From the NCBI GenBank assembly GCA_903820035.1, contig CAIJFT010000304.1, forward strand, positions 1 to 58,370: a stretch of DNA of 58,370 bases, read 5' to 3'. The notes below the pieces were generated by a model. The model saw only the letters and a program-made list of their open reading frames with translations. It was not told where the DNA came from and did not search any database. The position numbers and the translations under genes were made by a program. This stretch comes from an uncultured Opitutia bacterium. GTDB lineage: Bacteria > Verrucomicrobiota > Verrucomicrobiia > Opitutales > Opitutaceae. Every line of letters starts with the position of its first letter. Positions within the stretch are counted from its first letter, which is position 1. Positions 1-58,370 of this stretch are shown here, one piece after another.

Positions 1-414
1 CCGACCGCGTTCCCGCAGCGTGAGGAAAATCCCGCGGGGACGGCGGTAGATCGCGCCGTATTCGAGGCACGCCTGACCCACCGTCGGCGTATAAATCAAC
101 GGGACCATCTCCTCGACGTTGTCGACCACCAGCCGATAGAAGAGAACCTCGTTCCGGTTCTGGAGATTGGTCAGATAAATGTACTTATCGAGGTTGTCCT
201 GCTTGCGGCGGAGGGAGGCGAGCGAGCGTTGCACCTGCTCCTCAAGGGTGAAGACGCGGGGCGGGAGCAGTCCGCGTAGGCCGAGCGCGTCACGCTCACG
301 CTCCGTAAAGGCAGTGCCCTTGTTCAACAAGGGATCCGTGAGCAGGGCGGCGCCGCGTGGATTAGACGTCGAGCCCCAAGCCGAAAAATCGCCCGGTGGA
401 CGTGAATGGATCAT
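1..414 (-). CDS. maeA: malic enzyme, N-terminal part (runs off window start)
   Basis: The minus-strand frame from 414 to the window edge encodes the N-terminal domain of a malic enzyme, which oxidatively decarboxylates malate to pyruvate. Visible signatures of the MaeA/eukaryotic-type family are NKGTAFTERE, LGLRGLLPP, KYIYLTNLQNRNE, LFYRLVVDN, PLIYTPTVGQAC and IYRRPRG; YTPTVG contains the conserved catalytic-domain Tyr. The NAD(P)-binding half lies outside the window, so cofactor preference cannot be judged. An in-frame ATG 12 bases further upstream (426) is an alternative start; neither has a clear ribosome site. It is transcribed divergently from the PFOR gene, whose substrate is the malic enzyme product, pyruvate. 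Confidence 0.9.
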   Translation of the reverse strand, partial: MIHSRPPGDFSAWGSTSNPRGAALLTDPLLNKGTAFTERERDALGLRGLLPPRVFTLEEQVQRSLASLRRKQDNLDKYIYLTNLQNRNEVLFYRLVVDNVEEMVPLIYTPTVGQACLEYGAIYRRPRGIFLTLRERGR

Positions 415-480
415 GGCCTCGAGCATAACCCCACTGATCCGCCGCTGCCTACGCACATCTTGCGAAAGCGTGCGTCGGAT

Positions 481-508
481 TTGCGCCACGTGAATCCACG
501 CGGCGCAA
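481..508. promoter_or_regulatory. inverted repeat between malic enzyme and PFOR genes (possible operator)
   Basis: Two 10-base arms (TTGCGCCACG and CGCGGCGCAA) pair at 9 of 10 positions around an 8-base spacer. They sit in the divergent intergenic region, about 65 bases from the malic enzyme start and 73 bases from the PFOR start. The size and symmetry fit a dimeric regulator site serving both genes, but no regulator can be assigned. It resembles a Rex site only in its TTG...CAA ends. Confidence 0.4.
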
Positions 509-581
509 AAACCAAATTCTGCGCAGCGGGTTCTTTTTGTTCATGGCACTCTGGTCACGTCGCACCCACCGCGGCCTTCCC

Positions 582-3500
582 ATGTCGTCCCACTCCATTC
601 CCCAGTCCCGCTACATCACCTGCGATGCCAACGAAGCCGTGGCTTCGGTCGCCTACCGGCTCAATGAGCTGATTGCCATCTACCCGATCACGCCCTCATC
701 GGCCATGGCCGAGTCCTGCGACGAATGGATGGCGCAGGGCGTGAAGAACCTCTGGGGCCAGATCCCGCGGGTCGTCCAGTTGCAATCCGAGGGCGGCGTC
801 GCCGGCGCCGTGCACGGCGGTCTGCTCGGGGGCGCGCTGACCACGACGTTTACGGCTTCGCAGGGGCTGCTGTTGATGATCCCCAATCTCTACAAGATTG
901 CCGGCGAACTCCTGCCGTTCACCTGCCACGTGAGCGCCCGTGCGCTCGCGGCCCAGGGACTTTCGATCTTCGGTGACCACCAGGACGTGATGGCCTGCCG
1001 CGCCACGGGGGTAACGTTGCTCTGCAGCAACTCGGGTCAGGAGGCGCACGACCTCGCCTTAATTGCCCACACTGCCAGCTACCGCGCCCGCGTTCCGTTC
1101 ATCCACTTTTTCGACGGCTTCCGCACCTCGCACGAGGTTTCAAAACTGGCGCTGCTTTCCGACGACGACCTGCGCGCGGTGATCGACGAGACGGACATTG
1201 CCGCGTTCCGCGGGCGGGCGATGACCCCGGACCGCCCGACGCTCCGCGGCACGGCGCAGAACCCCGACGTGTATTTCCAGGGCCGCGAGGCGGTGAACCC
1301 GTTTTACGCCCGCCTGCCGCAGATCGTGCAGGAGACGATGGACCGCTTTGCCCGCGTCACCGGCCGGGCGTACCACCTTTTCGACTACTACGGTCATCCG
1401 GAGGCCGACCGCGTGCTGATTGCCATGGGCAGCAGCATCGAGACCATCGGCGAGACCGTGGCCTGGGCCAATGCCCGCGGCGAGAAGACCGGCGTGATTG
1501 CGGTGCGGCTCTTCCTGCCGTTCCACCTTCCGGCCTTCCTCGCCGCGCTGCCCAAGACGGTGCAGTCGATCGGCGTGCTCGATCGCACCAAGGAGCCCGG
1601 TGCGATCGGCGAGCCGCTGTACCTCAACGTCCTCGGCGCCCTCGCCGAAGGGCGGCACCCCCTCGCGGGGTCGCCGCGGGTGGTCGGCGGTCGCTACGGC
1701 CTCGGCTCGAAGGAATTCACCCCGGGCATGGTGCGCGCCGTGCTGGCCAATCTCGCCGCCGCCTGCCCGCGGAATCATTTTACCATCGGCATCACCGACG
1801 ACGTCAGCGGCACCTCGTTGCCGTGGGACCTGGAGTTCGATCTCGAGGCCGCCGACGTGCGGCGCTGCGTGTTCGTCGGGCTCGGCGCGGACGGCACGGT
1901 TGGCGCGAACAAGAACTCGATTAAGATTATCGGCGAACAGACGGAAAACTTCGCCCAAGGCTACTTCGTTTACGATTCGAAGAAATCAGGTTCGATGACG
2001 ACCTCGCACCTGCGCTTCGGTCCGCGGCCGGTCCGCGCGCCGTACCTCATCCGCCACGCGGATTTCGTCGCGTGCAGCCAGTTCTCCTTCGTCGGGCGCA
2101 CGGATGTCCTGGGCTTCGCCGCCCCGGGCGCGACGGTGCTGGTCAACTCGCCGTACGACGCCGCCGCGACCTGGCAGAAACTGCCGCGCGAATGGCAGGA
2201 GACGCTGATCGCCAAGCAACTGAAACTCTACGTGATCGACGCGACGCAGGTTGCGCAGGCTTCGGGCATGGGCCGGCGGACCAACACGGTGTTGCAGACC
2301 TGCTTTTTCGCGCTGTCCGGCGTGCTGCCGAAGGACGAGGCGATTAAACAAATCAAGAAAGCCATCGCGAAGACCTACGGCCGCAAGGGCGAGCAGGTCG
2401 TGAAGATGAACTATGCGGCCGTCGACGCGGCGCTCGCCGCGCTGCACGAAGTGGCCATCCCCGCGACGCCCGCCGCCACCGCGATCGTGTCGGTGCCACC
2501 GAGCTTCGGTCACGCGCCGGAGTTTGTCCAAAAGGTCACGGCCCGGCTCCTTGCCAACGAGGGCGATCTCATGCCGGTCAGTGCCATGCCGCTCGACGGT
2601 TGTTGGCCGACGGGCACCGCCCGTTTCGAGAAGCGCAACATCGCCCTCGAGATTCCGGTCTGGGACGCCTCGATCTGCATCCAGTGCAACAAGTGCGCGC
2701 TGGTTTGCCCGCACGCCGCGATCCGCCCGAAGTTCTACGCCAACGCCGAACTCGCCGGTGCCCCGGAGGGTTTCCAATCCACCGCGTTCCGCGCGAAGGA
2801 ATTTCCCGACCACCGTTACACGCTCCAGGTTGCGCCCGAGGACTGCACCGGTTGCTCGATTTGCGTCCAGGTGTGTCCGGCCAAGGACAAATCCAATCCG
2901 CGCCACAAGGCGATCGACATGGTGGCGCAGGAGCCACGCCTCGAGTCGGAACGGGCCAATTGGGACTTCTTCATGAAATTGCCCGATCCGGATCGGGCGC
3001 GGCTCGACGCCTCGACGGTCAAGGGCACGCAGTTTATGGTGCCGCTCATTGAGTTCTCGGGCGCCTGTGCGGGCTGCGGCGAGACGCCTTACCTGAAGCT
3101 CCTTACCCAGCTGGTCGGCGACCGGCTGATCATCGCCAACGCCACCGGTTGCTCGTCGATCTACGGCGGCAATCTTCCGACCACCCCGTATTGCTCGAAT
3201 CGCGACGGCCGCGGCCCGACCTGGGCGAACTCGCTCTTCGAGGACAACGCCGAGTTCGGTTACGGACTCCATTTGGCAGCGGAGCAGCGCTCGCGGACCG
3301 CCCGGGAGCTGCTGCAACGATTGGCGTCCGAACTGCCCGAGGCTCTCGTCACCGGTTTGCTTGCCGGCGGCAAGGGCGACGAGGCGGCGGTGGCCGCGCA
3401 ACGCGAACGCGTCAAGGCGCTCAAGTCGGTCCTGGTCGGTGCCACGCACCTCGACGCCGCGCGCCTCCTGACGCTCGCCGATGAGCTTGTCACCAAGTCG

Positions 3501-4202
3501 GTCTGGATCATCGGTGGTGATGGCTGGGCCTACGACATCGGCTTCGGCGGCCTTGACCACGTTCTGGCGTCCGGGGCCAATGTGAAGGTCCTGGTCCTCG
3601 ACACGGAGGTGTATTCGAACACCGGCGGCCAGTCCTCGAAGGCCACGCCGCTCAGTGCGGTGGCGAAATTTGCGGCCGGCGGCAAGGGCACGGCGAAGAA
3701 GGATCTCGGCCTGATGGCGATGCAGTACGGCCACGTTTACGTCGCCCGCATCGCGTTCGGGGCCAAGGACAGCCAGACGGTCACGGCGTTGCGCGAGGCG
3801 GAGGCGCATGATGGGCCCGCGCTGGTCATCGCGTACTCGCATTGCATCGCCCACGGCTTCCCCCTGCACCTCGGATTGGAGCAGCAGAAGCTTGCCGTCG
3901 ACTCCGGCTACTGGCCGCTGTTCCGGTATGATCCGAAGCTCGCGGCGGCGGGCGAGGTTGCGCTGAAGCTCGATTCGGCCCCGCCGAAGATCGATCTCGC
4001 CCGCTTTACCGCGAACGAGGCCCGCTTCGGCATCCTCCAGAATGTCGCGCCGGACCGCGCCGCCGAGCTCGCGGGGCAGGCCCAGGCGTATGTCCGCCGA
4101 CACTACTCGCTGTACCAGCAGCTCGCGGCGCCGGTTGCGCCTCCGCCGGCTCCCGCGTCCGCCCCCGCGTCGGATAATCGCAGCAGCTCCGCCGCGTCAT
4201 GA
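582..4202 (+). CDS. nifJ: pyruvate:ferredoxin (flavodoxin) oxidoreductase
   Basis: This is a single-chain homodimer-type PFOR of about 1206 aa, the usual length. It interconverts pyruvate plus CoA with acetyl-CoA plus CO2 and reduces ferredoxin or flavodoxin in the cytoplasm. The domain order is complete: N-terminal pyrimidine-binding domain (AVASVAYRLNE, IYPITPSSAMAE), the gamma-type domain, two [4Fe-4S] ferredoxin motifs (CIQCNKCALVCP and CTGCSICVQVCP), and the TPP domain with GACAGCGETPYLKLL, ATGCSSIYGGNLPTTP, GGDGWAYDIGFGG and EVYSNTGGQSSK. The ATG at 582 is preferred because the PFOR core starts shortly after it; an ATG at 543 would add 13 residues. The stop overlaps the next start (ATGA), so the two genes are translationally coupled. 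Confidence 0.96.
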   Translation: MSSHSIPQSRYITCDANEAVASVAYRLNELIAIYPITPSSAMAESCDEWMAQGVKNLWGQIPRVVQLQSEGGVAGAVHGGLLGGALTTTFTASQGLLLMIPNLYKIAGELLPFTCHVSARALAAQGLSIFGDHQDVMACRATGVTLLCSNSGQEAHDLALIAHTASYRARVPFIHFFDGFRTSHEVSKLALLSDDDLRAVIDETDIAAFRGRAMTPDRPTLRGTAQNPDVYFQGREAVNPFYARLPQIVQETMDRFARVTGRAYHLFDYYGHPEADRVLIAMGSSIETIGETVAWANARGEKTGVIAVRLFLPFHLPAFLAALPKTVQSIGVLDRTKEPGAIGEPLYLNVLGALAEGRHPLAGSPRVVGGRYGLGSKEFTPGMVRAVLANLAAACPRNHFTIGITDDVSGTSLPWDLEFDLEAADVRRCVFVGLGADGTVGANKNSIKIIGEQTENFAQGYFVYDSKKSGSMTTSHLRFGPRPVRAPYLIRHADFVACSQFSFVGRTDVLGFAAPGATVLVNSPYDAAATWQKLPREWQETLIAKQLKLYVIDATQVAQASGMGRRTNTVLQTCFFALSGVLPKDEAIKQIKKAIAKTYGRKGEQVVKMNYAAVDAALAALHEVAIPATPAATAIVSVPPSFGHAPEFVQKVTARLLANEGDLMPVSAMPLDGCWPTGTARFEKRNIALEIPVWDASICIQCNKCALVCPHAAIRPKFYANAELAGAPEGFQSTAFRAKEFPDHRYTLQVAPEDCTGCSICVQVCPAKDKSNPRHKAIDMVAQEPRLESERANWDFFMKLPDPDRARLDASTVKGTQFMVPLIEFSGACAGCGETPYLKLLTQLVGDRLIIANATGCSSIYGGNLPTTPYCSNRDGRGPTWANSLFEDNAEFGYGLHLAAEQRSRTARELLQRLASELPEALVTGLLAGGKGDEAAVAAQRERVKALKSVLVGATHLDAARLLTLADELVTKSVWIIGGDGWAYDIGFGGLDHVLASGANVKVLVLDTEVYSNTGGQSSKATPLSAVAKFAAGGKGTAKKDLGLMAMQYGHVYVARIAFGAKDSQTVTALREAEAHDGPALVIAYSHCIAHGFPLHLGLEQQKLAVDSGYWPLFRYDPKLAAAGEVALKLDSAPPKIDLARFTANEARFGILQNVAPDRAAELAGQAQAYVRRHYSLYQQLAAPVAPPPAPASAPASDNRSSSAAS

Positions 4203-5191
4203 ACCTTTCCACCGATTATCTGGGCCTGAAACTACGCACGCCGTTCGTCATCGGGGCCTCGCCCTTCTGCGAGAGCACCGCGGTGGCGCGGCAGCTACAG
4301 GACGGCGGTGCGGGGGCACTGGTCATGCGTTCGTTGTTCGAGGAGCAAATTGACGCCGAATCACGCGCGTTGGTCCACCACCTCGAGACGCCGGCCGACA
4401 GCAACCCCGAGGCCTTGTCCTACTTCCCGCAGTTTAGTGAATACCTGCTCTCGCCCGAGCGTTACCTTGGCCAGATTGCCGACCTGAAGCGGGCGCTGAC
4501 GATTCCGGTCATCGCCTCCCTCAATGGCACGCGCCCGGGCGGCTGGACCGACTATGCGCGGCGCTTTGAGCAGGCCGGCGCCGACGCCATCGAGCTCAAC
4601 CTGTATCAGTTGGTGACCGACGCCGCGACCACCGCGGACAGCGTCGAGTCGGAAATGGTGGAGACGGTGCGGCAGGTGGTGCGGTCCGTGCAGGTGCCGG
4701 TGGCGGTGAAGATCTCGCCGTTCCACACTTCGCCGGCGCAGTTCGTCACCGCGCTGGAAGGGGCGGGAGCCAAGGGCGTCGTGCTGTTCAACCGGTTTTA
4801 TCAGCCCGATTTCAACATCGAGGAAATGGTCGTTTCGCCGCAGCTCGCGCTCTCGGACCGGAGCGAGCTCCTCCTGCGGTTGCGGTGGCTGGCGATTATC
4901 TCGCCGCAGATGCGCGGCTCACTCGCGGCGACCGGTGGGGTGCACACCACGACGGATGTGGTGAAGGCGCTCCTCGCGGGTGCGCACACGGTGCAGCTGG
5001 TGTCGGTTTTGCTCCGGCACGGTCCGCGCTTTCTGACCACGCTCGTCAACGGCTTGCAGGACTGGCTGCGCGAGCACGAGTATGAATCGCTGGACCAGTT
5101 GCGGGGCGCGATGAGCCACCGCCGTTGTCCGGACCCCGCGGCATTCGAACGGGCGAATTACATCCGCATCCTCCAGAGCTGGCGCGTCTGA
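4199..5191 (+). CDS. dihydroorotate dehydrogenase-like flavoprotein (PFOR-linked)
   Basis: A 330-aa TIM-barrel protein of the DHOD-like family often encoded beside PFOR. It begins MNLSTDYLGLKLRTPFVIGASP, and the barrel, VIASLNGTRPGGW, VPVAVKISPF and ATGGVHTTTDVVKALLAGA (phosphate/FMN loop) are recognisable. True class 1 PyrD enzymes carry a catalytic Cys or Ser in an N-x-S-C/S-P-N loop. Here the matching place appears to read IELNLYQLVTD, so pyrimidine synthesis is unlikely and the substrate is unknown. The gene overlaps PFOR by 4 bases and is followed after 26 bases by a GltD-like gene. A clear paralogue lies at 11031-12017. Confidence 0.85.
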   Translation: MNLSTDYLGLKLRTPFVIGASPFCESTAVARQLQDGGAGALVMRSLFEEQIDAESRALVHHLETPADSNPEALSYFPQFSEYLLSPERYLGQIADLKRALTIPVIASLNGTRPGGWTDYARRFEQAGADAIELNLYQLVTDAATTADSVESEMVETVRQVVRSVQVPVAVKISPFHTSPAQFVTALEGAGAKGVVLFNRFYQPDFNIEEMVVSPQLALSDRSELLLRLRWLAIISPQMRGSLAATGGVHTTTDVVKALLAGAHTVQLVSVLLRHGPRFLTTLVNGLQDWLREHEYESLDQLRGAMSHRRCPDPAAFERANYIRILQSWRV

Positions 5192-5217
5192 GGGCGTTGG
5201 TCCGAACCCACCGTACC

Positions 5218-6645
5218 ATGCCCGCGACCGACCCTGCGATCCACCAAGCCAAGCACGCCTGGAGTGCAATCCAGCGGGCGTCGCCGCCAAAACGGACGGC
5301 CGGCGAGCGGGTCTGCGACTTCAACGAGATCTATTCGAATTTCGGCGCCGAGGCGGTGATGGCGCAGGCGAGCCGCTGCATCCAGTGCCCGAATCCGCTG
5401 TGCGCCCAAGGCTGCCCGCTCTCCAACCGGATTCCGGAATGGTTGGCTTTGGTGGCGCAGGGTGAGTTTCTTGAGGCGGCGGCGATTTCGCGCACGACCA
5501 GCAACATGCCCGAGATTTGCTCGCGGGTGTGTCCGCAGGAGAAATTGTGCGAGGGGGCGTGTATCCTCAACGGCAAGTCGGAACCCGTCGCGATCGGCGC
5601 GGTGGAACGGTTCATCAACGATTATGCCCTCGACCGCGGTTACTTCGGCCCGCCGCCGGCGCCGCCGAACGGCGGTCGCGTGGCGGTGATCGGTTCCGGC
5701 CCCGGCGGCATCGCCTGTGCGGACGAACTCGCGCAACTTGGGTACGATGTCACGGTGTTCGAATCGTTGCTCGTGCCCGGCGGCCTGTTGGTCAACGGTA
5801 TCCCGGCGTTCAAGCTGGAGAAACACATCGTCGAGCGCCGGATCGACGGACTCGTGAAGCAGGGCGTAAAATTCAAGCTCGGCGTGCGGGTGGGTTGGGA
5901 GGTTTCGCTCCACGACCTGCGGCGGGATTTCCATGCGGTTTTCCTCGGCGTCGGCGCCCAGCGCTCCAAGGAACTCGACATCCCCGGAGCGAACCTGCGT
6001 GGCGTCATTCCGGCGTTGCCGTTGCTGATCCAGAAAAACGTCAATTCGCCGGTGCTCGATGATCCGGAGATCGAGGTCGCGGGTAAACGCGTCGCGGTGC
6101 TGGGCGGTGGAGACACCGCGATGGACTGTTTGCGCACGGCGTTGCGCTGCGGCGCCAAGGAGGCGGTTTGTATTTACCGCCGGGATCTCGCCAACATGCC
6201 CGGTAGCCGTAAGGAATACGGGAACGCCACCGAGGAGGGTGCGCGCTTCGAATTTCTCACCAATCCCGTCGAGCTGATCGACGACGGCCACGGCGCCGTG
6301 AAGGAAGTGCGGTGTGTGCGGATGGAACTCGGTGCGGCGGATGCCTCGGGTCGGCGCAAGCCGCGCGCGGTGCCGGGTTCGGAGTTTAATGTCGCGGCGG
6401 ACTTGCTGATCGTCGCTTACGGTTTTGACCCGATGCCGTTTCCGCCCGGCAGCGACTTTGCCGTCGTGCAGCTCGACCCGTGGGGCGGGCTCAAGATCGA
6501 CGGGAATCAGATGACGAGTCTCGACGGCGTGTTCGCCGGCGGCGACTCCGTGCGGGGGCCGAGCCTTGTGGTTCATGCCGTCCGCGATGCGCGCAAGGCC
6601 GCCCAGGGCATTCACCGCTACGTGCAGGCGAAGCTGGCGCGCTGA
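5218..6645 (+). CDS. GltD-like NAD(P)H/FAD oxidoreductase (glutamate synthase small-subunit family)
   Basis: A 475-aa protein with the GltD/PreT/NfnB architecture. The N-terminal Fe-S domain carries CIQCPNPLCAQGCP and CSRVCPQEKLCEGAC. An FAD-binding Rossmann fold follows (VAVIGSGPGGIACADELA), then an NAD(P)-binding fold (VAVLGGGDTAMDCL) and a final FAD signature (GVFAGGDSVRGP). No glutamate synthase large subunit is nearby. With PFOR and a DHOD-like protein upstream, roles as a ferredoxin:NAD(P)H oxidoreductase or as partner of the DHOD-like protein (as PreT is for PreA) are as plausible as glutamate synthesis. The start at 5218 is 26 bases after the upstream stop and gives the normal GltD N-terminus. 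Confidence 0.85.
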   Translation: MPATDPAIHQAKHAWSAIQRASPPKRTAGERVCDFNEIYSNFGAEAVMAQASRCIQCPNPLCAQGCPLSNRIPEWLALVAQGEFLEAAAISRTTSNMPEICSRVCPQEKLCEGACILNGKSEPVAIGAVERFINDYALDRGYFGPPPAPPNGGRVAVIGSGPGGIACADELAQLGYDVTVFESLLVPGGLLVNGIPAFKLEKHIVERRIDGLVKQGVKFKLGVRVGWEVSLHDLRRDFHAVFLGVGAQRSKELDIPGANLRGVIPALPLLIQKNVNSPVLDDPEIEVAGKRVAVLGGGDTAMDCLRTALRCGAKEAVCIYRRDLANMPGSRKEYGNATEEGARFEFLTNPVELIDDGHGAVKEVRCVRMELGAADASGRRKPRAVPGSEFNVAADLLIVAYGFDPMPFPPGSDFAVVQLDPWGGLKIDGNQMTSLDGVFAGGDSVRGPSLVVHAVRDARKAAQGIHRYVQAKLAR

Positions 6646-6740
6646 CATCGTGCCTCGCTGCGGCGGGTCCGGACGTCCGCATCCGGCTAATTCGTAACGA
6701 TCATCGGGCGCTAAAGACCCGAGGGGGACATCGGGTCCCG

Positions 6741-6758
6741 CCGGGCCGGGGAGCCCGG
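6741..6758. terminator. GC hairpin between converging genes
   Basis: CCGGGC and GCCCGG form a perfect 6-bp stem with a 6-base loop in the 123-base gap between the converging GltD-like gene and the minus-strand membrane protein gene. There is no T-run on either side, so it is at best a weak or factor-assisted transcription barrier. Confidence 0.3.
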
Positions 6759-6768
6759 TCGCGCGCCC

Positions 6769-7329
6769 TTACGGGGCGTGCGGCGGAGTTTGGTCGACCG
6801 TGTGCACAAGGAGCACCTTCATGCGCGAGAGGCGTTCCATGACGTGCCGCGCTTCGAGGAGCGGCCACCAGTCGTAGAGGTAGATTTGGAGCGGCCGCCA
6901 CATGGCCACCCAGCCGGCGATGGTCAGGCCTTCTTTCAGGATTTTGGCGAACGTGCTGTGGCCCACGACCGCAACCAGTTCGCTGGCCATCAGGCAGCCG
7001 GTGAGAAAGGCGAGTCCGACCAGCAGGCTCGTCCGGCCGCGCCGCATCAACTGGCGCAATTCCCGCTGCTTCATTTCCGCCCGATGCCCGAAATAGTGGT
7101 GCACCGCGTCTGCGACCATCGCGGCGCGTTCCGGCGGCGGGGAGGTTGCGATCTGAATGGTGAGTTCCAGTTCGTGCCGCGCCGAGAGTTCGCTCGCCCA
7201 GGCGACGATGAATTCCTCGGCGTCGGCATCCAGATCGCGGTCGTGAAACGGCGACGGATCCATGGAATTAAACAGCTGCGCGAGTTCGCGGAGCTGCAGG
7301 GTCATCGGCAGCGGGGGCAGGTTGCTCAT
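6769..7329 (-). CDS. hypothetical membrane protein
   Basis: A protein of about 186 aa that I do not recognise. The N-terminal half is soluble and acidic to mixed (LFNSMDPSPFHDRDLDADAEE, a stretch typical of small bacterial bundle proteins). It is followed by a basic stretch (KQRELRQLMRRGR) and two likely membrane helices (SLLVGLAFLTGCLMASELV and ILKEGLTIAGWVAMW). The C-terminus is soluble, with WWPLLEARHVMERLSRM. An ATG three codons upstream (7338) is an alternative start. It is followed on the same strand by no other gene, and a universal stress protein gene lies 107 bases upstream of it. Confidence 0.65.
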   Translation of the reverse strand: MSNLPPLPMTLQLRELAQLFNSMDPSPFHDRDLDADAEEFIVAWASELSARHELELTIQIATSPPPERAAMVADAVHHYFGHRAEMKQRELRQLMRRGRTSLLVGLAFLTGCLMASELVAVVGHSTFAKILKEGLTIAGWVAMWRPLQIYLYDWWPLLEARHVMERLSRMKVLLVHTVDQTPPHAP

Positions 7330-7436
7330 GGGACGCACGCAGCAGAGCAGTTCGGCCGTCGCCGCACCATCCGGAACCGAAGGGGTGGGCGTTGGAAGCG
7401 TGATTCGTCGACCGCGTCGGTTTCAGCTCAGTTCGG

Positions 7437-7934
7437 CTAACGTTTGCCGGCGATTTCGAGTTCGATGGTCGGGCGGGTCAGGCGGCTGGCCTTGCTCCCG
7501 AGGGCGGGGATGACCACGACGGGGCACGACGCGCGGGTTTGCACTCCCTTTGCGACGCTGCCCACGAGCATGTCGTAAACCGAGCTGTGGCCGTGCGAGC
7601 CGAGCACGATGTACGTGGCGCGACGCCGGAGGGCTTCGTTCAAAATACAAACCACGGGCTGCCCCGTCAGGCTCACAACGTCGACCCCGGCGAAACTGCG
7701 GTGGAGCTTTTTCTGCCACTGGGTGAGACGGGCGCTCGCGATCTTGCGGGCTTCCTGCAATACTTCCGGGGCGATCTTGGCGCCGACGGGCAGGAGGTCA
7801 CGCAGGGCGGAAGGGGGTTCCACCACGTGGACGAGGATGAGTTGGGCGCGGATGAGCCGGGCGAGGCGGATTGCTTCGCGCGTGATGTCTTTGGTGACAG
7901 GCGAGAAGTCGATCGGGACGATGATGGTCTTCAT
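7437..7934 (-). CDS. universal stress protein (UspA family)
   Basis: A 165-aa single-domain Usp. The start MKTIIVPIDFSPVT and the C-terminal ATP-binding signature GSHGHSSVYDMLVGSVAKGV with CPVVVIP are intact, placing it in the ATP-binding UspA subfamily. It is cytoplasmic and typically induced by growth arrest or respiratory stress. It forms a minus-strand run with the two small genes upstream (25-base gap to the next). Confidence 0.9.
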   Translation of the reverse strand: MKTIIVPIDFSPVTKDITREAIRLARLIRAQLILVHVVEPPSALRDLLPVGAKIAPEVLQEARKIASARLTQWQKKLHRSFAGVDVVSLTGQPVVCILNEALRRRATYIVLGSHGHSSVYDMLVGSVAKGVQTRASCPVVVIPALGSKASRLTRPTIELEIAGKR

Positions 7935-7959
7935 GGTTGGAGGCGGTTTGCGGAGTGGC

Positions 7960-8262
7960 CTAATGCCGGAGAGCGTGGTCGCGGCCCAGCAGGCCGATTA
8001 AAAGCGGGAGAAGTCGGGTCCAGCCGGTGCGGCCGCCCGGGTTTCGCCGGAATCTCCGCGCCGCGCCCACGCCGGTCGCAAGCACCATCGCGCGGACGAG
8101 CGGCGGGAGCCCGCGCCACAGTGCGACGCCGTCGTCGAGCAGGACCAGCGGGCGTACCGCGAGGCGGCCCGCTGCGACGATTTCGGCCCGTTGTGCGGCG
8201 ATGCGCCGGAGCACGGTGGCCTTGGCCGCGCCGAGGTTCAGGGGTGTTCCGAATGCAGGCAT
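7960..8262 (-). CDS. small basic hypothetical protein downstream of holin-like gene
   Basis: A 100-aa protein rich in Arg and Ala, with two weakly hydrophobic segments (GLPPLVRAMVLATGVGAARR and LLPLLIGLLG). The start overlaps the end of the preceding membrane gene by 25 bases, which argues for translational coupling. Such partner proteins commonly follow YqjE/holin-superfamily genes (a YqjD/YqjK-like arrangement). That comparison rests on context and size, not on detectable similarity. Confidence 0.6.
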   Translation of the reverse strand: MPAFGTPLNLGAAKATVLRRIAAQRAEIVAAGRLAVRPLVLLDDGVALWRGLPPLVRAMVLATGVGAARRFRRNPGGRTGWTRLLPLLIGLLGRDHALRH

Positions 8263-8648
8263 GTGCGGTCCTTCGTGAGTTCGTCCAGACTGGCGGCAAA
8301 CGGCCGCGGCTCGCGGGCGAGCAGGCTCCGCAGGCCGGCGATAAGTCCGACGCAGGCGGCGGTATAAAGCGCGGTCAAACCGAGCAGAGTGGCGAGCGGC
8401 GCGTAGTCCCGCATCAGATACACCAAGGTCAGGCTGCCGAACGCCAACGCCAACAGCCCGGCGCCGAGGGCGAGGCTCAGCCAGAGGTGGGCGCGGAGGA
8501 GGCGCGCTTTTTCCTCCTGCAGCTCCAGTGAGACGAGGGTCAGGCGATCCTGGACCGTGGCGATGAGCTGGTCGCCGGCGCGGCGCAAGGCTCCGACGAT
8601 TCCGGCGCCGGGCGGGGGCGGGGAGGGAAGTCCGGGGTGAGCAGTCAT
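8238..8648 (-). CDS. phage-holin-superfamily (YqjE-like) membrane protein
   Basis: A 136-aa protein with an amphipathic N-terminal helix (ALRRAGDQLIATVQDRLTLV, then LELQEEKARLLR) and two membrane helices (LWLSLALGAGLLALAFGSL and ATLLGLTALYTAACVGLI). This is the pattern of the Phage_holin_3_6/YqjE family, which in bacterial chromosomes is usually a stress-associated inner-membrane protein and not a lysis protein. No phage genes are nearby. The start at 8648 gives a compact product; upstream sequence in frame is not conserved-looking. Confidence 0.7.
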   Translation of the reverse strand: MTAHPGLPSPPPPGAGIVGALRRAGDQLIATVQDRLTLVSLELQEEKARLLRAHLWLSLALGAGLLALAFGSLTLVYLMRDYAPLATLLGLTALYTAACVGLIAGLRSLLAREPRPFAASLDELTKDRTCLHSEHP

Positions 8649-8877
8649 GGTACGATGCCCTCCGGGTCCGGTCCGAGCATCCGAGCGGGTGCTGTGCGGG
8701 CCGGTTCCGGGCGGCGCAGGAACGTACCACTGGCGGGGCGGGATCTCTGCGCGGGCGTTGGTAATACGTGGGCGAATCTTGACCGCGCCGGCCCGTCGGT
8801 GCGCTCTCGGCAAAATAGGCCCAACGCTCGGCAAGATGCGCGGAGCCGGCGCGGGTGCGGCGGAGTAGATTGCGCCC

Positions 8878-9246
8878 ATGAAAGCCCTCCCTCGCGAAGC
8901 CCCCGAAGCGTGGACCCGGCATTATCGGGCGTTGCTGCAAGTGCGCGACACCCTGATCAGGGAAAGTGCCGAGCGTGAAGCGGCGGCCCGCGCCGCGATG
9001 GAGCGCGGCGGCGCCGACGCGCTGGATGTCGCAAGTGAGCTCACCGAGCACGAAACGTTGGTCGCCGAGATCTCCCAGGAGCAGGCGGAGTTGGTTGAAG
9101 TGGAGGCCGCCTTGGAGCGGATCCGCCTCGGCACCTACGGCCGCTGTGAGGTCACCGGTGAACCGATCGCGCCGGAACGCCTGCAGGCGTTGCCCTGGAC
9201 CCGGTGGTCGGTGGCGGCGGCGGCCCAGCGGGAAAAGTCCCGCTAG
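8878..9246 (+). CDS. DksA/TraR-family protein lacking most zinc-finger cysteines
   Basis: A 122-aa protein with the DksA plan: a coiled-coil hairpin (residues about 10-85, with SELTEHETLVAEISQEQAEL) followed by LERIRLGTYGRCEVTGEPI and APERLQALPWTRWSVAA. The family zinc finger normally has four Cys (YGxCxxCGxxI ... CxxC). Here only the first remains; the others are replaced by Thr, Trp and Val/Ala. Members of this kind keep the RNA-polymerase secondary-channel fold or serve other roles, and I cannot say which. It is monocistronic, and a repeat element lies 6 bases downstream. Confidence 0.8.
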   Translation: MKALPREAPEAWTRHYRALLQVRDTLIRESAEREAAARAAMERGGADALDVASELTEHETLVAEISQEQAELVEVEAALERIRLGTYGRCEVTGEPIAPERLQALPWTRWSVAAAAQREKSR

Positions 9247-9252
9247 AGCGGT

Positions 9253-9312
9253 GCGACGATTCCTTTCTCCGCGTTTGAGCCGGAGACGAAAACGTGGTCA
9301 CGCCTGAGGACC
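9253..9312 (-). repeat. dispersed intergenic repeat, copy A
   Basis: Read on the minus strand, these 60 bases match the stretch at 19309-19369 at about 50 of 60 positions by eye, including CTCAGGCG, GACCACGTTTTCG and CCGGCTCA. The copy lies directly after the DksA-like gene. A third, weaker copy lies at 12021-12075. Confidence 0.65.
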
Positions 9313-9338
9313 ACGTTGTCGTTCCGCTCCAACGTGGT
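9291..9338. promoter_or_regulatory. three alternating complementary 8-mers (mutually exclusive hairpins)
   Basis: AACGTGGT (9291-9298), ACCACGTT (9310-9317) and AACGTGGT (9331-9338) are perfect complements in alternating order. The middle arm can pair with either flanking arm, giving two competing 8-bp hairpins. The element partly overlaps repeat copy A and lies 124 bases upstream of hemN. No obvious terminator or ribosome site is attached, so a switching role is only a possibility. Confidence 0.4.
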
Positions 9339-9461
9339 GACGACCGTTGGGAAAGCGCGGTCGCACCGAGAGGACGGGTGGCGCTTGGGCTCCGCAATAT
9401 CTGCGCGCAGCCTCGCAAACGCTGCGGAGCGGCGCTTTTGGGCGGCTGACATACTTCCGTC

Positions 9462-10856
9462 ATGCCCACCGCGAGCGAACCCGTCCCGCCAGGTCTGCAG
9501 CTCGATTTGATCAAGAAGTATTCCGTGCCCGGACCCCGTTACACGTCGTACCCGCCGGCGACGCAGTTTACGGAAGACCTGCCTCCGCTCGGGCTCGAAG
9601 CGGCGATCGCGGCCGACAACCGCCCCGGCGGCGGGCCGATCTCGCTGTATTTCCACCTGCCGTTCTGCGAGACGCGGTGTTGGTTCTGCGGGTGTAACAC
9701 GGTGATTACGCTGAAGCGGGATTCCGCCGGCGAGTACCTGGATGATCTCGCCCGCGAGGTGAAGCTGACCGCGGCCCGCATGGACTGCGCGCGGCCCGTG
9801 ACCCAGATCCATTTCGGCGGCGGCACGCCGACGTTTTTCCCACCCGACGAACTGCGGCGGCTCGGCGCGTTGATCCGCACCCACTTCCGGCCGGCGTCGG
9901 AGTGCGAGTTCAGTGTGGAAATTGATCCCCGCCGCCTTTCCCGCGACCACATCGCCGCACTCGCTGAGATTGGGGCCAACCGCGCGTCGCTCGGCGTGCA
10001 GGACACCAATCCGCGGGTGCAGCTCGCGATCCATCGCGTGCAGCCGCACTCCGACAACCTTCAGGCGTTCGCCTGGCTGCGCGAGGCGGGCTTTACCTCG
10101 ATCAACGTCGATCTGATCTACGGCTTGCCGCTGCAGACGCCGGCAACCTTCGACCGCACCATCGACGACGTCCTGGCGCTCGGGCCGGACCGGCTTTCGG
10201 TGTTCAGTTACGCGCACGTGCCTTGGATCAAGCCGTCGCAGAAAATCTTCGACGACCGCGCGCAACTGCCGGGACCGGAAGAGAAGTTGGCGATGTTCGC
10301 CGTCGCGCACCGCAAGCTCACCGCGGCGGGTTTTACGGACATCGGGCTCGATCACTTTGCGCGGCCCGACGACTCGCTGGCGGTGGCGCAGCGCGCCGGC
10401 ACCCTGCATCGCAACTTTCAGGGCTACAGTACGGCGGCCGGCGCCTCGCTCTACGGATTCGGCATCTCCTCGATTTCCTCGACGCCCGACACCTACCGGC
10501 AGAACCACAAGTCGGTGCCCGAGTGGCGCGCCGCCCTCGCTGCCGGCACGCTGCCGGTCGAGCGCGGCCTCCGGCTCACGCCGGAAGACGAACGCCGCCG
10601 CACGATCATCATGCGCTTGATGTGTGATCGCCGTCTGGATTTCGCCGCACTGTCCCGCACGCTGGGCGTTGATTTCGGGCGGACCTATGCGGCGGAATGT
10701 GCTGGCCTCGACGATCTGGTGGCGGACGGCATCGTCGTCCGGACCCCTGCCGGCATCGAGGTGACGCCCGCCGGCGTGCCGCTGCTCCGGATCATCGCGA
10801 TGCGGTTCGATCCCCACTTCCTTTCGGCGCCGCGCCGGCATTCGCAGGCGATCTGA
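9462..10856 (+). CDS. hemN: oxygen-independent coproporphyrinogen III oxidase (radical SAM)
   Basis: A 464-aa HemN. It decarboxylates coproporphyrinogen III to protoporphyrinogen IX anaerobically with SAM and a [4Fe-4S] cluster in the cytoplasm. The HemN-specific N-terminus GPRYTSYPPA, the radical SAM motif CETRCWFCGC, FGGGTPTF, VEIDPR, SLGVQDTN, NVDLIYGLP, DRLSVFSYAHVPW, DHFARPDDSLAVAQR and LHRNFQGYSTA all match E. coli HemN more closely than HemW. Length is normal. It belongs with the FAD-type protoporphyrinogen oxidase at 13992-15371, giving the last two steps toward protoporphyrin. No FNR box was found upstream. Confidence 0.95.
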   Translation: MPTASEPVPPGLQLDLIKKYSVPGPRYTSYPPATQFTEDLPPLGLEAAIAADNRPGGGPISLYFHLPFCETRCWFCGCNTVITLKRDSAGEYLDDLAREVKLTAARMDCARPVTQIHFGGGTPTFFPPDELRRLGALIRTHFRPASECEFSVEIDPRRLSRDHIAALAEIGANRASLGVQDTNPRVQLAIHRVQPHSDNLQAFAWLREAGFTSINVDLIYGLPLQTPATFDRTIDDVLALGPDRLSVFSYAHVPWIKPSQKIFDDRAQLPGPEEKLAMFAVAHRKLTAAGFTDIGLDHFARPDDSLAVAQRAGTLHRNFQGYSTAAGASLYGFGISSISSTPDTYRQNHKSVPEWRAALAAGTLPVERGLRLTPEDERRRTIIMRLMCDRRLDFAALSRTLGVDFGRTYAAECAGLDDLVADGIVVRTPAGIEVTPAGVPLLRIIAMRFDPHFLSAPRRHSQAI

Positions 10857-11030
10857 GCCGCGGTCGGATGGGTTTTCATAAGGCGCGTTCGCATCCGCCC
10901 GTTGGGATGAATTCGGCGGTTCATGGGCCTGAACGCGCGTGCGCCCGCCAACAACTGCACCGTCAAAGCCAAGTCATGCGCAGCCGGCGCGACGGGGGGG
11001 GAACATAGTGGACCGAACCCCGCGAACTCC

Positions 11031-12017
11031 ATGAACCTTGCCGTCGATTACCTAGGCCTCCGGTTGCAATCCCCGTTTGTGATCGGTGCGTCCCCCTGCT
11101 GTGACAACGTCACGGTGGCGCGCCAACTGGAGGAGGGTGGAGCGGGCGCAGTGGTCATGCGATCGATGTTCGAGGAGCAGCTTGAGCCGGCGCCGCCGCG
11201 CCCGGTGCGCCGCGAGCCGTCGGATCCGGACGACGAAGTGCCGGGGGAGTATCCGGATAGGGCGGACTACCAGGTCTCACCGGACCAATATCTCCGGCGG
11301 ATCGAGTTGCTGAAGCGCAACCTTTCGATTCCGGTGATCGCCTCGCTCAACGGGCACCAACCCGGCGCCTGGGTGGATTATGCGATGCGGGTGGAGCGGG
11401 CGGGGGCGGACGCGATCGAGTTGAATTTCTACCAGGTGGTGACCGACCCCGCGGTCGATGCGGAGCAGGTGGAGGGCGAGATGTTGAAGGTGGTCGGGCT
11501 GGTGACCGACGCCGTGAAAATTCCGGTGGCGGTCAAGCTGGCTCCGTTTCACGCCGCGCTGGCGCAGCTGGCGGTGGCGTTGGAACTGGAGGGCGCGGCG
11601 GGTTTGGTGCTGTTCAACCGCTTCTACCAACCCGACGTCAACGTCGAGGAGTTGACCGTGCAGCCGCTGCTCCGGCTTTCCGATCCGCAGGAACTGCTCC
11701 TGCGGTTGCGCTGGCTGGCGATCCTCTCGCCGCAGGTGCGGCTCTCGCTGGCGGCGAGTGGCGGCGTGTACACGGCGACGGGGGCGGTCAAGGCGCTGCT
11801 CACCGGTGCGCATGTCGTGCAGTTGGTGTCGGCGGTGTTGAAACACGGACCCAAGATCGTCGGTACCCTCACGTATGGGCTGGAGCAGTGGATGCGCGAA
11901 CACGGGTACGAGTGCGTGGCTGACTTCCGCGGGCGGCTCAATTCGCGGCGCAGCCAGGATGCCGGCGCCTTCGAGCGCGCGAACTACATCCGCACGCTCC
12001 AGACGTGGCGGGTTTAG
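11031..12017 (+). CDS. dihydroorotate dehydrogenase-like flavoprotein, second copy
   Basis: A 328-aa paralogue of the protein at 4199-5191. It has the same start (MNLAVDYLGLRLQSPFVIGASP), SIPVIASLNG, GADAIELNFYQVVTDP, VLFNRFYQPD and a matching C-terminus (FERANYIRTLQTWRV). Like its sister it has Asn-Phe-Tyr where PyrD enzymes have the catalytic Cys/Ser loop. It contains an Arg/Pro-rich insertion (residues about 50-75) not found in the first copy. It stands alone, with no PFOR or GltD-like partner adjacent. The start at 11031 matches the paralogue; 36 further upstream codons look non-coding. Confidence 0.85.
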   Translation: MNLAVDYLGLRLQSPFVIGASPCCDNVTVARQLEEGGAGAVVMRSMFEEQLEPAPPRPVRREPSDPDDEVPGEYPDRADYQVSPDQYLRRIELLKRNLSIPVIASLNGHQPGAWVDYAMRVERAGADAIELNFYQVVTDPAVDAEQVEGEMLKVVGLVTDAVKIPVAVKLAPFHAALAQLAVALELEGAAGLVLFNRFYQPDVNVEELTVQPLLRLSDPQELLLRLRWLAILSPQVRLSLAASGGVYTATGAVKALLTGAHVVQLVSAVLKHGPKIVGTLTYGLEQWMREHGYECVADFRGRLNSRRSQDAGAFERANYIRTLQTWRV

Positions 12018-12020
12018 GGG

Positions 12021-12075
12021 GCACGTTGTTTTAGCCGCGCTTGAACCGAAGGTGAATGAGTGGACCTCGCGGACG
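12021..12075 (-). repeat. dispersed intergenic repeat, copy C (diverged)
   Basis: On the minus strand this segment shares GCGCGGCTAA, TTCGGTTCAA and GGTCCAC with the order and spacing of the copy at 19309-19369; roughly 70% of aligned bases match by eye. It lies 3 bases after the DHOD-like stop, as copy A lies just after the DksA-like gene. Confidence 0.4.
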
Positions 12076-12238
12076 ACGCTGGGGTTTGCCCCGCTGCGGT
12101 CACGCTCCGGCGGATCGGCGGGCGGTGGACCATGAGCGAAATCAAAGTGCGGATACATTCGGATTGCTCCGGCCGTGGGTCGGAACCGCTATCACCTCGC
12201 CGCTTGAACCGCGGGGCTTAGGGCTTATCCTGGGGGGC

Positions 12239-13891
12239 GTGCTGACGTTTCGACCGCGCTTGCTCGATTGCCTCGGGGATTATTCGCGTCAGCGTTTCGC
12301 CACGGATCTGTTGGCCGGTTTGACGGTGGGGGTGGTGGCGTTGCCATTGGCGATCGGTCTCGGCGTTGCGTCGGGGGTATCGCCCGGGGCGGGCATCTAC
12401 ACCGCGATTATCGGCGGCTTCTTGGTTTCCGCGCTCGGTGGTTCCCGCGTGCAGATTGGGGGACCGGCGGGGGCCTTCGTCGGATTGGTGTATGCGATCA
12501 TCGTGCAGTACGGGCTGCCGAATCTCCTGCTCTGCACGGCGATGGCGGGGGTGTTCCTCTTTATCCTCGGGGCGGCGCGGCTCGGCACGCTGGTGAAGTA
12601 CGTTCCGCAACCGGTGACCAGCGGTTTCACCAGTGGGATTGCCGTGACGATCGCGCTCACGCAGATCAAGGACTTCTTCGGCTTGAAACTCGAAGTGGTG
12701 CCCGCGGCCTTTTTCGAACGGGTGGTCGCGCTCGTGCGGGCGGCGCCAACAGGCGGAATCTGGGCGACGCTGATCGGCGCCGCGGCGGTCGCGGCGATCG
12801 TCCTTTGGCCGAAGCCATGGTCCCGCTATGTCCCGGGTACCATGGTAGCCGTGGTGGCGGGCACCGCCGTGGTTTGGGTTTTCCGGTTGCCGGTTGAGAC
12901 AATCGCGAGCCGCTTCGGGGCCGGGGCGTTTCCAGATGGCCTGCCGGTGTTCCAGCCGTTGACCTTCGATCTGGCTCATCTGGGTGAACTGATTCGGCCG
13001 GCGATGGCGATCACGTTGCTCGGGGGCATCGAGTCGCTGTTGTCCGCGGTCGTGGCCGACGGCATGACCGACGACCGGCACGATTCGAACCAGGAACTGA
13101 TGGGGCAAGGGGTGGCGAATTTTGTGGTGCCTTTTTTCGGCGGGATTCCCGTGACGGGCGTGCTGGCCCGTACGGCCACGAATGTCCGCAACGGCGCGGG
13201 TTCGCCGGTGGCCGGTATCGTCCATGCCCTGACCCTGCTCGCGATCGTCCTCGTGGCGGCGCCGGTGGCGAAATTCATCCCGCTGACGGTGCTAGCGGCC
13301 GTGCTCTTGGTCGTGGCCTTCAACATGGGTGACTGGGCGGAGTTCCGCGTGCTCCACCGTTATGCGAAAAGCGACGCGGCGGTGTTTCTCGTCACGTTTG
13401 TCCTCACCGTGATTTTCGATCTCACCGTGGCGGTGGAGGTGGGCATGGTTTTAGCCGCCGGACTTTTTATCAAGCGGGTCACGGACACGACGCAGGTGGC
13501 GGTGCTCGATGAAACCGGCGCTCCCGGTCAGGGCCACGAGCACGTGAAGGACCTGCCCCCCGGCGTGCTGGTTTACCGCGTCTTCGGTGCCCTGCTTTTC
13601 GGCGCGGCCGACAAACTCGACAGCGTGATCCGCCGGGCGAATACGGATACGAAGGTCGTCATCCTGCATGTGGCTGCGGTGACCGCGCTCGACGCCACGG
13701 CGCTCAGTGCCCTCGAGGCACTGCGGGAAAAACTCCGCCATCACAAGAAGCACCTCATCCTCAGCGGACCGCACACGCAGCCGTATTTTCTGATGGAGAA
13801 GTCGGGCTTTCTGGATCGCGTCGGCGCGGAAAATGTCGCCGCCGATCTCGAGTCCGCCGTTGCCCGAGCGCGGGAGTTGGTGGGACGGTGA
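12239..13891 (+). CDS. SulP-family anion permease with STAS domain
   Basis: A protein of about 550 aa in the inner membrane. The N-terminal two thirds are 10-14 membrane segments with SulP hallmarks (LLAGLTVGVVALPLAIGLGV, SGVSPGAGIYTAIIGG, IGGPAGAFVGLVY). The C-terminal STAS domain (about residues 430-545) contains VVILHVAAVTALDATALSAL, the NTP-binding-like loop with Asp-Ala-Thr. Substrates in the family include sulfate, bicarbonate, molybdate and dicarboxylates; none can be chosen from sequence alone, and no carbonic anhydrase is adjacent. The GTG at 12239 is chosen because LTFRPRLLDCLGDY is the usual SulP lead-in and earlier in-frame sequence overlaps the repeat. Confidence 0.85.
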   Translation: MLTFRPRLLDCLGDYSRQRFATDLLAGLTVGVVALPLAIGLGVASGVSPGAGIYTAIIGGFLVSALGGSRVQIGGPAGAFVGLVYAIIVQYGLPNLLLCTAMAGVFLFILGAARLGTLVKYVPQPVTSGFTSGIAVTIALTQIKDFFGLKLEVVPAAFFERVVALVRAAPTGGIWATLIGAAAVAAIVLWPKPWSRYVPGTMVAVVAGTAVVWVFRLPVETIASRFGAGAFPDGLPVFQPLTFDLAHLGELIRPAMAITLLGGIESLLSAVVADGMTDDRHDSNQELMGQGVANFVVPFFGGIPVTGVLARTATNVRNGAGSPVAGIVHALTLLAIVLVAAPVAKFIPLTVLAAVLLVVAFNMGDWAEFRVLHRYAKSDAAVFLVTFVLTVIFDLTVAVEVGMVLAAGLFIKRVTDTTQVAVLDETGAPGQGHEHVKDLPPGVLVYRVFGALLFGAADKLDSVIRRANTDTKVVILHVAAVTALDATALSALEALREKLRHHKKHLILSGPHTQPYFLMEKSGFLDRVGAENVAADLESAVARARELVGR

Positions 13892-13991
13892 GGGAACGAG
13901 AGTGGGGGAATGAAGGAGTGAGGGATAAGTTGCCCGGGCGGCTGCGGCGGAGCGCTTCCCCACAAGGGGGCGCAAGCGCCACTGATCGTGA

Positions 13992-15371
13992 CTATGGCTT
14001 GAGGAATGTTTGCACGGCGCCGGCGAGGCGGCGGCCGGACTCGATGCAGTAGGTGAGCGAAATGCCGTCGCGGGCGTTGCCGCCGATAAAGAAGCCCGGC
14101 GCCTCGGCCTCGAAGCCGGCAGACGCGTCCTGATACCGCTGGTAGTCCATCGTGTACTGGGGGATCGCCCGCGGCCAGCGTTGGACGTGGACGTAGACCG
14201 GATCGCCGCGGACGCCGAGGAGACGGTCCAACTCACCGCGGACGACCGCGAGGAGCGCCGGCTCGGGTAGCCAGGCGAGATCCGGTTGGCGCGTGCCGCC
14301 GACAAACGAAGTGAGGCCCACGTGTCCTTCGGGTGCGCGGCCCGTGAACAGCGAACTTGAAAACAGGGTGCCGAGAATTTTGCCCTGTTCGACCGCGGGT
14401 ACGAGAAGCCCGAAGCCATCGAGGGGATGCGCGATCGCCTCCCGGCGGAAGCCGGTGAAGATCGAGACCACCGGCGGATGTTCGATGTCGCGCAGTGAAG
14501 CCAGTCGGTCGGGTCGCGGGACACCCTCGCAGCGCAGGCTGGACAGGGCGTCGGCGGGGAGCCCGCTCACCACGGCCGCGAATCGTTCGTTTTGCACCGT
14601 GCCTTGGTGGGCGAATTCAATTTCCCAGCCGTCCTCGCGGCGGCGCACCGTCTGCACGGCCGCGCCGAGGCGAACCGCGTCCCCGAGAACGTGGGCGAGG
14701 GTGCGCGGCAATTCTTCCATGCCATCGGGGAACGAGAACATGCGCCCCTTCGGCCCGCCCGAGGTGTTGCGGCGGGCGAGGGCGCCGCGGATGAGTGAGC
14801 CGTGCTCCTGCTCCAAGCCGTGCAGCTTCGGGAAGCCGTGCCGCACCGAAAGCCGCTTCGGATCGCCCGCGTACACGCCGCCGACGAACGGGTTTACCGC
14901 GTAGTCGAGGAATTCCCGGCCGAGTCGCCGCGTGACGAAGTCCGCGACGCTCTCCTGCGCGTCGGGTGCCGAGCGGCGGCGGAACGGTTCGCCGAGCAGG
15001 TTGAGTTTCGCGGCGAGTGAAAACAGCGGGGTGGTGAGGAAACTGACCGGCGATCCGGGCATCGCGACCGGTTGGCCGTCGCGCACGATGTAGCGTTTGG
15101 CGGCAGACGGGGCGGCGAAGAGCCGGCGGGGGCCAAGGCCGGTGGCGTCGAGGAAAGCCACGAGCTCAGCTGAGTTCTCGAGCATCGAATTCGGCCCCAG
15201 TTCGTGCAGCCAGCCATTGGTGCGCAAGGTCCCGATGGCGCCGCCGACGCGCGGGGAGCTTTCGAAAACAATCGGCGTGAGACCGGCGCGGCGCAGATGC
15301 CAGGCGGCGGTCAGGCCGGTGATGCCGCCGCCGAGCACGGCGACTCGGGGCGAGGAGGACGGGGACGTCAT
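13992..15371 (-). CDS. hemG: protoporphyrinogen/coproporphyrinogen oxidase, FAD type
   Basis: A 459-aa flavoprotein of the HemY/PgoX kind, annotated hemG in many genomes. It oxidises protoporphyrinogen IX (or coproporphyrinogen III) using FAD. The N-terminal dinucleotide fold VAVLGGGITGLTAAWHLRRAG, RVGGAIGTLRTNGWLHELGPNS and the C-terminal GFFIGGNARDGISLTYCIESG are all present. Because hemN makes protoporphyrinogen IX in this genome, the PgoX role is the more likely one; ferrochelatase is not in the window. It is downstream of the tonB-like gene with a 7-base gap, so the two are probably co-transcribed, which may couple haem synthesis with iron uptake. Confidence 0.9.
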   Translation of the reverse strand: MTSPSSSPRVAVLGGGITGLTAAWHLRRAGLTPIVFESSPRVGGAIGTLRTNGWLHELGPNSMLENSAELVAFLDATGLGPRRLFAAPSAAKRYIVRDGQPVAMPGSPVSFLTTPLFSLAAKLNLLGEPFRRRSAPDAQESVADFVTRRLGREFLDYAVNPFVGGVYAGDPKRLSVRHGFPKLHGLEQEHGSLIRGALARRNTSGGPKGRMFSFPDGMEELPRTLAHVLGDAVRLGAAVQTVRRREDGWEIEFAHQGTVQNERFAAVVSGLPADALSSLRCEGVPRPDRLASLRDIEHPPVVSIFTGFRREAIAHPLDGFGLLVPAVEQGKILGTLFSSSLFTGRAPEGHVGLTSFVGGTRQPDLAWLPEPALLAVVRGELDRLLGVRGDPVYVHVQRWPRAIPQYTMDYQRYQDASAGFEAEAPGFFIGGNARDGISLTYCIESGRRLAGAVQTFLKP

Positions 15372-15378
15372 GCGGCCG

Positions 15379-16182
15379 TCAGTCGATCGGATCGGAGAAC
15401 TTGAAGATGATCGGTACGCGCATGCGGGTATTCACCTTCTTCCCGGCCTTGTAGCCCGGCTTGAACTTCCAGCGGCTGACGCCCGAGAGCGCGGCGTCAT
15501 CGAAGCCGTGGTGCGAGCTGTCCCGTACCATCGGGTCGAGGACCAAGCCGTTTACGTCGACGATAAACTCCACCATGACCGTACCGGTATTGGCCTCGCG
15601 GCGCATCGCAAACGGAAATTGCGGGGCGGGTTGGAGGACGGGCTCGGGCACGCGGTCGAGATCGGTGAGATTGAAGATTTTCCCGATCTGCTCGGAGATC
15701 CGGCTGCCGCTCCGCATGTGCTCCGGGATCACGTAGACCTTCACGTTGCTGAAGTCCGGTTGCTCGAGGAGCGAAGCGAAGTTAAGGGGTTGCACGAAGT
15801 CGTTCGGTTGCGGGAGTCCGGGCAGGTCTGCTTGCATCGGTACGATCACGCTCAAGTCGACGGCTTGGGCGTTGGGGTCGGCTGGAACCGGCTCCGTTTC
15901 CTCGAGGTCCTTGAGGTCGGGAATGGCGAGGCGAATGATTTTCTCGCTGTCCACGGGTGCGGTGCTCGCGGCCTTCTTGTGCGGTGGGCCGATGCCGAGG
16001 ATCAATGCCGCGTGCAAGCCGGCGGAAACCATTAGGGCGGTGGCGATGAATAACCGCGGGGTGCGGCTCGCGTGGTATTTCCAGTCGTCATGCGACGAAA
16101 CCGTAGTGGGCCGAGGGGCGGGCGGCGTCATGCCGCGGGACGGGGCGTGGGCCACCAGAGCGACGGGCAAATCGGTGATCAT
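15379..16182 (-). CDS. TonB-family energy transducer
   Basis: A 267-aa protein with one N-terminal membrane helix (LFIATALMVSAGLHAALILGI, residues about 45-66), a Pro/Asp-rich periplasmic linker and a C-terminal TonB domain (about 190-267). The end of that domain shows GTVMVEFIVDVNGLVLDPMV, SHHGFDDAALSGVSRWKFKPG and KVNTRMRVPIIF. It would transmit proton-motive force to outer-membrane receptors. No ExbBD or receptor gene is adjacent. An ATG at 16131 is an alternative start. Confidence 0.85.
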   Translation of the reverse strand: MITDLPVALVAHAPSRGMTPPAPRPTTVSSHDDWKYHASRTPRLFIATALMVSAGLHAALILGIGPPHKKAASTAPVDSEKIIRLAIPDLKDLEETEPVPADPNAQAVDLSVIVPMQADLPGLPQPNDFVQPLNFASLLEQPDFSNVKVYVIPEHMRSGSRISEQIGKIFNLTDLDRVPEPVLQPAPQFPFAMRREANTGTVMVEFIVDVNGLVLDPMVRDSSHHGFDDAALSGVSRWKFKPGYKAGKKVNTRMRVPIIFKFSDPID

Positions 16183-16345
16183 GGTGATATTTTACGCCTG
16201 TCGTTCCGCGGCGGCTTCGCATGGCTTGGGTTTGTCTGTGCATCGCTTGCCGGGGGAATAGCCCTCATTTTATGCCGTCAATATCCGCGCACAACTTGCC
16301 ACGTGATGCCGAGCGACCGTGGAACGGATCGGGCATGGTGGGCGC

Positions 16346-16603
16346 ATGTCAATCGTCGCGACCGACCGAGAAGTTTGCGCGGTGTGCAGCCGCGACGCCG
16401 GGTTGGCCGGCCCTTGTTTTTGCCATTTTTATCCGCGGGGCGAACGGGTGTCCTTGTGCACGCCCGCCTGTGCGGAGGTTTACCTGGCGCGGTTGGCGCC
16501 GGCGCCATTCTCCGAGGGAGACGGTCGACGGGAGTCCGGTGAGCTGGTGACTGTCGCGCCGGTCGGATCCAACTCACCGCCGGTTACGGCCTTTCCGATG
16601 TAG
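16346..16603 (+). CDS. small Cys-rich (treble-clef-like) protein
   Basis: An 85-aa reading frame starting MSIVATDREVCAVCSRDAG, preceded by a purine/G-rich stretch (GGTGGG) about 7 bases upstream. Six cysteines fall in the order CxxC, CxC, and CTPAC followed by AEVYL. That spacing resembles TRASH/MYM-like treble-clef metal sites, where a final C-x3-C is followed by a short helix. The remaining C-terminus is unstructured. The function is unknown. It lies between the divergent tonB-like gene and the CoA-transferase gene. Confidence 0.5.
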   Translation: MSIVATDREVCAVCSRDAGLAGPCFCHFYPRGERVSLCTPACAEVYLARLAPAPFSEGDGRRESGELVTVAPVGSNSPPVTAFPM

Positions 16604-16827
16604 TCGTCGGGTGGCGGGACGGTGAGGGGCCGAGTGCCGTCCTGATGCGGCGGAGGCGCGGGTTGGCTCCGCGGGGCGCCCGCGCGCGACGTGGCGGGCG
16701 CGGCCAGATGGGTCATTTCCTGTCCCGGGGCTGGTCAAAAGATGCGCATCGGTTCGCAGCGAATGCGCAGATTCGGCACTTCGCGGCCGGTGCCGTGGCG
16801 GCATCATTGGCGAAACCGTCCACCCTT

Positions 16828-18135
16828 ATGCCGCACGATTGGAAGTCCCGCGCAGTCTCCGCCGCCGATGTCGTTTCGGTCGTAAACAGCCGTACCAACG
16901 TCTTCGTCCACGGAGCCTGCGCCACCCCGGCCGTGCTCCTGGAGGCCCTCTGCGCGCGGCAGGATATCGAGGCGGTCAAGCTGTACCACCTGCACACCGC
17001 GGGTCCGGCGCCGTTTGCGGCGGTCGGGCGGGAAAATGAATTTCGCTCCGTCTCGCTCTTCACCGGCGCACCGTTGCGGCAGGCCATCGCCGAAGACCGC
17101 GCCGACTTTGTGCCGATTTTCCTCTCGGATATTCCCGGGTTGTTTTTGTCGGGCATGGTCAAAGTTGATGTAGCCTTGCTGCAGGTTTCCCCGCCGGATG
17201 CCCACGGATTCTGCTCGCTGGGCACCTCCTGCGACGCCGCCAAGGCCGCCGCCGACACCGCGCGGTTGGTGGTGGCGGAGATCAACGAGCAGATGCCCCG
17301 GACCCACGGCAACAATGTGGTCCCGCTCGACTGCATCCACGCTTTTGTCGCCACCGACCGTCCGCTGGTGGAGCACCACCTCGAGCCCGAGTCTTCGGTC
17401 GAGGCCCGCATTGGCGAATTGGTCGCCGATTTGGTTGAGGATGGTTCGACGCTGCAGATGGGCATCGGCGGCATCCCCGATGCCGTACTGGCCCGCCTGC
17501 GCGGCAAGCGGGACCTTGGTATCCACACCGAGATGTTTTCCGACCGGGTCGTCGATCTCTTCGAGGCGGGGGCGATCACCAACCGCCACAAGGTCGTGGG
17601 GATGGGGCGCATTGTGACGAGCTTCATCAACGGCTCGCGGCGACTCTTCGACTTTGTGCACGACAATCCGCAGGTGGCGTTTTTCCCCTGCGACTGGACC
17701 AACGACACCTCGGTGATTCGCAAGAATCCGAAGGTGGTCGCGATTAATTCCGCGATCCAGATCGACCTGACCGGGCAGGTGTGCGCCGACTCGATCGGTC
17801 ACCGCATCTTTTCGGGCATCGGCGGTCAGATGGACTTCATTCGCGGGGCGGCGCTTTCCCCGGGCGGAAAACCGATCATCGCCCTTCCCTCCACCGCGGC
17901 GGGCGGCACGGTGTCACGCCTGGTGGCCGAGTTGAATGCCGGCGCCGGGGTCGTGACGACGCGCGGGCACGTGCATTGGGTGGTGACCGAGTACGGTGCG
18001 GTGAACCTGCACGGGCGCACGCTGCGTGAGCGTGGCGAGGCATTGATTTCGATTGCGCATCCGGACTTTAGGGCAGAATTGAGGCGTGATCTGGCAAGGG
18101 TCCGGACTTTCCCCTCCCGTCCCACCTCCGCTTAA
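16828..18135 (+). CDS. acetyl-CoA hydrolase/CoA-transferase (4-hydroxybutyrate CoA-transferase-like)
   Basis: A 435-aa cytoplasmic class I CoA-transferase of the Cat2/acetyl-CoA hydrolase group. It would move CoA between acyl-CoA (often acetyl-CoA) and a carboxylic acid. Motifs seen are ISVVNSRTNVFVHGACATP-type N-terminal CoA loop, MGIGGIPDAVLARL, LGIHTEMFSDRVVDLFEAG (containing the catalytic Glu), IFSGIGGQMDFIRGAALSPGG and WVVTEYGAVNLHG. Length is normal. The stop is 3 bases from the start of the PocR/AraC regulator, so the pair forms an operon. The natural acid acceptor (acetate, butyrate or succinate type) cannot be told. Confidence 0.9.
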   Translation: MPHDWKSRAVSAADVVSVVNSRTNVFVHGACATPAVLLEALCARQDIEAVKLYHLHTAGPAPFAAVGRENEFRSVSLFTGAPLRQAIAEDRADFVPIFLSDIPGLFLSGMVKVDVALLQVSPPDAHGFCSLGTSCDAAKAAADTARLVVAEINEQMPRTHGNNVVPLDCIHAFVATDRPLVEHHLEPESSVEARIGELVADLVEDGSTLQMGIGGIPDAVLARLRGKRDLGIHTEMFSDRVVDLFEAGAITNRHKVVGMGRIVTSFINGSRRLFDFVHDNPQVAFFPCDWTNDTSVIRKNPKVVAINSAIQIDLTGQVCADSIGHRIFSGIGGQMDFIRGAALSPGGKPIIALPSTAAGGTVSRLVAELNAGAGVVTTRGHVHWVVTEYGAVNLHGRTLRERGEALISIAHPDFRAELRRDLARVRTFPSRPTSA

Positions 18136-18138
18136 TCC

Positions 18139-19050
18139 ATGTCTGCCTCGCCGTTCAACGCCCAGCAAAGCCGCGCGCTTGTCGCCCAGCTCAAGCGTTC
18201 GCAGATCTTCAAGGACTACGAGCAGGCCTTTCGTGAAACGACCGGGTTGCCGATCAACCTCCGGCCGATCGAGGCCTTTGATCTTCCGCACCACGGCGAC
18301 CCCAAGGAAGCGCCGTTCTGCGCCCTGATGGCGAAGTCCAACCACTCCTGTGCGGCCTGTCTGCAACTGCAGAAGCGCGTTGAGCAGGAGGCGCAGCTCC
18401 AACCGAAGACGTTGAAGTGCTTTGCCGGTCTCTGCGACTCGGCGGTGCCCGTGCGCGTGGGCGACAACCTCATCGCCTTTCTCCAGACCGGCCAGATTTT
18501 GCTCCATGCGCCGCAGAAGACCGAGTTCACCAAGGCGACCCGCGAGTTGGTGAATTTCGGGACGGTGGTCGACGTGAAGCAATTGGAGGAGGCGTACTTT
18601 CAGACCCGCGTCATCACGCGGAAACAGTACGAGTCGATTCTGCGCCTGCTGACCATTTTCGCGCAGCACCTCTCGGCGGTGAGCAACCAGTTGATGGTGG
18701 AAGAAGCCACGGCCGAGTCGCCGGCCATCGCGCGCGCGCGCGCCTACATCGCCGAAAAGCACGCCGAGGAGTTGTCCCTCGGCGAGGTTTCGCACGTGGT
18801 GAACATGAGCGCGTTCTACTTTTGCAAGACGTTCAAGAAGTCGACGGGCATGACCTTCACCGACTACCTTGCGCGCGTGCGGGTGGAGAAGGTTAAGAAC
18901 CTGCTGCTCAATCCGCACAAGCGGGTGAGCGAGGCCGCCTACGAGGCCGGCTTCCAGTCGTTGTCCCAGTTCAACCGCGTCTTTCGCCGCATCGCCGGCG
19001 AAGCGCCGTCGGCGTACCGCGAGCGTTTCCATGGGCAGGAGTCGCACTGA
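18139..19050 (+). CDS. AraC-family regulator with PocR sensory domain
   Basis: A 303-aa two-domain regulator. Residues about 20-175 form a PocR ligand-binding domain with its cysteine set (CALM, HSCAACLQLQ, CFAGLCDSAVPV). Residues about 200-300 are an AraC-type double helix-turn-helix (LSLGEVSHVVNMSAFYFCKTFKK, then VSEAAYEAGFQSLSQFNRVFRR). PocR domains bind small diols or hydrocarbon derivatives in known cases. The gene follows the CoA-transferase by 3 bases, suggesting control of that gene or of acyl-CoA metabolism. Confidence 0.88.
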   Translation: MSASPFNAQQSRALVAQLKRSQIFKDYEQAFRETTGLPINLRPIEAFDLPHHGDPKEAPFCALMAKSNHSCAACLQLQKRVEQEAQLQPKTLKCFAGLCDSAVPVRVGDNLIAFLQTGQILLHAPQKTEFTKATRELVNFGTVVDVKQLEEAYFQTRVITRKQYESILRLLTIFAQHLSAVSNQLMVEEATAESPAIARARAYIAEKHAEELSLGEVSHVVNMSAFYFCKTFKKSTGMTFTDYLARVRVEKVKNLLLNPHKRVSEAAYEAGFQSLSQFNRVFRRIAGEAPSAYRERFHGQESH

Positions 19051-19371
19051 GGCGGGATCAGGTCGTTGAAAGCCGAGAGTTGAGGGTTGGGAGACCAATC
19101 CCTAGAGGGTGCGTTCAGGACATCGTATCCGCTGAGACGCCGGAGATTCGGACCTGCAAACGCCAAGCCACCCTTTGGTTTTGCCCTCAACGCTCAGCAA
19201 CCAACGCTCAACTGCACGCGTTCGGCTGAGACTCCGCACGCAGGCCGGATATTTTCCCCGCCGCGTCCTCCGTACTCGCGTAGCCGCGTGGGGGCGCAGC
19301 GACCACATGATCCTCAGGCGGGACCACGTTTTCGCTTCCGGCTCAGACGCGGCTAAGGGAATCTTGGCCGC
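19051..19371. other. 321-base intergenic region with degenerate repeats
   Basis: No convincing gene lies between the PocR/AraC gene and the converging prenyltransferase-repeat gene. The left part (about 19065-19100) reads GTTGAAAGCCGAG, AGTTGAGGG; the complement of 19188-19216 gives a similar GTTGAGCGTTGG, CTGAGCGTTGAGGG, so the two form a loose inverted repeat. A similar unit (GTTGATAGCTGAG) occurs at about 48512. The right end holds repeat copy B. No T-run terminator was seen. Confidence 0.5.
19309..19369 (+). repeat. dispersed intergenic repeat, copy B
   Basis: This is the plus-strand copy of the roughly 60-base element also found at 9253-9312 (about 83% match by eye) and, more weakly, at 12021-12075. 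It ends 2 bases before the stop of the prenyltransferase-repeat gene. The competing-hairpin 8-mers next to copy A are not preserved here. Confidence 0.6.
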
Positions 19372-20259
19372 CTACAGTGCCAGGTGCCCGGCGGCGAGGA
19401 GCCCGTAATAGGTGTACTCGGCGTCGAGATGTTCGTCCGCCCAGTGGCCGTGGAACCCGCCCTCGGCGGTCCAAAGCGTGTCCATGAAATCGAGACAGCG
19501 TTCGTGGACGACGTTCGGCACGCGGCGTTCGAGGGCGGCGAGCGCATGCAGCGCCGTTGCCGTCGACAAAAGGTCCGGTAGGGGAGCGCCGGGTACGGCG
19601 AGGAATCCGCCCTGCGCGTGGGTCTGGGCCAGCAGCCAGTTGCCGACTTCGGCGTTCACCGGAAAACCCAGGTGCCGGATCAAAATCACCGCGCCGGCCG
19701 TGGCATTGAGGGCGCCGAACTTTGCACCGGGCAGATTGCTCCACGCTCCGTCCGCCGACTCCAGCCGTTTCAGGGCCTGCAACAGCTTCAGCACCTGCGA
19801 CGGCGTTTGCCCGAGATCTTCGTAGGCGCCGAGCGCGACGAAGGCACCGTACGCCGTGCCGGTGGCGGCCTCGCGGTTGCCCTCGTAGCCGCCGTCCGGC
19901 TTGCGGAAAAGTTCGATCCGGTTGAGCAGCGCGCGGTCGAGGTTTGGTGGCATCCGTTCTCGCCCGATACTTGCCCAGCAGCGGGCGAGCGCGGACGTGT
20001 GCACAAAGTCGAGCCCGTCGCCCTCGCCGAACGTGCGGAGGTAGGTCTCGATCCGCTCCACCGGCACCGGCACGTCGAGCGCCTGCATTCCGGCCAGCGC
20101 GAAGATCGTGTAGTACAAATCAGGCCGGCCGCTGCGGTCGCGGCCGCCACCCTCGGGGGTGATTTGGCGCGCGAAGAACGCGCGCACCAAATCGGTCGAG
20201 TCGCCGAGCAGCCGCGGGGCGAGGCGGGCGACTTGCAGGAGTTGCAGGCGCAGACTCAC
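19372..20259 (-). CDS. prenyltransferase/squalene-cyclase-repeat protein (short form)
   Basis: A 295-aa alpha/alpha-barrel protein built from QW/PFTB-type repeats, for example GRPDLYYTIFALAGMQAL, LFRKPDGGYEGN, SADGAWSNLPG, HAQGGFLAVPG and TAEGGFHGHW. Its size is that of protein-prenyltransferase beta subunits. The places where those carry zinc ligands (D-x-C and a C-terminal His) read PDLLSTATAL and DAEYTYYGLL, so Cys and His seem to be missing. It also has no DxDD motif, so the enzymatic role is open: lipid binding, a cyclase partner or a divergent transferase. It is the last gene of a seven-gene minus-strand operon, 13 bases after the polyprenyl synthase fusion. Confidence 0.82.
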   Translation of the reverse strand: MSLRLQLLQVARLAPRLLGDSTDLVRAFFARQITPEGGGRDRSGRPDLYYTIFALAGMQALDVPVPVERIETYLRTFGEGDGLDFVHTSALARCWASIGRERMPPNLDRALLNRIELFRKPDGGYEGNREAATGTAYGAFVALGAYEDLGQTPSQVLKLLQALKRLESADGAWSNLPGAKFGALNATAGAVILIRHLGFPVNAEVGNWLLAQTHAQGGFLAVPGAPLPDLLSTATALHALAALERRVPNVVHERCLDFMDTLWTAEGGFHGHWADEHLDAEYTYYGLLAAGHLAL

Positions 20260-20272
20260 GCGGCGCGCCGGG

Positions 20273-22042
20273 TCACGACGCCGCGGCGAGATCGAGCAGG
20301 CGCAGCGCTTCGGGGCGGTTGGCCTGCTCGTGTTCCTTGCACCAGCCCTTGATCTCGACGTCGTTGAAGATCTTGCCGAGCACGCGGCGCAGCAGGCCCT
20401 TCACGTTGTGGTTCTCAAGGTCGTTCAGCGAGCGGATTGCCTCTTCTTTGTACGCGCCGAGGAGGACCTCCGCGCGGGCCTTGGCGCCGAGTTCCTCGTA
20501 AAGGGCTTCGATCCGTTCCTGCGTCGTGCCGGCCGGCCAGGTGCGGTGCCAGAGGGCGGCGAGCAGGTCCTTCGCCGGGCCTTGGGCCTTCTCGTGGGCG
20601 ACGGCGAGCAACAGGCTCGGTCGGAGGCCCGCGATGTCGTTGGTGTCGCCACCGAGGCCGAGGTCGTCGAGGTCGTCGCGGATCTGGTACGCGATACCGA
20701 GGGCCTCGCTGTACTTGCTGATGACTGCGGTGACGTCCGCGTGGCGCTCGATGCCGGCGTACAGCGCGCCGATCTGCAGTGCGACTTCAAAGGCCGGCGC
20801 GGTCTTGCGGCGGAAAATATCCAACACTTCGTTCGGCCGGAGCGGCTTCGGCTGGCGTGCCCAGCAGAGTTCGGCGCCCTGCCCGCGGCACAACTGGCGC
20901 TGGCCTTCGGCCGCCACCTGCAGCATCCGGGCCTTTTGTTCCGCGCCGACGCGGCAGCCGGCGAGCAACCGGTAGCCTTCGCCGATGAGGAGGTCGCCGA
21001 CGTTGAGCGCGACCGCGGTGCCGTGTTCCTCGTGGAGGGTCTTTTCGCCGTAACGGAGGGCGTCGTTGTCCTCGATGTCGTCGTGGATCAGCGAAGCCTT
21101 GTGGAAACACTCGACGGCGACCGCGACCTTGCGCAGGTCGTCGGGCAGCGGGCCGTTGGTCTCGTCGCGCAACGCCTGGAAGGCTGCTACGGTCAGGAAC
21201 GGCCGCCAGCGTTTGCCGGCCCGGCCGAGCCACTCGCGGGCGATGCGCTCGGTTTCACCCTCGGCGTTGCCCATGATGAGTTCGAGCGACGTCGGGGAAA
21301 ACCAGAAGTCGACTTCGTCGCGCAGCGCCCCGAGGTCGAGGCGGCGGGTCTGGTCGTGGTGGCTGAGATGAATGTACTCCCAGACCCAGTCGAGGTCGAC
21401 GGTCGTGTCGATGCAGTCGTCCTGCAGCAGCGGAATCGCCACGCCGGGGATGGCGGCGGCCTCCATGTAAGGGAACGCCTGCTCCAGCACGCTCAGGCAG
21501 CTGACGCCGACGATGGCGTCGATCTTGCCGGTCTGGATGATCGACATGACGATCGCGCTGCCCTCGGCGACGAGTACCGCGTAGCCGAGCCGCTCGGCCT
21601 CGGCGGTGAGATCCTGGATGGTGCACAAGCCGCACTGTTTGCAAAGCAGGCCGAACTCGTCGAAGGGGGCGGGGCACTTGCTCTCCACGCGCATGCACTT
21701 CGGCAACAGCAGCAGCCGGCGCTCGAACGGCACGGCCGCGAGCGGCTCGCGCCACATCTCGTTGTTGAGGATGACGCCGACGTAGTCGCGGTAAACCGGA
21801 TCCAGCCGGAGTTGCTGCACGAGCCGGTCGGCGTGCTGCTTTAATTCAGCCACGGGCACCGGCGGCACCGGCTTCTGCGTGGTCACGTAGTCGCGGACCG
21901 CGTGGAGGATGCGGGTGCGTTCGAAGGGCGTCTGCGGGATGTTGTGCTTTGGCGTGCGAAAACGCTGCTGCACGGTGTGCTTGGGCAAGATCAGCGAGGT
22001 AGCGGGGGCATCCGCGGTCGCGGTGGAGGGGGACACGCTCAT
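20273..22042 (-). CDS. DUF116-like domain fused to polyprenyl diphosphate synthase
   Basis: A 589-aa fusion. Residues about 95-235 are Cys-rich and DUF116-like: LLLLPKCMRVESKCP, then CKQCGLC (Cys134, 137, 140), AIVMSIIQTGKIDAIVGVSCLS and a late Cys in LQDDCID. Residues about 265-575 form a trans-isoprenyl diphosphate synthase with both Asp-rich Mg sites (LIHDDIEDND at 318-327, and DDLDD at 456-460), GKRWRP and QLCRGQGAEL. The synthase half should condense isopentenyl diphosphate units; chain length is not predictable by eye. The Cys pattern suggests a metal or Fe-S site in the first half. The fusion sits in the operon between the radical SAM gene and a cyclase-repeat gene. Confidence 0.88.
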   Translation of the reverse strand: MSVSPSTATADAPATSLILPKHTVQQRFRTPKHNIPQTPFERTRILHAVRDYVTTQKPVPPVPVAELKQHADRLVQQLRLDPVYRDYVGVILNNEMWREPLAAVPFERRLLLLPKCMRVESKCPAPFDEFGLLCKQCGLCTIQDLTAEAERLGYAVLVAEGSAIVMSIIQTGKIDAIVGVSCLSVLEQAFPYMEAAAIPGVAIPLLQDDCIDTTVDLDWVWEYIHLSHHDQTRRLDLGALRDEVDFWFSPTSLELIMGNAEGETERIAREWLGRAGKRWRPFLTVAAFQALRDETNGPLPDDLRKVAVAVECFHKASLIHDDIEDNDALRYGEKTLHEEHGTAVALNVGDLLIGEGYRLLAGCRVGAEQKARMLQVAAEGQRQLCRGQGAELCWARQPKPLRPNEVLDIFRRKTAPAFEVALQIGALYAGIERHADVTAVISKYSEALGIAYQIRDDLDDLGLGGDTNDIAGLRPSLLLAVAHEKAQGPAKDLLAALWHRTWPAGTTQERIEALYEELGAKARAEVLLGAYKEEAIRSLNDLENHNVKGLLRRVLGKIFNDVEIKGWCKEHEQANRPEALRLLDLAAAS

Positions 22043-22067
22043 GGGGGAAAATTCGATGCTAGTGTTT

Positions 22068-23327
22068 TCACGCTTTTCCGCTCGGCGCCAGCGCCTGTTG
22101 CAGATCGGCGGCCTTGCCCGCGGCGTCGTGGGCCACGTTGCGGTAGGCGGCGAAGTCGTGGAACCAGTATTTTTTCGCCAGCCGGTACATCCAGTGTTTC
22201 TCCGGCACTTCTTCGCCCGGCAGCCACTGGCTGTAGCGCGGGGTCATGGCCTCCAGCTCGGCCATCGCCGTGCCGCGCGCGGTGGTGTCGTGCGCGCCGT
22301 GCTTCAGCACGATTTCCTTCACCAGGTCGGGCCGCTCCAGAACAATGCAGCCGCGGGTGTGGCGGGCGCTGATTTCGCGGAAATCCTTCAGGAAAGTGCT
22401 CGACCGCATCGTCTCAAAAATCCCGCGCGGATCACGGATGTCCTCGACGGCAAACTGGATGATCGGGCACGGCTCGATGTCGCCGCGCGGTCCGATGTGG
22501 TGGCTGACGCCGGTCGACATCGGGCAGAGCGCCTTGCCGTCGTGGTCGTAATACGCGTCAATGATCGCGATCGGCAGCTTGGCGCGCATCTCGGTTACGA
22601 AACGCCGCACCTGCACGAGTTGCGCGGGACTGAGGGCGAGGTCGAAATTCGGCTGCGGGCCCACTGGCCGGTAGCCGTGGTACCAGGCGTAGTGGACGCC
22701 CCGGTCGATCAGCCGCTTGAGCCAGGTCTCGGTGAGGAGTTCGTCGATGTTCGAGCGGCAGACGCTCGTGGCCACCCCGGTGAGCAGGCCGGCCTGCAGG
22801 CAATGGTCGAGGCCGCGCAGCGTGCGGTTAAACACATCCTTTTTGCCGCGGCGCTCGTCACTCACTCCCTCCAGCCCTTCGATCGAGATCAGCGGCGTGC
22901 AATTGCCGATCTCCTTCAGCCGTTGCGCGATTTTTTCGGTGATCAGCTGGCCGTTGGTGAAGATTTGAAAGTAGCAGTCGGGGTGCGCCGCGAGCAGGTC
23001 GAGCAGCTGCGGGTGCATAAACGGCTCGCCGCCGAGGATGCCGAAGAACGCGTTTCCGTGTTTCTTCGCGTCGAGAATCGTGCGGTTGAGGCCCTCGAGA
23101 TCAATCGCGTCCTTGGCCTGCACGTCGACCCAGCAGCCCTGGCAGCGCAGGTTGCAGGTGTTGATGATGGAGAGGTAAAGGAACGGCGGGAAATATTCAC
23201 CGCGCTTCAGCCGGCGCTTGAAGCGCTCGACGGAGAGCATGCCCTTCCAACCGAAGTTCCAGGCAAATTTCCAAACGCAGCGGGCGTTGGCGGAACGGAG
23301 GGTGCGGTAGGCGAGGGCGGGCAGCAT
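22068..23327 (-). CDS. radical SAM enzyme of the polyprenoid cluster
   Basis: A 419-aa radical SAM protein. The cluster motif is TCNLRCQGCWVD (C-x3-C-x2-C), followed by FFGILGGEPFMHPQLL and IFTNGQLITEKIA (SAM-binding elements). An amphipathic or membrane-associating N-terminus precedes it. The C-terminal region has further cysteines (ALCPMSTG, IEPCPIIQF, TRGCIVLERP) that could bind an auxiliary cluster, as in SPASM or HpnH-like enzymes. It starts 2 bases after the stop of the ferredoxin gene. Likely work on an isoprenoid or lipid is inferred only from the neighbours. Confidence 0.85.
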   Translation of the reverse strand: MLPALAYRTLRSANARCVWKFAWNFGWKGMLSVERFKRRLKRGEYFPPFLYLSIINTCNLRCQGCWVDVQAKDAIDLEGLNRTILDAKKHGNAFFGILGGEPFMHPQLLDLLAAHPDCYFQIFTNGQLITEKIAQRLKEIGNCTPLISIEGLEGVSDERRGKKDVFNRTLRGLDHCLQAGLLTGVATSVCRSNIDELLTETWLKRLIDRGVHYAWYHGYRPVGPQPNFDLALSPAQLVQVRRFVTEMRAKLPIAIIDAYYDHDGKALCPMSTGVSHHIGPRGDIEPCPIIQFAVEDIRDPRGIFETMRSSTFLKDFREISARHTRGCIVLERPDLVKEIVLKHGAHDTTARGTAMAELEAMTPRYSQWLPGEEVPEKHWMYRLAKKYWFHDFAAYRNVAHDAAGKAADLQQALAPSGKA

Positions 23328-23329
23328 GA

Positions 23330-24172
23330 TTATTTCTGGGCCGCGAGCGCGGCCTGGGCCTTGGCCTTCGCCTCTTCGGCGCGGCGCATGATCTCTTCCG
23401 GACTGGGCAGGCTCATCAATACCTCGGGCGGGATGTCGCCGGCCGCCGCCAGCTTCGTCAGGCATTTCTGCCGCTCGGTGAGCGCCTTGTCGGAATCGCG
23501 TTCTTTCGAAAAGCGCGACTGCGCGCGCTCGCTGCGCACGCGGAGCATCGAGTAGATATCGCCGCCGAGGAGCGCGGAAATATCCACCTTCATCTTCTCG
23601 CGCTGGAGGTCGGAGTCCTTGACCTCGTCGCCGTTGATCGGGCCGGCCTTGTACTTCGGAAACATGATCGCCGCCTCGGGGCACACGCGCGAGCACGCCG
23701 GGCAGTTCGTCTTACAGTTGTCCTGACTCTGCACCAGAATGTGACCCTCCCGGTCGGCCCCGTAGACGCCGAACAGGCAGAAGCTCAGGCACTGCATGCA
23801 ATTCGTGCAGCGGTCGTAGTCGATCACCGGGAACCACGGCTTCCAGCCGCCGTGCTGCACGGCCTTCTGTTCGACGCGGCGCGACTCGACCGCCCCGGCG
23901 ATCTGTTCGCCGGTGAGACCGGAGATGTTCTTGACCCGGACGTTTTCGGTCGAAAGCGCGTTCGGCTCCAGGCCGGCGCGGAACTGGCCCAACACGAGCG
24001 CAGGACGGTCGTCCGCCGGCGCCGTGCGGCCGCCGACGCCGACCCGGGTCAGCGCGAAGCCCTGGTTCAGCAGACGGGATACCGCGTCGAAGCGCGATTC
24101 GCTCGCGAGCGGTTCGGCGTCGTTGCCCTCGTAGAGCACGACACGCAGGTAGGATTGATCGCGGAGGGCCAT
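23330..24172 (-). CDS. two-cluster ferredoxin-like protein
   Basis: A 280-aa protein with a central pair of [4Fe-4S] motifs: [11 protein letters not shown] (Cys122, 125, 128, 132) and [13 protein letters not shown] (Cys153, 157, 160, 164). The second motif has a three-residue first gap. The N-terminal 100 residues are an unrecognised alpha/beta domain ([16 protein letters not shown]). The C-terminus is a charged coiled coil ending in [18 protein letters not shown]. It is probably the electron donor for the radical SAM enzyme encoded next (2-base gap). Confidence 0.82.
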
Positions 24173-24179
24173 GGTGAGT

Positions 24180-24587
24180 TCAGTGGCCGGACGACGCGCC
24201 CGGCTTCGGCGCATCGGCCGCGGTGGTCTTGCCGGTCGGGAGATTGGGCTGCAGATCCGGCGCGGCGAGCCGGGCCGAAACGTCCGCTTCCGGCCGGTCG
24301 CGCATGTTGAGCACCTCGGTGCGCGCGGGATCGAGCGGCGCACCGGCCGAGGCGAAGAGCCACTTCACCGCCCGCGGGAAACACGCCGCGATCTTCACCG
24401 TTTCGCCGCCCGCGAGTCGCTTGAGCGCGGGATCCTGGCGCGCGGCCATTTCGCAGAGATCGGCCACCGCCTCGAACGACTGGCCTGAGTCGCACAGCTT
24501 GCGCAACACCGCCGCCTTCACCGCCGGGTCGATGACCTGAGCGTAGGTGCAGTGGCAGTAAAGGATGCCGGGGGACTCGGACGACAT
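24180..24587 (-). CDS. small CHC-motif protein with ACxPRAVK segment
   Basis: A 135-aa protein starting near [12 protein letters not shown] and later carrying [14 protein letters not shown]. The second motif resembles the Cys-Pro-Arg segments of heterodisulfide-reductase-type proteins, and the first is a plausible metal-binding pair. The C-terminal 40 residues look disordered. No family is recognised with certainty. It lies 7-8 bases from its neighbours on both sides, inside the operon. Confidence 0.65.
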
Positions 24588-24595
24588 GGGCGGTT

Positions 24596-25741
24596 TCAGG
24601 CGGGCGTCAGCAGACGGTGGGTTGGCTGCGGTTTGCCTGGGCGGAAATGTTCAAGGTGTTCCAGCAGGACGCGGACGCCCTGGAAACGTTCCCCGAGCGC
24701 CGCGGAAGCGGCTTCCACAGCCGACTTGAGCGCCGCGGGATCGGACTCGGCGCGCAGATTGAGGATGAGTTGGCCCGCGGCGCACGGGTCCTGCAACCGC
24801 TGCGACAACTCGGGCACGAAGTCGCTGCGCACCAGATTCACCGTGGCGATGTCCTTCAACCCGCCGTCGGGGCTAAACGTCATTTTGAGGTGCGCGACTT
24901 CGGCCCCCGCGGTGCCGAGCCGTTGTTGCAGGTCGCGGGCAAAATGTTCGAGGAGGCCGTTGGCGTCGAACTCGGCCGCGGCACTGAGGTGCAGCGTGGC
25001 GTTGAGCCAGCCGAGCAGCGCCTCGCCGTCACCGTAGATCGCGTAGTCGACGTCCATGGCCGCGCGCGCCACCTGCTCGCCGGCGGTGAGCCGGGCGAAC
25101 CACGGTTCGAGGCCGTCGCCCTGCCGGGCCGACGCACTCAAGACCGCGGCGTGCGGAAACTCGTTTTGCAGCGCGGTGCGCAGCCGCGCGAATTCGTCGT
25201 CGGTGATCGTATCGCGCTTGTTGATGACGATCAGGTCCGCCTCCTCGAGCTGCTTGCGGTAGATATAGATGACCTTGTCGGAAAACCCGCGGCCCTCCGC
25301 CAACCCGAACACCCGCAACGCCCGCTGCGGGTCGAGCAACACGCTGAGTGGTGCGATGGTGAACTGTTGGCCGTAAATCCGGCGCAGCGGGTAGGTGACG
25401 GTCGCGACGAGGTCCGTGCAGCTGCCCACCGGCTCCGCGATGAACACATCGGGCCGCGACGCCGCGGTGAGTTTGGCGGCGGCGTCGACGAGGCTGTTGA
25501 AGCGGCAGCAGAAGCAGCCGCCGGGAATTTCCTCCGTCGCGAAACCGCGTGAGCGCAGCACCGAGGTGTCGACGAGGCCGCTGCCCTGGTCATTGGTGAT
25601 GAGGCCGACGCGCAGGCCGCGCGCGTGCAACGACTCCGCCAGCCGCGCGACCGCGGTGGTTTTCCCGGCGCCGAGAAACCCGCCGATCATGATGTAGCGG
25701 GCGGGCGCGGGCAGCGCAGCGAGGGGAGCCGGGGAACTCAT
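24596..25741 (-). CDS. CobW/COG0523-family GTPase (metallochaperone-like)
   Basis: A 381-aa G3E GTPase. It has Walker A GGFLGAGKTT, the COG0523 metal site GGCFCC (C-x-C-C), EPVGSCTDLV and the base-specificity motif NKRD. A C-terminal CobW-C-like domain (residues about 240-360) follows. Such proteins deliver metals (Co, Zn, Fe) to client enzymes. The position between a CHC protein and a GcvH-like protein suggests service to a metalloprotein of this operon. The start overlaps the upstream stop (ATGA). Confidence 0.88.
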   Translation of the reverse strand: MSSPAPLAALPAPARYIMIGGFLGAGKTTAVARLAESLHARGLRVGLITNDQGSGLVDTSVLRSRGFATEEIPGGCFCCRFNSLVDAAAKLTAASRPDVFIAEPVGSCTDLVATVTYPLRRIYGQQFTIAPLSVLLDPQRALRVFGLAEGRGFSDKVIYIYRKQLEEADLIVINKRDTITDDEFARLRTALQNEFPHAAVLSASARQGDGLEPWFARLTAGEQVARAAMDVDYAIYGDGEALLGWLNATLHLSAAAEFDANGLLEHFARDLQQRLGTAGAEVAHLKMTFSPDGGLKDIATVNLVRSDFVPELSQRLQDPCAAGQLILNLRAESDPAALKSAVEAASAALGERFQGVRVLLEHLEHFRPGKPQPTHRLLTPA

Positions 25742-26220
25742 GCGTCGGGAGGGGAGCCCGAGTCTTTCTGGTGTTCGAGCATGCGGTCAATCGTGGCGTT
25801 CAGCCACGCCGCGTACTCCGTCGCCGTCAGGCAATTCGCATCGGGCGTTCCCTCCGCCAGGTACAGCCAACCGGCCTCGTACGGATCGTCATGAATCTTG
25901 GCGAGATCCGCCTTGAGCCCCGGATTGCCGCCCTGAAAAGTCCCGTCGATCACTCCATAGATGTCGCTGATCGCCTTGAACCCCTCGATCCAGCCGAGGA
26001 TCTCGCCGGGCTTGATCGCCGCGCCGACGGGCTTGTCGAACGACTGATCGACGAGTTCGCCGAGCATCCGCACGGCAAACTTGGAGAATCCCACCCGCCA
26101 TAACCCGTCGGGCCCGCGCCGGAGCCAGTAATGCGTCGGGGAGAACAAGGCGTCGGCGGGCAGATGAGTCGCAAAGTGGGACCGTTTGAAGAAGACGGTT
26201 TTGGGCTGCGCTGCGTCCAT
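25738..26220 (-). CDS. GcvH-like protein (lipoyl-carrier-like)
   Basis: A 160-aa protein whose centre aligns with glycine-cleavage H protein: GEILGWIEGFKAISDIYGV, then NPGLKADLAKIHDDPYEAGWLY. Lys82 sits where the lipoylated lysine lies in the E-x-x-K-A signature. The N-terminal 40 residues differ from GcvH and the C-terminus is longer. No gcvT or gcvP is present, so a role in glycine cleavage is unlikely. A dedicated swinging-arm carrier for another redox enzyme, as known for lipoate-binding proteins of the sHdr system, is the best analogy. It is the first gene of the seven-gene minus operon. Confidence 0.8.
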   Translation of the reverse strand: MDAAQPKTVFFKRSHFATHLPADALFSPTHYWLRRGPDGLWRVGFSKFAVRMLGELVDQSFDKPVGAAIKPGEILGWIEGFKAISDIYGVIDGTFQGGNPGLKADLAKIHDDPYEAGWLYLAEGTPDANCLTATEYAAWLNATIDRMLEHQKDSGSPPDA

Positions 26221-26334
26221 GCGGATGGCGGGAAATCAGTGCCAATGCCAAGCGATGGCAAGGAGGGAGTCCGGATTTCGCCGAACGGAGCCGCGCACTC
26301 GACTTGCCCGCGGTTCCCGCCAACAACGGTGGTC

Positions 26335-27483
26335 ATGATCTACCTCGACCACAACGCCGCCTCGCCGCTCCTGCCGGCGGCGCGCGCGGCGTGGTTGGAA
26401 GCCGTCGACGCGTTCCCCGGCAACCCGTCGAGTCCGCATCGGCTGGGCGCGCGGGCCGACACCGCGCTGGAGCAGGCCCGCCAGCGGCTCGCCTCGCACC
26501 TCGGGTGCTCGCCGTTCGATCTCGTTTGGACCAGCGGCGCCACGGAATCGTGCACCACGGTCCTGCGGCACGTGGCCGAGCACCGCCCCGCCGCGACGGT
26601 TTGCGTCAGTGCGATCGAACACCCGGCCGTGATCGACTGTGCCCGGGCGGCATTCCCCGGCCGCGTCACGCTCATCCCGGTGGACCACTCCGGCAGCGTC
26701 GATCTTCCGTGGTTGCAATCGCACCTCTCCCTCCAGCGTCCGGCGCTCGTGGCGGTCATGGCCGCCAACAACGAGACGGGCGTTCTCCAGCCGTGGGCCG
26801 ACGTGCAACGGCTCGCGGCGACGCACGGGGTGCCGTATTTTTGCGACGCCACCCAATGGTGCGGACGCCTGCCATCGGCCGGTCTCGGCGCCTGTGATTT
26901 CGTGGCGGGCAGTGCGCATAAATTTGGTGGTCCGCGCGGCGTCGGCTTTCTGAAAGTGCCGCGGGCGGGGAAACTGCAACCGCTCCTGCGCGGGGGCAGC
27001 CAGCAGGACGGGCGTCGGGCCGGCACGGAGAACGTCGCCGGGGTGCTCGCACTGCTCGCCGCGCTGGACTGGTGCGAGGCGCAACTGGCCTCCGGGGGCG
27101 CCGCGCGGCGTCTGGCGGCGCGTTCCCGTTTCGAAACCGAGTTGCTGGGCGCGGTGGCGGGGCTGAGCGTGAATGCCCCCGCGGCGGACCGGCTCTGGAA
27201 CACCGTCTCCGTTCTCATGCCGGCGGTGGCGGATTGCCGGCAGCGTTGGGTGGTGAAACTCGACAAGGCCGGCTTCGCCGTTTCGACCGGCTCCGCGTGT
27301 GCAAGCGGTTCCGCGGAGCCGTCCCCCGTGCTCACGGCGATGGGCCTCTCGGCCGACGCCGCCGGGCGCGCGCTGCGCTTCAGCGCGGGTTGGCTCACGA
27401 CCGACGCCGAGTGGGCCGCGTTGCGTGCGGCCGTGGTCCGGATTCACGCCGAGTGGGAACCGGCTGACCGCCGCTTGTCGTGA
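26335..27483 (+). CDS. NifS/IscS-type cysteine desulfurase
   Basis: A 382-aa PLP enzyme that abstracts sulfur from cysteine for Fe-S cluster (or lipoyl/thio-cofactor) assembly. It has MIYLDHNAASPLLPAA, WTSGATES, the Schiff-base lysine in GSAHKFGGPRGVGF, RRAGTENVAG and the active-site loop STGSACASGSAEPSPVL. It is divergent from the GcvH-like operon with a 114-base shared promoter region and overlaps the cyclase start by 4 bases (GTGA). Here it probably supplies sulfur for the Fe-S proteins of this cluster. Confidence 0.9.
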   Translation: MIYLDHNAASPLLPAARAAWLEAVDAFPGNPSSPHRLGARADTALEQARQRLASHLGCSPFDLVWTSGATESCTTVLRHVAEHRPAATVCVSAIEHPAVIDCARAAFPGRVTLIPVDHSGSVDLPWLQSHLSLQRPALVAVMAANNETGVLQPWADVQRLAATHGVPYFCDATQWCGRLPSAGLGACDFVAGSAHKFGGPRGVGFLKVPRAGKLQPLLRGGSQQDGRRAGTENVAGVLALLAALDWCEAQLASGGAARRLAARSRFETELLGAVAGLSVNAPAADRLWNTVSVLMPAVADCRQRWVVKLDKAGFAVSTGSACASGSAEPSPVLTAMGLSADAAGRALRFSAGWLTTDAEWAALRAAVVRIHAEWEPADRRLS

Positions 27484-29339
27484 GCACGCCGGTGGCGGAT
27501 AATTTCTGGGCCGTGCCGCTCCGCGCCCGGGTCACGCAGGCGCGCGACCTGGCCGTTGCCGGGTTGCTCGCGGAGCGGAACGCCGCGGGCACCTGGACCG
27601 GCGAACTCTCCGCCAGCGCGCTCTCGACGGCGACGGCGGTGACGGCGCTCACGCTGTTCCTGCGCGGCGAACCGGCGGAGGCCGCACGGCTCGAGCCGCT
27701 GCGGCGGGGCGGCTTCGACTGGTTGGTCCGCCACCAGAATAGCGACGGCGGGTGGGGCGACACGATCAAGAGTATCAGCAATATCAGCACAACGACGCTC
27801 GTCTGGGCCGCGCTGGCGCTGGCGCCGGACCTCCCCGGAGTGGCCGCGGCGGTGCGCTCGGCCGAGGCGTGGTTGCGGCAGGCCGCGGGATCGGTCGCGC
27901 CGGATGCGCTGGTGCGGGCGATCGAGACGCGTTACGGGAAGGACCGCACGTTCTCGATTCCGATTTTGACCATGTGCGCGCTCTGCGGCCGGCTCGGCGC
28001 CGGGCGCGCAGCGTGGCGTCGCGTGCGGCCGCTGCCGTTTGAAGTCGCCGCGCTGCCGCAACGCTGGTTCGGCGCGCTCAAGCTGCCGGTCGTCAGTTAT
28101 GCGTTGCCGGCGCTGATCGCGATCGGGCAGGTGCGGCACGGGCTGTGTCCGCCGCGCAATCCGATCGCGCGCGTCGTCCGCGCCGCGGTTCAGGCCCGCA
28201 CGCGGCGCACACTGGAGGCGTTGCAGCCGGAGAACGGCGGTTTTCTCGAGGCGACGCCGCTGACGAGTTTTGTGACGATGAGTCTCGCCGCGCTCGGTCT
28301 CACGCGTGGAACCGTCGCGCAGCGGGGAGCGGCGTTCATCGTCGCTTCGGTGCGGCCCGACGGCAGTTGGCCGATCGACACGAATCTTGCGACGTGGGCG
28401 ACGACGCTGTCGGTCAACGCGCTCGGCGCCGCGAATTCGGCGTTTCCCGTCTCGGCGCGCGTCGTGGTGCAGCAGGCCCTCGTGCGGCAGCAGTACCAAC
28501 GGGAGCACCCGTACACCCTCGCGGCGCCGGGCGGTTGGTCCTGGACGGACCTGCCCGGCGGCGTGCCCGATGCCGACGACACGGCGGGGGCGCTACTCGC
28601 GTTGCGCCAATTGCCGGGGGATCCGGACACTCGGGCGGCGGCTGCGGCGGGGGTGACGTGGCTGCTGGATTTGCAGAACCGTGACGGCGGCGTGCCGACG
28701 TTTTGCCGCGGTTGGGGTTGGTTGCCGTTCGACCGCAGCAGTCCGGATATCACGGCGCACGCGCTTCGCGCCTGGTTGGCGTGGCGTGACGAGTGGTCGG
28801 GTGCGCTGCCGCGCCGGGTCGACGCCGCGGTGGTGAAGGCGGTGAATTATTTACTGAGGGCCCAGCGGCCCGATGGGGCGTGGGTGCCGTTGTGGTTCGG
28901 CCATCAGGAGAATCCCGCGGATGAAAATCCTCTTTACGGCACCGCGCGCGTCCTGCCGGCGTTCTGCGAACTCGCGGTGCGGGGCGGGGGCGGTGTGGCG
29001 GCGGCGCGGGATCGGGCGTTGCGTTGGCTGATCGGGCAGCAGGCGCGGGATGGCGGTTGGAGCGGGGCCGCCGGTGCGGCTGGTTCGACGGAGGAGACGG
29101 CGCTGGCGTTGGAGGCGTTGGCGGTGGCTTGGGACAGCGACTTGGCGGCGGAACTCCGCGGTGAAGTGAAGGCTGCCCTCCAACGGGGAGCGGAGTGGCT
29201 CGCGGCGGCAGTGGAATCGGGCCGTTGGCGTGAGCCGGCGCCGATCGGTTTCTATTTTGCGAAGCTCTGGTATTTCGAGCGGCTGTACCCGGTGATCTTC
29301 GCGACCGGTGCGCTGGTGCGGTTGGCGCAGCTGAAGTAG
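27480..29339 (+). CDS. class II terpene cyclase of the squalene-hopene cyclase family
   Basis: A 619-aa two-barrel protein, close to the length of squalene-hopene cyclase (about 630). QW-type repeats recur (QNSDGGWGDT, RPDGSWPID, LQNRDGGVPTF, QRPDGAWVPLWFG, ARDGGWSG). The protonating DxDD motif is intact as PDADDTAGALLAL (Asp364-366-367). The C-terminal SHC-like segments SSPDITAHALRAW and YGTARVLPAF are present. It should cyclise a linear polyprenoid by protonation, without oxygen. The substrate is probably made by the DUF116/polyprenyl synthase fusion; no squalene synthase is seen, so a C20-C40 polyprenyl chain is as likely as squalene. The start is GTG overlapping the desulfurase stop. Confidence 0.88.
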   Translation: MSTPVADNFWAVPLRARVTQARDLAVAGLLAERNAAGTWTGELSASALSTATAVTALTLFLRGEPAEAARLEPLRRGGFDWLVRHQNSDGGWGDTIKSISNISTTTLVWAALALAPDLPGVAAAVRSAEAWLRQAAGSVAPDALVRAIETRYGKDRTFSIPILTMCALCGRLGAGRAAWRRVRPLPFEVAALPQRWFGALKLPVVSYALPALIAIGQVRHGLCPPRNPIARVVRAAVQARTRRTLEALQPENGGFLEATPLTSFVTMSLAALGLTRGTVAQRGAAFIVASVRPDGSWPIDTNLATWATTLSVNALGAANSAFPVSARVVVQQALVRQQYQREHPYTLAAPGGWSWTDLPGGVPDADDTAGALLALRQLPGDPDTRAAAAAGVTWLLDLQNRDGGVPTFCRGWGWLPFDRSSPDITAHALRAWLAWRDEWSGALPRRVDAAVVKAVNYLLRAQRPDGAWVPLWFGHQENPADENPLYGTARVLPAFCELAVRGGGGVAAARDRALRWLIGQQARDGGWSGAAGAAGSTEETALALEALAVAWDSDLAAELRGEVKAALQRGAEWLAAAVESGRWREPAPIGFYFAKLWYFERLYPVIFATGALVRLAQLK

Positions 29340-29588
29340 ACGCGGAGGGCTGGGATGGAATTTCCCGGCGCGTCACGCACGGGATAACGTTTGGGGCCTT
29401 CCTGATGGTGGCTCCGACCCAGCGGTGTCCGAGCAGCGGCAAGCGACCGGGTGGACCGACTCGCCGGGGCGATGAGGGTTGGCGGGCGTGCGGTGGTGGA
29501 GCCGCCGGGTCGGGTTATCCGCCGGAATCGGATGGGGCAAATTGCCCTCGCCCGCCCGCCCGCTGCGGCCGTCCCGCCGTTCCAAAGC
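29340..29588. other. intergenic region upstream of the NO-responsive promoter
   Basis: About 250 bases between the cyclase gene and the FNR/Dnr box hold no supported gene. Several short Gly/Arg-rich open frames are GC artefacts. No terminator-like T-run follows the cyclase stop. Confidence 0.5.
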
Positions 29589-29637
29589 TTGATCCGCATC
29601 AAGGCCCCGACGACGGGACCGAGCTATAGTCACTCCC
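29589..29637 (+). promoter_or_regulatory. FNR/Dnr-type box and promoter of the RIC gene
   Basis: TTGATCCGCATCAA at 29589-29602 is a perfect FNR/Dnr palindrome. A good -10 (TATAGT) lies at 29625-29630, 36 bases from box start to -10 start. This puts the box centre near -41.5 relative to a transcription start around 29637, which is class II activation. The ATG at 29639 would then be within a few bases of the 5' end, a nearly leaderless mRNA. Confidence 0.8.
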
Positions 29638-29638
29638 C

Positions 29639-30361
29639 ATGTCCACCACTCTGTTTTCCCCCGCAACCACGCTTGGCGCCATGGTTGCCGCTCACCCGCT
29701 GCTCTCCCGCGTTTTCGAGCGCATCGGGCTCGACTACTGTTGCGGCGGCAAACGCACGCTGGCCGAGTCCTGTGCGGCGAAGGGACTCGATGCCGGAACC
29801 GTCGCCGTGATGCTCGAGGTCGCCGTCGCGCGGCCGAGCGCGGTGCCCGTGGTTGATGCCGCGGGTATGACGTTGGTGGCGTTGGCGGATCACATCGAGG
29901 CCACGCACCATGCGTATCTCCGCGATGAATTGCCGGCCTTGGTCGAGAAGGCCGATCGCGTCGCGGCCAAACACGGTGAACGCGATCCACGGCTCGCCGC
30001 GGTGGCGACGACGATGCGCGCATTAACCTCGGAAATGTTCAGTCACATGCTGAAGGAGGAGCAGATCCTGTTTCCCCTCGTGCGCACCTTGGAGCGCGAC
30101 GGCGAGGTCGGCGGTCCGTGCGGCTCGCTCGCGCATCCGATCCGCCAGATGGAAAGCGAACACCACGGCGCGGGCGCGGCGGTGGCGCGCATGCGGGAAC
30201 TGACCGACGGCTTCACGCCCGCCGCCGACGCGTGCAACACGCACCGCGCGCTGCTGGCCGGGCTCGCGGGCCTCGAACTCGACCTGCACGAACACGTGCA
30301 CAAGGAAAACAACGTTCTCTTTCCGCGCGCGCTGGCGCTGGAGGCGCAGTTGGTCGCCTGA
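29639..30361 (+). CDS. ric: RIC-family di-iron Fe-S cluster repair protein (ScdA/YtfE/DnrN)
   Basis: A 240-aa cytoplasmic protein that restores Fe-S clusters damaged by nitric oxide. The N-terminal ScdA_N domain has GLDYCCGGKRTL. The haemerythrin-like domain supplies the di-iron His/Glu ligands (DHIEATHHAYLRDELP, HMLKEEQILFP, SEHHGAGAAVARMREL, LHEHVHKENNVLFPRAL). It is the first gene behind a perfect FNR/Dnr box, as expected for NO-stress genes. The gene symbol follows the RIC (repair of iron centres) family name. Confidence 0.93.
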   Translation: MSTTLFSPATTLGAMVAAHPLLSRVFERIGLDYCCGGKRTLAESCAAKGLDAGTVAVMLEVAVARPSAVPVVDAAGMTLVALADHIEATHHAYLRDELPALVEKADRVAAKHGERDPRLAAVATTMRALTSEMFSHMLKEEQILFPLVRTLERDGEVGGPCGSLAHPIRQMESEHHGAGAAVARMRELTDGFTPAADACNTHRALLAGLAGLELDLHEHVHKENNVLFPRALALEAQLVA

Positions 30362-30444
30362 CAACCTGGGATTTTCCGCCGGGCGGAGACGGGACTTGTA
30401 TGCGTCCGGTGCTCCGCCGAGAATTCCCGCACCGCACCCCGGAT

Positions 30445-31782
30445 ATGACTGTTCTGCGCAAATTCCTCCTCCTTGGCGGCATCTGGCTGTTAGGCGGAAC
30501 CGGCCTCTGCGGCCAAAGCACGCCGGATTACGAGCAGGCCCCGGTCAGCTATTCCGAAACCACCGCCCGCGACCGGCTCGCGCGGCAGCTGGCCCGCATC
30601 GCCTCGGGTGAAATCAAATTTGCCGGCACCGACCAGGAGGTCCTGCGCACGCTGCTGCAGGTGATGGAGGTGCCGGAGGAGACGCAGATTTTTGTTTTCT
30701 CTAAAACCAGCCTGCAGCGCGGGCGTATCCGCCCCGAGCGGCCCCGGGTGCTGTATTTTTCCGACTCGGCGTATGTTGGCTGGGTCCCTGGCGGGCTGAT
30801 GGAGGTGACGGCAATCGATCCCGAGCTGGGTCCGGTCTTCTATTCGTTCGACCTCGGCCCGACGCGGGAGAAACCGCCGACCATCATACGGGAGGGTGAC
30901 TGCCTTCGCTGCCACGGCGGCACCTTCGTGCGCGACGTGCCCGGCGTGTTTGTGCGTTCGATTTTCCCGGACGCAACCGGCGAGCCGCTCCTCCGCCACG
31001 GCACCGTCGTGGTGGATGACGAGACGCCCTTCGACCAGCGCTGGGGCGGCTGGTACGTGACCGGCTACAAGGGAAGCGAGCCGCACCGCGGTAACTCGTT
31101 CGCCTCGGAGAAGGGCGATCAACTTGTGTTTACGCCCTCGGGCCAGCGGCCCGATCAGCTTTCCGGTTTCTTCGACACCACCGACTACCTGCGCCCCACG
31201 AGCGACATGGCGGCGCTGCTCGTCGCCGAGCATCAGATGGCGATGCAGAATTCGATTACTCGGGCGGGCTTCGTCTGCCGGAAGATGCTCACTTACCAGC
31301 GCGGGCTGCAGACGACCTTCAAGGAGCCGGTGACCGAGGAGCCGGCCTACGACAGCGTGAAGAGCGTTTTCGCGAGCGCGGTGCAGGACGTCGTCGATCA
31401 TCTGCTGTTCCGCAAGGCCGCGTCGTTGCCGGACGGCATCGTGAGCAACGCTGATTTTAAACGTTCGTTTCCCCAGGGCGCGCCACGCACCCGCGCCGGT
31501 CACTCGCTCAAGGATCTGCAGTTGCAGGACCGCATTTTTGTCCAGCGCTGCAGCTACCTCATCTACGCGGAATCCTTCCAGGCGCTGCCCGAGGTGCTGA
31601 AGGTGCGGATTTTCGAGCGCCTGCGTGACGCCTTGCGCAGCACAGATCCGCAGGAGCGCTACGCTTACCTGCCCGCCGCCGAGCGGCAGCGCATTTACGA
31701 GATCCTTTTCGAAACGCAGCCGGACGCCCGCCGCTATTGGTCCGCGCGGCCTGGCGCGGTCGGGCCTGCTCGGACGGAATAG
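30445..31782 (+). CDS. exported protein with one haem c motif
   Basis: A protein of about 445 aa with a signal peptide (MTVLRKFLLLGGIWLLGG, cleavage near GLCGQS) and a single c-type haem site, CLRCHGG (C-x2-C-H), at about residue 155. Conserved-looking neighbours are RVLYFSDSAYVGWVPGG, FVRDVPGVFVRSIFPD and QRWGGWYVTGYKG. I do not recognise a named family; it looks like a periplasmic mono-haem cytochrome-like protein. An ATG at 30400 is in frame, but the start at 30445 gives a cleaner signal peptide. It lies 83 bases downstream of the RIC gene on the same strand and may share its FNR/Dnr-controlled transcript. Confidence 0.72.
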   Translation: MTVLRKFLLLGGIWLLGGTGLCGQSTPDYEQAPVSYSETTARDRLARQLARIASGEIKFAGTDQEVLRTLLQVMEVPEETQIFVFSKTSLQRGRIRPERPRVLYFSDSAYVGWVPGGLMEVTAIDPELGPVFYSFDLGPTREKPPTIIREGDCLRCHGGTFVRDVPGVFVRSIFPDATGEPLLRHGTVVVDDETPFDQRWGGWYVTGYKGSEPHRGNSFASEKGDQLVFTPSGQRPDQLSGFFDTTDYLRPTSDMAALLVAEHQMAMQNSITRAGFVCRKMLTYQRGLQTTFKEPVTEEPAYDSVKSVFASAVQDVVDHLLFRKAASLPDGIVSNADFKRSFPQGAPRTRAGHSLKDLQLQDRIFVQRCSYLIYAESFQALPEVLKVRIFERLRDALRSTDPQERYAYLPAAERQRIYEILFETQPDARRYWSARPGAVGPARTE

Positions 31783-32056
31783 TCGCGGCGCCGCCGGACT
31801 GGACCGGGCTGCTGCAGCTGAGGGGTGACGCGGGTGATTGCTCCGGCGGATAAATTCTGCCGGTGACTCGGGCGGTTGACCCGTTCAAGGCGCAGCCCTT
31901 GGGCCGCCTTCCTCCTTCAGGCCGGAGCCGGTAATCGAATCGCCGCAGCCGAACCGGAGCGAATCCGTTGGCGCTCCCGGGAGCGGTGGAAGCGTATCCA
32001 AAAAAGAAAACAGGTCGGCGCGGTCCGGATATGGGACGCGATTTATTGCCGGATCA

Positions 32057-32105
32057 TTGACGCGCATCAAGGCGCGCGCGCGCCGTTCGCGGTACAACGA
32101 TGGCC
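32057..32105 (+). promoter_or_regulatory. FNR/Dnr-type box and promoter of the NOR-like operon
   Basis: TTGACGCGCATCAA (32057-32070) differs from the ideal palindrome at one base. A -10-like TACAAC lies at 32093-32098, again 36 bases from box start. The predicted transcription start is near 32105, 12 bases before the ATG at 32117. An open frame starting at 32057 would begin inside this operator and is therefore not used. Confidence 0.75.
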
Positions 32106-32116
32106 TTCCCCGCGCC

Positions 32117-33586
32117 ATGCCTGCTTCCCCTGTCGCCTTTTGTCCCCCTGCGGTCGCCCCGGCCCGCCCGGTTGTCGTCGCGTCTCCGGCCCCGGTCGCG
32201 CTCGGTGCGTCGGCCTTTCTGCCCGTCGCGGCCCGCCGCTGGTTTGTGCTGGCGGTGGGCAGTCTGGTGGTGGCGGGTTGCCTTTCGATCTCGGTGGTTA
32301 TCGGCCGAATCCCGGGGGTGGCGCGGTTCATCGACGATCCGTTGTTTTTCAAACGCTGCCTGGTGGTGCACGTCGACCTCGCGCTCGTCGTGTGGTTCTA
32401 CGCCTTCATCGCCGGTCTCAACGCCCTGGTCGCGGGCCAGCGCCGGGCCTTCGCCGGGACCGCCGGCTTCGTCATCGCCGTCAGCGGGGTCGTCGCAATG
32501 ATGGCGGGCGCGTTGATGCGTGGCGCGCAGCCGGTCTTGGCGAATTACGTGCCGGTGATCGACCATCCGCTGTTTCTCGCCGGGCTCGGCGGTTTTTTTG
32601 TCGGCACGCTCGTCTGCCTCATTGAATCCCTCGGTGCGGTGCCGCGGGCGTTTCCGGGCGCGCCTGCGGGCGAGTGTGCGACCGGGTTGCAGGCGTCCGC
32701 GGTCGCCTTTGTGCTGGCGGGTGCGACGTGGCTTGCGACGCGTGCCTGCCTGCCGGACGGGCTCGATCCGTGGACGAAGTTCGAATTCTCCGCGTGGGGT
32801 GCGGGCCACGTGCTGCAGGTGGCGAACGCCGCCGCGATGGTGGCGGTTTGGCTGTGGCTGTTGGCGCGGGCGACTGGTCGCCCGGTGCTTGGTCCGCGCG
32901 GCGCCTTGATCGCATTCGGGGCGTTGGTGGCGCCGCACCTGGTGATGCCGCTCCTCACCGCCCGCGGGGCCCTCGATACGCTCTATCATACCGGTGCGAC
33001 GCAGCTCATGCGTTGGGGCATCTTCCCGGTGGTGTCGGTGATGCTCGTGCTTGGCGTCCGGCATCTCCGGCGGCATGGCTTGGCGGCCGGCGAGCCGCTG
33101 GCGCGTTTGGCGCGGGCCGGCTTTCTGGCGAGCGCGGCGCTTACCGCCCTTGGTTTCATCCTCGGTGCCTGCATCCGCGGTTCCACGACGCTGGTCCCGG
33201 CGCACTATCACGCGTCGCTCGGCGGTGTGACGGTGGCCTTCATGACCGCCGCGTATCTCGTCTGTGCGGGAGCCGCGCGTTCGGGCCTGGCGGCGTCGAC
33301 CATCACCTCGGCCCGGCGGCAGCTCGGCGTTTTCGGGGTGGGGCAGACCGTGTTTGCGCTCGGGTTTGGGCTGGGCGGGCTCTACGGGCTCGGCCGCAAG
33401 ACCTACGCCGGCGAGCAGCACGTGCGCCGCGTCGGCGAGTACGTGGGGCTCGGCGTCATGGGCGTCGGTGGCCTCGTCGCGACGGTCGCGGGCGTCTGGT
33501 TCCTCTGGCTGGTGCTGCGCGAGATGCGCGCCTGGTGGTCGCCGCGGGCGGCCGCATCCGTTTACCCGAACCCAAACTCATCATGA
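32117..33586 (+). CDS. degenerate haem-copper oxidase subunit I homologue
   Basis: A 489-aa polytopic membrane protein (about 12 helices) that aligns along its length with the subunit I encoded at 34293. It keeps a low-spin-haem-type His85 (VVHVDLALVVW), a helix VI His231 (GAGHVLQVANAAAMVAVW) and His363/His365 (PAHYHASLGG). The His-His pair of the CuB site is reduced to Pro-His (APHLV), and there is no active-site Tyr. It may therefore bind haem but lack a normal CuB centre: an electron-transfer or structural partner, or a highly divergent NO reductase. It is the first gene of the FNR/Dnr-controlled operon and overlaps the next gene by 4 bases. Confidence 0.72.
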   Translation: MPASPVAFCPPAVAPARPVVVASPAPVALGASAFLPVAARRWFVLAVGSLVVAGCLSISVVIGRIPGVARFIDDPLFFKRCLVVHVDLALVVWFYAFIAGLNALVAGQRRAFAGTAGFVIAVSGVVAMMAGALMRGAQPVLANYVPVIDHPLFLAGLGGFFVGTLVCLIESLGAVPRAFPGAPAGECATGLQASAVAFVLAGATWLATRACLPDGLDPWTKFEFSAWGAGHVLQVANAAAMVAVWLWLLARATGRPVLGPRGALIAFGALVAPHLVMPLLTARGALDTLYHTGATQLMRWGIFPVVSVMLVLGVRHLRRHGLAAGEPLARLARAGFLASAALTALGFILGACIRGSTTLVPAHYHASLGGVTVAFMTAAYLVCAGAARSGLAASTITSARRQLGVFGVGQTVFALGFGLGGLYGLGRKTYAGEQHVRRVGEYVGLGVMGVGGLVATVAGVWFLWLVLREMRAWWSPRAAASVYPNPNSS

Positions 33587-33732
33587 AAAACGAAACCAAG
33601 GAGCCGTTCCTCAAGCGGCTGCTCGATAATACCTGGCTACTGCTCGCCCTCGGCGTGGTCGTGCCGCTCCTGTCCTACACCGCCTGGGGCTGGATTGAAC
33701 TACTGATGGTGAAACCCGCGACCTTGCCCTGA
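33583..33732 (+). CDS. small single-helix oxidase-associated subunit
   Basis: A 49-aa protein, MKNETKEPFLKRLL followed by one membrane helix (WLLLALGVVVPLLSYTAW). It is coupled to the upstream gene by an ATGA overlap and ends 11 bases before subunit II. Short one-helix polypeptides are common accessory subunits in haem-copper oxidase operons; the sequence itself matches no family I can name. Confidence 0.7.
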   Translation: MKNETKEPFLKRLLDNTWLLLALGVVVPLLSYTAWGWIELLMVKPATLP

Positions 33733-33743
33733 GCCCCCTTACC

Positions 33744-34268
33744 ATGAGCCTAACCCTTCCCGCCCGTGATTGGTACAAGCCGCCGGTTGGCGCCGAAAAA
33801 CTCTGGATCGGCCTCGCGCTGCTCTGGTGCTTCGTAATGAGCCTGATGATGCCGTACTGGCATTTTCGGGGGAAACAGAACTCCCGCGGCGAGGCCTATG
33901 CGGTGAAGCCCATGGACTTCTTCGCCCGCGCGGAGAAATTCGCCGCGGCCAACAAGGTCGGCGAACGCGACGGCATCCCGATCGCCGAGCCCGCCCCCGG
34001 CGGCGACGCCTACCTCGTGGCGCGCATGTGGAACTGGTATCCCATCCTCAAGCTCCGCCTGGGCGAGACGTACCGCGTGCACTTGTCCGCCATGGACCTC
34101 CAGCACGGCTTCTCGCTGCAACCGCTGAACATGAACTTTCAGGTGCTGCCGGGCTACGACCACGTGCTGACGCTGACGCCGACTTCGAAGGGCGAATTCA
34201 CGATCGTCTGCAACGAGTTTTGCGGCATCGGGCACGACAAGATGTTCAGCAAAATCATCGTTGAATAA
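33744..34268 (+). CDS. haem-copper oxidase subunit II with CuA site
   Basis: A 174-aa protein with one N-terminal membrane helix (LWIGLALLWCFVMSLMMP) and a periplasmic cupredoxin domain. The CuA ligands are complete: a His in LQHGFSLQP, then CNEFCGIGHDKM (C-x3-C-x3-H-x2-M). It should accept electrons at CuA and pass them to subunit I. The short single-helix form resembles B-type and NOR-like subunit II proteins. It sits 24 bases before subunit I. Confidence 0.9.
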   Translation: MSLTLPARDWYKPPVGAEKLWIGLALLWCFVMSLMMPYWHFRGKQNSRGEAYAVKPMDFFARAEKFAAANKVGERDGIPIAEPAPGGDAYLVARMWNWYPILKLRLGETYRVHLSAMDLQHGFSLQPLNMNFQVLPGYDHVLTLTPTSKGEFTIVCNEFCGIGHDKMFSKIIVE

Positions 34269-34292
34269 CCCCCGCCAACGTAACCCGTCGCC

Positions 34293-35999
34293 ATGTCTAA
34301 CTCTGCCCTCCCTCTTCCCGCCGCCGGCGCCGCGCTCACGCGCAAGTGCGATACTACGGGCCTGAACGTCTGCCTCATCGCGGAACGTTTCATCAAGCTC
34401 AACGCCGTCTGTGCCGTCGTCTTCCTTCTGGTCGGCGGCATCGCCGCCATTCTCCTCGCGCTCACCCGCTGGCAGGCGGTCCACCTTCTGCGGGTGGACT
34501 GGTTCTACCGCATCCTGACGCTGCACGGCCTGAACATGCTGATCTTCTGGATCCTCTTCTTCGAGGTCGCGGTGCTCTACTTCACGTGCACGATCCCGCT
34601 TAACGCGCGGTTGTTCTCCGCCAAGGTCGCCTGGGCGGGTTTCATCCAGATGCTCGTCGGCGCCGTGATGGTGGATTACATCATCCTGAACGGTCAGGCC
34701 GACGTCCTCATGACGAGCTACCTTCCGCTGCTCGCGCACCCGTTGTTCTACCTCGGGATCATTCTGGTGGCGACGGGCACCCTGACCGGGGTCTTTAATT
34801 TCTTCGCCACCCTCTACGTTGCAAAGCGCGACCGGACCTACGAGGGCTCGGTGCCGCTCGTCACCTACGGTGCCACCGCCGCCGCGATTATCGCCGTCGT
34901 CACGCTGTTGCACGGCGCGATCGTGATGATCCCGACGTTCACGTTCTCGATGGGGTGGACGCCGCAGCCGGACCCGATGTGGTACCGCATGATCTGGTGG
35001 GGCCTCGGCCACCAGTCGCAGCAGGTCAACGTCTGCGCGATGGTCTCGGTCTGGTATCTGATCGGCCAGTTGGCGACGGGCGCCAAGCCCCTGAACGAGA
35101 CCGTCTGCCGGACCGCCTTCCTGCTCTACATTCTGTTCATCAACCTCGCGTCCGCGCATCACCTCCTCGTCGATCCCGCCATCGGTGCGACCTGGAAGAT
35201 CTGGAACACCTCGTACGCGATGTACCTCGCGGTGCTGGCGTCGATGATCCACGGCTTCACGGTCCCGGCCTCGGTCGAATTCGCGATGCGCGAGAAGGGC
35301 CACACGAAGGGCCTGTTCGGGTGGGTGGCCGCGCTCCCGTGGCGCAATCCGGGGTTTTCCGGCGCGCTGCTCTCCCTGCTGATCTTCGGCTTTATCGGCG
35401 GCATCACGGGCGTCACGCTCGGCACCCAGCAGATCAATATCATCGCGCACAATACGCTGCGCATCACCGGTCACTTCCATGCCACCGTTGTCGGCGGCAC
35501 GACCCTCGCCTTCATGGCGTTGGCTTATTATGTGATCCCGCTGATCTTCCGCCGGGATTTCATCTGGCGTTCCGCGGCCCGGCTCCAGCCGTGGCTGTTC
35601 GGCATCGGCATTCTCTTCGTCTCGCTCGGCATGTCGTTCGCCGGTTCCATGGGCGTGCCGCGCCGCATCTATGACATCGACAACTCCGGGGCCTTCGGCC
35701 CGGCCGCGCACCTCATGCTTGGCGTGATGGGCCTGGGCGCGATTTGCGCGGTGATCGGATTGTTGCTCTTTGTGGTGCTCTGCGTCGGGACCATTTTATT
35801 CGGGGCCCGCAACGCGGGGCGGCCGATGGCGGACTGGGGCGTCGCGCAGGCCCTGCCGGGTAGCCGGGAAGGTTCCTTGGCCGATGACCATTGGGCGGTG
35901 AAGGGCACGATCGTGCTCACGGGTGTTTTCCTCGCCTGCTTCGCCGTCTACTACTTCGCCAACTGGAAGGCGCTCGCCGACGTCTGGCCGGTGCGCTGA
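34293..35999 (+). CDS. haem-copper subunit I with Tyr-to-Gln active site (eNOR-like nitric oxide reductase)
   Basis: A 568-aa, 12-14-helix membrane protein. All six haem/copper histidines are identifiable: His78 (LTLHGLNMLIFW), His240, His289-His290 (ASAHHLLVDP), His394 and His396 (TGHFHATVVGG). In oxygen-reducing enzymes the helix VI motif is H-P-E-V-Y, with Tyr four residues after His. Here it is GHQSQQVN, so Gln244 replaces the cross-linked Tyr. Loss of that Tyr is the hallmark of NO-reducing haem-copper enzymes; a CuA-bearing type with this exchange fits the family named eNOR, as I recall it. FNR/Dnr control and the neighbouring nirK support NO reduction to N2O. A low-activity O2 reductase cannot be excluded. 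Confidence 0.82.
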   Translation: MSNSALPLPAAGAALTRKCDTTGLNVCLIAERFIKLNAVCAVVFLLVGGIAAILLALTRWQAVHLLRVDWFYRILTLHGLNMLIFWILFFEVAVLYFTCTIPLNARLFSAKVAWAGFIQMLVGAVMVDYIILNGQADVLMTSYLPLLAHPLFYLGIILVATGTLTGVFNFFATLYVAKRDRTYEGSVPLVTYGATAAAIIAVVTLLHGAIVMIPTFTFSMGWTPQPDPMWYRMIWWGLGHQSQQVNVCAMVSVWYLIGQLATGAKPLNETVCRTAFLLYILFINLASAHHLLVDPAIGATWKIWNTSYAMYLAVLASMIHGFTVPASVEFAMREKGHTKGLFGWVAALPWRNPGFSGALLSLLIFGFIGGITGVTLGTQQINIIAHNTLRITGHFHATVVGGTTLAFMALAYYVIPLIFRRDFIWRSAARLQPWLFGIGILFVSLGMSFAGSMGVPRRIYDIDNSGAFGPAAHLMLGVMGLGAICAVIGLLLFVVLCVGTILFGARNAGRPMADWGVAQALPGSREGSLADDHWAVKGTIVLTGVFLACFAVYYFANWKALADVWPVR

Positions 36000-36016
36000 G
36001 CCCGGGGCAATCCGCC

Positions 36017-36997
36017 ATGTCATCCGAACCCACCTGCGTGGCCGGTGTACGCACCCCGGCGGCGGTTGCGGACGCCGCCTCCGGTCCCCGCCGCTTTTTT
36101 CTCGGGGCCGGGCTGCCGATCTTTTTGTTGGCCGGCGCGGGGCTTTATGAGGCGGTGATCGCGGCGCTGGTCCTGGCGCCGGCGGAGTGGGGTTGGCTCG
36201 GGGAATTTGCGCGGGAGTTCAAGGTGCGCTGTTTCAACTATGATCCGCGCACGGGCGGCATGGCATGGTCGGCGGTTTTCCTGATGGTGCTGGAGCCGCT
36301 GTTCATCGTCGGCGTCGCGTGGTTGCTCTGGCGGCGGGCGCTGGCCGCCGGCCGCTGGATGCAGGCGTGGCGCTCTGCGCTCGCCGGGTTCGGGGTCGCC
36401 GCGGTGGCGGTCGGTAGTGTGTTTGTCTTTGGCGCGGGAGTGGCGGCGGACGAATTGCCGCCTTTCCCCGGCGAGCGGATTCGTACGCGGCTGGCGGCGC
36501 CGGCCTTTCAGCTGGTGGACCAGAACGGGGCCGCGTGCTCGCTCGCGGATCTGCGTGGCCGGGTGGTGGTGCTCACCGGTATTTACGGCACCTGCGCGAC
36601 GAGCTGTCCGCAGATTCTGATCGAGACCCGCAAGCTGCTCGACTCGCTGCCGGCGGCGGCGCGGGCGCGGATCAGCGTCGTCGCGCTTTCGCTCAATCCG
36701 GAGTATGACACGGCCGAACTGATGCGCGCGGTGGCGGCCGGCTACGGGTTTACGCATCCGGAATTCCGATATATGAACGGCCCCCCGGCGGTGATGCACC
36801 CGCTGTTGGAGCGGCTGCAGTTCGCGCGGGTGAAGAATCCCGTCACGGGCGTGATCGAGCATGCGAACCTCTTTCAGGTGATCGATCCCGCGGGTCTCAT
36901 CGCCTATCGTTTCAATTTGAATCCCCGGCACCAGGCGTGGCTGCGGGCGGCCCTGCTGGCGCTCGCGGCGGAACCGCGGGGGCCGGAAGGCCAATGA
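36017..36997 (+). CDS. SCO1/SenC copper chaperone with membrane N-terminus
   Basis: A 326-aa protein. The N-terminal 160 residues carry three hydrophobic helices (FFLGAGLPIFLLAGAGLY, VFLMVLEPLFIVGVAWLL, ALAGFGVAAVAVGSV). The C-terminal thioredoxin-fold SCO domain has the copper site GTCATSCP (C-x3-C) and a distal His in VIEHANLFQVID. SCO proteins load copper into CuA, matching the subunit II encoded two genes upstream. Additional N-terminal helices are unusual for SCO, which normally has one anchor. Its stop overlaps the next start by 4 bases. Confidence 0.88.
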   Translation: MSSEPTCVAGVRTPAAVADAASGPRRFFLGAGLPIFLLAGAGLYEAVIAALVLAPAEWGWLGEFAREFKVRCFNYDPRTGGMAWSAVFLMVLEPLFIVGVAWLLWRRALAAGRWMQAWRSALAGFGVAAVAVGSVFVFGAGVAADELPPFPGERIRTRLAAPAFQLVDQNGAACSLADLRGRVVVLTGIYGTCATSCPQILIETRKLLDSLPAAARARISVVALSLNPEYDTAELMRAVAAGYGFTHPEFRYMNGPPAVMHPLLERLQFARVKNPVTGVIEHANLFQVIDPAGLIAYRFNLNPRHQAWLRAALLALAAEPRGPEGQ

Positions 36998-39006
36998 GCG
37001 GTCCGGAGCCGGCCGGCGACGGCGTGCGGGGCGAGGGTCTGTGGCGCCGCGTGGACGCGGGCCTCGCCTGGGTTGACGCGGTGCTGGGGCGCTGGGTGCC
37101 GGCGGAGTACAACCTGCTGGCGCATGCCGGCGCCGCGGCCAACGTCGCGCTGCTGGTCGCGGTCGGGAGTGGCGTCGCGATGTTCCTGTGGTATTCGCCG
37201 AGCCTGCAGTTTGCGCACGCCTCGTTGGCGGCGATTCAGGGGCACACGCTCGGCGGCTGGGTCCGGGCGATGCACCGTTACAGTTCCGACCTCGCGATGC
37301 TCCTGCTGGTCTGGCATGCGGCGCGCACCTTCTTTGCGCGGAAATTCAGCGGCGCGCGGTGGCTGCCGTGGGTATCAGGAGTCCTGATGCTGGCGCTGAT
37401 CTGGTTCATCGGCTGGACGGGCTATTGGTTGGTGTGGGACCAGCCGGCCCAGCAGGTGGCGGTGACGTCGATGCGCCTGCTCGACGCGCTGCCGGTATTT
37501 GGCGAGCCGCTCGGCCGGCTTTACGTCGCGGACCGCACGGTGCCGAGCCTGCTGTTTTTCGTAATTTTCTTCCTGCACATGCTGCTGCCGTTGGCGATCG
37601 CGGTGGGGTTGGCGGTGCATCTGGCGCGGCTCAGTCGGGCGCGCCTGCTGCCGCAACGCGCCTTGGCGTGGGCGGTGGTCGCGGCGTTGGCGCTCACCGC
37701 GGGTTTGATCCCGGCCCCCTTGGATCCGCGGGCGGCGATGGCGTTCAAGGCGCCGGCGTTCACGGTCGATGCGTGGTATCTTTCGCCCCTGGCCTTCGGG
37801 CTGCGTTTTCAATCGGCCGGGCTGTGGGCCGCGCTATTCGGCGGCCTCGCGCTGGGTGCCGCCGTGCCGTTGGTTCTCGGGCGCCGCCGCCCGGCCGCGG
37901 CGTATCAGGCCGAGGTAAACCCGGCCCGCTGCCACGCGTGCACCCAGTGCGTGCAGGATTGTCCGTTCGATGCCATCGCGATGGTCGTGCGGACTGATGA
38001 GAAGAATTTTCCCACGCAGGCGTTTGTCGACCCGGCCCGCTGTGTCGGCTGCGGCGTTTGCGCGGGATCCTGCGACTCGGGCGGTGTCGGTTTACTCTGG
38101 TTCGACACGCGGGTCGAGGAGGCGCGGATTGAGCAGGCCGTGGGCCGGGCCCTCGCCTCCGGCTGGATCCAGGGCGTGGCCTTGGTCGCGGCCGACATCG
38201 CCGGGCGGGTGCCGCCGCTACCGCGGTATGCCGAATTCCGTGTCCCGACGGCGAGTTGGGTGCGTTCCAGCTTGGTCGAGCGGCTCGCGCAACTCGGCGC
38301 GCGGGCGGTGGTGATCGTGCGCGGGGCAAGTCTCGAGGGCCGGGCGCGCGATGGTGGACAGTGGGTGGGGGAACGTCTGGCCGGTCGGCGGGGCCCCCGG
38401 CTGCGCCCCGATCGCTGCCCTGCGTTCGAGTGGCGCGTTTTCGACTTCGATCCGGCGCGGCCGGCTGAACTCGGGAAGGCGGCGGCGCAGCTGCTTGCCT
38501 CCGGAGTGCCGTTAGCCGGGGCGGCGCAACTCCTCCGCGCTCCGGCCCTCGGCCTGTTGCTCGCCGTTGTGGCCGCGCTCGTCGCCGTGGCGCCGAGTCA
38601 CCTGCGGGTGGCAAATCCAGCAGCGGACGAATCGGAATTTATCTTTTCGTTTCAAACCTTCGGCACCTTGCTCCCGGCGGGGGCGGAGGACGCGGCCACC
38701 GAGGCCGCCAAACCCGTGCACATGCGAGGCCGGGCCACCGCCAAGCCGCGGCGGGCGGTGGTGGTGGTGCGGCTGGAGATCGACGGCGTCGCCGCGGAGC
38801 GCGCGTTTGCGGCCAAGGGAGTTTCGCACGACGGACCGGCGATCGGGGAGTGGCGCCGGGATTGGGCCGCGGGCGACCATCGGGTGGCGGTGGAAATTCA
38901 GCCGGGCGGCGCCGCGCCCGCCGTCCGTTGGACCGGGGTCCTCCGGGCCGAGACGAGACACCTTAGCGTAATCACCTTCGATGCCTCCGGCTTTCGACTT
39001 GAGTGA
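36994..39006 (+). CDS. cytochrome b / diferredoxin / MvhD-like fusion protein
   Basis: A 670-aa protein with three parts. Residues about 25-240 are a cytochrome b N-terminal domain with two pairs of haem-ligand histidines 14 apart (His94/His108 and His195/His209) and GWTGYWLVWDQ. Residues 313-360 hold two [4Fe-4S] motifs (CHACTQCVQDCP and CVGCGVCAGSC). Residues about 370-525 resemble the MvhD/HdrD-delta hydrogenase-linked domain (WVRSSLVERLAQLGARAVVIV), although its own cysteines are few. A final helix and beta domain follow. It could carry electrons from cytoplasmic Fe-S carriers or quinol to the CuA oxidase. It is the last gene of the operon. Confidence 0.82.
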   Translation: MSGPEPAGDGVRGEGLWRRVDAGLAWVDAVLGRWVPAEYNLLAHAGAAANVALLVAVGSGVAMFLWYSPSLQFAHASLAAIQGHTLGGWVRAMHRYSSDLAMLLLVWHAARTFFARKFSGARWLPWVSGVLMLALIWFIGWTGYWLVWDQPAQQVAVTSMRLLDALPVFGEPLGRLYVADRTVPSLLFFVIFFLHMLLPLAIAVGLAVHLARLSRARLLPQRALAWAVVAALALTAGLIPAPLDPRAAMAFKAPAFTVDAWYLSPLAFGLRFQSAGLWAALFGGLALGAAVPLVLGRRRPAAAYQAEVNPARCHACTQCVQDCPFDAIAMVVRTDEKNFPTQAFVDPARCVGCGVCAGSCDSGGVGLLWFDTRVEEARIEQAVGRALASGWIQGVALVAADIAGRVPPLPRYAEFRVPTASWVRSSLVERLAQLGARAVVIVRGASLEGRARDGGQWVGERLAGRRGPRLRPDRCPAFEWRVFDFDPARPAELGKAAAQLLASGVPLAGAAQLLRAPALGLLLAVVAALVAVAPSHLRVANPAADESEFIFSFQTFGTLLPAGAEDAATEAAKPVHMRGRATAKPRRAVVVVRLEIDGVAAERAFAAKGVSHDGPAIGEWRRDWAAGDHRVAVEIQPGGAAPAVRWTGVLRAETRHLSVITFDASGFRLE

Positions 39007-39420
39007 CCCGTTTCGGGCGTTTTTTGCTGCGCGTATTTTGGGGGCACCGGCGCGTGTCCGGTTGACGGTGTCGAGGGGAAATGACGGTTTTAGCGCGCGA
39101 TTCGTGATTGGCCCGATGATCGCGCTTAATAAGTCATGACCACAACGGCTGGGGTATTGACCGTCGGGGAGCCACCAGCGGTAGTGGTCGCAACGAAACG
39201 TTCGGTGCGAGTGCGGCTGTCGCCGGTGGTCCCGGTCGGCGGCGGTATCGTGCCGGCTTCTGGTCCCAACATGCGTCTCTCCGTCCGCCCCCGTTCGTCC
39301 GCCGCCGCCCGTCGGCGGGGCGTGGTGGCGAAGTCGGGGGAGGCGTCTCCGTTCGCCGGCGGTTGAGCGCTGATCCGCCTTTTGTTCGTCGCCCTTTAGC
39401 CCTGAAAAACCGTCCGCTTC
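39007..39420. other. 414-base intergenic region upstream of the ribonucleotide reductase gene
   Basis: A 76-codon open frame (39136-39366, MTTTAGVLTVGEPPAVVV) has moderately high third-position GC but no recognisable domain or ribosome site; I leave it uncalled. An incomplete FNR-like half (TTGACGGTGTCGAG, 39062-39075) lacks a good second arm. I looked for a cobalamin riboswitch because the next gene needs B12. There is a CCCGGTCGGCGGCGG stretch but no convincing B12 box. Confidence 0.45.
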
Positions 39421-41961
39421 ATGCATTCGAATCTCTCGTCCTCCGCCAAAACCCCGGCGCTCTCCGACCTTTCGACCACCGTGCGCGCCCACCGGGCCCA
39501 CGGGGCGCAGTTACTGGACCGCGCGATTGGCGCGGAGGCCCGCATGGTTTTGAAGCGCGACGGCAACAAGGTCCGGTTCGACCTCACCAAGGTCACCCGG
39601 GCGATCGCGCTCGCGTTTCATGAGGTCCGGACCGACAACGCGACCAATCCCTACCGCGACGACATGTTGGCGTGCTATGGCCTGGAGAGCCGCGATTTTG
39701 CCGAAGTGATGAAGATCGCCGCTGCGGTGTCGCAGATGCTCGAGCTGCACTACCGCAACGGCAAGCACCCCACGATCGAGCAGGTGCAGGATGCCGTGGA
39801 AAAAGCGATCGCCGCGGGCGGTCACTGGGAGGTCGCGCGCTCCTACATGCTTTATCGCGCGCGGCGGGCCGAACGGCGGCTGACGCATTACGCCGACAGC
39901 GGCATGGCCGACTACATCGCGATGGCGAAGTACGCCCGTTACCGGCCGGAACTCGGCCGCCGCGAGGTCTTCACCGAGGGCGTCGATCGGGTGCGCGACA
40001 TGCACCTTGAATTTTTTGCCGCGAAATTGCTGCGCGAAATTCCGGCCGTGCTCCCGCCGGACGTGACGGAGCTGGCCGGCGATGAAGCCGAATTGCTGAC
40101 CCACGCCGTCGGCGGGGTGACGCTGGACCGGATTATCCGCGACGCGTTTGCCCAGGTTTCCGCGAAGAAGGTGCTGCCGAGCATGCGCTCGATGCAGTTT
40201 GGCGGCGAGGCGATCCTCAAGAACCACAGCCGGATGTTCAATTGCAGCTTCTCGAACGTCGACCGGCTCGAGTTCTTCCGCGAATATTTTTACCTGCTGC
40301 TGAGCGGCTGCGGCGTCGGCTTCTCCGTGCAAAAGCACCACGTCGCCCTCTTGCCGGAACTGCCGAAGCGTGCGGCGGAGTCCGACCTGCCGGTGTCGCA
40401 CTTCGACGTCTCCGACACCATCGAGGGCTGGTCGAACGCGTTGCACGGCCTGTTTGAATCCTTTCTCCAGGGCAAGAAGATCGAGTTTAACTTTTCCGGC
40501 ATCCGCCCCCGCGGGGCGGCGCTGCGCACCTCCGGCGGCAAGGCGCCGGGGCACCTCCCGCTCAAGAAGGCGCTCGTCAACGTCGAGAAAATCCTCGAGC
40601 AGGCCGGTGGCCGCACCCTGCGCCCGATCGAGGTTTACGATATCAACATGTTCATCGCCAAGGCGGTCCTCGCGGGCGGTATCCGACGTTCGGCGACGAT
40701 CTGTCTGTTCTCGCCCGACGACGAGGAGATGATGAACGCGAAGACGGGCAAGTGGTTTGAAACCCATCCCCAGCGTTCGGCTTCGAACAATTCCGCCGTG
40801 GTTTCGCGGCGCGACACCTCCGCGGAATCCTTCCGCAAGCTGTTCCGTGCCCAGAAGGAATTCGGCGAGCCCGGCTTCTACTTCTGCGATCACGCCGAGG
40901 CCGGCTGTAATCCCTGCGCCGAAATCAGTCTTCTCCCCGTCGTGGATTGGGAGCTTTCCTCCGACGAGGTGAGCCGGCTCTATGAAAACGGTTACACCGG
41001 CGACCTGCCCGGCACCGTGCGGCTCTCCGGCTTCCAGCACTGCAATCTCACCACGATCAACGGCCAGGCCGCCACGACCGAGACCACCTTCTACAAGGCG
41101 TGCATCGCGGCCTCCGTCATCGGCACGCTGCAGGCGGCCTACACCGACATGCCCTATCTCGGCCCCGTCACCCGGCTGCTGAACGAGCATGACTCGCTCC
41201 TCGGGGTTTCGATCTGCGGTTTCATGGATAACCCGAACGTCCTGTTCGATCAGGACATCCTGACGAAGGGCGCGCGGCTGTGCCGGGCCACCAATCGCGC
41301 GATCGCCGCGCTCATTGACATCCGGCCCGCGGCCAAGCTCACCACGACCAAGCCCGAGGGGACGGCTTCGCTGATCCTCAACGCCGCGTCCGGCATCCAT
41401 CCGCATCACTCGCGCCGGTACTTCCGCCGCGTCCAGGCCAACCGCAAGGAGCCCGTCTACACCTTTTTCAAGGCCACCAATCCCCAGATGTCCGAACCCT
41501 CGGTCTACAATCCGGACACCGACGATGTGATCACGTTTCCGGTCGAGGCACCGAAGCGGGCGATTTTACGCAAGGATCTCACCGCGATCCAATTCCTTGA
41601 ACTGGTAAAGCTGGTGCAACAGAGCTGGGTGATCCCGGGGGGCGACTCGCAGTCGCGTTCACCCGACCTGCATCACAACGTTTCCAATACCTGCACGGTG
41701 CGGCCCGACGAGTGGGACGAGGTCGCCGAATTCATCTGGAGCAACCGCCGCTTCTTCACCGGCATCTCCCTGCTGCAGGACGCCGGCGACAAGGCCTACG
41801 CGCAGGCCCCGCGCGAGGAGGTTTCCGGTGAGGCCGATATTGCCCGTTGGAACTCGTTGCATCCCCACCGCGTGGACTACACCCAGATGCGCGAGGCGGG
41901 CGACAATACCGAACTCAAGCAGACCGTCGCGTGTGCAGGCGGCGCCTGCGAGATCATCTGA
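39421..41961 (+). CDS. nrdJ: adenosylcobalamin-dependent ribonucleoside-triphosphate reductase (RtpR type, class II)
   Basis: An 846-aa class II enzyme that makes deoxynucleotides with or without oxygen, using AdoCbl to generate its thiyl radical. An N-terminal ATP-cone is present (VLKRDGNKVRFDLTKVTRAI, residues about 42-130). The barrel shows FNCSFSNVDRLEFF, SGCGVGFSVQ, GIRPRGAALRTSGGKAPG, LAGGIRRSATICLFSPDD, the catalytic NPCAEIS and TTTKPEGTASL. The redox-active C-terminus CAGGACEII matches the C-x4-C tail of the Lactobacillus RtpR. It is about 100 residues longer than RtpR because of the ATP-cone. It lies among denitrification genes, which fits anaerobic growth. Confidence 0.93.
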   Translation: MHSNLSSSAKTPALSDLSTTVRAHRAHGAQLLDRAIGAEARMVLKRDGNKVRFDLTKVTRAIALAFHEVRTDNATNPYRDDMLACYGLESRDFAEVMKIAAAVSQMLELHYRNGKHPTIEQVQDAVEKAIAAGGHWEVARSYMLYRARRAERRLTHYADSGMADYIAMAKYARYRPELGRREVFTEGVDRVRDMHLEFFAAKLLREIPAVLPPDVTELAGDEAELLTHAVGGVTLDRIIRDAFAQVSAKKVLPSMRSMQFGGEAILKNHSRMFNCSFSNVDRLEFFREYFYLLLSGCGVGFSVQKHHVALLPELPKRAAESDLPVSHFDVSDTIEGWSNALHGLFESFLQGKKIEFNFSGIRPRGAALRTSGGKAPGHLPLKKALVNVEKILEQAGGRTLRPIEVYDINMFIAKAVLAGGIRRSATICLFSPDDEEMMNAKTGKWFETHPQRSASNNSAVVSRRDTSAESFRKLFRAQKEFGEPGFYFCDHAEAGCNPCAEISLLPVVDWELSSDEVSRLYENGYTGDLPGTVRLSGFQHCNLTTINGQAATTETTFYKACIAASVIGTLQAAYTDMPYLGPVTRLLNEHDSLLGVSICGFMDNPNVLFDQDILTKGARLCRATNRAIAALIDIRPAAKLTTTKPEGTASLILNAASGIHPHHSRRYFRRVQANRKEPVYTFFKATNPQMSEPSVYNPDTDDVITFPVEAPKRAILRKDLTAIQFLELVKLVQQSWVIPGGDSQSRSPDLHHNVSNTCTVRPDEWDEVAEFIWSNRRFFTGISLLQDAGDKAYAQAPREEVSGEADIARWNSLHPHRVDYTQMREAGDNTELKQTVACAGGACEII

Positions 41962-42210
41962 GCTGAAATTAGATCACGAACCGGATAAAAGCTCTGGCGC
42001 CGGTTGCCGGGCCGACCTCGGAGGATTTAAAGAAAGCGGGGGCCTGCTCTAAAAACGAGCGTTGCCCGGGGTGAGTGCGCGTGGTCGGGCGCGGCGAAAA
42101 CGAATCGAGCGCGGGCTCCATTTCCATTTCGGTGGTGTGGCTTCCCGGGCCAGACGGTTGAAATTGAGCCAGGTCAAGGAGTGGCGCCGACGATTCGGGT
42201 AGGGTGGGGG

Positions 42211-43008
42211 ATGCCTGCTGCTGCCGTCGCTCACGTGAACCTGCGTAACGGCTGGCTTGATCTCGCGTGGCCCAAGGAGCACGGCAGCTGGTCGTTGGCT
42301 TTGGAGCCGCTCGCGCTCGGGCTGGTGGCGGCGCCGTCCGCCGGCGGTGCCTGGCTTTCGCTCGCGGTTATCGGGGCTTTTTTTGCGCGGCGACCCCTGC
42401 GGCTGGCGTGGGTCGAGACCGCGCCGGAACGGCGCACCGCGGCTCGGGTCGTTTTTGGGCTGTTGGCTGGCCTCAGCCTCTTCGCGTTCGCCGCCGCGGT
42501 TTTAACAGGCGGGCTCGCCTGCTTGGGCTGGCTTTTGCCGAGTGCCGTCGGCGGGGGCGTTTTTATCTTCCACGATGTGCGCGGTACGGGCCGCACCGCG
42601 TGGGCGGAAATCGCCGGCGCCGCGGCCTTCGCCTGCGTGCCCGCGGCGCTCGGCATCCTCGCCGGGCGTTCCGCGGCCGAAGCGGCGGCCTTGGCGCTGC
42701 TGGGGTGCGGCCGGTCCTTGCCCGCAGTACTCACCGTGCGTGCGGTCCTGCGGGGCGCAAAGTCCGGGGTGCGTTCGGCTGGTCCCGCCGTCACGGCGGC
42801 GGTGCTCGCGGTGCTCGTGGCCGGCCTCTTGGCGGGATGCGGAATCATCTCCTCTTTTCCCGTGGCGGCACTGGCTTTGCTCGCTATCCGTACGACCGGA
42901 CTCCTGGTATGGCCGAGTCCGATACTGCGAGCCCGTACCCTGGGCATGATCGAAGCCGGACTCGGGCTCGCGTTTGCGCTCACGGTGGGATTCGCGCTGC
43001 GGCGCTGA
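42211..43008 (+). CDS. YwiC-like membrane protein
   Basis: A 265-aa polytopic membrane protein with the YwiC-family signature WPKEHGSWSLALEPLALGLV near the N-terminus, followed by about eight helices. YwiC in Bacillus is encoded beside the nitrate-respiration genes, and this copy lies between a NOR-like operon and nirK. The biochemical function of the family is unknown to me. An ATG at 42181 would add ten residues ahead of MPAAAVAHVNLRNGW. Confidence 0.82.
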   Translation: MPAAAVAHVNLRNGWLDLAWPKEHGSWSLALEPLALGLVAAPSAGGAWLSLAVIGAFFARRPLRLAWVETAPERRTAARVVFGLLAGLSLFAFAAAVLTGGLACLGWLLPSAVGGGVFIFHDVRGTGRTAWAEIAGAAAFACVPAALGILAGRSAAEAAALALLGCGRSLPAVLTVRAVLRGAKSGVRSAGPAVTAAVLAVLVAGLLAGCGIISSFPVAALALLAIRTTGLLVWPSPILRARTLGMIEAGLGLAFALTVGFALRR

Positions 43009-43116
43009 GTGGGAGCCGCCCCGAAGCGCCCCGGCCTCGGCGACCGGGCGCCGATAAACCCCGTCGCGCCGGTTTTTTTCCCGCGGCTAACCGTCGCCGG
43101 AGAAAGCGGCAAGTCC

Positions 43117-43165
43117 TTGACCCGCGTCAAAGCCGCCTGCCCCGCAGTGTGCGAAGATGACGCCG
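43117..43165 (+). promoter_or_regulatory. FNR/Dnr-type box and promoter of nirK
   Basis: TTGACCCGCGTCAA (43117-43130) is a perfect palindrome of the FNR/Dnr type. With the same 36-base step seen at the other two promoters, the -10 would be GAAGAT at 43153-43158 (a poor match) and the transcription start near 43165. This rules against the ATG at 43157 and favours 43190 as the nirK start. Confidence 0.75.
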
Positions 43166-43189
43166 GTCAAAAAACACTTCACACCTCTT

Positions 43190-44695
43190 ATGCAAAAATA
43201 CCCCGCCGTCCGTTCCCGCATTGTTGCGCTGGCCCTGCTCGTTTCCGGCGGAGCTGCCGGCGTCCTCGCCGCGGAAGGTCCCTTGCTCGCCAAGTCCAAC
43301 GGCCGCCCGCTCGCCGCCGATCTGCCCGTTGAGGTCGCTGTCCTGACCGAGGCGCCGAACGTCCCGCCGCCGATCACCCGCCGGCACGTGGCCAAGGTCA
43401 TTGTTAACCTGGAGGTCCGGGAAGTGGTGAAAAGGCTGGCGGACGGCGTGGAGTATACGTTCTGGACCTACGGCGGAAACGTGCCCGGGTCCTTCATCCG
43501 CGTGCGCGAGGGGGACTTCGTCGAGTTTCACCTGAACAACCACCCGACCTCGAAGGTTCCGCATAACATCGATCTGCATGCCGTGACGGGGCCGGGTGGC
43601 GGCGCCGCTTCATCGTTTACCGCGCCCGGTCATTCGTCGCGCTTTTCCTTCACCGCGCTGAACCCGGGACTCTATATCTACCACTGCGCAACCGCGCCGG
43701 TGCCGATGCACATCGCCAACGGCATGTACGGTATGATCCTCGTCGATCCCAAGGACGGTCTCCCGAAGGTCGACCGCGAGTTCTACGTCATGCAGGGTGA
43801 AGTCTACACGGGCGGCCGCCACGGCGAGCAGGGCCTGCAAAATTTCGATCCCATGAAGGCCGAGGACGAGCGGCCCCCGTATGTCGTCTTCAACGGCTCC
43901 GTCGGTTCGCTGGTCGGCGACAAGGCGCTCCAGGCGAAGGTGGGGGAGACGATCCGCATCTACTTCGGCGTGGGCGGACCGAACGTGACGTCGTCGTTTC
44001 ACATCATCGGCGAAATCTTCGACACGGTCTATGTCGAGGGCGGTACGGTCGCGCAACACCACGTGCAGACCACCATGGTGCCGGCGGGCGGATCCACCGC
44101 GGTCGAGTTCAAGGTGGACGTGCCCGGCACGTTTATCCTCGTCGACCACTCGCTGTCGCGGGCCTTCAACAAGGGCGCGCTTGGCATGCTGAAAGTCACC
44201 GGGCCCGACAGCCAGTTGATCTACTCCGGTAAAGAGGTCGACGAGGTCTACATCGGCCAAGCTTCGGATGCGGGCTTTGCGGCCAGCAAGCGCGAGTCGG
44301 AACTCATGCTGCAGAAGGAAAAGGCCATGGCGTCCAATCCGCAGATTGCGAGCATCACGAAGGAGATCCAAGTGGAGCGCGGCAAGAAGGTCTTCCTCAC
44401 CTCGTGTTTCGCCTGTCACATGGCCAACGGCGAAGGCCTCCCGGCGGTGTTTCCTCCGCTCGCTGGTTCGGATTTCCTGAAAGCCGACAAGGACCGGGCG
44501 ATCAAGATCGTCACCAAGGGGCTCAGCGGCCCGGTCACGGTGAACGGGAAATTATTTAACAATATGATGCCGCCGCAGGAGTTCTCCGACGATCAGGTCG
44601 CCGATGTCCTCACGTTCGTGATGAATACGTGGGGGAATGATTTCGGCACCGTGAACGTGAACGACGTGAAGCGGGTGCGGGCCCAGAACAAGTAA
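43190..44695 (+). CDS. nirK: copper nitrite reductase with fused cytochrome c
   Basis: A 501-aa periplasmic enzyme reducing nitrite to NO. A signal peptide ([19 protein letters not shown]) begins the protein when started at 43190. The two-cupredoxin core has the type 1 Cu ligands His125, Cys166, His174, Met179 ([22 protein letters not shown]) and the type 2 ligands His130, His165 and a His in SSFHIIGE. The catalytic Asp128 is also present. The C-terminal 110 residues form a class I cytochrome c with [11 protein letters not shown] and axial Met in NNMMPPQEF, a tethered electron donor known in several NirK subtypes. nirV follows 4 bases later. Confidence 0.95.
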
Positions 44696-44699
44696 TCCC

Positions 44700-45515
44700 A
44701 TGCGCCCGACCACCGCCACCGCCCTGGTCCGCTGCTGGCTCCGCGGGATCGGAGCGGCGGCCGGTTGCGCACTGGCGGCGGCGGGGTGGGCGGAAGACCG
44801 CGGCGGCGACGGCATGGTGTTGATCCCCGCCGGGGAGTACCGGCCGCTGATCCGCAGCAAGGACGAGCCGGAGCGGGTCGCGGTGGCCGCATTCCGGCTC
44901 GACGTCCGGCCGGTCACGAACGCCGAATTCCTCGCCTTTGTCCGCGCGCACCCGCAGTGGCGGCGTTCCCGGGTTAGCCGGTTGTTCGCCGACCCGGGCT
45001 ACCTCGGTGACTGGGCCGGAGAGCTGGAGCCCGGGCCGCGGGCGCCGGCGGATGCGCCGGTGGTGCGCGTATCCTGGTTCGCGGTACGGGCCTTTGCCCA
45101 AGCCGCGGGTAAGCGTCTGCCGACCACGGCGGAGTGGGAGCGCGCCGCGGCCGCCGGTTTTACGCAGGCGGACGGTGCCAGCGAACCCGGTTTCCAGTCG
45201 ACGGTCCTCGCGTGGCTCACCCGGCCGAACCCGGAGCCGTTGCCGGTCGCGGGGTCGGGGCGCGCCAACGCCTTCGGGGCCCGCGATCTGTTGTCGCTGG
45301 TCTGGGAGTGGGTCGACGACTTCAATACCTCGATGGTGACGGGTGAGTCCCGCGCCGACTCGGGGCTGGAGCGCACTCTGTTTTGTGGGGCGGGCGCCGC
45401 GGGCGCCCGTGACCCTTCCGACTTTCCCGCGTTTATTCGCGCCGGCTTTCGCAGCTCCGTACGCGCCAACTATACCGTGCCGAACCTCGGCTTCCGCTGC
45501 GCCCAAACGCCATGA
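44700..45515 (+). CDS. nirV: NirV-type formylglycine-generating-enzyme-family protein
   Basis: A 271-aa SUMF1/FGE-fold protein with an N-terminal signal-like helix (GIGAAAGCALAAAGWA). Family features are MVLIPAGEYRP, FRLDVRPVTNAEFLAFV, VVRVSWFAVRAFAQAAGKRLPT (split here), SLVWEWVDDF and the terminal NLGFRC. NirV proteins accompany nirK in many denitrifiers and are needed for, or linked to, NirK maturation. The classical FGE catalytic Cys pair is not evident, so sulfatase activation is doubtful even though a sulfatase lies at 52902-54350. It is overlapped by the next start. Confidence 0.88.
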   Translation: MRPTTATALVRCWLRGIGAAAGCALAAAGWAEDRGGDGMVLIPAGEYRPLIRSKDEPERVAVAAFRLDVRPVTNAEFLAFVRAHPQWRRSRVSRLFADPGYLGDWAGELEPGPRAPADAPVVRVSWFAVRAFAQAAGKRLPTTAEWERAAAAGFTQADGASEPGFQSTVLAWLTRPNPEPLPVAGSGRANAFGARDLLSLVWEWVDDFNTSMVTGESRADSGLERTLFCGAGAAGARDPSDFPAFIRAGFRSSVRANYTVPNLGFRCAQTP

Positions 45516-46189
45516 AAACCACCACCGGAATTTTGATCTTTTCATTCCTAGCGGCCGCATCCGCGCAGGCCGTCGCTCCGGCGACGCCACCCTGCTGCCC
45601 TGCGCCGGAGTCTAAACCCGCGTGCTGTGCCGGGCCCAAGCCGGCCACGGCTGCCACTGCCGCCGCGTGTTGCGAGGAGCTGAAATCCGCCACGCCGTTT
45701 ACGGGGCAGTCGCTCTATCTGCTTGATGCGAAGTGGACCGACGACGCGGGCCGGACGGTCACGCTCGGCTCGCTGCGCGGTCGTCCGGTGATCCTCGCCC
45801 TGTTTTTCGCCAGCTGCGAGTATGCCTGTCCGGTACTCGTGAGCGACATTCAACGCCTGCGGAAAACGTTGCCCGAGTCCCTTCGCAGCCAGGTGCAGGT
45901 GGTGCTCGTCAGCTTCGACGTGGCGCGCGATACCCCGGCTGCGCTGGCGGCCTTTCGGGCGCGTCAGGGGCTCGACGCCGGGTGGACCCTGCTCCGGGGG
46001 GAGGCTGTTCCGGTCCAGGACCTCGCGATGCTGCTCGGGGTTAAATACAAGCAGGACGCCCGCGGGCAATTCTCCCACTCCAACGTCTTCACCGTCCTTA
46101 ACGCCGAGGGCGAGATCGCGCACCAGCATGCGGGGTTGATGGGCGATGTCTCCGAGGCCGCCAAGGTGGTCGCCGCGGTCATAAAGTAA
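45512..46189 (+). CDS. SCO-family copper protein with Cys-rich leader
   Basis: A 225-aa exported protein (signal MKTTTGILIFSFLAAASAQA). After cleavage it has three Cys-Cys pairs (PCCP, ACCA, ACCE) in residues 27-55, then a SCO/thioredoxin fold with FFASCEYACPVLVSD (C-x3-C) and His in FSHSNVFTVL. It probably supplies copper to NirK in the periplasm. The Cys-Cys pairs are additional potential copper or thiol sites not usual for SCO. The start overlaps nirV by 4 bases. Confidence 0.88.
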   Translation: MKTTTGILIFSFLAAASAQAVAPATPPCCPAPESKPACCAGPKPATAATAAACCEELKSATPFTGQSLYLLDAKWTDDAGRTVTLGSLRGRPVILALFFASCEYACPVLVSDIQRLRKTLPESLRSQVQVVLVSFDVARDTPAALAAFRARQGLDAGWTLLRGEAVPVQDLAMLLGVKYKQDARGQFSHSNVFTVLNAEGEIAHQHAGLMGDVSEAAKVVAAVIK

Positions 46190-46280
46190 CTCGGCGGCGC
46201 GAGGAATCGCACCACGGTGGTCCGTGGTGCCGACGCCTCCGCCGCGGGTGCTGCTCCCATTCCTTATTCACGCCCAAACC

Positions 46281-47477
46281 ATGAAACGTTTCACCTCTCT
46301 GCTCCTCGGGGTTTGTCTTTCCTCCGCCGCGGCGGATGTCTCGTCGCTCGCCGACGCCTTCGACCAAGGCAAGGTCTCGCTCAACGTCCGCCTGCGTTAC
46401 GAAGGCGTCGCCCAGACGAGCTTGCTCGATGCAAATGCCCACACGTTACGGACGCGGCTCGGCTTCACTACCGCCCCGCTGCACGGTTGGAAGGGAATGC
46501 TCGAGGCGGAGAATGTGGCCGCGTATGACGGCGACAGTTATAGCCAGGCCGGGCTGAATCCGGCCGCGGCGCGCCGTGCGGTGGTCGGCGACCCCGAGAC
46601 CTCCGAGATTAACCAAGTGTACGTCGCCTATGCGACCGGCGCGACGAACGTGACGATCGGACGGCAGCGGCTGGTGTTGGATAACGCCCGCTTTATCGGC
46701 GATGTCGGTTGGCGGCAGAATCAACAGACCTTCGATGCCGCGGTGGTGCAGGACAAATCCCTGTCGAAGACGACGTTGACCTATGGATTCCTGCAGCAGG
46801 TAAACCGGGTCTTCAGCGAGCGGCATGCGCAGGGCAAGTGGCAGTCTGATTCGCATGTCTTCAACGCCTCGTACGCGGGGCTCCCCGCCGGGATCCTCAC
46901 CGGCTACGCCTATCTGCTCGATTTCCATAATGCCGCGGCCACTTCCTGCGCGTCGTATGGGCTGAGTTTTACCGGGGCCACGCCGTTGGACCGGGACACC
47001 ACGTTGCTCTATCGAATTGAAGCGGCGCGCCAGAGTGATTACGGCTCCAGCCCGCTCAGCTACCGCACAAGCTATGGAATCGCGGAGGCCGGAGTCGGTG
47101 TTGCTCCCGGCACCTTGTCGTTGGGTCACGAAGTGCTCGGCAGTGACCACAACGTCGGATTTAAGACACCCCTGGCGACGTTGCACGCGCTCAACGGCTG
47201 GGCGGATCTGTTTCTCGCCACCCCCGCGGCCGGCCTGCGCGATTCATACTTGAAGGCGACGGCCAATCTGCCGGCGGCCTGCGGACTGACCGTCTTCTAT
47301 CATCGGTTTGCCTACGCGCGGGGCGGGGAGCAGGTCGGCACCGAATGGGATTCCCAGCTGACGCGGAAGTTTGGCAAATGGATATCGGCAACCGCCAAGT
47401 GGGCGGACTATCGTCGTGATGTGGTGGCTTTCCCCAACGTCCGCAAGGTGTGGCTGATGGTTGATTACGCCTACTGA
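46281..47477 (+). CDS. outer-membrane beta-barrel porin (alginate-export-like)
   Basis: A 398-aa protein with a signal peptide (MKRFTSLLLGVCLSSAAA) and alternating hydrophobic strands throughout. It carries the family segment VTIGRQRLVLDNARFIGDVG and WRQNQQTFDAA, and ends in an aromatic residue (MVDYAY), as needed for BamA insertion. Porins of this family occur beside denitrification genes and may pass nitrite or small anions. The start at 46281 is chosen for the signal peptide; it is 91 bases after the SCO gene. Confidence 0.85.
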   Translation: MKRFTSLLLGVCLSSAAADVSSLADAFDQGKVSLNVRLRYEGVAQTSLLDANAHTLRTRLGFTTAPLHGWKGMLEAENVAAYDGDSYSQAGLNPAAARRAVVGDPETSEINQVYVAYATGATNVTIGRQRLVLDNARFIGDVGWRQNQQTFDAAVVQDKSLSKTTLTYGFLQQVNRVFSERHAQGKWQSDSHVFNASYAGLPAGILTGYAYLLDFHNAAATSCASYGLSFTGATPLDRDTTLLYRIEAARQSDYGSSPLSYRTSYGIAEAGVGVAPGTLSLGHEVLGSDHNVGFKTPLATLHALNGWADLFLATPAAGLRDSYLKATANLPAACGLTVFYHRFAYARGGEQVGTEWDSQLTRKFGKWISATAKWADYRRDVVAFPNVRKVWLMVDYAY

Positions 47478-47487
47478 CCCGCCTGCG

Positions 47488-47721
47488 ATGATTCCGACCA
47501 AGTTCAAAATCTTTGACGTGCGTCCCTACCTGGCGCGGGGAGAGGAGCCTTTCGGCGTGATCCGCGCGCGGGTGGATATGCTGCTGCCCGGACACGGTCT
47601 GACGGTGATTGCCCCTTTTCTTCCCGCGCCGCTGATCGAGGTGCTGAAGAGTGAGGGTTTCGCTTCTTCGATGGAACGCCGGACTGACGGCGGGTGGGCG
47701 GTAAATTTTTGGCGGGATTGA
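47488..47721 (+). CDS. DUF2249-domain protein
   Basis: A 77-aa single-domain protein matching DUF2249 (FDVRPYLARGEEPFGVIRAR, LLPGHGLTVIAPFLPAPLIE, GGWAVNFWR). DUF2249 proteins recur in denitrification and NO-detoxification clusters, often next to Crp/Fnr regulators as here. A role in handling Fe-S or haem redox partners has been guessed, but the function is unknown. It begins 10 bases after the porin stop. Confidence 0.85.
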   Translation: MIPTKFKIFDVRPYLARGEEPFGVIRARVDMLLPGHGLTVIAPFLPAPLIEVLKSEGFASSMERRTDGGWAVNFWRD

Positions 47722-47778
47722 CCTTGTCTCCCGCATGGCGCGGACTGCGGCCCTTGTGCCTTCCGCCGCCACCCCGCG

Positions 47779-48498
47779 ATGCCATTGTTATCCCGTGCTG
47801 CTGAACTGAAGCTGACCGGACTCGTCGGCACCCTGCGCTGCTGCCAGCTCTTTGGCGGGCTTCCGCTGGAGGACTTGCAGATCATCGCCGGTTTCTCGCA
47901 GGCGTTGAAACTGGCGAAGGGCGAGTATCTTTTTCACGAGGCCGAGCCTTCCCGCGGCTGCTACCTCGTGCAGAGCGGTGCGATCAACGTTCACCGGGTG
48001 AATGCGTCGGGCAAGGAGCAGGTGATCCATGTGTTTCGGGGTGGGGAATCCCTGGCGGAGGCGTCGCTGGCCTCGACGACGGGTTATCCTGCCAATGCGC
48101 GGGCGGTCGAGCCCAGCACGGTGCTACTTATTCCGAAGGGGCCGATCCTCGAACTCATCGGCCGCCGGCCGGATCTGGCGCTCCGGATGCTCGGCTCGAT
48201 GAGCCAGCATCTGCGGGTGGTCGTCGGCATGTTGGATGATCTCACGCTGAAGGATGTGGAAACGCGGTTGCTGAACTGGCTGATCAAGCACGGTCGTAAC
48301 GCCCCGCATGGCGTGATCCGGCTCGCCGGCACCAAGCGCGTGCTCGCGGCCGAGTTGGGTACGAGCAGCGAAACCTTGTCGCGGACGTTTGCCCGCCTGA
48401 AGGGGGAACGGTTGCTTGAGGTGACGGGCAATACGCTGCGGATCTTGAACGAGTCCGCCCTGCAGGCCCGATTCGGTCAGTTGTTGGGCGAAGCCTGA
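47779..48498 (+). CDS. Crp/Fnr-family regulator, Dnr/NnrR type
   Basis: A 239-aa regulator with a cyclic-nucleotide-type beta barrel (residues about 25-130), a dimer helix and a C-terminal winged helix. The recognition helix SSETLSRTF contains E-x-x-S-R (Glu198, Ser201, Arg202), the combination that reads TTGAT-N4-ATCAA in FNR. The four-cysteine Fe-S sensor motif of FNR is absent, so this is more like the NO-sensing (haem) Dnr/NnrR group. It is the probable activator of the three boxes at 29589, 32057 and 43117, and is 57 bases downstream of the DUF2249 gene. Confidence 0.88.
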   Translation: MPLLSRAAELKLTGLVGTLRCCQLFGGLPLEDLQIIAGFSQALKLAKGEYLFHEAEPSRGCYLVQSGAINVHRVNASGKEQVIHVFRGGESLAEASLASTTGYPANARAVEPSTVLLIPKGPILELIGRRPDLALRMLGSMSQHLRVVVGMLDDLTLKDVETRLLNWLIKHGRNAPHGVIRLAGTKRVLAAELGTSSETLSRTFARLKGERLLEVTGNTLRILNESALQARFGQLLGEA

Positions 48499-48592
48499 CC
48501 AGAGCTTAGGCCGTTGATAGCTGAGGATTGATCGACCCATCCCAGGCGGAGACTCCGGCTACGTGGGCTGTTCAGCAAAATAGCACGTTACG

Positions 48593-48618
48593 AAAAAGCC
48601 CGACGGGGAAGCGGGCTT
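48593..48618 (-). terminator. intrinsic terminator for the Cys-rich hypothetical gene
   Basis: On the minus strand AAGCCCG pairs with CGGGCTT over a 9-base loop and is followed by a T-run (TTTTT including stem end). It lies 44 bases downstream of the minus-strand gene ending at 48662. On the plus strand the stem is not followed by T residues, so it would mainly serve the minus direction. Confidence 0.7.
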
Positions 48619-48661
48619 CACCCCGTAGCGCTGGCGTTCGCCTTCGGTTTTGTCGCGGGCT

Positions 48662-49168
48662 TCAGGGCAAACGGTCGACGTGGTCGTCGCCGGCCTCGGT
48701 TACGCTGCCCTGCATGACGGTGGCGTGGCCGTCGCCCTTTTCACGAAACTGGCAGACGCCGCAGAAGGCCTCGATCTCGCGCCGGGAGATTTGCTGCAGC
48801 ACCATATTCAATTCGCGGAACGAGGCGTCGCGTTCCAACGGATCAAGATTGGCGGTCGCGGCTTGGGCCAGGATCAGCGCTTCGTGCAGCGATTGCTCGC
48901 AGGCGGCGAAGTAGGCGAGGAGAGGGTTGCGCCCGCACGGGCACTGCGGCTGCTCTTCGGGGTTCAGGCGGTTGTGGCCGGCGCGGTGGCGGGCCAGCGG
49001 ATTGGCCAAGGCGGTAAAAATCTCATCGAGCGTCCAGTCAATGAGGTGAACCAAGGCATCGGGGTGTCCCAACGGCGAACCGACCGGCTCAACGCGCAGC
49101 AGGGCTTCCCAATGCGCGCGGACTTGCGGGCGCTGGGCGCGCAACGCGCTGACCAGAAGTTCTTGCAT
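48662..49168 (-). CDS. Cys-rich hypothetical protein
   Basis: A 168-aa mostly helical protein, not assigned to a family. Five cysteines occur as CPCGRNP, FAACEQS and FCGVC, and a His-rich stretch (RHRAGHNRL) precedes them, so metal binding is possible. The first half (MQELLVSALRAQRPQV, WEALLRVEPVGSPLGHPDAL) resembles small helical sensor or RsbRD-like domains only in general character. It has its own terminator and lies 219 bases downstream of the NarL-type regulator gene. Confidence 0.62.
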   Translation of the reverse strand: MQELLVSALRAQRPQVRAHWEALLRVEPVGSPLGHPDALVHLIDWTLDEIFTALANPLARHRAGHNRLNPEEQPQCPCGRNPLLAYFAACEQSLHEALILAQAATANLDPLERDASFRELNMVLQQISRREIEAFCGVCQFREKGDGHATVMQGSVTEAGDDHVDRLP

Positions 49169-49387
49169 GGTGCTAATTATGCCTAGAACCCGCTCTGCTG
49201 CCTATGCACGTGTTGGCCAACGCTGCGCAACCTTTGCGGAAAAGCGTTTGCGGGCCCGTGGTCCCGCGGGGTTTCGCCCAGCGCCTTGGGCTAGCGCCGG
49301 AGCGTCGCTCGGCGTGAAAGCGCGGGGCGGCACTGTGGCGATAGGGGGGGCCGTGCTCACGCGCCGGGCCACGCGGGCAGAGGTCGC

Positions 49388-50083
49388 TTATCCCTGCTGC
49401 TGCGTCTCGACCCACCGGACGGCGTGCCGGATCAGCGCGGTCACGTCGCCCAGCTCAAGCTTCGCCTTGATATTGCTCCGGTGCACGTCGACCGTCTTCG
49501 GGCTGAGGTGCAGTTGCTCCGCGATGTCGCGCGTGCTCTTGCCGTGGCCGATGAGCTGAAAAACCTCGAACTCCCGGTCCGTGAGTTTCTCGATCGGCGA
49601 CTTCGAACCGCGCGGTCGCACCGTCGAAATGCCTTCCAGGATCCGCGCCGACATCCGCGGACTCACGTACACTTCGCCGCGGAGGACCTGCCGGATCGCC
49701 GTCAGCAGATTTTCGCCGCCGGCCTCCTTCATAATGTAACCGCGCGCTCCGGCCCGCAGCGCCCGCTCCGCATACACGACCTCGTCGTGCATTGAGATCA
49801 CGAGGATCGTGAGTTCCGGCGACATCGCCCGGAGGTCCTTGATGAATTCAAGTCCGCTGCGGCCGGGCATCGTGAGATCGGTGAGGACCAGGTCCGGGCG
49901 GCTTTTGCGGAGTTCTTGCAACGCCTCGGCGGGGTTGCCCGCCTCGCCGCAGACCCGCAGGTCCGCTTGGCGTTCGATGAGCTGCGCCAAGCCGGCGCGC
50001 ATGAAGGGATGATCGTCGACCACCAGAATGCCGCGTTTGGCCGGAAGGGCAGGGGCGGGGGCGCTGCTCGGGCTGATCTTCAT
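49388..50083 (-). CDS. NarL/FixJ-type response regulator
   Basis: A 231-aa two-domain regulator. The receiver has GILVVDDHPFMRAGL, the phospho-acceptor Asp in LVLTDLTMPGRSG and Lys in YIMKEAGG. The LuxR-type helix-turn-helix contains LTDREFEVFQLIGHGKSTRD and HLSPKTVDVHRSNIKAKL. The start at 50083 overlaps the stop of the upstream receiver-kinase gene (ATGA). An upstream in-frame ATG (50104) exists. The HisKA_3 kinase next door is the natural partner class for NarL-type regulators. Confidence 0.92.
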   Translation of the reverse strand: MKISPSSAPAPALPAKRGILVVDDHPFMRAGLAQLIERQADLRVCGEAGNPAEALQELRKSRPDLVLTDLTMPGRSGLEFIKDLRAMSPELTILVISMHDEVVYAERALRAGARGYIMKEAGGENLLTAIRQVLRGEVYVSPRMSARILEGISTVRPRGSKSPIEKLTDREFEVFQLIGHGKSTRDIAEQLHLSPKTVDVHRSNIKAKLELGDVTALIRHAVRWVETQQQG

Positions 50084-51150
50084 GGTTTCAGGGGCAGGCG
50101 GCACGTGATCGCGACGCCCTCACCCCGTTTCGAATCGATCGTCAGGCGGGCGCCGATGACGCTGGCCCGGTGCTGCATTACACCCAGGCCGAGCCCGGCC
50201 TTTTTCACCGGGTTTTTGGGCAGACCGGCCCCGTCGTCGCTGATCTCCAGCCGAAGCTCGGTGTCCGAGGTGGCGAGTCGTACCGTTACGGTTTTGGCCC
50301 GCGAGTGTTTGACCGCGTTGTTCACCGCCTCCTGCACAATGCGGTAGAGGTGGCCGGCAACGAAGGTATCCGCGACTGCGACCGGCTCCTTGCATTCGAA
50401 TTTGCAGTGCACCCGGCCAAGGGTGTTCACGCGGTCGACCAGTTCCGTGAGTCCGATTTGAAGCGCTTCGTGGTCGCTGCCCACGGGTACGAGGCCGCGC
50501 GCGAGGAACCGGGTCTGCGTGATCGCCTCGCGCAACATTTGGCCCATCAGGTCGAGCTGCTTCGCGAACTGCGGGTGACCGGCCGCGTCGCCCTTCAGAC
50601 TGGCGCAAAGAAATTCCAACGCCGTCAGCTGCTGGCCGAGGCCATCGTGGAGGTCGGCGCCGATGCTGTGCCGCTCGCGTTCCCCAACCTCGAGGATTTC
50701 CCGCTCCAGTCGCTTGTGTTCGGTCTGGGCTGCGACCAAAGCCCGGCCCTGGCCGACCGCCGCGAGCGCGCGGCGCACGATGGTTGGCAGCAGGTCGAGG
50801 AGGGCGGAGTCCTTCATCACATAGTCGAGCGCGCCCTGCTTCATGATCTGGACCGCGACCTTCTCGTCGCCCTGGCCGGTTACGACCACGAAGGGCACAG
50901 GCGCTCGGTCCTGTTGCAGACCTTCCACCAACCCCGGGCCGCTGCCGTCGCGCAGCTTCAGGTCGAGGATCATCAAGTCCGGCGTCTGGCGGCCAAGCCA
51001 CGCGCGGGCGGCCTTCGCCGATTCGGCCGTGGCCACTTCGAAATTTTCCGCCCGCAGCGTTTCCGCCATCAGCACGAGCATGCCTTCGTCGTCGTCGACG
51101 ACGAGCAGGCGCGGGGCGGGGGACTCGGCGGCCACGCGGGGAGACGTCAC
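50080..51150 (-). CDS. receiver-HisKA_3 hybrid histidine kinase
   Basis: A 356-aa cytoplasmic protein with an N-terminal receiver (LLVVDDDEGMLVLMAETL, Asp in LMILDLKLRDGSG, Lys in YVMKDS) followed by a NarX-type kinase. Its H-box is ERERHSIGADLHDGLGQQL and the ATPase has VQEAVNNAVKHS and DDGAGLP. No membrane segment or input domain is present, so it takes its signal by phosphorylation of its receiver. The GTG start at 51150 overlaps the upstream stop (GTGA). It should phosphorylate the NarL-type regulator encoded next. Confidence 0.88.
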   Translation of the reverse strand: MTSPRVAAESPAPRLLVVDDDEGMLVLMAETLRAENFEVATAESAKAARAWLGRQTPDLMILDLKLRDGSGPGLVEGLQQDRAPVPFVVVTGQGDEKVAVQIMKQGALDYVMKDSALLDLLPTIVRRALAAVGQGRALVAAQTEHKRLEREILEVGERERHSIGADLHDGLGQQLTALEFLCASLKGDAAGHPQFAKQLDLMGQMLREAITQTRFLARGLVPVGSDHEALQIGLTELVDRVNTLGRVHCKFECKEPVAVADTFVAGHLYRIVQEAVNNAVKHSRAKTVTVRLATSDTELRLEISDDGAGLPKNPVKKAGLGLGVMQHRASVIGARLTIDSKRGEGVAITCRLPLKP

Positions 51151-51584
51151 CGCGCGCTCACCGCTGGCACCAGCAGCAACGGCACAAACAGCCCGAGCCG
51201 GCGGATCGCCTCGGCGAAGCGGTCGTAGTCGACGGGCTTCTGAATATAGACATTGCAGCCCAGTTCGTAGCACCGCTCGACTTCGCGCGAGTCGTCGGTG
51301 GTCGTCAGCATGATGACCGGGAGCCGTCCCAGCTCGGCGTCGGACTTCAGCCGCCGCAACACTTCGATGCCGTCCACCTTGGGCATTCGGATATCAAGGA
51401 GAATCAGGAAAGATTGGGACCCGCGGAGCGGTTCCTGCGCGAAGAAGTCCAGGATGGCCTGGCCGTCGCGAAAATGCCGGATGGTGTTGGGCAGCCCGGC
51501 CGCCTCAAGGTTTTCACGGATCAGGATGGCGTGGCCTTCGTCGTCGTCGACGATGAGAATGGTGGGGGGGATGGCGTTGGTCAT
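51147..51584 (-). CDS. single-domain response regulator (Rcp1-like)
   Basis: A 145-aa stand-alone receiver with TILIVDDDEGHAILIRENL, Asp in LILLDIRMPKVDG, Thr in VIMLTTTDD and Lys in VYIQKPVDYDRF. The spacing and the IRENLEAAG region resemble receivers paired with PAS or phytochrome kinases (Rcp1 group). It lies 4 bases after the PAS kinase gene and overlaps the hybrid kinase start, so it is placed to shuttle phosphate between them. Confidence 0.9.
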   Translation of the reverse strand: MTNAIPPTILIVDDDEGHAILIRENLEAAGLPNTIRHFRDGQAILDFFAQEPLRGSQSFLILLDIRMPKVDGIEVLRRLKSDAELGRLPVIMLTTTDDSREVERCYELGCNVYIQKPVDYDRFAEAIRRLGLFVPLLLVPAVSAR

Positions 51585-51588
51585 GGCG

Positions 51589-52800
51589 TCAGCTGCGGGT
51601 CTCCAAAGCGGGAAGTGAAACAAAAAAAGTCGAGCCTTCGCCTCGCCGGCTCTCAACCCAAATTTTCCCGCGCTGTCGCTCGAGTACGCGCTGCGCGATG
51701 GTGAGTCCGAGGCCCTCGCCGGGCGTGTCATCGGGATTCAACCGGTGGAAAATTTCAAAAATCTTGCTCTGGTGCTCGGCGGAGATGCCGACCCCGTTGT
51801 CTTGCACCGTGTACACCGCCTGATCGCCCTTCACTTCGCCGCGGATTGTCACGCGCAACAACCGCGCCGGATCCCGGTACTTGAGGGCGTTGTCGAGCAG
51901 GTTGGCGAAGACCTGTCCGGTCTGCACGTGGTCGGCCTGGCAGGTGGGCAGCGGGCCAATGTCGACCTCCGCCCTGGCTTGGTCGAGTTGGAAACGGGTG
52001 GCCGCGACCAAATCCTCCATCAGACCCCCGACGTTCAGCGGGCGGACCGACAGGGCGACGCGCCCAAGCCGCGAATAACGCAGCAGCCCGGCCAGCAGGG
52101 CCTCCATCTTGTGCACGCCCGCATTGATAAAGCGCAACGCCTGGGGAATCGCCACGTCCACCGGCTGGCGCAAGGGCTCCGCCGGCACCGGTCCGGGGCC
52201 CGCTGCGGCGATCGCCGTCCGGATCGCGTCGCAGGCGCGGTTAAGTTGCTTGCCGAAGCCCTGGACGTTTACCAGCGGCGAACGCAGATCGTGTGACACC
52301 GTGTACACGATCGCCTCGAGCTCCTTGTTTTTCTCCGCCAACTCCGCGGCCACCTGCTGCAATTCTTCCTCGTTGGCTTTGCGTTTCGTGATGTCGGTGC
52401 GGATCGCGATGAACTGCAGCGGCGCGCCGGCCTCGTCGAGGAAGGGATAGATGGTCGTTTCGACCCAGTAGCAGGTCCCGTCCTTGGCCCGGTTCCGGAT
52501 CTCGCCGTGCCACACCTGCCCCGCGGTGATCGTCGCCCAGAGGTTTTGGAAGAACGCCCGGGGGTGGTGGCCGGAGTTGATGATGCGGTGGTCCCGCCCG
52601 AGGAGTTCGTCCCGGCTATACTGGGAGATCGCGCAGAACTTGTCGTTCACGTGCGTGATCCGGCCCGCGGCGTCGGTGATGGCGACGATGGAGTGTTCGT
52701 CCAGCGCCGCCTTCACGTCGCGCAGCTCCTTCACCGTCTTGAACAAGTCGGTCTCCAGCCGCCGGCGGTCCGGGGTTAAGTCGTCGGGTGTAGGTACCAC
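51589..52800 (-). CDS. PAS-domain sensor histidine kinase
   Basis: A protein of about 403 aa. A PAS domain (residues about 30-140: HSIVAITDAAGRITHVNDKF, GRDHRIINSGHHP, RNRAKDGTCYWVETTIYPF) is followed by a short coiled coil. The HisKA H-box (VYTVSHDLRSPLVNV) and HATPase_c motifs (LLDNALKY, DNGVGI, GEGLGLTI) come next. No membrane segment is seen. The start is uncertain: no ATG is available near the domain boundary, and the GTG at 52800 (VPTPDDLTPDRRR) gives a sensible protein. It is the first gene of the four-gene module. Confidence 0.85.
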   Translation of the reverse strand: MVPTPDDLTPDRRRLETDLFKTVKELRDVKAALDEHSIVAITDAAGRITHVNDKFCAISQYSRDELLGRDHRIINSGHHPRAFFQNLWATITAGQVWHGEIRNRAKDGTCYWVETTIYPFLDEAGAPLQFIAIRTDITKRKANEEELQQVAAELAEKNKELEAIVYTVSHDLRSPLVNVQGFGKQLNRACDAIRTAIAAAGPGPVPAEPLRQPVDVAIPQALRFINAGVHKMEALLAGLLRYSRLGRVALSVRPLNVGGLMEDLVAATRFQLDQARAEVDIGPLPTCQADHVQTGQVFANLLDNALKYRDPARLLRVTIRGEVKGDQAVYTVQDNGVGISAEHQSKIFEIFHRLNPDDTPGEGLGLTIAQRVLERQRGKIWVESRRGEGSTFFVSLPALETRS

Positions 52801-52901
52801 ACTGTTACTGTCAGCGGCGTTCTTGTCCGGCGCAAGATTCCGCTTTCGCAAGTGGCGGGGCGGGGCGCCCGCTGCTGCGGCAGTCCCGCCGCCCGCCCGC
52901 G

Positions 52902-54350
52902 TTATTTTCCTTCCCGCGCCCACTGTTTCATCAATGCGATGTTCTTCTGCAATTCGGGGTTGGCCTTGCGCCCGACGTAGACGGCCATGTCGCTGTCGTA
53001 GCTGGATTCCGACTCGGGCGTGCGCCCGTGGTCGTCGGTCTGTTCCATCCAGCGATCCAAGCGCGAGCGCAGTTGCCGCAGCGTCGCGGCGTGGGCGGGA
53101 TCGGCGGCGAGATTGCGGATTTCCCAAGGGTCCGCCGCCAGCTCGTAGAGCTCCTCCGGCGCCCGGGTCGGCGCAAACAGCAGTCGCTGCACGTCGTCGA
53201 GTTGGCCGGCCGCTTCCGCGGCGCGCACGGCGATCACGCCTGGCTTGTGATCCTTGTAGGCGTTGGGCTGCAGGTGGGGGCGAAGCGGTAGAAAGTTGCG
53301 GATGTATTTGAAGCGCTCCGTACGCACGCTCCGGATATGATCGACGGTTTCGTCTGCCCGGTCGCGCGCGGAAAAGACCGCTTCCCTCGGCCGGTAGTCC
53401 GAGGCCAAGGCGTTGCGCGCTTGCATCAGCGCGGGCCGGGGAATACCGGCGAGCGCCAGCGACATCGCGGCGAGATCGATTTGCTCGATCAAGTCTTTGC
53501 GCCGCTGGCCCGGCGCGAGACCCGGGCCGCGCATGACAAAGGGAATGTGCGTGCCTTCGTCGTAGAGGAATTGTTTGCCGCGGGCGTGGCTCACCCCGTG
53601 ATCGGAGATAAAGCAGACGATCGTCTGCTCGAGGATGCCCTCCTTTTCCAACCGGGCCAGGATCTCGCCGATCTGCCGGTCGGTGATACGCACGGCGTCG
53701 AGCGTGGCCGCCCAGTCTTCGAGCACGCCCGGCGTCCGGGGGTAGTAGGGCGGGAGCGGCAGTTTCTCCGTCGGCGTGGAGTCACCGAGTTGTTGCCGCG
53801 CCTTGGCAAGCTCCGCGGGCAGGTCGCGGGTTTTGCCGCCGAGCAATTGAATCTGGGCGAAGAAGGCTTGTCCGGGCTTACGGCCCGACCAGTCCGTGCC
53901 GTCGTAAACGTGGGGATCAAATTCAAAATTATAGTCCGTCTTTCCTTTGCGTTGAGCCGGATAGTAACCGCCGTTGGCGGTGTAGTAGCCCGCGGCCTGG
54001 AAGAGCCGGGGCACCAACTCGACTCCGGGCGCGAGGTGGATTTTCTCCCGGCCGACGCCGCTGCGGTGATTCTGCGCGCCGATACTCGTCTGATACATAC
54101 CGGTGATGAGCGCGGAACGGGCCGGGGAGCAGATCGGCCCGGTGGTAAAAGCCCGCTCGAACAGCGTTCCCTCCCGGGCCAGCCGATCAACGTTGGGCGT
54201 CTGGATTACCTTTTCGCCGTAACACCCGAAGTGCGGTGACATATCCTCGGCGACGAGCCAGAGAATGTTCGGTTTTTCGCGACGCGGGGTCTCCGCCGCG
54301 AACAGGGTCACCGTGAGCGAAAGGAGTATGAGAGGGGTAAGTGATTTCAT
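52902..54350 (-). CDS. secreted type I sulfatase
   Basis: A 482-aa exported arylsulfatase-family enzyme with a signal peptide (MKSLTPLILLSLTVTLFAAE). The formylglycine site is Cys-type, CSPARSALITG (Cys74), in the consensus C-x-P-x-R. Metal-site residues are at AEDMSPHFGCYG and FISDHGVSHARGKQ. Verrucomicrobia use many such enzymes to desulfate polysaccharides; the specific substrate is unknown. Activation needs an FGE or anaerobic sulfatase-maturing enzyme; neither is evident nearby apart from the FGE-fold NirV. It is a single gene, convergent with nothing. Confidence 0.9.
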   Translation of the reverse strand: MKSLTPLILLSLTVTLFAAETPRREKPNILWLVAEDMSPHFGCYGEKVIQTPNVDRLAREGTLFERAFTTGPICSPARSALITGMYQTSIGAQNHRSGVGREKIHLAPGVELVPRLFQAAGYYTANGGYYPAQRKGKTDYNFEFDPHVYDGTDWSGRKPGQAFFAQIQLLGGKTRDLPAELAKARQQLGDSTPTEKLPLPPYYPRTPGVLEDWAATLDAVRITDRQIGEILARLEKEGILEQTIVCFISDHGVSHARGKQFLYDEGTHIPFVMRGPGLAPGQRRKDLIEQIDLAAMSLALAGIPRPALMQARNALASDYRPREAVFSARDRADETVDHIRSVRTERFKYIRNFLPLRPHLQPNAYKDHKPGVIAVRAAEAAGQLDDVQRLLFAPTRAPEELYELAADPWEIRNLAADPAHAATLRQLRSRLDRWMEQTDDHGRTPESESSYDSDMAVYVGRKANPELQKNIALMKQWAREGK

Positions 54351-54717
54351 GATCCGGTCCCGACGCTGCCATGTTTCAGGAGTTTTGTCTGTAGTCGGTG
54401 ATGGCCACCCGGCGCAGTTCAGCGTTGCGGGGCCGGCCGCTCCTAGTCCGGACTTGGCGGGATTGGGCTACTCTGGCGGGCGCGGAGGATGGATGTTTTA
54501 GTCTCCCTAAGTCGGTCGCGCATTTGGCCGGGATTGCGGGGGTGGTCGCGAGAATCGGGCCGAATGCGCCGAAGTCAGGGTGGGGGTGGAGAGCGTCGTC
54601 GGGTCCGAAATCGACGGACTCGTGCACAAGCCCTGAGCCGGGCGCAGAAGACCCGATCATTTCTGACGCCTGCCTTCTGACTGAGCGGTCGGGGGGTGTG
54701 AATATGTGAGTAAGTTT
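54351..54717. other. intergenic region between sulfatase and cell-division cluster
   Basis: About 370 bases separate the divergent sulfatase and mraZ genes. Short open frames here have no recognisable product. No tRNA or structured RNA could be supported by eye. Confidence 0.45.
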
Positions 54718-54764
54718 TGGGGGATTTCGGGGGTCTAGTCTTGACGATTGGGGGTTAAAATGGG
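54718..54764 (+). promoter_or_regulatory. candidate MraZ-box array and promoter of the dcw cluster
   Basis: G-rich repeats of the TGGG type occur in phase: TGGGGG at 54718, CGGGGG at 54728, TGGGGG at 54749 and TGGG at 54761, spaced by about 10, 21 and 12 bases. MraZ binds arrays of TGGGN-type direct repeats spaced by one helical turn upstream of its own gene. A TTGACG hexamer (54741) lies within the array as a possible -35. Confidence 0.5.
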
Positions 54765-54805
54765 TTGAAATGCAGCGTTTTGGGGCGCTTCGCGTCCCTC
54801 TCCCC

Positions 54806-55258
54806 ATGGCACAGTCAGGCAAATCGATCTATACGGGCCTTTTTCGGCACACGTTGGACGACAAGGGTCGACTCACGATCCCGTCGGGTTGGCGGGCTGC
54901 GCACGCAGCGGAAGACACGTTTCTCGCGACCCCGCATCCGGATGGTTACATCGCGGTGCTGCCGCCGTCCGAGGTGGAGAAGCTGCACGATAAGTTTTCG
55001 GCGATGAAGCTCAGCGACGCGTCGGCCCAGGCGTTTGCGGCGCGGTTCTTCTCCCAGACGCAAAGTTTTTCCTTCGACAAGTCCGGCCGCGCCGGCCTCA
55101 CGGCCGAGTTGCTAAAGCACGCGGGCATCGAAAAAGACGCGGTGCTCGTCGGCTCGCTGACGAAGTTCAACATCTACAATCCGGCCCGCTGGCAGCAGGA
55201 GGAGGCGCGGACCGCCGGCGACAACTTCGGCGACCTCATGCGCCGTCTGGACATTTAA
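54806..55258 (+). CDS. mraZ: transcriptional regulator MraZ
   Basis: A 150-aa protein with two AbrB-like half-domains: YTGLFRHTLDDKGRLTIPSG and, in the second half, QSFSFDKSGRAGLTAELLKHAG with VLVGSLTKFNIYNPARW. It is the usual first gene of the division and cell-wall cluster and represses it by binding its promoter. The ATG at 54806 gives the standard N-terminus; an ATG at 54770 would add 12 residues that overlap the promoter area. Confidence 0.93.
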   Translation: MAQSGKSIYTGLFRHTLDDKGRLTIPSGWRAAHAAEDTFLATPHPDGYIAVLPPSEVEKLHDKFSAMKLSDASAQAFAARFFSQTQSFSFDKSGRAGLTAELLKHAGIEKDAVLVGSLTKFNIYNPARWQQEEARTAGDNFGDLMRRLDI

Positions 55259-55332
55259 GCGCATCCGCCGCCATGGGCACCACCGCCAACCGTTATTCCC
55301 GCCGTTTCGGCGCGGGCATCTGACCGCCATTC

Positions 55333-55578
55333 ATGCGCCGTCCCGTCAAAGTGAAAGCCCGTGCCACCAGCGCCGTCCTGCGCCGCGCCGCCGTGATTGC
55401 GACCCCCGCCGTCCGGCGCCCGTTTCCGGCGTGGATCGTGGCCGACGAGGGTGGGCTGGCGTTTCCGGCCCGGACGGCGGTAACCACCCGGGTCCGCGAC
55501 GGGCTGGTGCTGCGTCAGGTATCCAAAAAAAAAGACAGCGCGGCCGTGCGCTCCCGCCATGTTTGCCGCGCGCGATGA
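55333..55578 (+). CDS. small basic hypothetical ORF between mraZ and rsmH
   Basis: An 81-codon frame encoding a very basic protein ([20 protein letters not shown], ending SRHVCRAR). Third codon positions are strongly G/C as in neighbouring genes, which supports coding, and it overlaps the start of rsmH by 20 bases. No domain is recognisable and no clear ribosome site precedes it. Confidence 0.4.
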
Positions 55579-56515
55579 ATTTCCCCCCGTCGTCATGACC
55601 CCTGGACACCAGCCGGTGATGCTGCGCGAGGTCCTGACGTTGCTGGCGCCACGGCCCGGCGGGCGCTACCTGGACTGCACCTTCGGTGGCGGCGGTCACA
55701 CCCGCGCGCTGCTCGAGGCCGCGGCCGGCACGACGGTCGTGGCGCTGGACCGCGACCCCGCCGCGGTCGCGCGGGCCGGGGCACTGCAGGCGGAGTTCGC
55801 CGGCCGCCTGACGCTGATCGATACCGACTTCGGCCGGCTGGCGGACATCCCCGAGCGGGCGTTCGACGGCATCCTGTTCGATCTCGGGGTATCGTCTTTC
55901 CAACTCGACGAGACGGAGCGCGGCTTTTCTTTCCGTCACGATGCCCCTGCGGACATGCGCATGGACCCGCGTCGCGGCGTGCCGGCGGGCCTCTGGCTGG
56001 AGACCGCAACGGAGGACATGCTGGTGCGGGCGGTGCGCGATTTCGGCGAAGAACAACACTGGCGCCGCGTGGTGCGCGCCATCGTGGCCGCACGCGGCGG
56101 CGGGGCCCTGGCGCGCACCACCTCACTCTCCGCGGTGATCGCGGAGGCGATCCCGGCCCGGGATCGCCACACGTCCCGGATCCATCCGGCGACGCGGGCT
56201 TTTCAGGGTATCCGGATCGCCGTCAATGACGAGATCGGCGCGATCGAGCGCGCCCTGCCGGCGGCGTTTGATCGGCTGGTGTCCGGGGGCGTCCTCGCCG
56301 TGATCAGCTTCCACTCGCTCGAGGACCGGCCGGTAAAACAGTTTGTCCGTCGCATGTGCGGCCAGCCCGAGAGTGCCGACGACCACCGCCCGCAGGATTT
56401 CCGGGTGGCATTCGCGGCGCCGCTCACCCGCAAGCCGCTCACGCCGGCGGACGACGAGATCGCCGCCAATCCCCGCAGTCGCTCGGCCAAATTACGCGCC
56501 CTGCGCCGGCTTTGA
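55559..56515 (+). CDS. rsmH: 16S rRNA (cytosine-1402-N4)-methyltransferase
   Basis: A 318-aa SAM-dependent methyltransferase (MraW) acting on 16S rRNA C1402. Motifs are [28 protein letters not shown] (SAM loop), [47 protein letters not shown] and [14 protein letters not shown]. An alternative ATG at 55595 ([10 protein letters not shown]) would give 306 aa; neither start has a strong ribosome site. It is the second conserved gene of the cluster. Confidence 0.94.
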
Positions 56516-56548
56516 GCCGGCCGTCGATCCCTGCACTCCCTTTCGCCG

Positions 56549-56941
56549 ATGCAAAAGAACTCCCAAGCCTTCGTAAACCAGCTGCTCGTGTGCGTGCTGG
56601 TTACCATGACGTTCGGCGGGTCCATCGGCCTCGGCACCGTCTGGGTGCGTCACCAGAATTCACTTACAGCAAAGGCCAACCGCGACCTCGCGGCGCGCAT
56701 CGCGGAGGTCGAGCGCCGCTGTGATGAGATGACGACCCTCATCCAGGGCGAGCAGCGGCCGGAAATCCTGCGTACCCGCAACGTGGGGATGCGCCTCGGC
56801 CTGGTGCCGATGAACGAGGTGACGGTCGTCCACGTGGCGGAAAATGTCACCGACCGGCTGGTCGAACGAGCCAACCGCGAACTCTCCAACACCGACCGGG
56901 CGCGGACGCCGTTCGTGTCGTTTAAACTCGCCCAGCGCTGA
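56549..56941 (+). CDS. ftsL: FtsL-like division protein
   Basis: A 130-aa bitopic protein with a short cytoplasmic N-terminus and one membrane helix (LLVCVLVTMTFGGSIGLGTV). A periplasmic coiled coil follows (LTAKANRDLAARIAEVERRC), then a tail. Size, topology and position between rsmH and the transpeptidase gene are those of FtsL, whose sequence is poorly conserved. The symbol rests mainly on synteny. Confidence 0.72.
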   Translation: MQKNSQAFVNQLLVCVLVTMTFGGSIGLGTVWVRHQNSLTAKANRDLAARIAEVERRCDEMTTLIQGEQRPEILRTRNVGMRLGLVPMNEVTVVHVAENVTDRLVERANRELSNTDRARTPFVSFKLAQR

Positions 56942-56946
56942 CGCCG

Positions 56947-58370
56947 ATGTCGAAGGGCTTCGCCTCGAGCTCCCGTATCATCCTCCTGTCGACCGGACTC
57001 TTCGTCTGTTTCGGCGGGCTGGCGATGCGTCTCGTCTGGCTGCATGTCGTCGACCGGGATTCGCTGCTCAAGACCATCACCAAGGCCCGCTCGCAGCTGA
57101 TTCCCGAAAAGGCGCGGCGGGGGGACATTCGCGATGCCCGGGGCGCGATCCTCGCGACCAGCAGTTCCAAGCTCATCCTTGGCGTGGATCCACAAGCGTT
57201 GCGGCCGCAGGATGAAAAAAAGTGGCCGCAGTTGGCGGCTCTGATCGGCCTGCCGGAAGCCGAACTCGGCCGGATCTTCCGCACGAAGTACCGCGAGCCT
57301 GGCGCCTCGGGCAAGGGTGGGGCGGTGAAGGCCGGGACAGCGGTGGTGCAGATTAAATTTGCGACCGACGAAGCGGCGGCGGAGCCGGCGGCCGGCGAAG
57401 ACGAGGATGATTCCGACCTGGATCCGACTCCCGATGAAAAGGGCCGGCGGGCGATCCGCTGGACGAAATTACGCGAGGATGTGACGGAGTTGCTTTACCT
57501 CGAGGTGCAAAAGCTGGGGATCAAGGGGGTCTACGGCGACCGCGTTTATCACCGCGCCTATCCGAACAACCAGCTCGCCGCGCACATTCTCGGCTACGTG
57601 AACAAGCAGCAGGAGGCCGCCGCCGGCATCGAGGCCAACCTGGATTTCTTTCTCCGTGGCCAGCAGGGTTGGCGGGTCGGCGAACGCGACGGCCGCGGCG
57701 GCGAGCTGCCGCAGTTTTTGACCCGCCAGGTGCCGCCTTCGCACGGTTTCAGCGTGTTGCTCTCGATTGATCTGATCGTGCAGGATATCGTGGAGCAGGA
57801 ACTGGCTTTCATCGCGGACAAGTTTCAGCCGCTGAAGGCATCGATCATTGTGAGCGACCCGCGCACCGGGTTCATCCTCGGGATGGGCAACTACCCGACC
57901 TTCAACCCCAACGACTATAACAAGGTGCCGAAGGAGGAGATGGCGCGGATGAAAAATACGGCGGTGGCCGACATCTACGAGCCGGGTTCGGTATTCAAGA
58001 TCGTGGCCGCCTCCGGCGCGCTCGAGGAGCGGTTGGTCACGCCGGCCTCGACCTTTGACTGCTCGCAGGAGCGGATCACGCGCGGCGCCCGCAACTACAA
58101 GTTGCCCGGGGAAGACCATAAGATGGGCGTGCTTACCGTGTCTGAGATCATCAGCCACTCCAGCAACCGCGGCGCGGCGCAGCTCGGATTGGCTTTGGGC
58201 GAGGAGCGCTTGGACAAGTACGCCCGCGCCTTCGGCTTCGGGGCCAAGCTGGGTTTCCCGGTCGGCGGTGAGGTCAGCGGGATCCTGCACCCCTACAAAA
58301 AATGGAATCTTAACGACATCGTGATCATCCCGATGGGTCATACGGTTTCGGCCACGGTCCTGCAGATGCA
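56947..58370 (+). CDS. ftsI: division-specific penicillin-binding protein, partial (cut by window end)
   Basis: The frame starts MSKGFASSSRIILLSTG and stays open to the window end (474 codons). A membrane anchor (ILLSTGLFVCFGGLAMRLVW) is followed by the PBP dimerisation domain (RRGDIRDARGAILA, RAYPNNQLAAHILGYVN, GIEANLDFFLRGQQG). The transpeptidase domain then begins, with the catalytic EPGSVFKIVAA (S-x-x-K) and SHSSNRG (S-x-N). The KTG triad motif lies beyond the window. An acidic insertion (EPAAGEDEDDSDLDPTPDE) in the dimerisation domain is unusual. It starts 5 bases after the ftsL-like gene. Confidence 0.93.
   Translation, partial: MSKGFASSSRIILLSTGLFVCFGGLAMRLVWLHVVDRDSLLKTITKARSQLIPEKARRGDIRDARGAILATSSSKLILGVDPQALRPQDEKKWPQLAALIGLPEAELGRIFRTKYREPGASGKGGAVKAGTAVVQIKFATDEAAAEPAAGEDEDDSDLDPTPDEKGRRAIRWTKLREDVTELLYLEVQKLGIKGVYGDRVYHRAYPNNQLAAHILGYVNKQQEAAAGIEANLDFFLRGQQGWRVGERDGRGGELPQFLTRQVPPSHGFSVLLSIDLIVQDIVEQELAFIADKFQPLKASIIVSDPRTGFILGMGNYPTFNPNDYNKVPKEEMARMKNTAVADIYEPGSVFKIVAASGALEERLVTPASTFDCSQERITRGARNYKLPGEDHKMGVLTVSEIISHSSNRGAAQLGLALGEERLDKYARAFGFGAKLGFPVGGEVSGILHPYKKWNLNDIVIIPMGHTVSATVLQM

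Follow-up and report, generated by a model that had tools for sequence, protein, structure and literature searches.

A predicted CuA-containing nitric oxide reductase (eNOR) and a companion paralogue lacking the CuB histidine pair in an uncultured Opitutia bacterium

The window analysed here, a stretch of 58,370 nucleotides from an uncultured Opitutia bacterium, carries on its forward strand an operon built around a haem-copper enzyme. It opens with gene P (32117-33586), absent from the original prediction, which has the fold of a haem-copper subunit I and has lost the helix VII His-His pair. The stop codon of P is overlapped by the start codon of a 49-aa ORF (33583-33732) with no Pfam match, a candidate small subunit. 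Then follow subunit II, a membrane-anchored cupredoxin (33744-34268; Pfam COX2, E 4.6e-05), the 568-aa subunit I (34293-35999; Pfam COX1, E 1.1e-63), a SCO-type protein with an N-terminal extension that is a candidate for copper maturation (36017-36997; SCO1-SenC, E 8.3e-15) and a cytochrome b fused to a two-cluster 4Fe-4S domain (36994-39006; Cytochrome_B, E 6e-22, and Fer4). The last of these has two H-x13-H pairs, giving four haem-type histidines, together with Cys motifs and weak HdrA-like matches, and is a candidate electron donor module. Subunit II carries the intact CuA site that had been claimed for it, CNEFCGIGHDKM, complete as C-x-E-x-C-x3-H-x2-M, as well as a DLQHGF motif.

Named bacterial and archaeal genomes were scanned with two patterns, and the best 80 of at least 409 confirmed relatives served as a set of loci for comparison. 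Among these best 80 the CuA motif was present in the subunit II homologues of all 80 loci, a SCO homologue in 73, the cytochrome b-4Fe-4S homologue in 69 and a homologue of the 49-aa ORF in 59, lying some 0.7-0.8 kb ahead of the subunit I match in the loci for which this was listed; in this set the small ORF, subunits II and I, SCO and cytochrome b genes are grouped together across phyla. Directly 3' of the operon, 39421-41961 matches adenosylcobalamin-dependent ribonucleotide reductase (TIGR02505, 219 bits, under the cut-off). On its 5' side lies a 446-aa ORF (30442-31782) that contains a single CxxCH haem c motif and matches nothing in Pfam, even at E 1; a homologue of it is also found upstream of eNOR in locus L037.

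All six metal histidines claimed for subunit I were found in the alignment, H78 in helix II, H240 in helix VI, H289-H290 in helix VII and H394 with H396 in helix X. Helix VI reads WGLGHQSQQVN and, as predicted from its GHQSQQVN stretch, a Gln (Gln244) occupies H+4, the position of the cross-linked Tyr of oxidases. Identity to the Defluviimonas, Thermus and Thermomicrobium plasmid homologues was 45-53% over the aligned subunit I. Across 121 aligned rows, in which some genomes appear twice, H+4 was Gln in 97 and Tyr in 24, the latter coming from plasmids of haloarchaea, Deinococcus, Geobacillus and proteobacteria, from other Verrucomicrobiota and from the organism's own genome. The QQ-N motif with Gln was seen in 80/80 loci of the named genomes (again the best 80 of at least 409), a count that is not independent, because one of the two search patterns takes in this motif of helix VI as far as H+3. 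The alignment indicates that Gln at H+4 of subunit I is no chance variant.

An alternative reading would be an O2 reductase in which Tyr has been replaced and some other residue acts as the radical donor. The closest solved sequences to subunit I are those of B-family ba3 oxidases, and its relatives on plasmids are annotated as subunit I of a cbb3-type or b(o/a)3-type oxidase, both of which would fit such an enzyme. In haem-copper O2 reductases the cross-linked Tyr sits on helix VI in the A-family and most of the B-family, and on helix VII in the C-family. However, the position used by cbb3 enzymes, which lies six residues ahead of the His-His pair of helix VII and was set here from the cbb3 subunit of the same genome, held Ile in 83 and Leu in 14 of the 97 Gln rows and Tyr in none; the check for an alternative active-site Tyr attached to the original prediction thus found no substitute there. 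Against this alternative also stand the oxidases already present in the genome, which by eye read as aa3 and cbb3 types, the nirK gene, the RIC gene and the FNR-type boxes of the window, and the fact that Gln at this position is the published eNOR criterion in the relevant part of PMC8756737. We consider a Tyr-less O2 reductase very improbable. One eNOR-like subunit I, from Thermus thermophilus plasmid pTthSNM6-6b (L007), reads GHFKGT in helix X, with Lys for the second His; this His, by homology a ligand of the low-spin haem, is kept in the other 96 of the 97 Gln rows.

For class assignment, 57 of the 121 aligned rows were picked for spread and placed in a tree, with long rows flagged, L007 and L008 among them. 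The window sequence fell inside a clade of 38 Gln rows (support 100/99), its neighbours being Verrucomicrobiota and adjoining genomes of its own genus, while 16 Tyr-bearing B-family O2 reductases formed a separate clade (100/95) and three A-family rows lay outside. The tree placement that had been asked for puts the enzyme within the Gln clade and outside the O2 reductases, the clade being named eNOR by the Gln criterion and curated eNOR, bNOR, sNOR, gNOR and c/qNOR rows lying outside the scope of this tree. An O2 reductase class for 34293-35999 was rejected on the Gln at H+4, the helix VII Ile/Leu and the tree. Judged from sequence, we are highly confident that the genes at 33744-35999 encode eNOR, a CuA-containing NO reductase related to the B-family haem-copper O2 reductases. 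The candidate eNOR of the original prediction is borne out by the Gln criterion and the tree placement, with NO reductase activity as a prediction from sequence, and the enzyme very likely reduces nitric oxide to N2O.

The eNOR class of the window enzyme is well supported, and the class itself is already known. It corresponds to a ba3-a1 subtype reportedly treated by Hemp and Gennis (2008) and Murali et al. (2024). A passage of PMC8879329 describes the ba3-a1 subtype as having NO reductase activity and as renamed eNOR, and eNOR is reported as biochemically characterised. The text of PMC8756737 identifies eNOR by Gln at the active-site Tyr position; its Table A4 lists Tyr for O2 reductases, Glu for cNOR and qNOR, Asn for sNOR and CuANOR/bNOR and Asp for gNOR, and gives eNOR one predicted proton channel. 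Since the active-site residue here is Gln, cNOR/qNOR (Glu), sNOR (Asn), gNOR (Asp) and CuANOR/bNOR (Asn) were rejected. The cNOR and qNOR enzymes have haem c or a fused quinol subunit and are not known to carry CuA. They share with the window enzyme the conversion of NO to N2O and membership of the haem-copper superfamily, and differ from it in having Glu instead of Gln (PMC8756737, Table A4). The published eNOR enzymes and that of the window have in common the Gln at the Tyr site, a CuA-type subunit II just upstream, kinship with the B-family and, in some genomes, an association with nirK; the window locus differs in being verrucomicrobial and in having its operon headed by the CuB-less paralogue P, which goes unmentioned in the passages on eNOR consulted here. 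The ba3 oxygen reductase of Thermus thermophilus has a small one-helix subunit. This B-family enzyme supplies the closest solved sequences and shares the six histidines and CuA, whereas B-family ba3 enzymes carry Tyr at H+4 and B-family rows form a clade of their own (the Thermus enzyme not being among the rows).

Electrons would enter at the CuA of subunit II and pass to a low-spin haem held by H78 and H396, and from there to a binuclear centre with a haem on H394 and CuB on H240, H289 and H290. At this centre two NO would be reduced, yielding N2O, with no need of the cross-linked Tyr radical that the splitting of O2 requires; Gln244 would stand in its place. We infer both the electron path and the steps of NO reduction for the window enzyme.

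The genes for the preceding step lie in the same window. The nirK gene that had been claimed (43157-44695) matches TIGR02376 at 344 bits, over a cut-off of 296.3, and encodes a fusion of a copper nitrite reductase with a cytochrome c domain (Cytochrom_C). Genes for an FGE-sulfatase-like and a further SCO protein follow it at 44700-46189, and the same trio of nirK, FGE-sulfatase-like and SCO genes was seen at nirK homologues in several related loci. A gene for an iron-sulfur cluster repair di-iron protein of the RIC/YtfE type, a nitrosative-stress gene, lies at 29639-30361 (TIGR03652, 214.2 bits; cut-off 204.7), and a Crp/FNR-family regulator with cNMP_binding and HTH_Crp_2 domains at 47779-48498. 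This regulator is a candidate reader of the FNR/Dnr-like boxes of the window, of which there is a perfect one before the RIC gene (29589-29602), one with two mismatches before nirK (43117-43130) and one with a single mismatch, TTGACGCGCATCAA, in front of the eNOR operon (32057-32070). The promoter box claimed earlier does exist; it precedes gene P, though, 46 bp before its start codon, and stands 2.2 kb before subunit I. At up to two mismatches the window holds 20 such boxes, whereas 100 shuffles averaged 6.54 and all stayed below 20.

Within the best 80 of at least 409 relatives, 37 loci have P directly before eNOR. A box before P was found at up to one mismatch in 12 of these 37 (background windows, 1.7%) and at up to two mismatches in 24 (random windows, 9.1%). 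All 12 loci with a box at up to one mismatch are verrucomicrobial, and only 3 of the 13 other loci have one at up to two mismatches; FNR-type regulation is thus supported for the Verrucomicrobiota only.

Five COX1 matches were found in the organism's own genome and were read by eye as an aa3-type oxidase, a cbb3 oxidase, a partial cbb3-like subunit, eNOR and P. As all five read as other types, no c/qNOR was found among them; a search for NosZ with one model, TIGR04246, brought up nothing beyond subunit II and NirK, both matched weakly. Neither absence is final, because the genome, at 98% completeness and 4.43% contamination, is split over 469 contigs. With NirK, eNOR and no NosZ match, the claim that nirK and eNOR together complete the route from nitrite to N2O is likely to be correct, with N2O as the predicted end product. 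NirK would produce the NO, and a Crp/FNR-type regulon would switch on the genes for NirK and RIC together with the eNOR operon.

Similar gene sets have been described. In Ardenticatena, eNOR and NirK are encoded in one operon (PMC4653789). Verruconatronum alginivorum, a cultured isolate that like the present organism belongs to the Opitutales, is stated in part of PMC13274419 to grow by reducing nitrite to N2O, for which it has NirK and a homologue of eNor; it differs in that two eNor genes are listed for it. Many putative eNOR genes are misannotated as cytochrome c oxidase, according to a passage of PMC8756737, and eNOR has already been counted in a genome survey, as a section of PMC12569097 indicates. 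As eNOR genes are often labelled as O2 reductases, producers of N2O can be missed, and the present locus shows a verrucomicrobial genome with a clear set of genes for the conversion of nitrite to N2O. N2O is a greenhouse gas. As to its kind, the identification of eNOR is firm but nothing unusual; of the two, it is the companion gene P that deserves following up.

Gene P falls barely within the COX1 family (E 7.5e-09; 35.4 bits against a cut-off of 34.8). We take its start to be the ATG at 32117, as the 509-aa start of the ORF finder, at 32057, falls inside the FNR-like box. A set of 85 P sequences, nine of which duplicated a protein already present under another locus id, left 76 distinct sequences for ligand counts. 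All 76 keep H85 (helix II), H231 (helix VI), H363 and H365 (helix X) and the R427-K428 pair, and 75 keep Gln234. The helix VII His-His pair was present in none of the 76, with a His in that stretch in 14, the window's P included. P therefore lacks the six histidines required of a catalytic subunit I, and a standard CuB site is not possible in it. The helix X and helix II histidines and the Arg-Lys pair belong, we presume by homology to oxidases, to the haem sites; with them in place, P could hold two haems, one of them low-spin, and H231 could be a ligand of the other haem or leave a pocket open for NO.

An AlphaFold model of P, made with 41 sequences, had a pLDDT of 90.2 and matched oxidases and one NOR (4xyd) in the PDB with Z 26.6-29.3 over about 400 residues, a match that cannot tell the families apart because oxidases and NOR lie within about 3 Z units. 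The P profile against PDB sequences found 18 Thermus ba3 chains and 7deg (best E 2.3e-07). A 55-row tree was made of 18 of the 41 P rows and 37 others, picked for spread and with L147, whose ligands are altered, left out. In it P formed one clade (100/100) that grouped with eNOR (100/99), while eNOR held at 95/88 and the B-family at 93/96. AU tests, with topologies chosen after the tree was seen, rejected a grouping of P with the B-family (p 0.009) and a placement of P outside eNOR plus B-family (p 0.008). The depth of P in the tree is less sure, because of a long stem and the odd composition of several P rows, the window's among them. These results suggest that P is an ancient paralogue of the catalytic subunit, a sister family of eNOR that has lost its CuB ligands.

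A decaying duplicate without function might be expected to show just such a loss of CuB ligands and the faster evolution that we found for P relative to subunit I. However, dN/dS was 0.13-0.33 in 12 pairs of P, as compared with 0.02-0.17 in 11 pairs of subunit I (one of 12 was omitted for a stop in the stretch used), and the four His, the Arg and the Lys are invariant in all 76 distinct sequences. P is under purifying selection, and a functionless duplicate is highly improbable; P as a pseudogene was rejected on the dN/dS values and the invariant ligands.

The distribution of P was analysed in the same loci and in genome samples. Besides the 37 of the best 80 (of at least 409) loci with P directly upstream of eNOR, five have it elsewhere in the locus, and in 38 no P was found, six of these having under 2.6 kb upstream. 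By their titles the P loci in this set come from Verrucomicrobiota, Myxococcota or Deltaproteobacteria, Spirochaetia, Planctomycetota, Nitrospirae, Rokubacteria and Gammaproteobacteria, nearly all as MAGs. The plasmid collection gave no match to P with the window's sequence or that of L093 as query. P and eNOR were found in 8 and 9 of 387 genomes of Verrucomicrobiota (both in 8; Fisher p 7.8e-16), in 26 and 29 of 235 of Myxococcota (both in 24; p 9.6e-26) and in 30 and 24 of 274 of Gammaproteobacteria (both in 19; p 2.1e-17), the p values ignoring shared ancestry and each sample including a centre genome chosen for having both. Four to six top candidates were scored per genome, and P may be missed in genomes with eNOR only; set aside were G423 (20 bits with an internal stop; Verrucomicrobiota), G501 (117 bits; Gammaproteobacteria) and COX1 relatives under 200 bits. 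Apart from that 20-bit match, none of the 378 sampled Verrucomicrobiota genomes without eNOR has P. Direct eNOR searches confirmed eNOR in P-bearing L158, L162, L164, L165, L167 and L169 and gave no match in 11 of the 30 P-bearing gammaproteobacterial genomes, on which count a strict binding of P to eNOR was rejected. Thus P and eNOR tend to be found in the same genomes in three lineages, without being strictly tied to each other.

What P does is our inference, and an auxiliary haem subunit of eNOR, serving electron entry or NO handling, stands slightly ahead of a general helper or sensor, the two being nearly tied. As a physical eNOR subunit, P would be a haem protein devoid of CuB, passing on electrons or binding NO, and one half of an unequal related pair in the manner of CydA and CydB, the unequal pair of related subunits in cytochrome bd. 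Its place at the start of the operon and its overlap with the small ORF would suit this role, as would its position directly upstream in 37 loci and nearby in five more, the presence of eNOR in 8/8, 24/26 and 19/30 of the P genomes of the three lineages and the invariance of the haem-type residues. Against it stand the 38 of the best 80 eNOR loci in which P was not found and the 11 gammaproteobacterial P genomes with no eNOR match. We lean towards the subunit only tentatively.

In five gammaproteobacterial P regions without an eNOR match, the fetched 8-14 kb held COX1 genes in L198, L199 and L200, SCO and COX15/CtaA genes in L199, UbiA-type prenyltransferase genes in L199 and L200, and PCuAC and SCO genes in L201. 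With oxidase, copper or haem genes near P in four of the five regions, P may have a wider role, and a general haem-copper helper or sensor, such as one that supplies haem or copper or a membrane haem sensor, is about as conceivable. A gene for a bacterial-like globin (PF01152) directly after P in L093 (5436-5807), a gammaproteobacterial locus with eNOR nearby, would also fit a helper or sensor. The strong association of P with eNOR in three lineages speaks against such a general role, as does the lack of P in the eNOR-less Verrucomicrobiota genomes. So does the fifth region, L197, from a gammaproteobacterium without an eNOR match, where P lies near a multihaem cytochrome (8412-9752, PF13447) rather than an oxidase. 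The PF13447 family includes hydroxylamine oxidoreductases, and if the L197 cytochrome is of this type it would be another NO-related setting for P.

If P is an eNOR subunit, it can be asked by experiment whether eNOR is larger than the two-subunit enzyme of the literature passages at hand, and P would add to the superfamily a haem-copper relative without CuB. We recognised no description of P in the open literature; Murali et al. (2024), outside that search, may mention it. A census of haem-copper sequences discarded those without six histidines, as stated in a part of PMC3084760, and a census of this kind would hide P. In its fullest form, which we hold more loosely than either role taken singly, the proposal is that P founds an unrecognised haem-copper branch, sister to eNOR and spread over about seven phyla, which may have lost CuB, kept both haem-site histidines and the helix VI His, come to feed electrons or NO to eNOR as its unequal second subunit, and been overlooked through the six-histidine census.

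At the start of another contig of the organism's own genome (L004, G000:C234), the partial COX1-like subunit mentioned above reads RHLIGG in place of the helix VII His-His and is followed by cytochrome c ORFs; it may represent a second altered system of the organism, of cbb3-like type.
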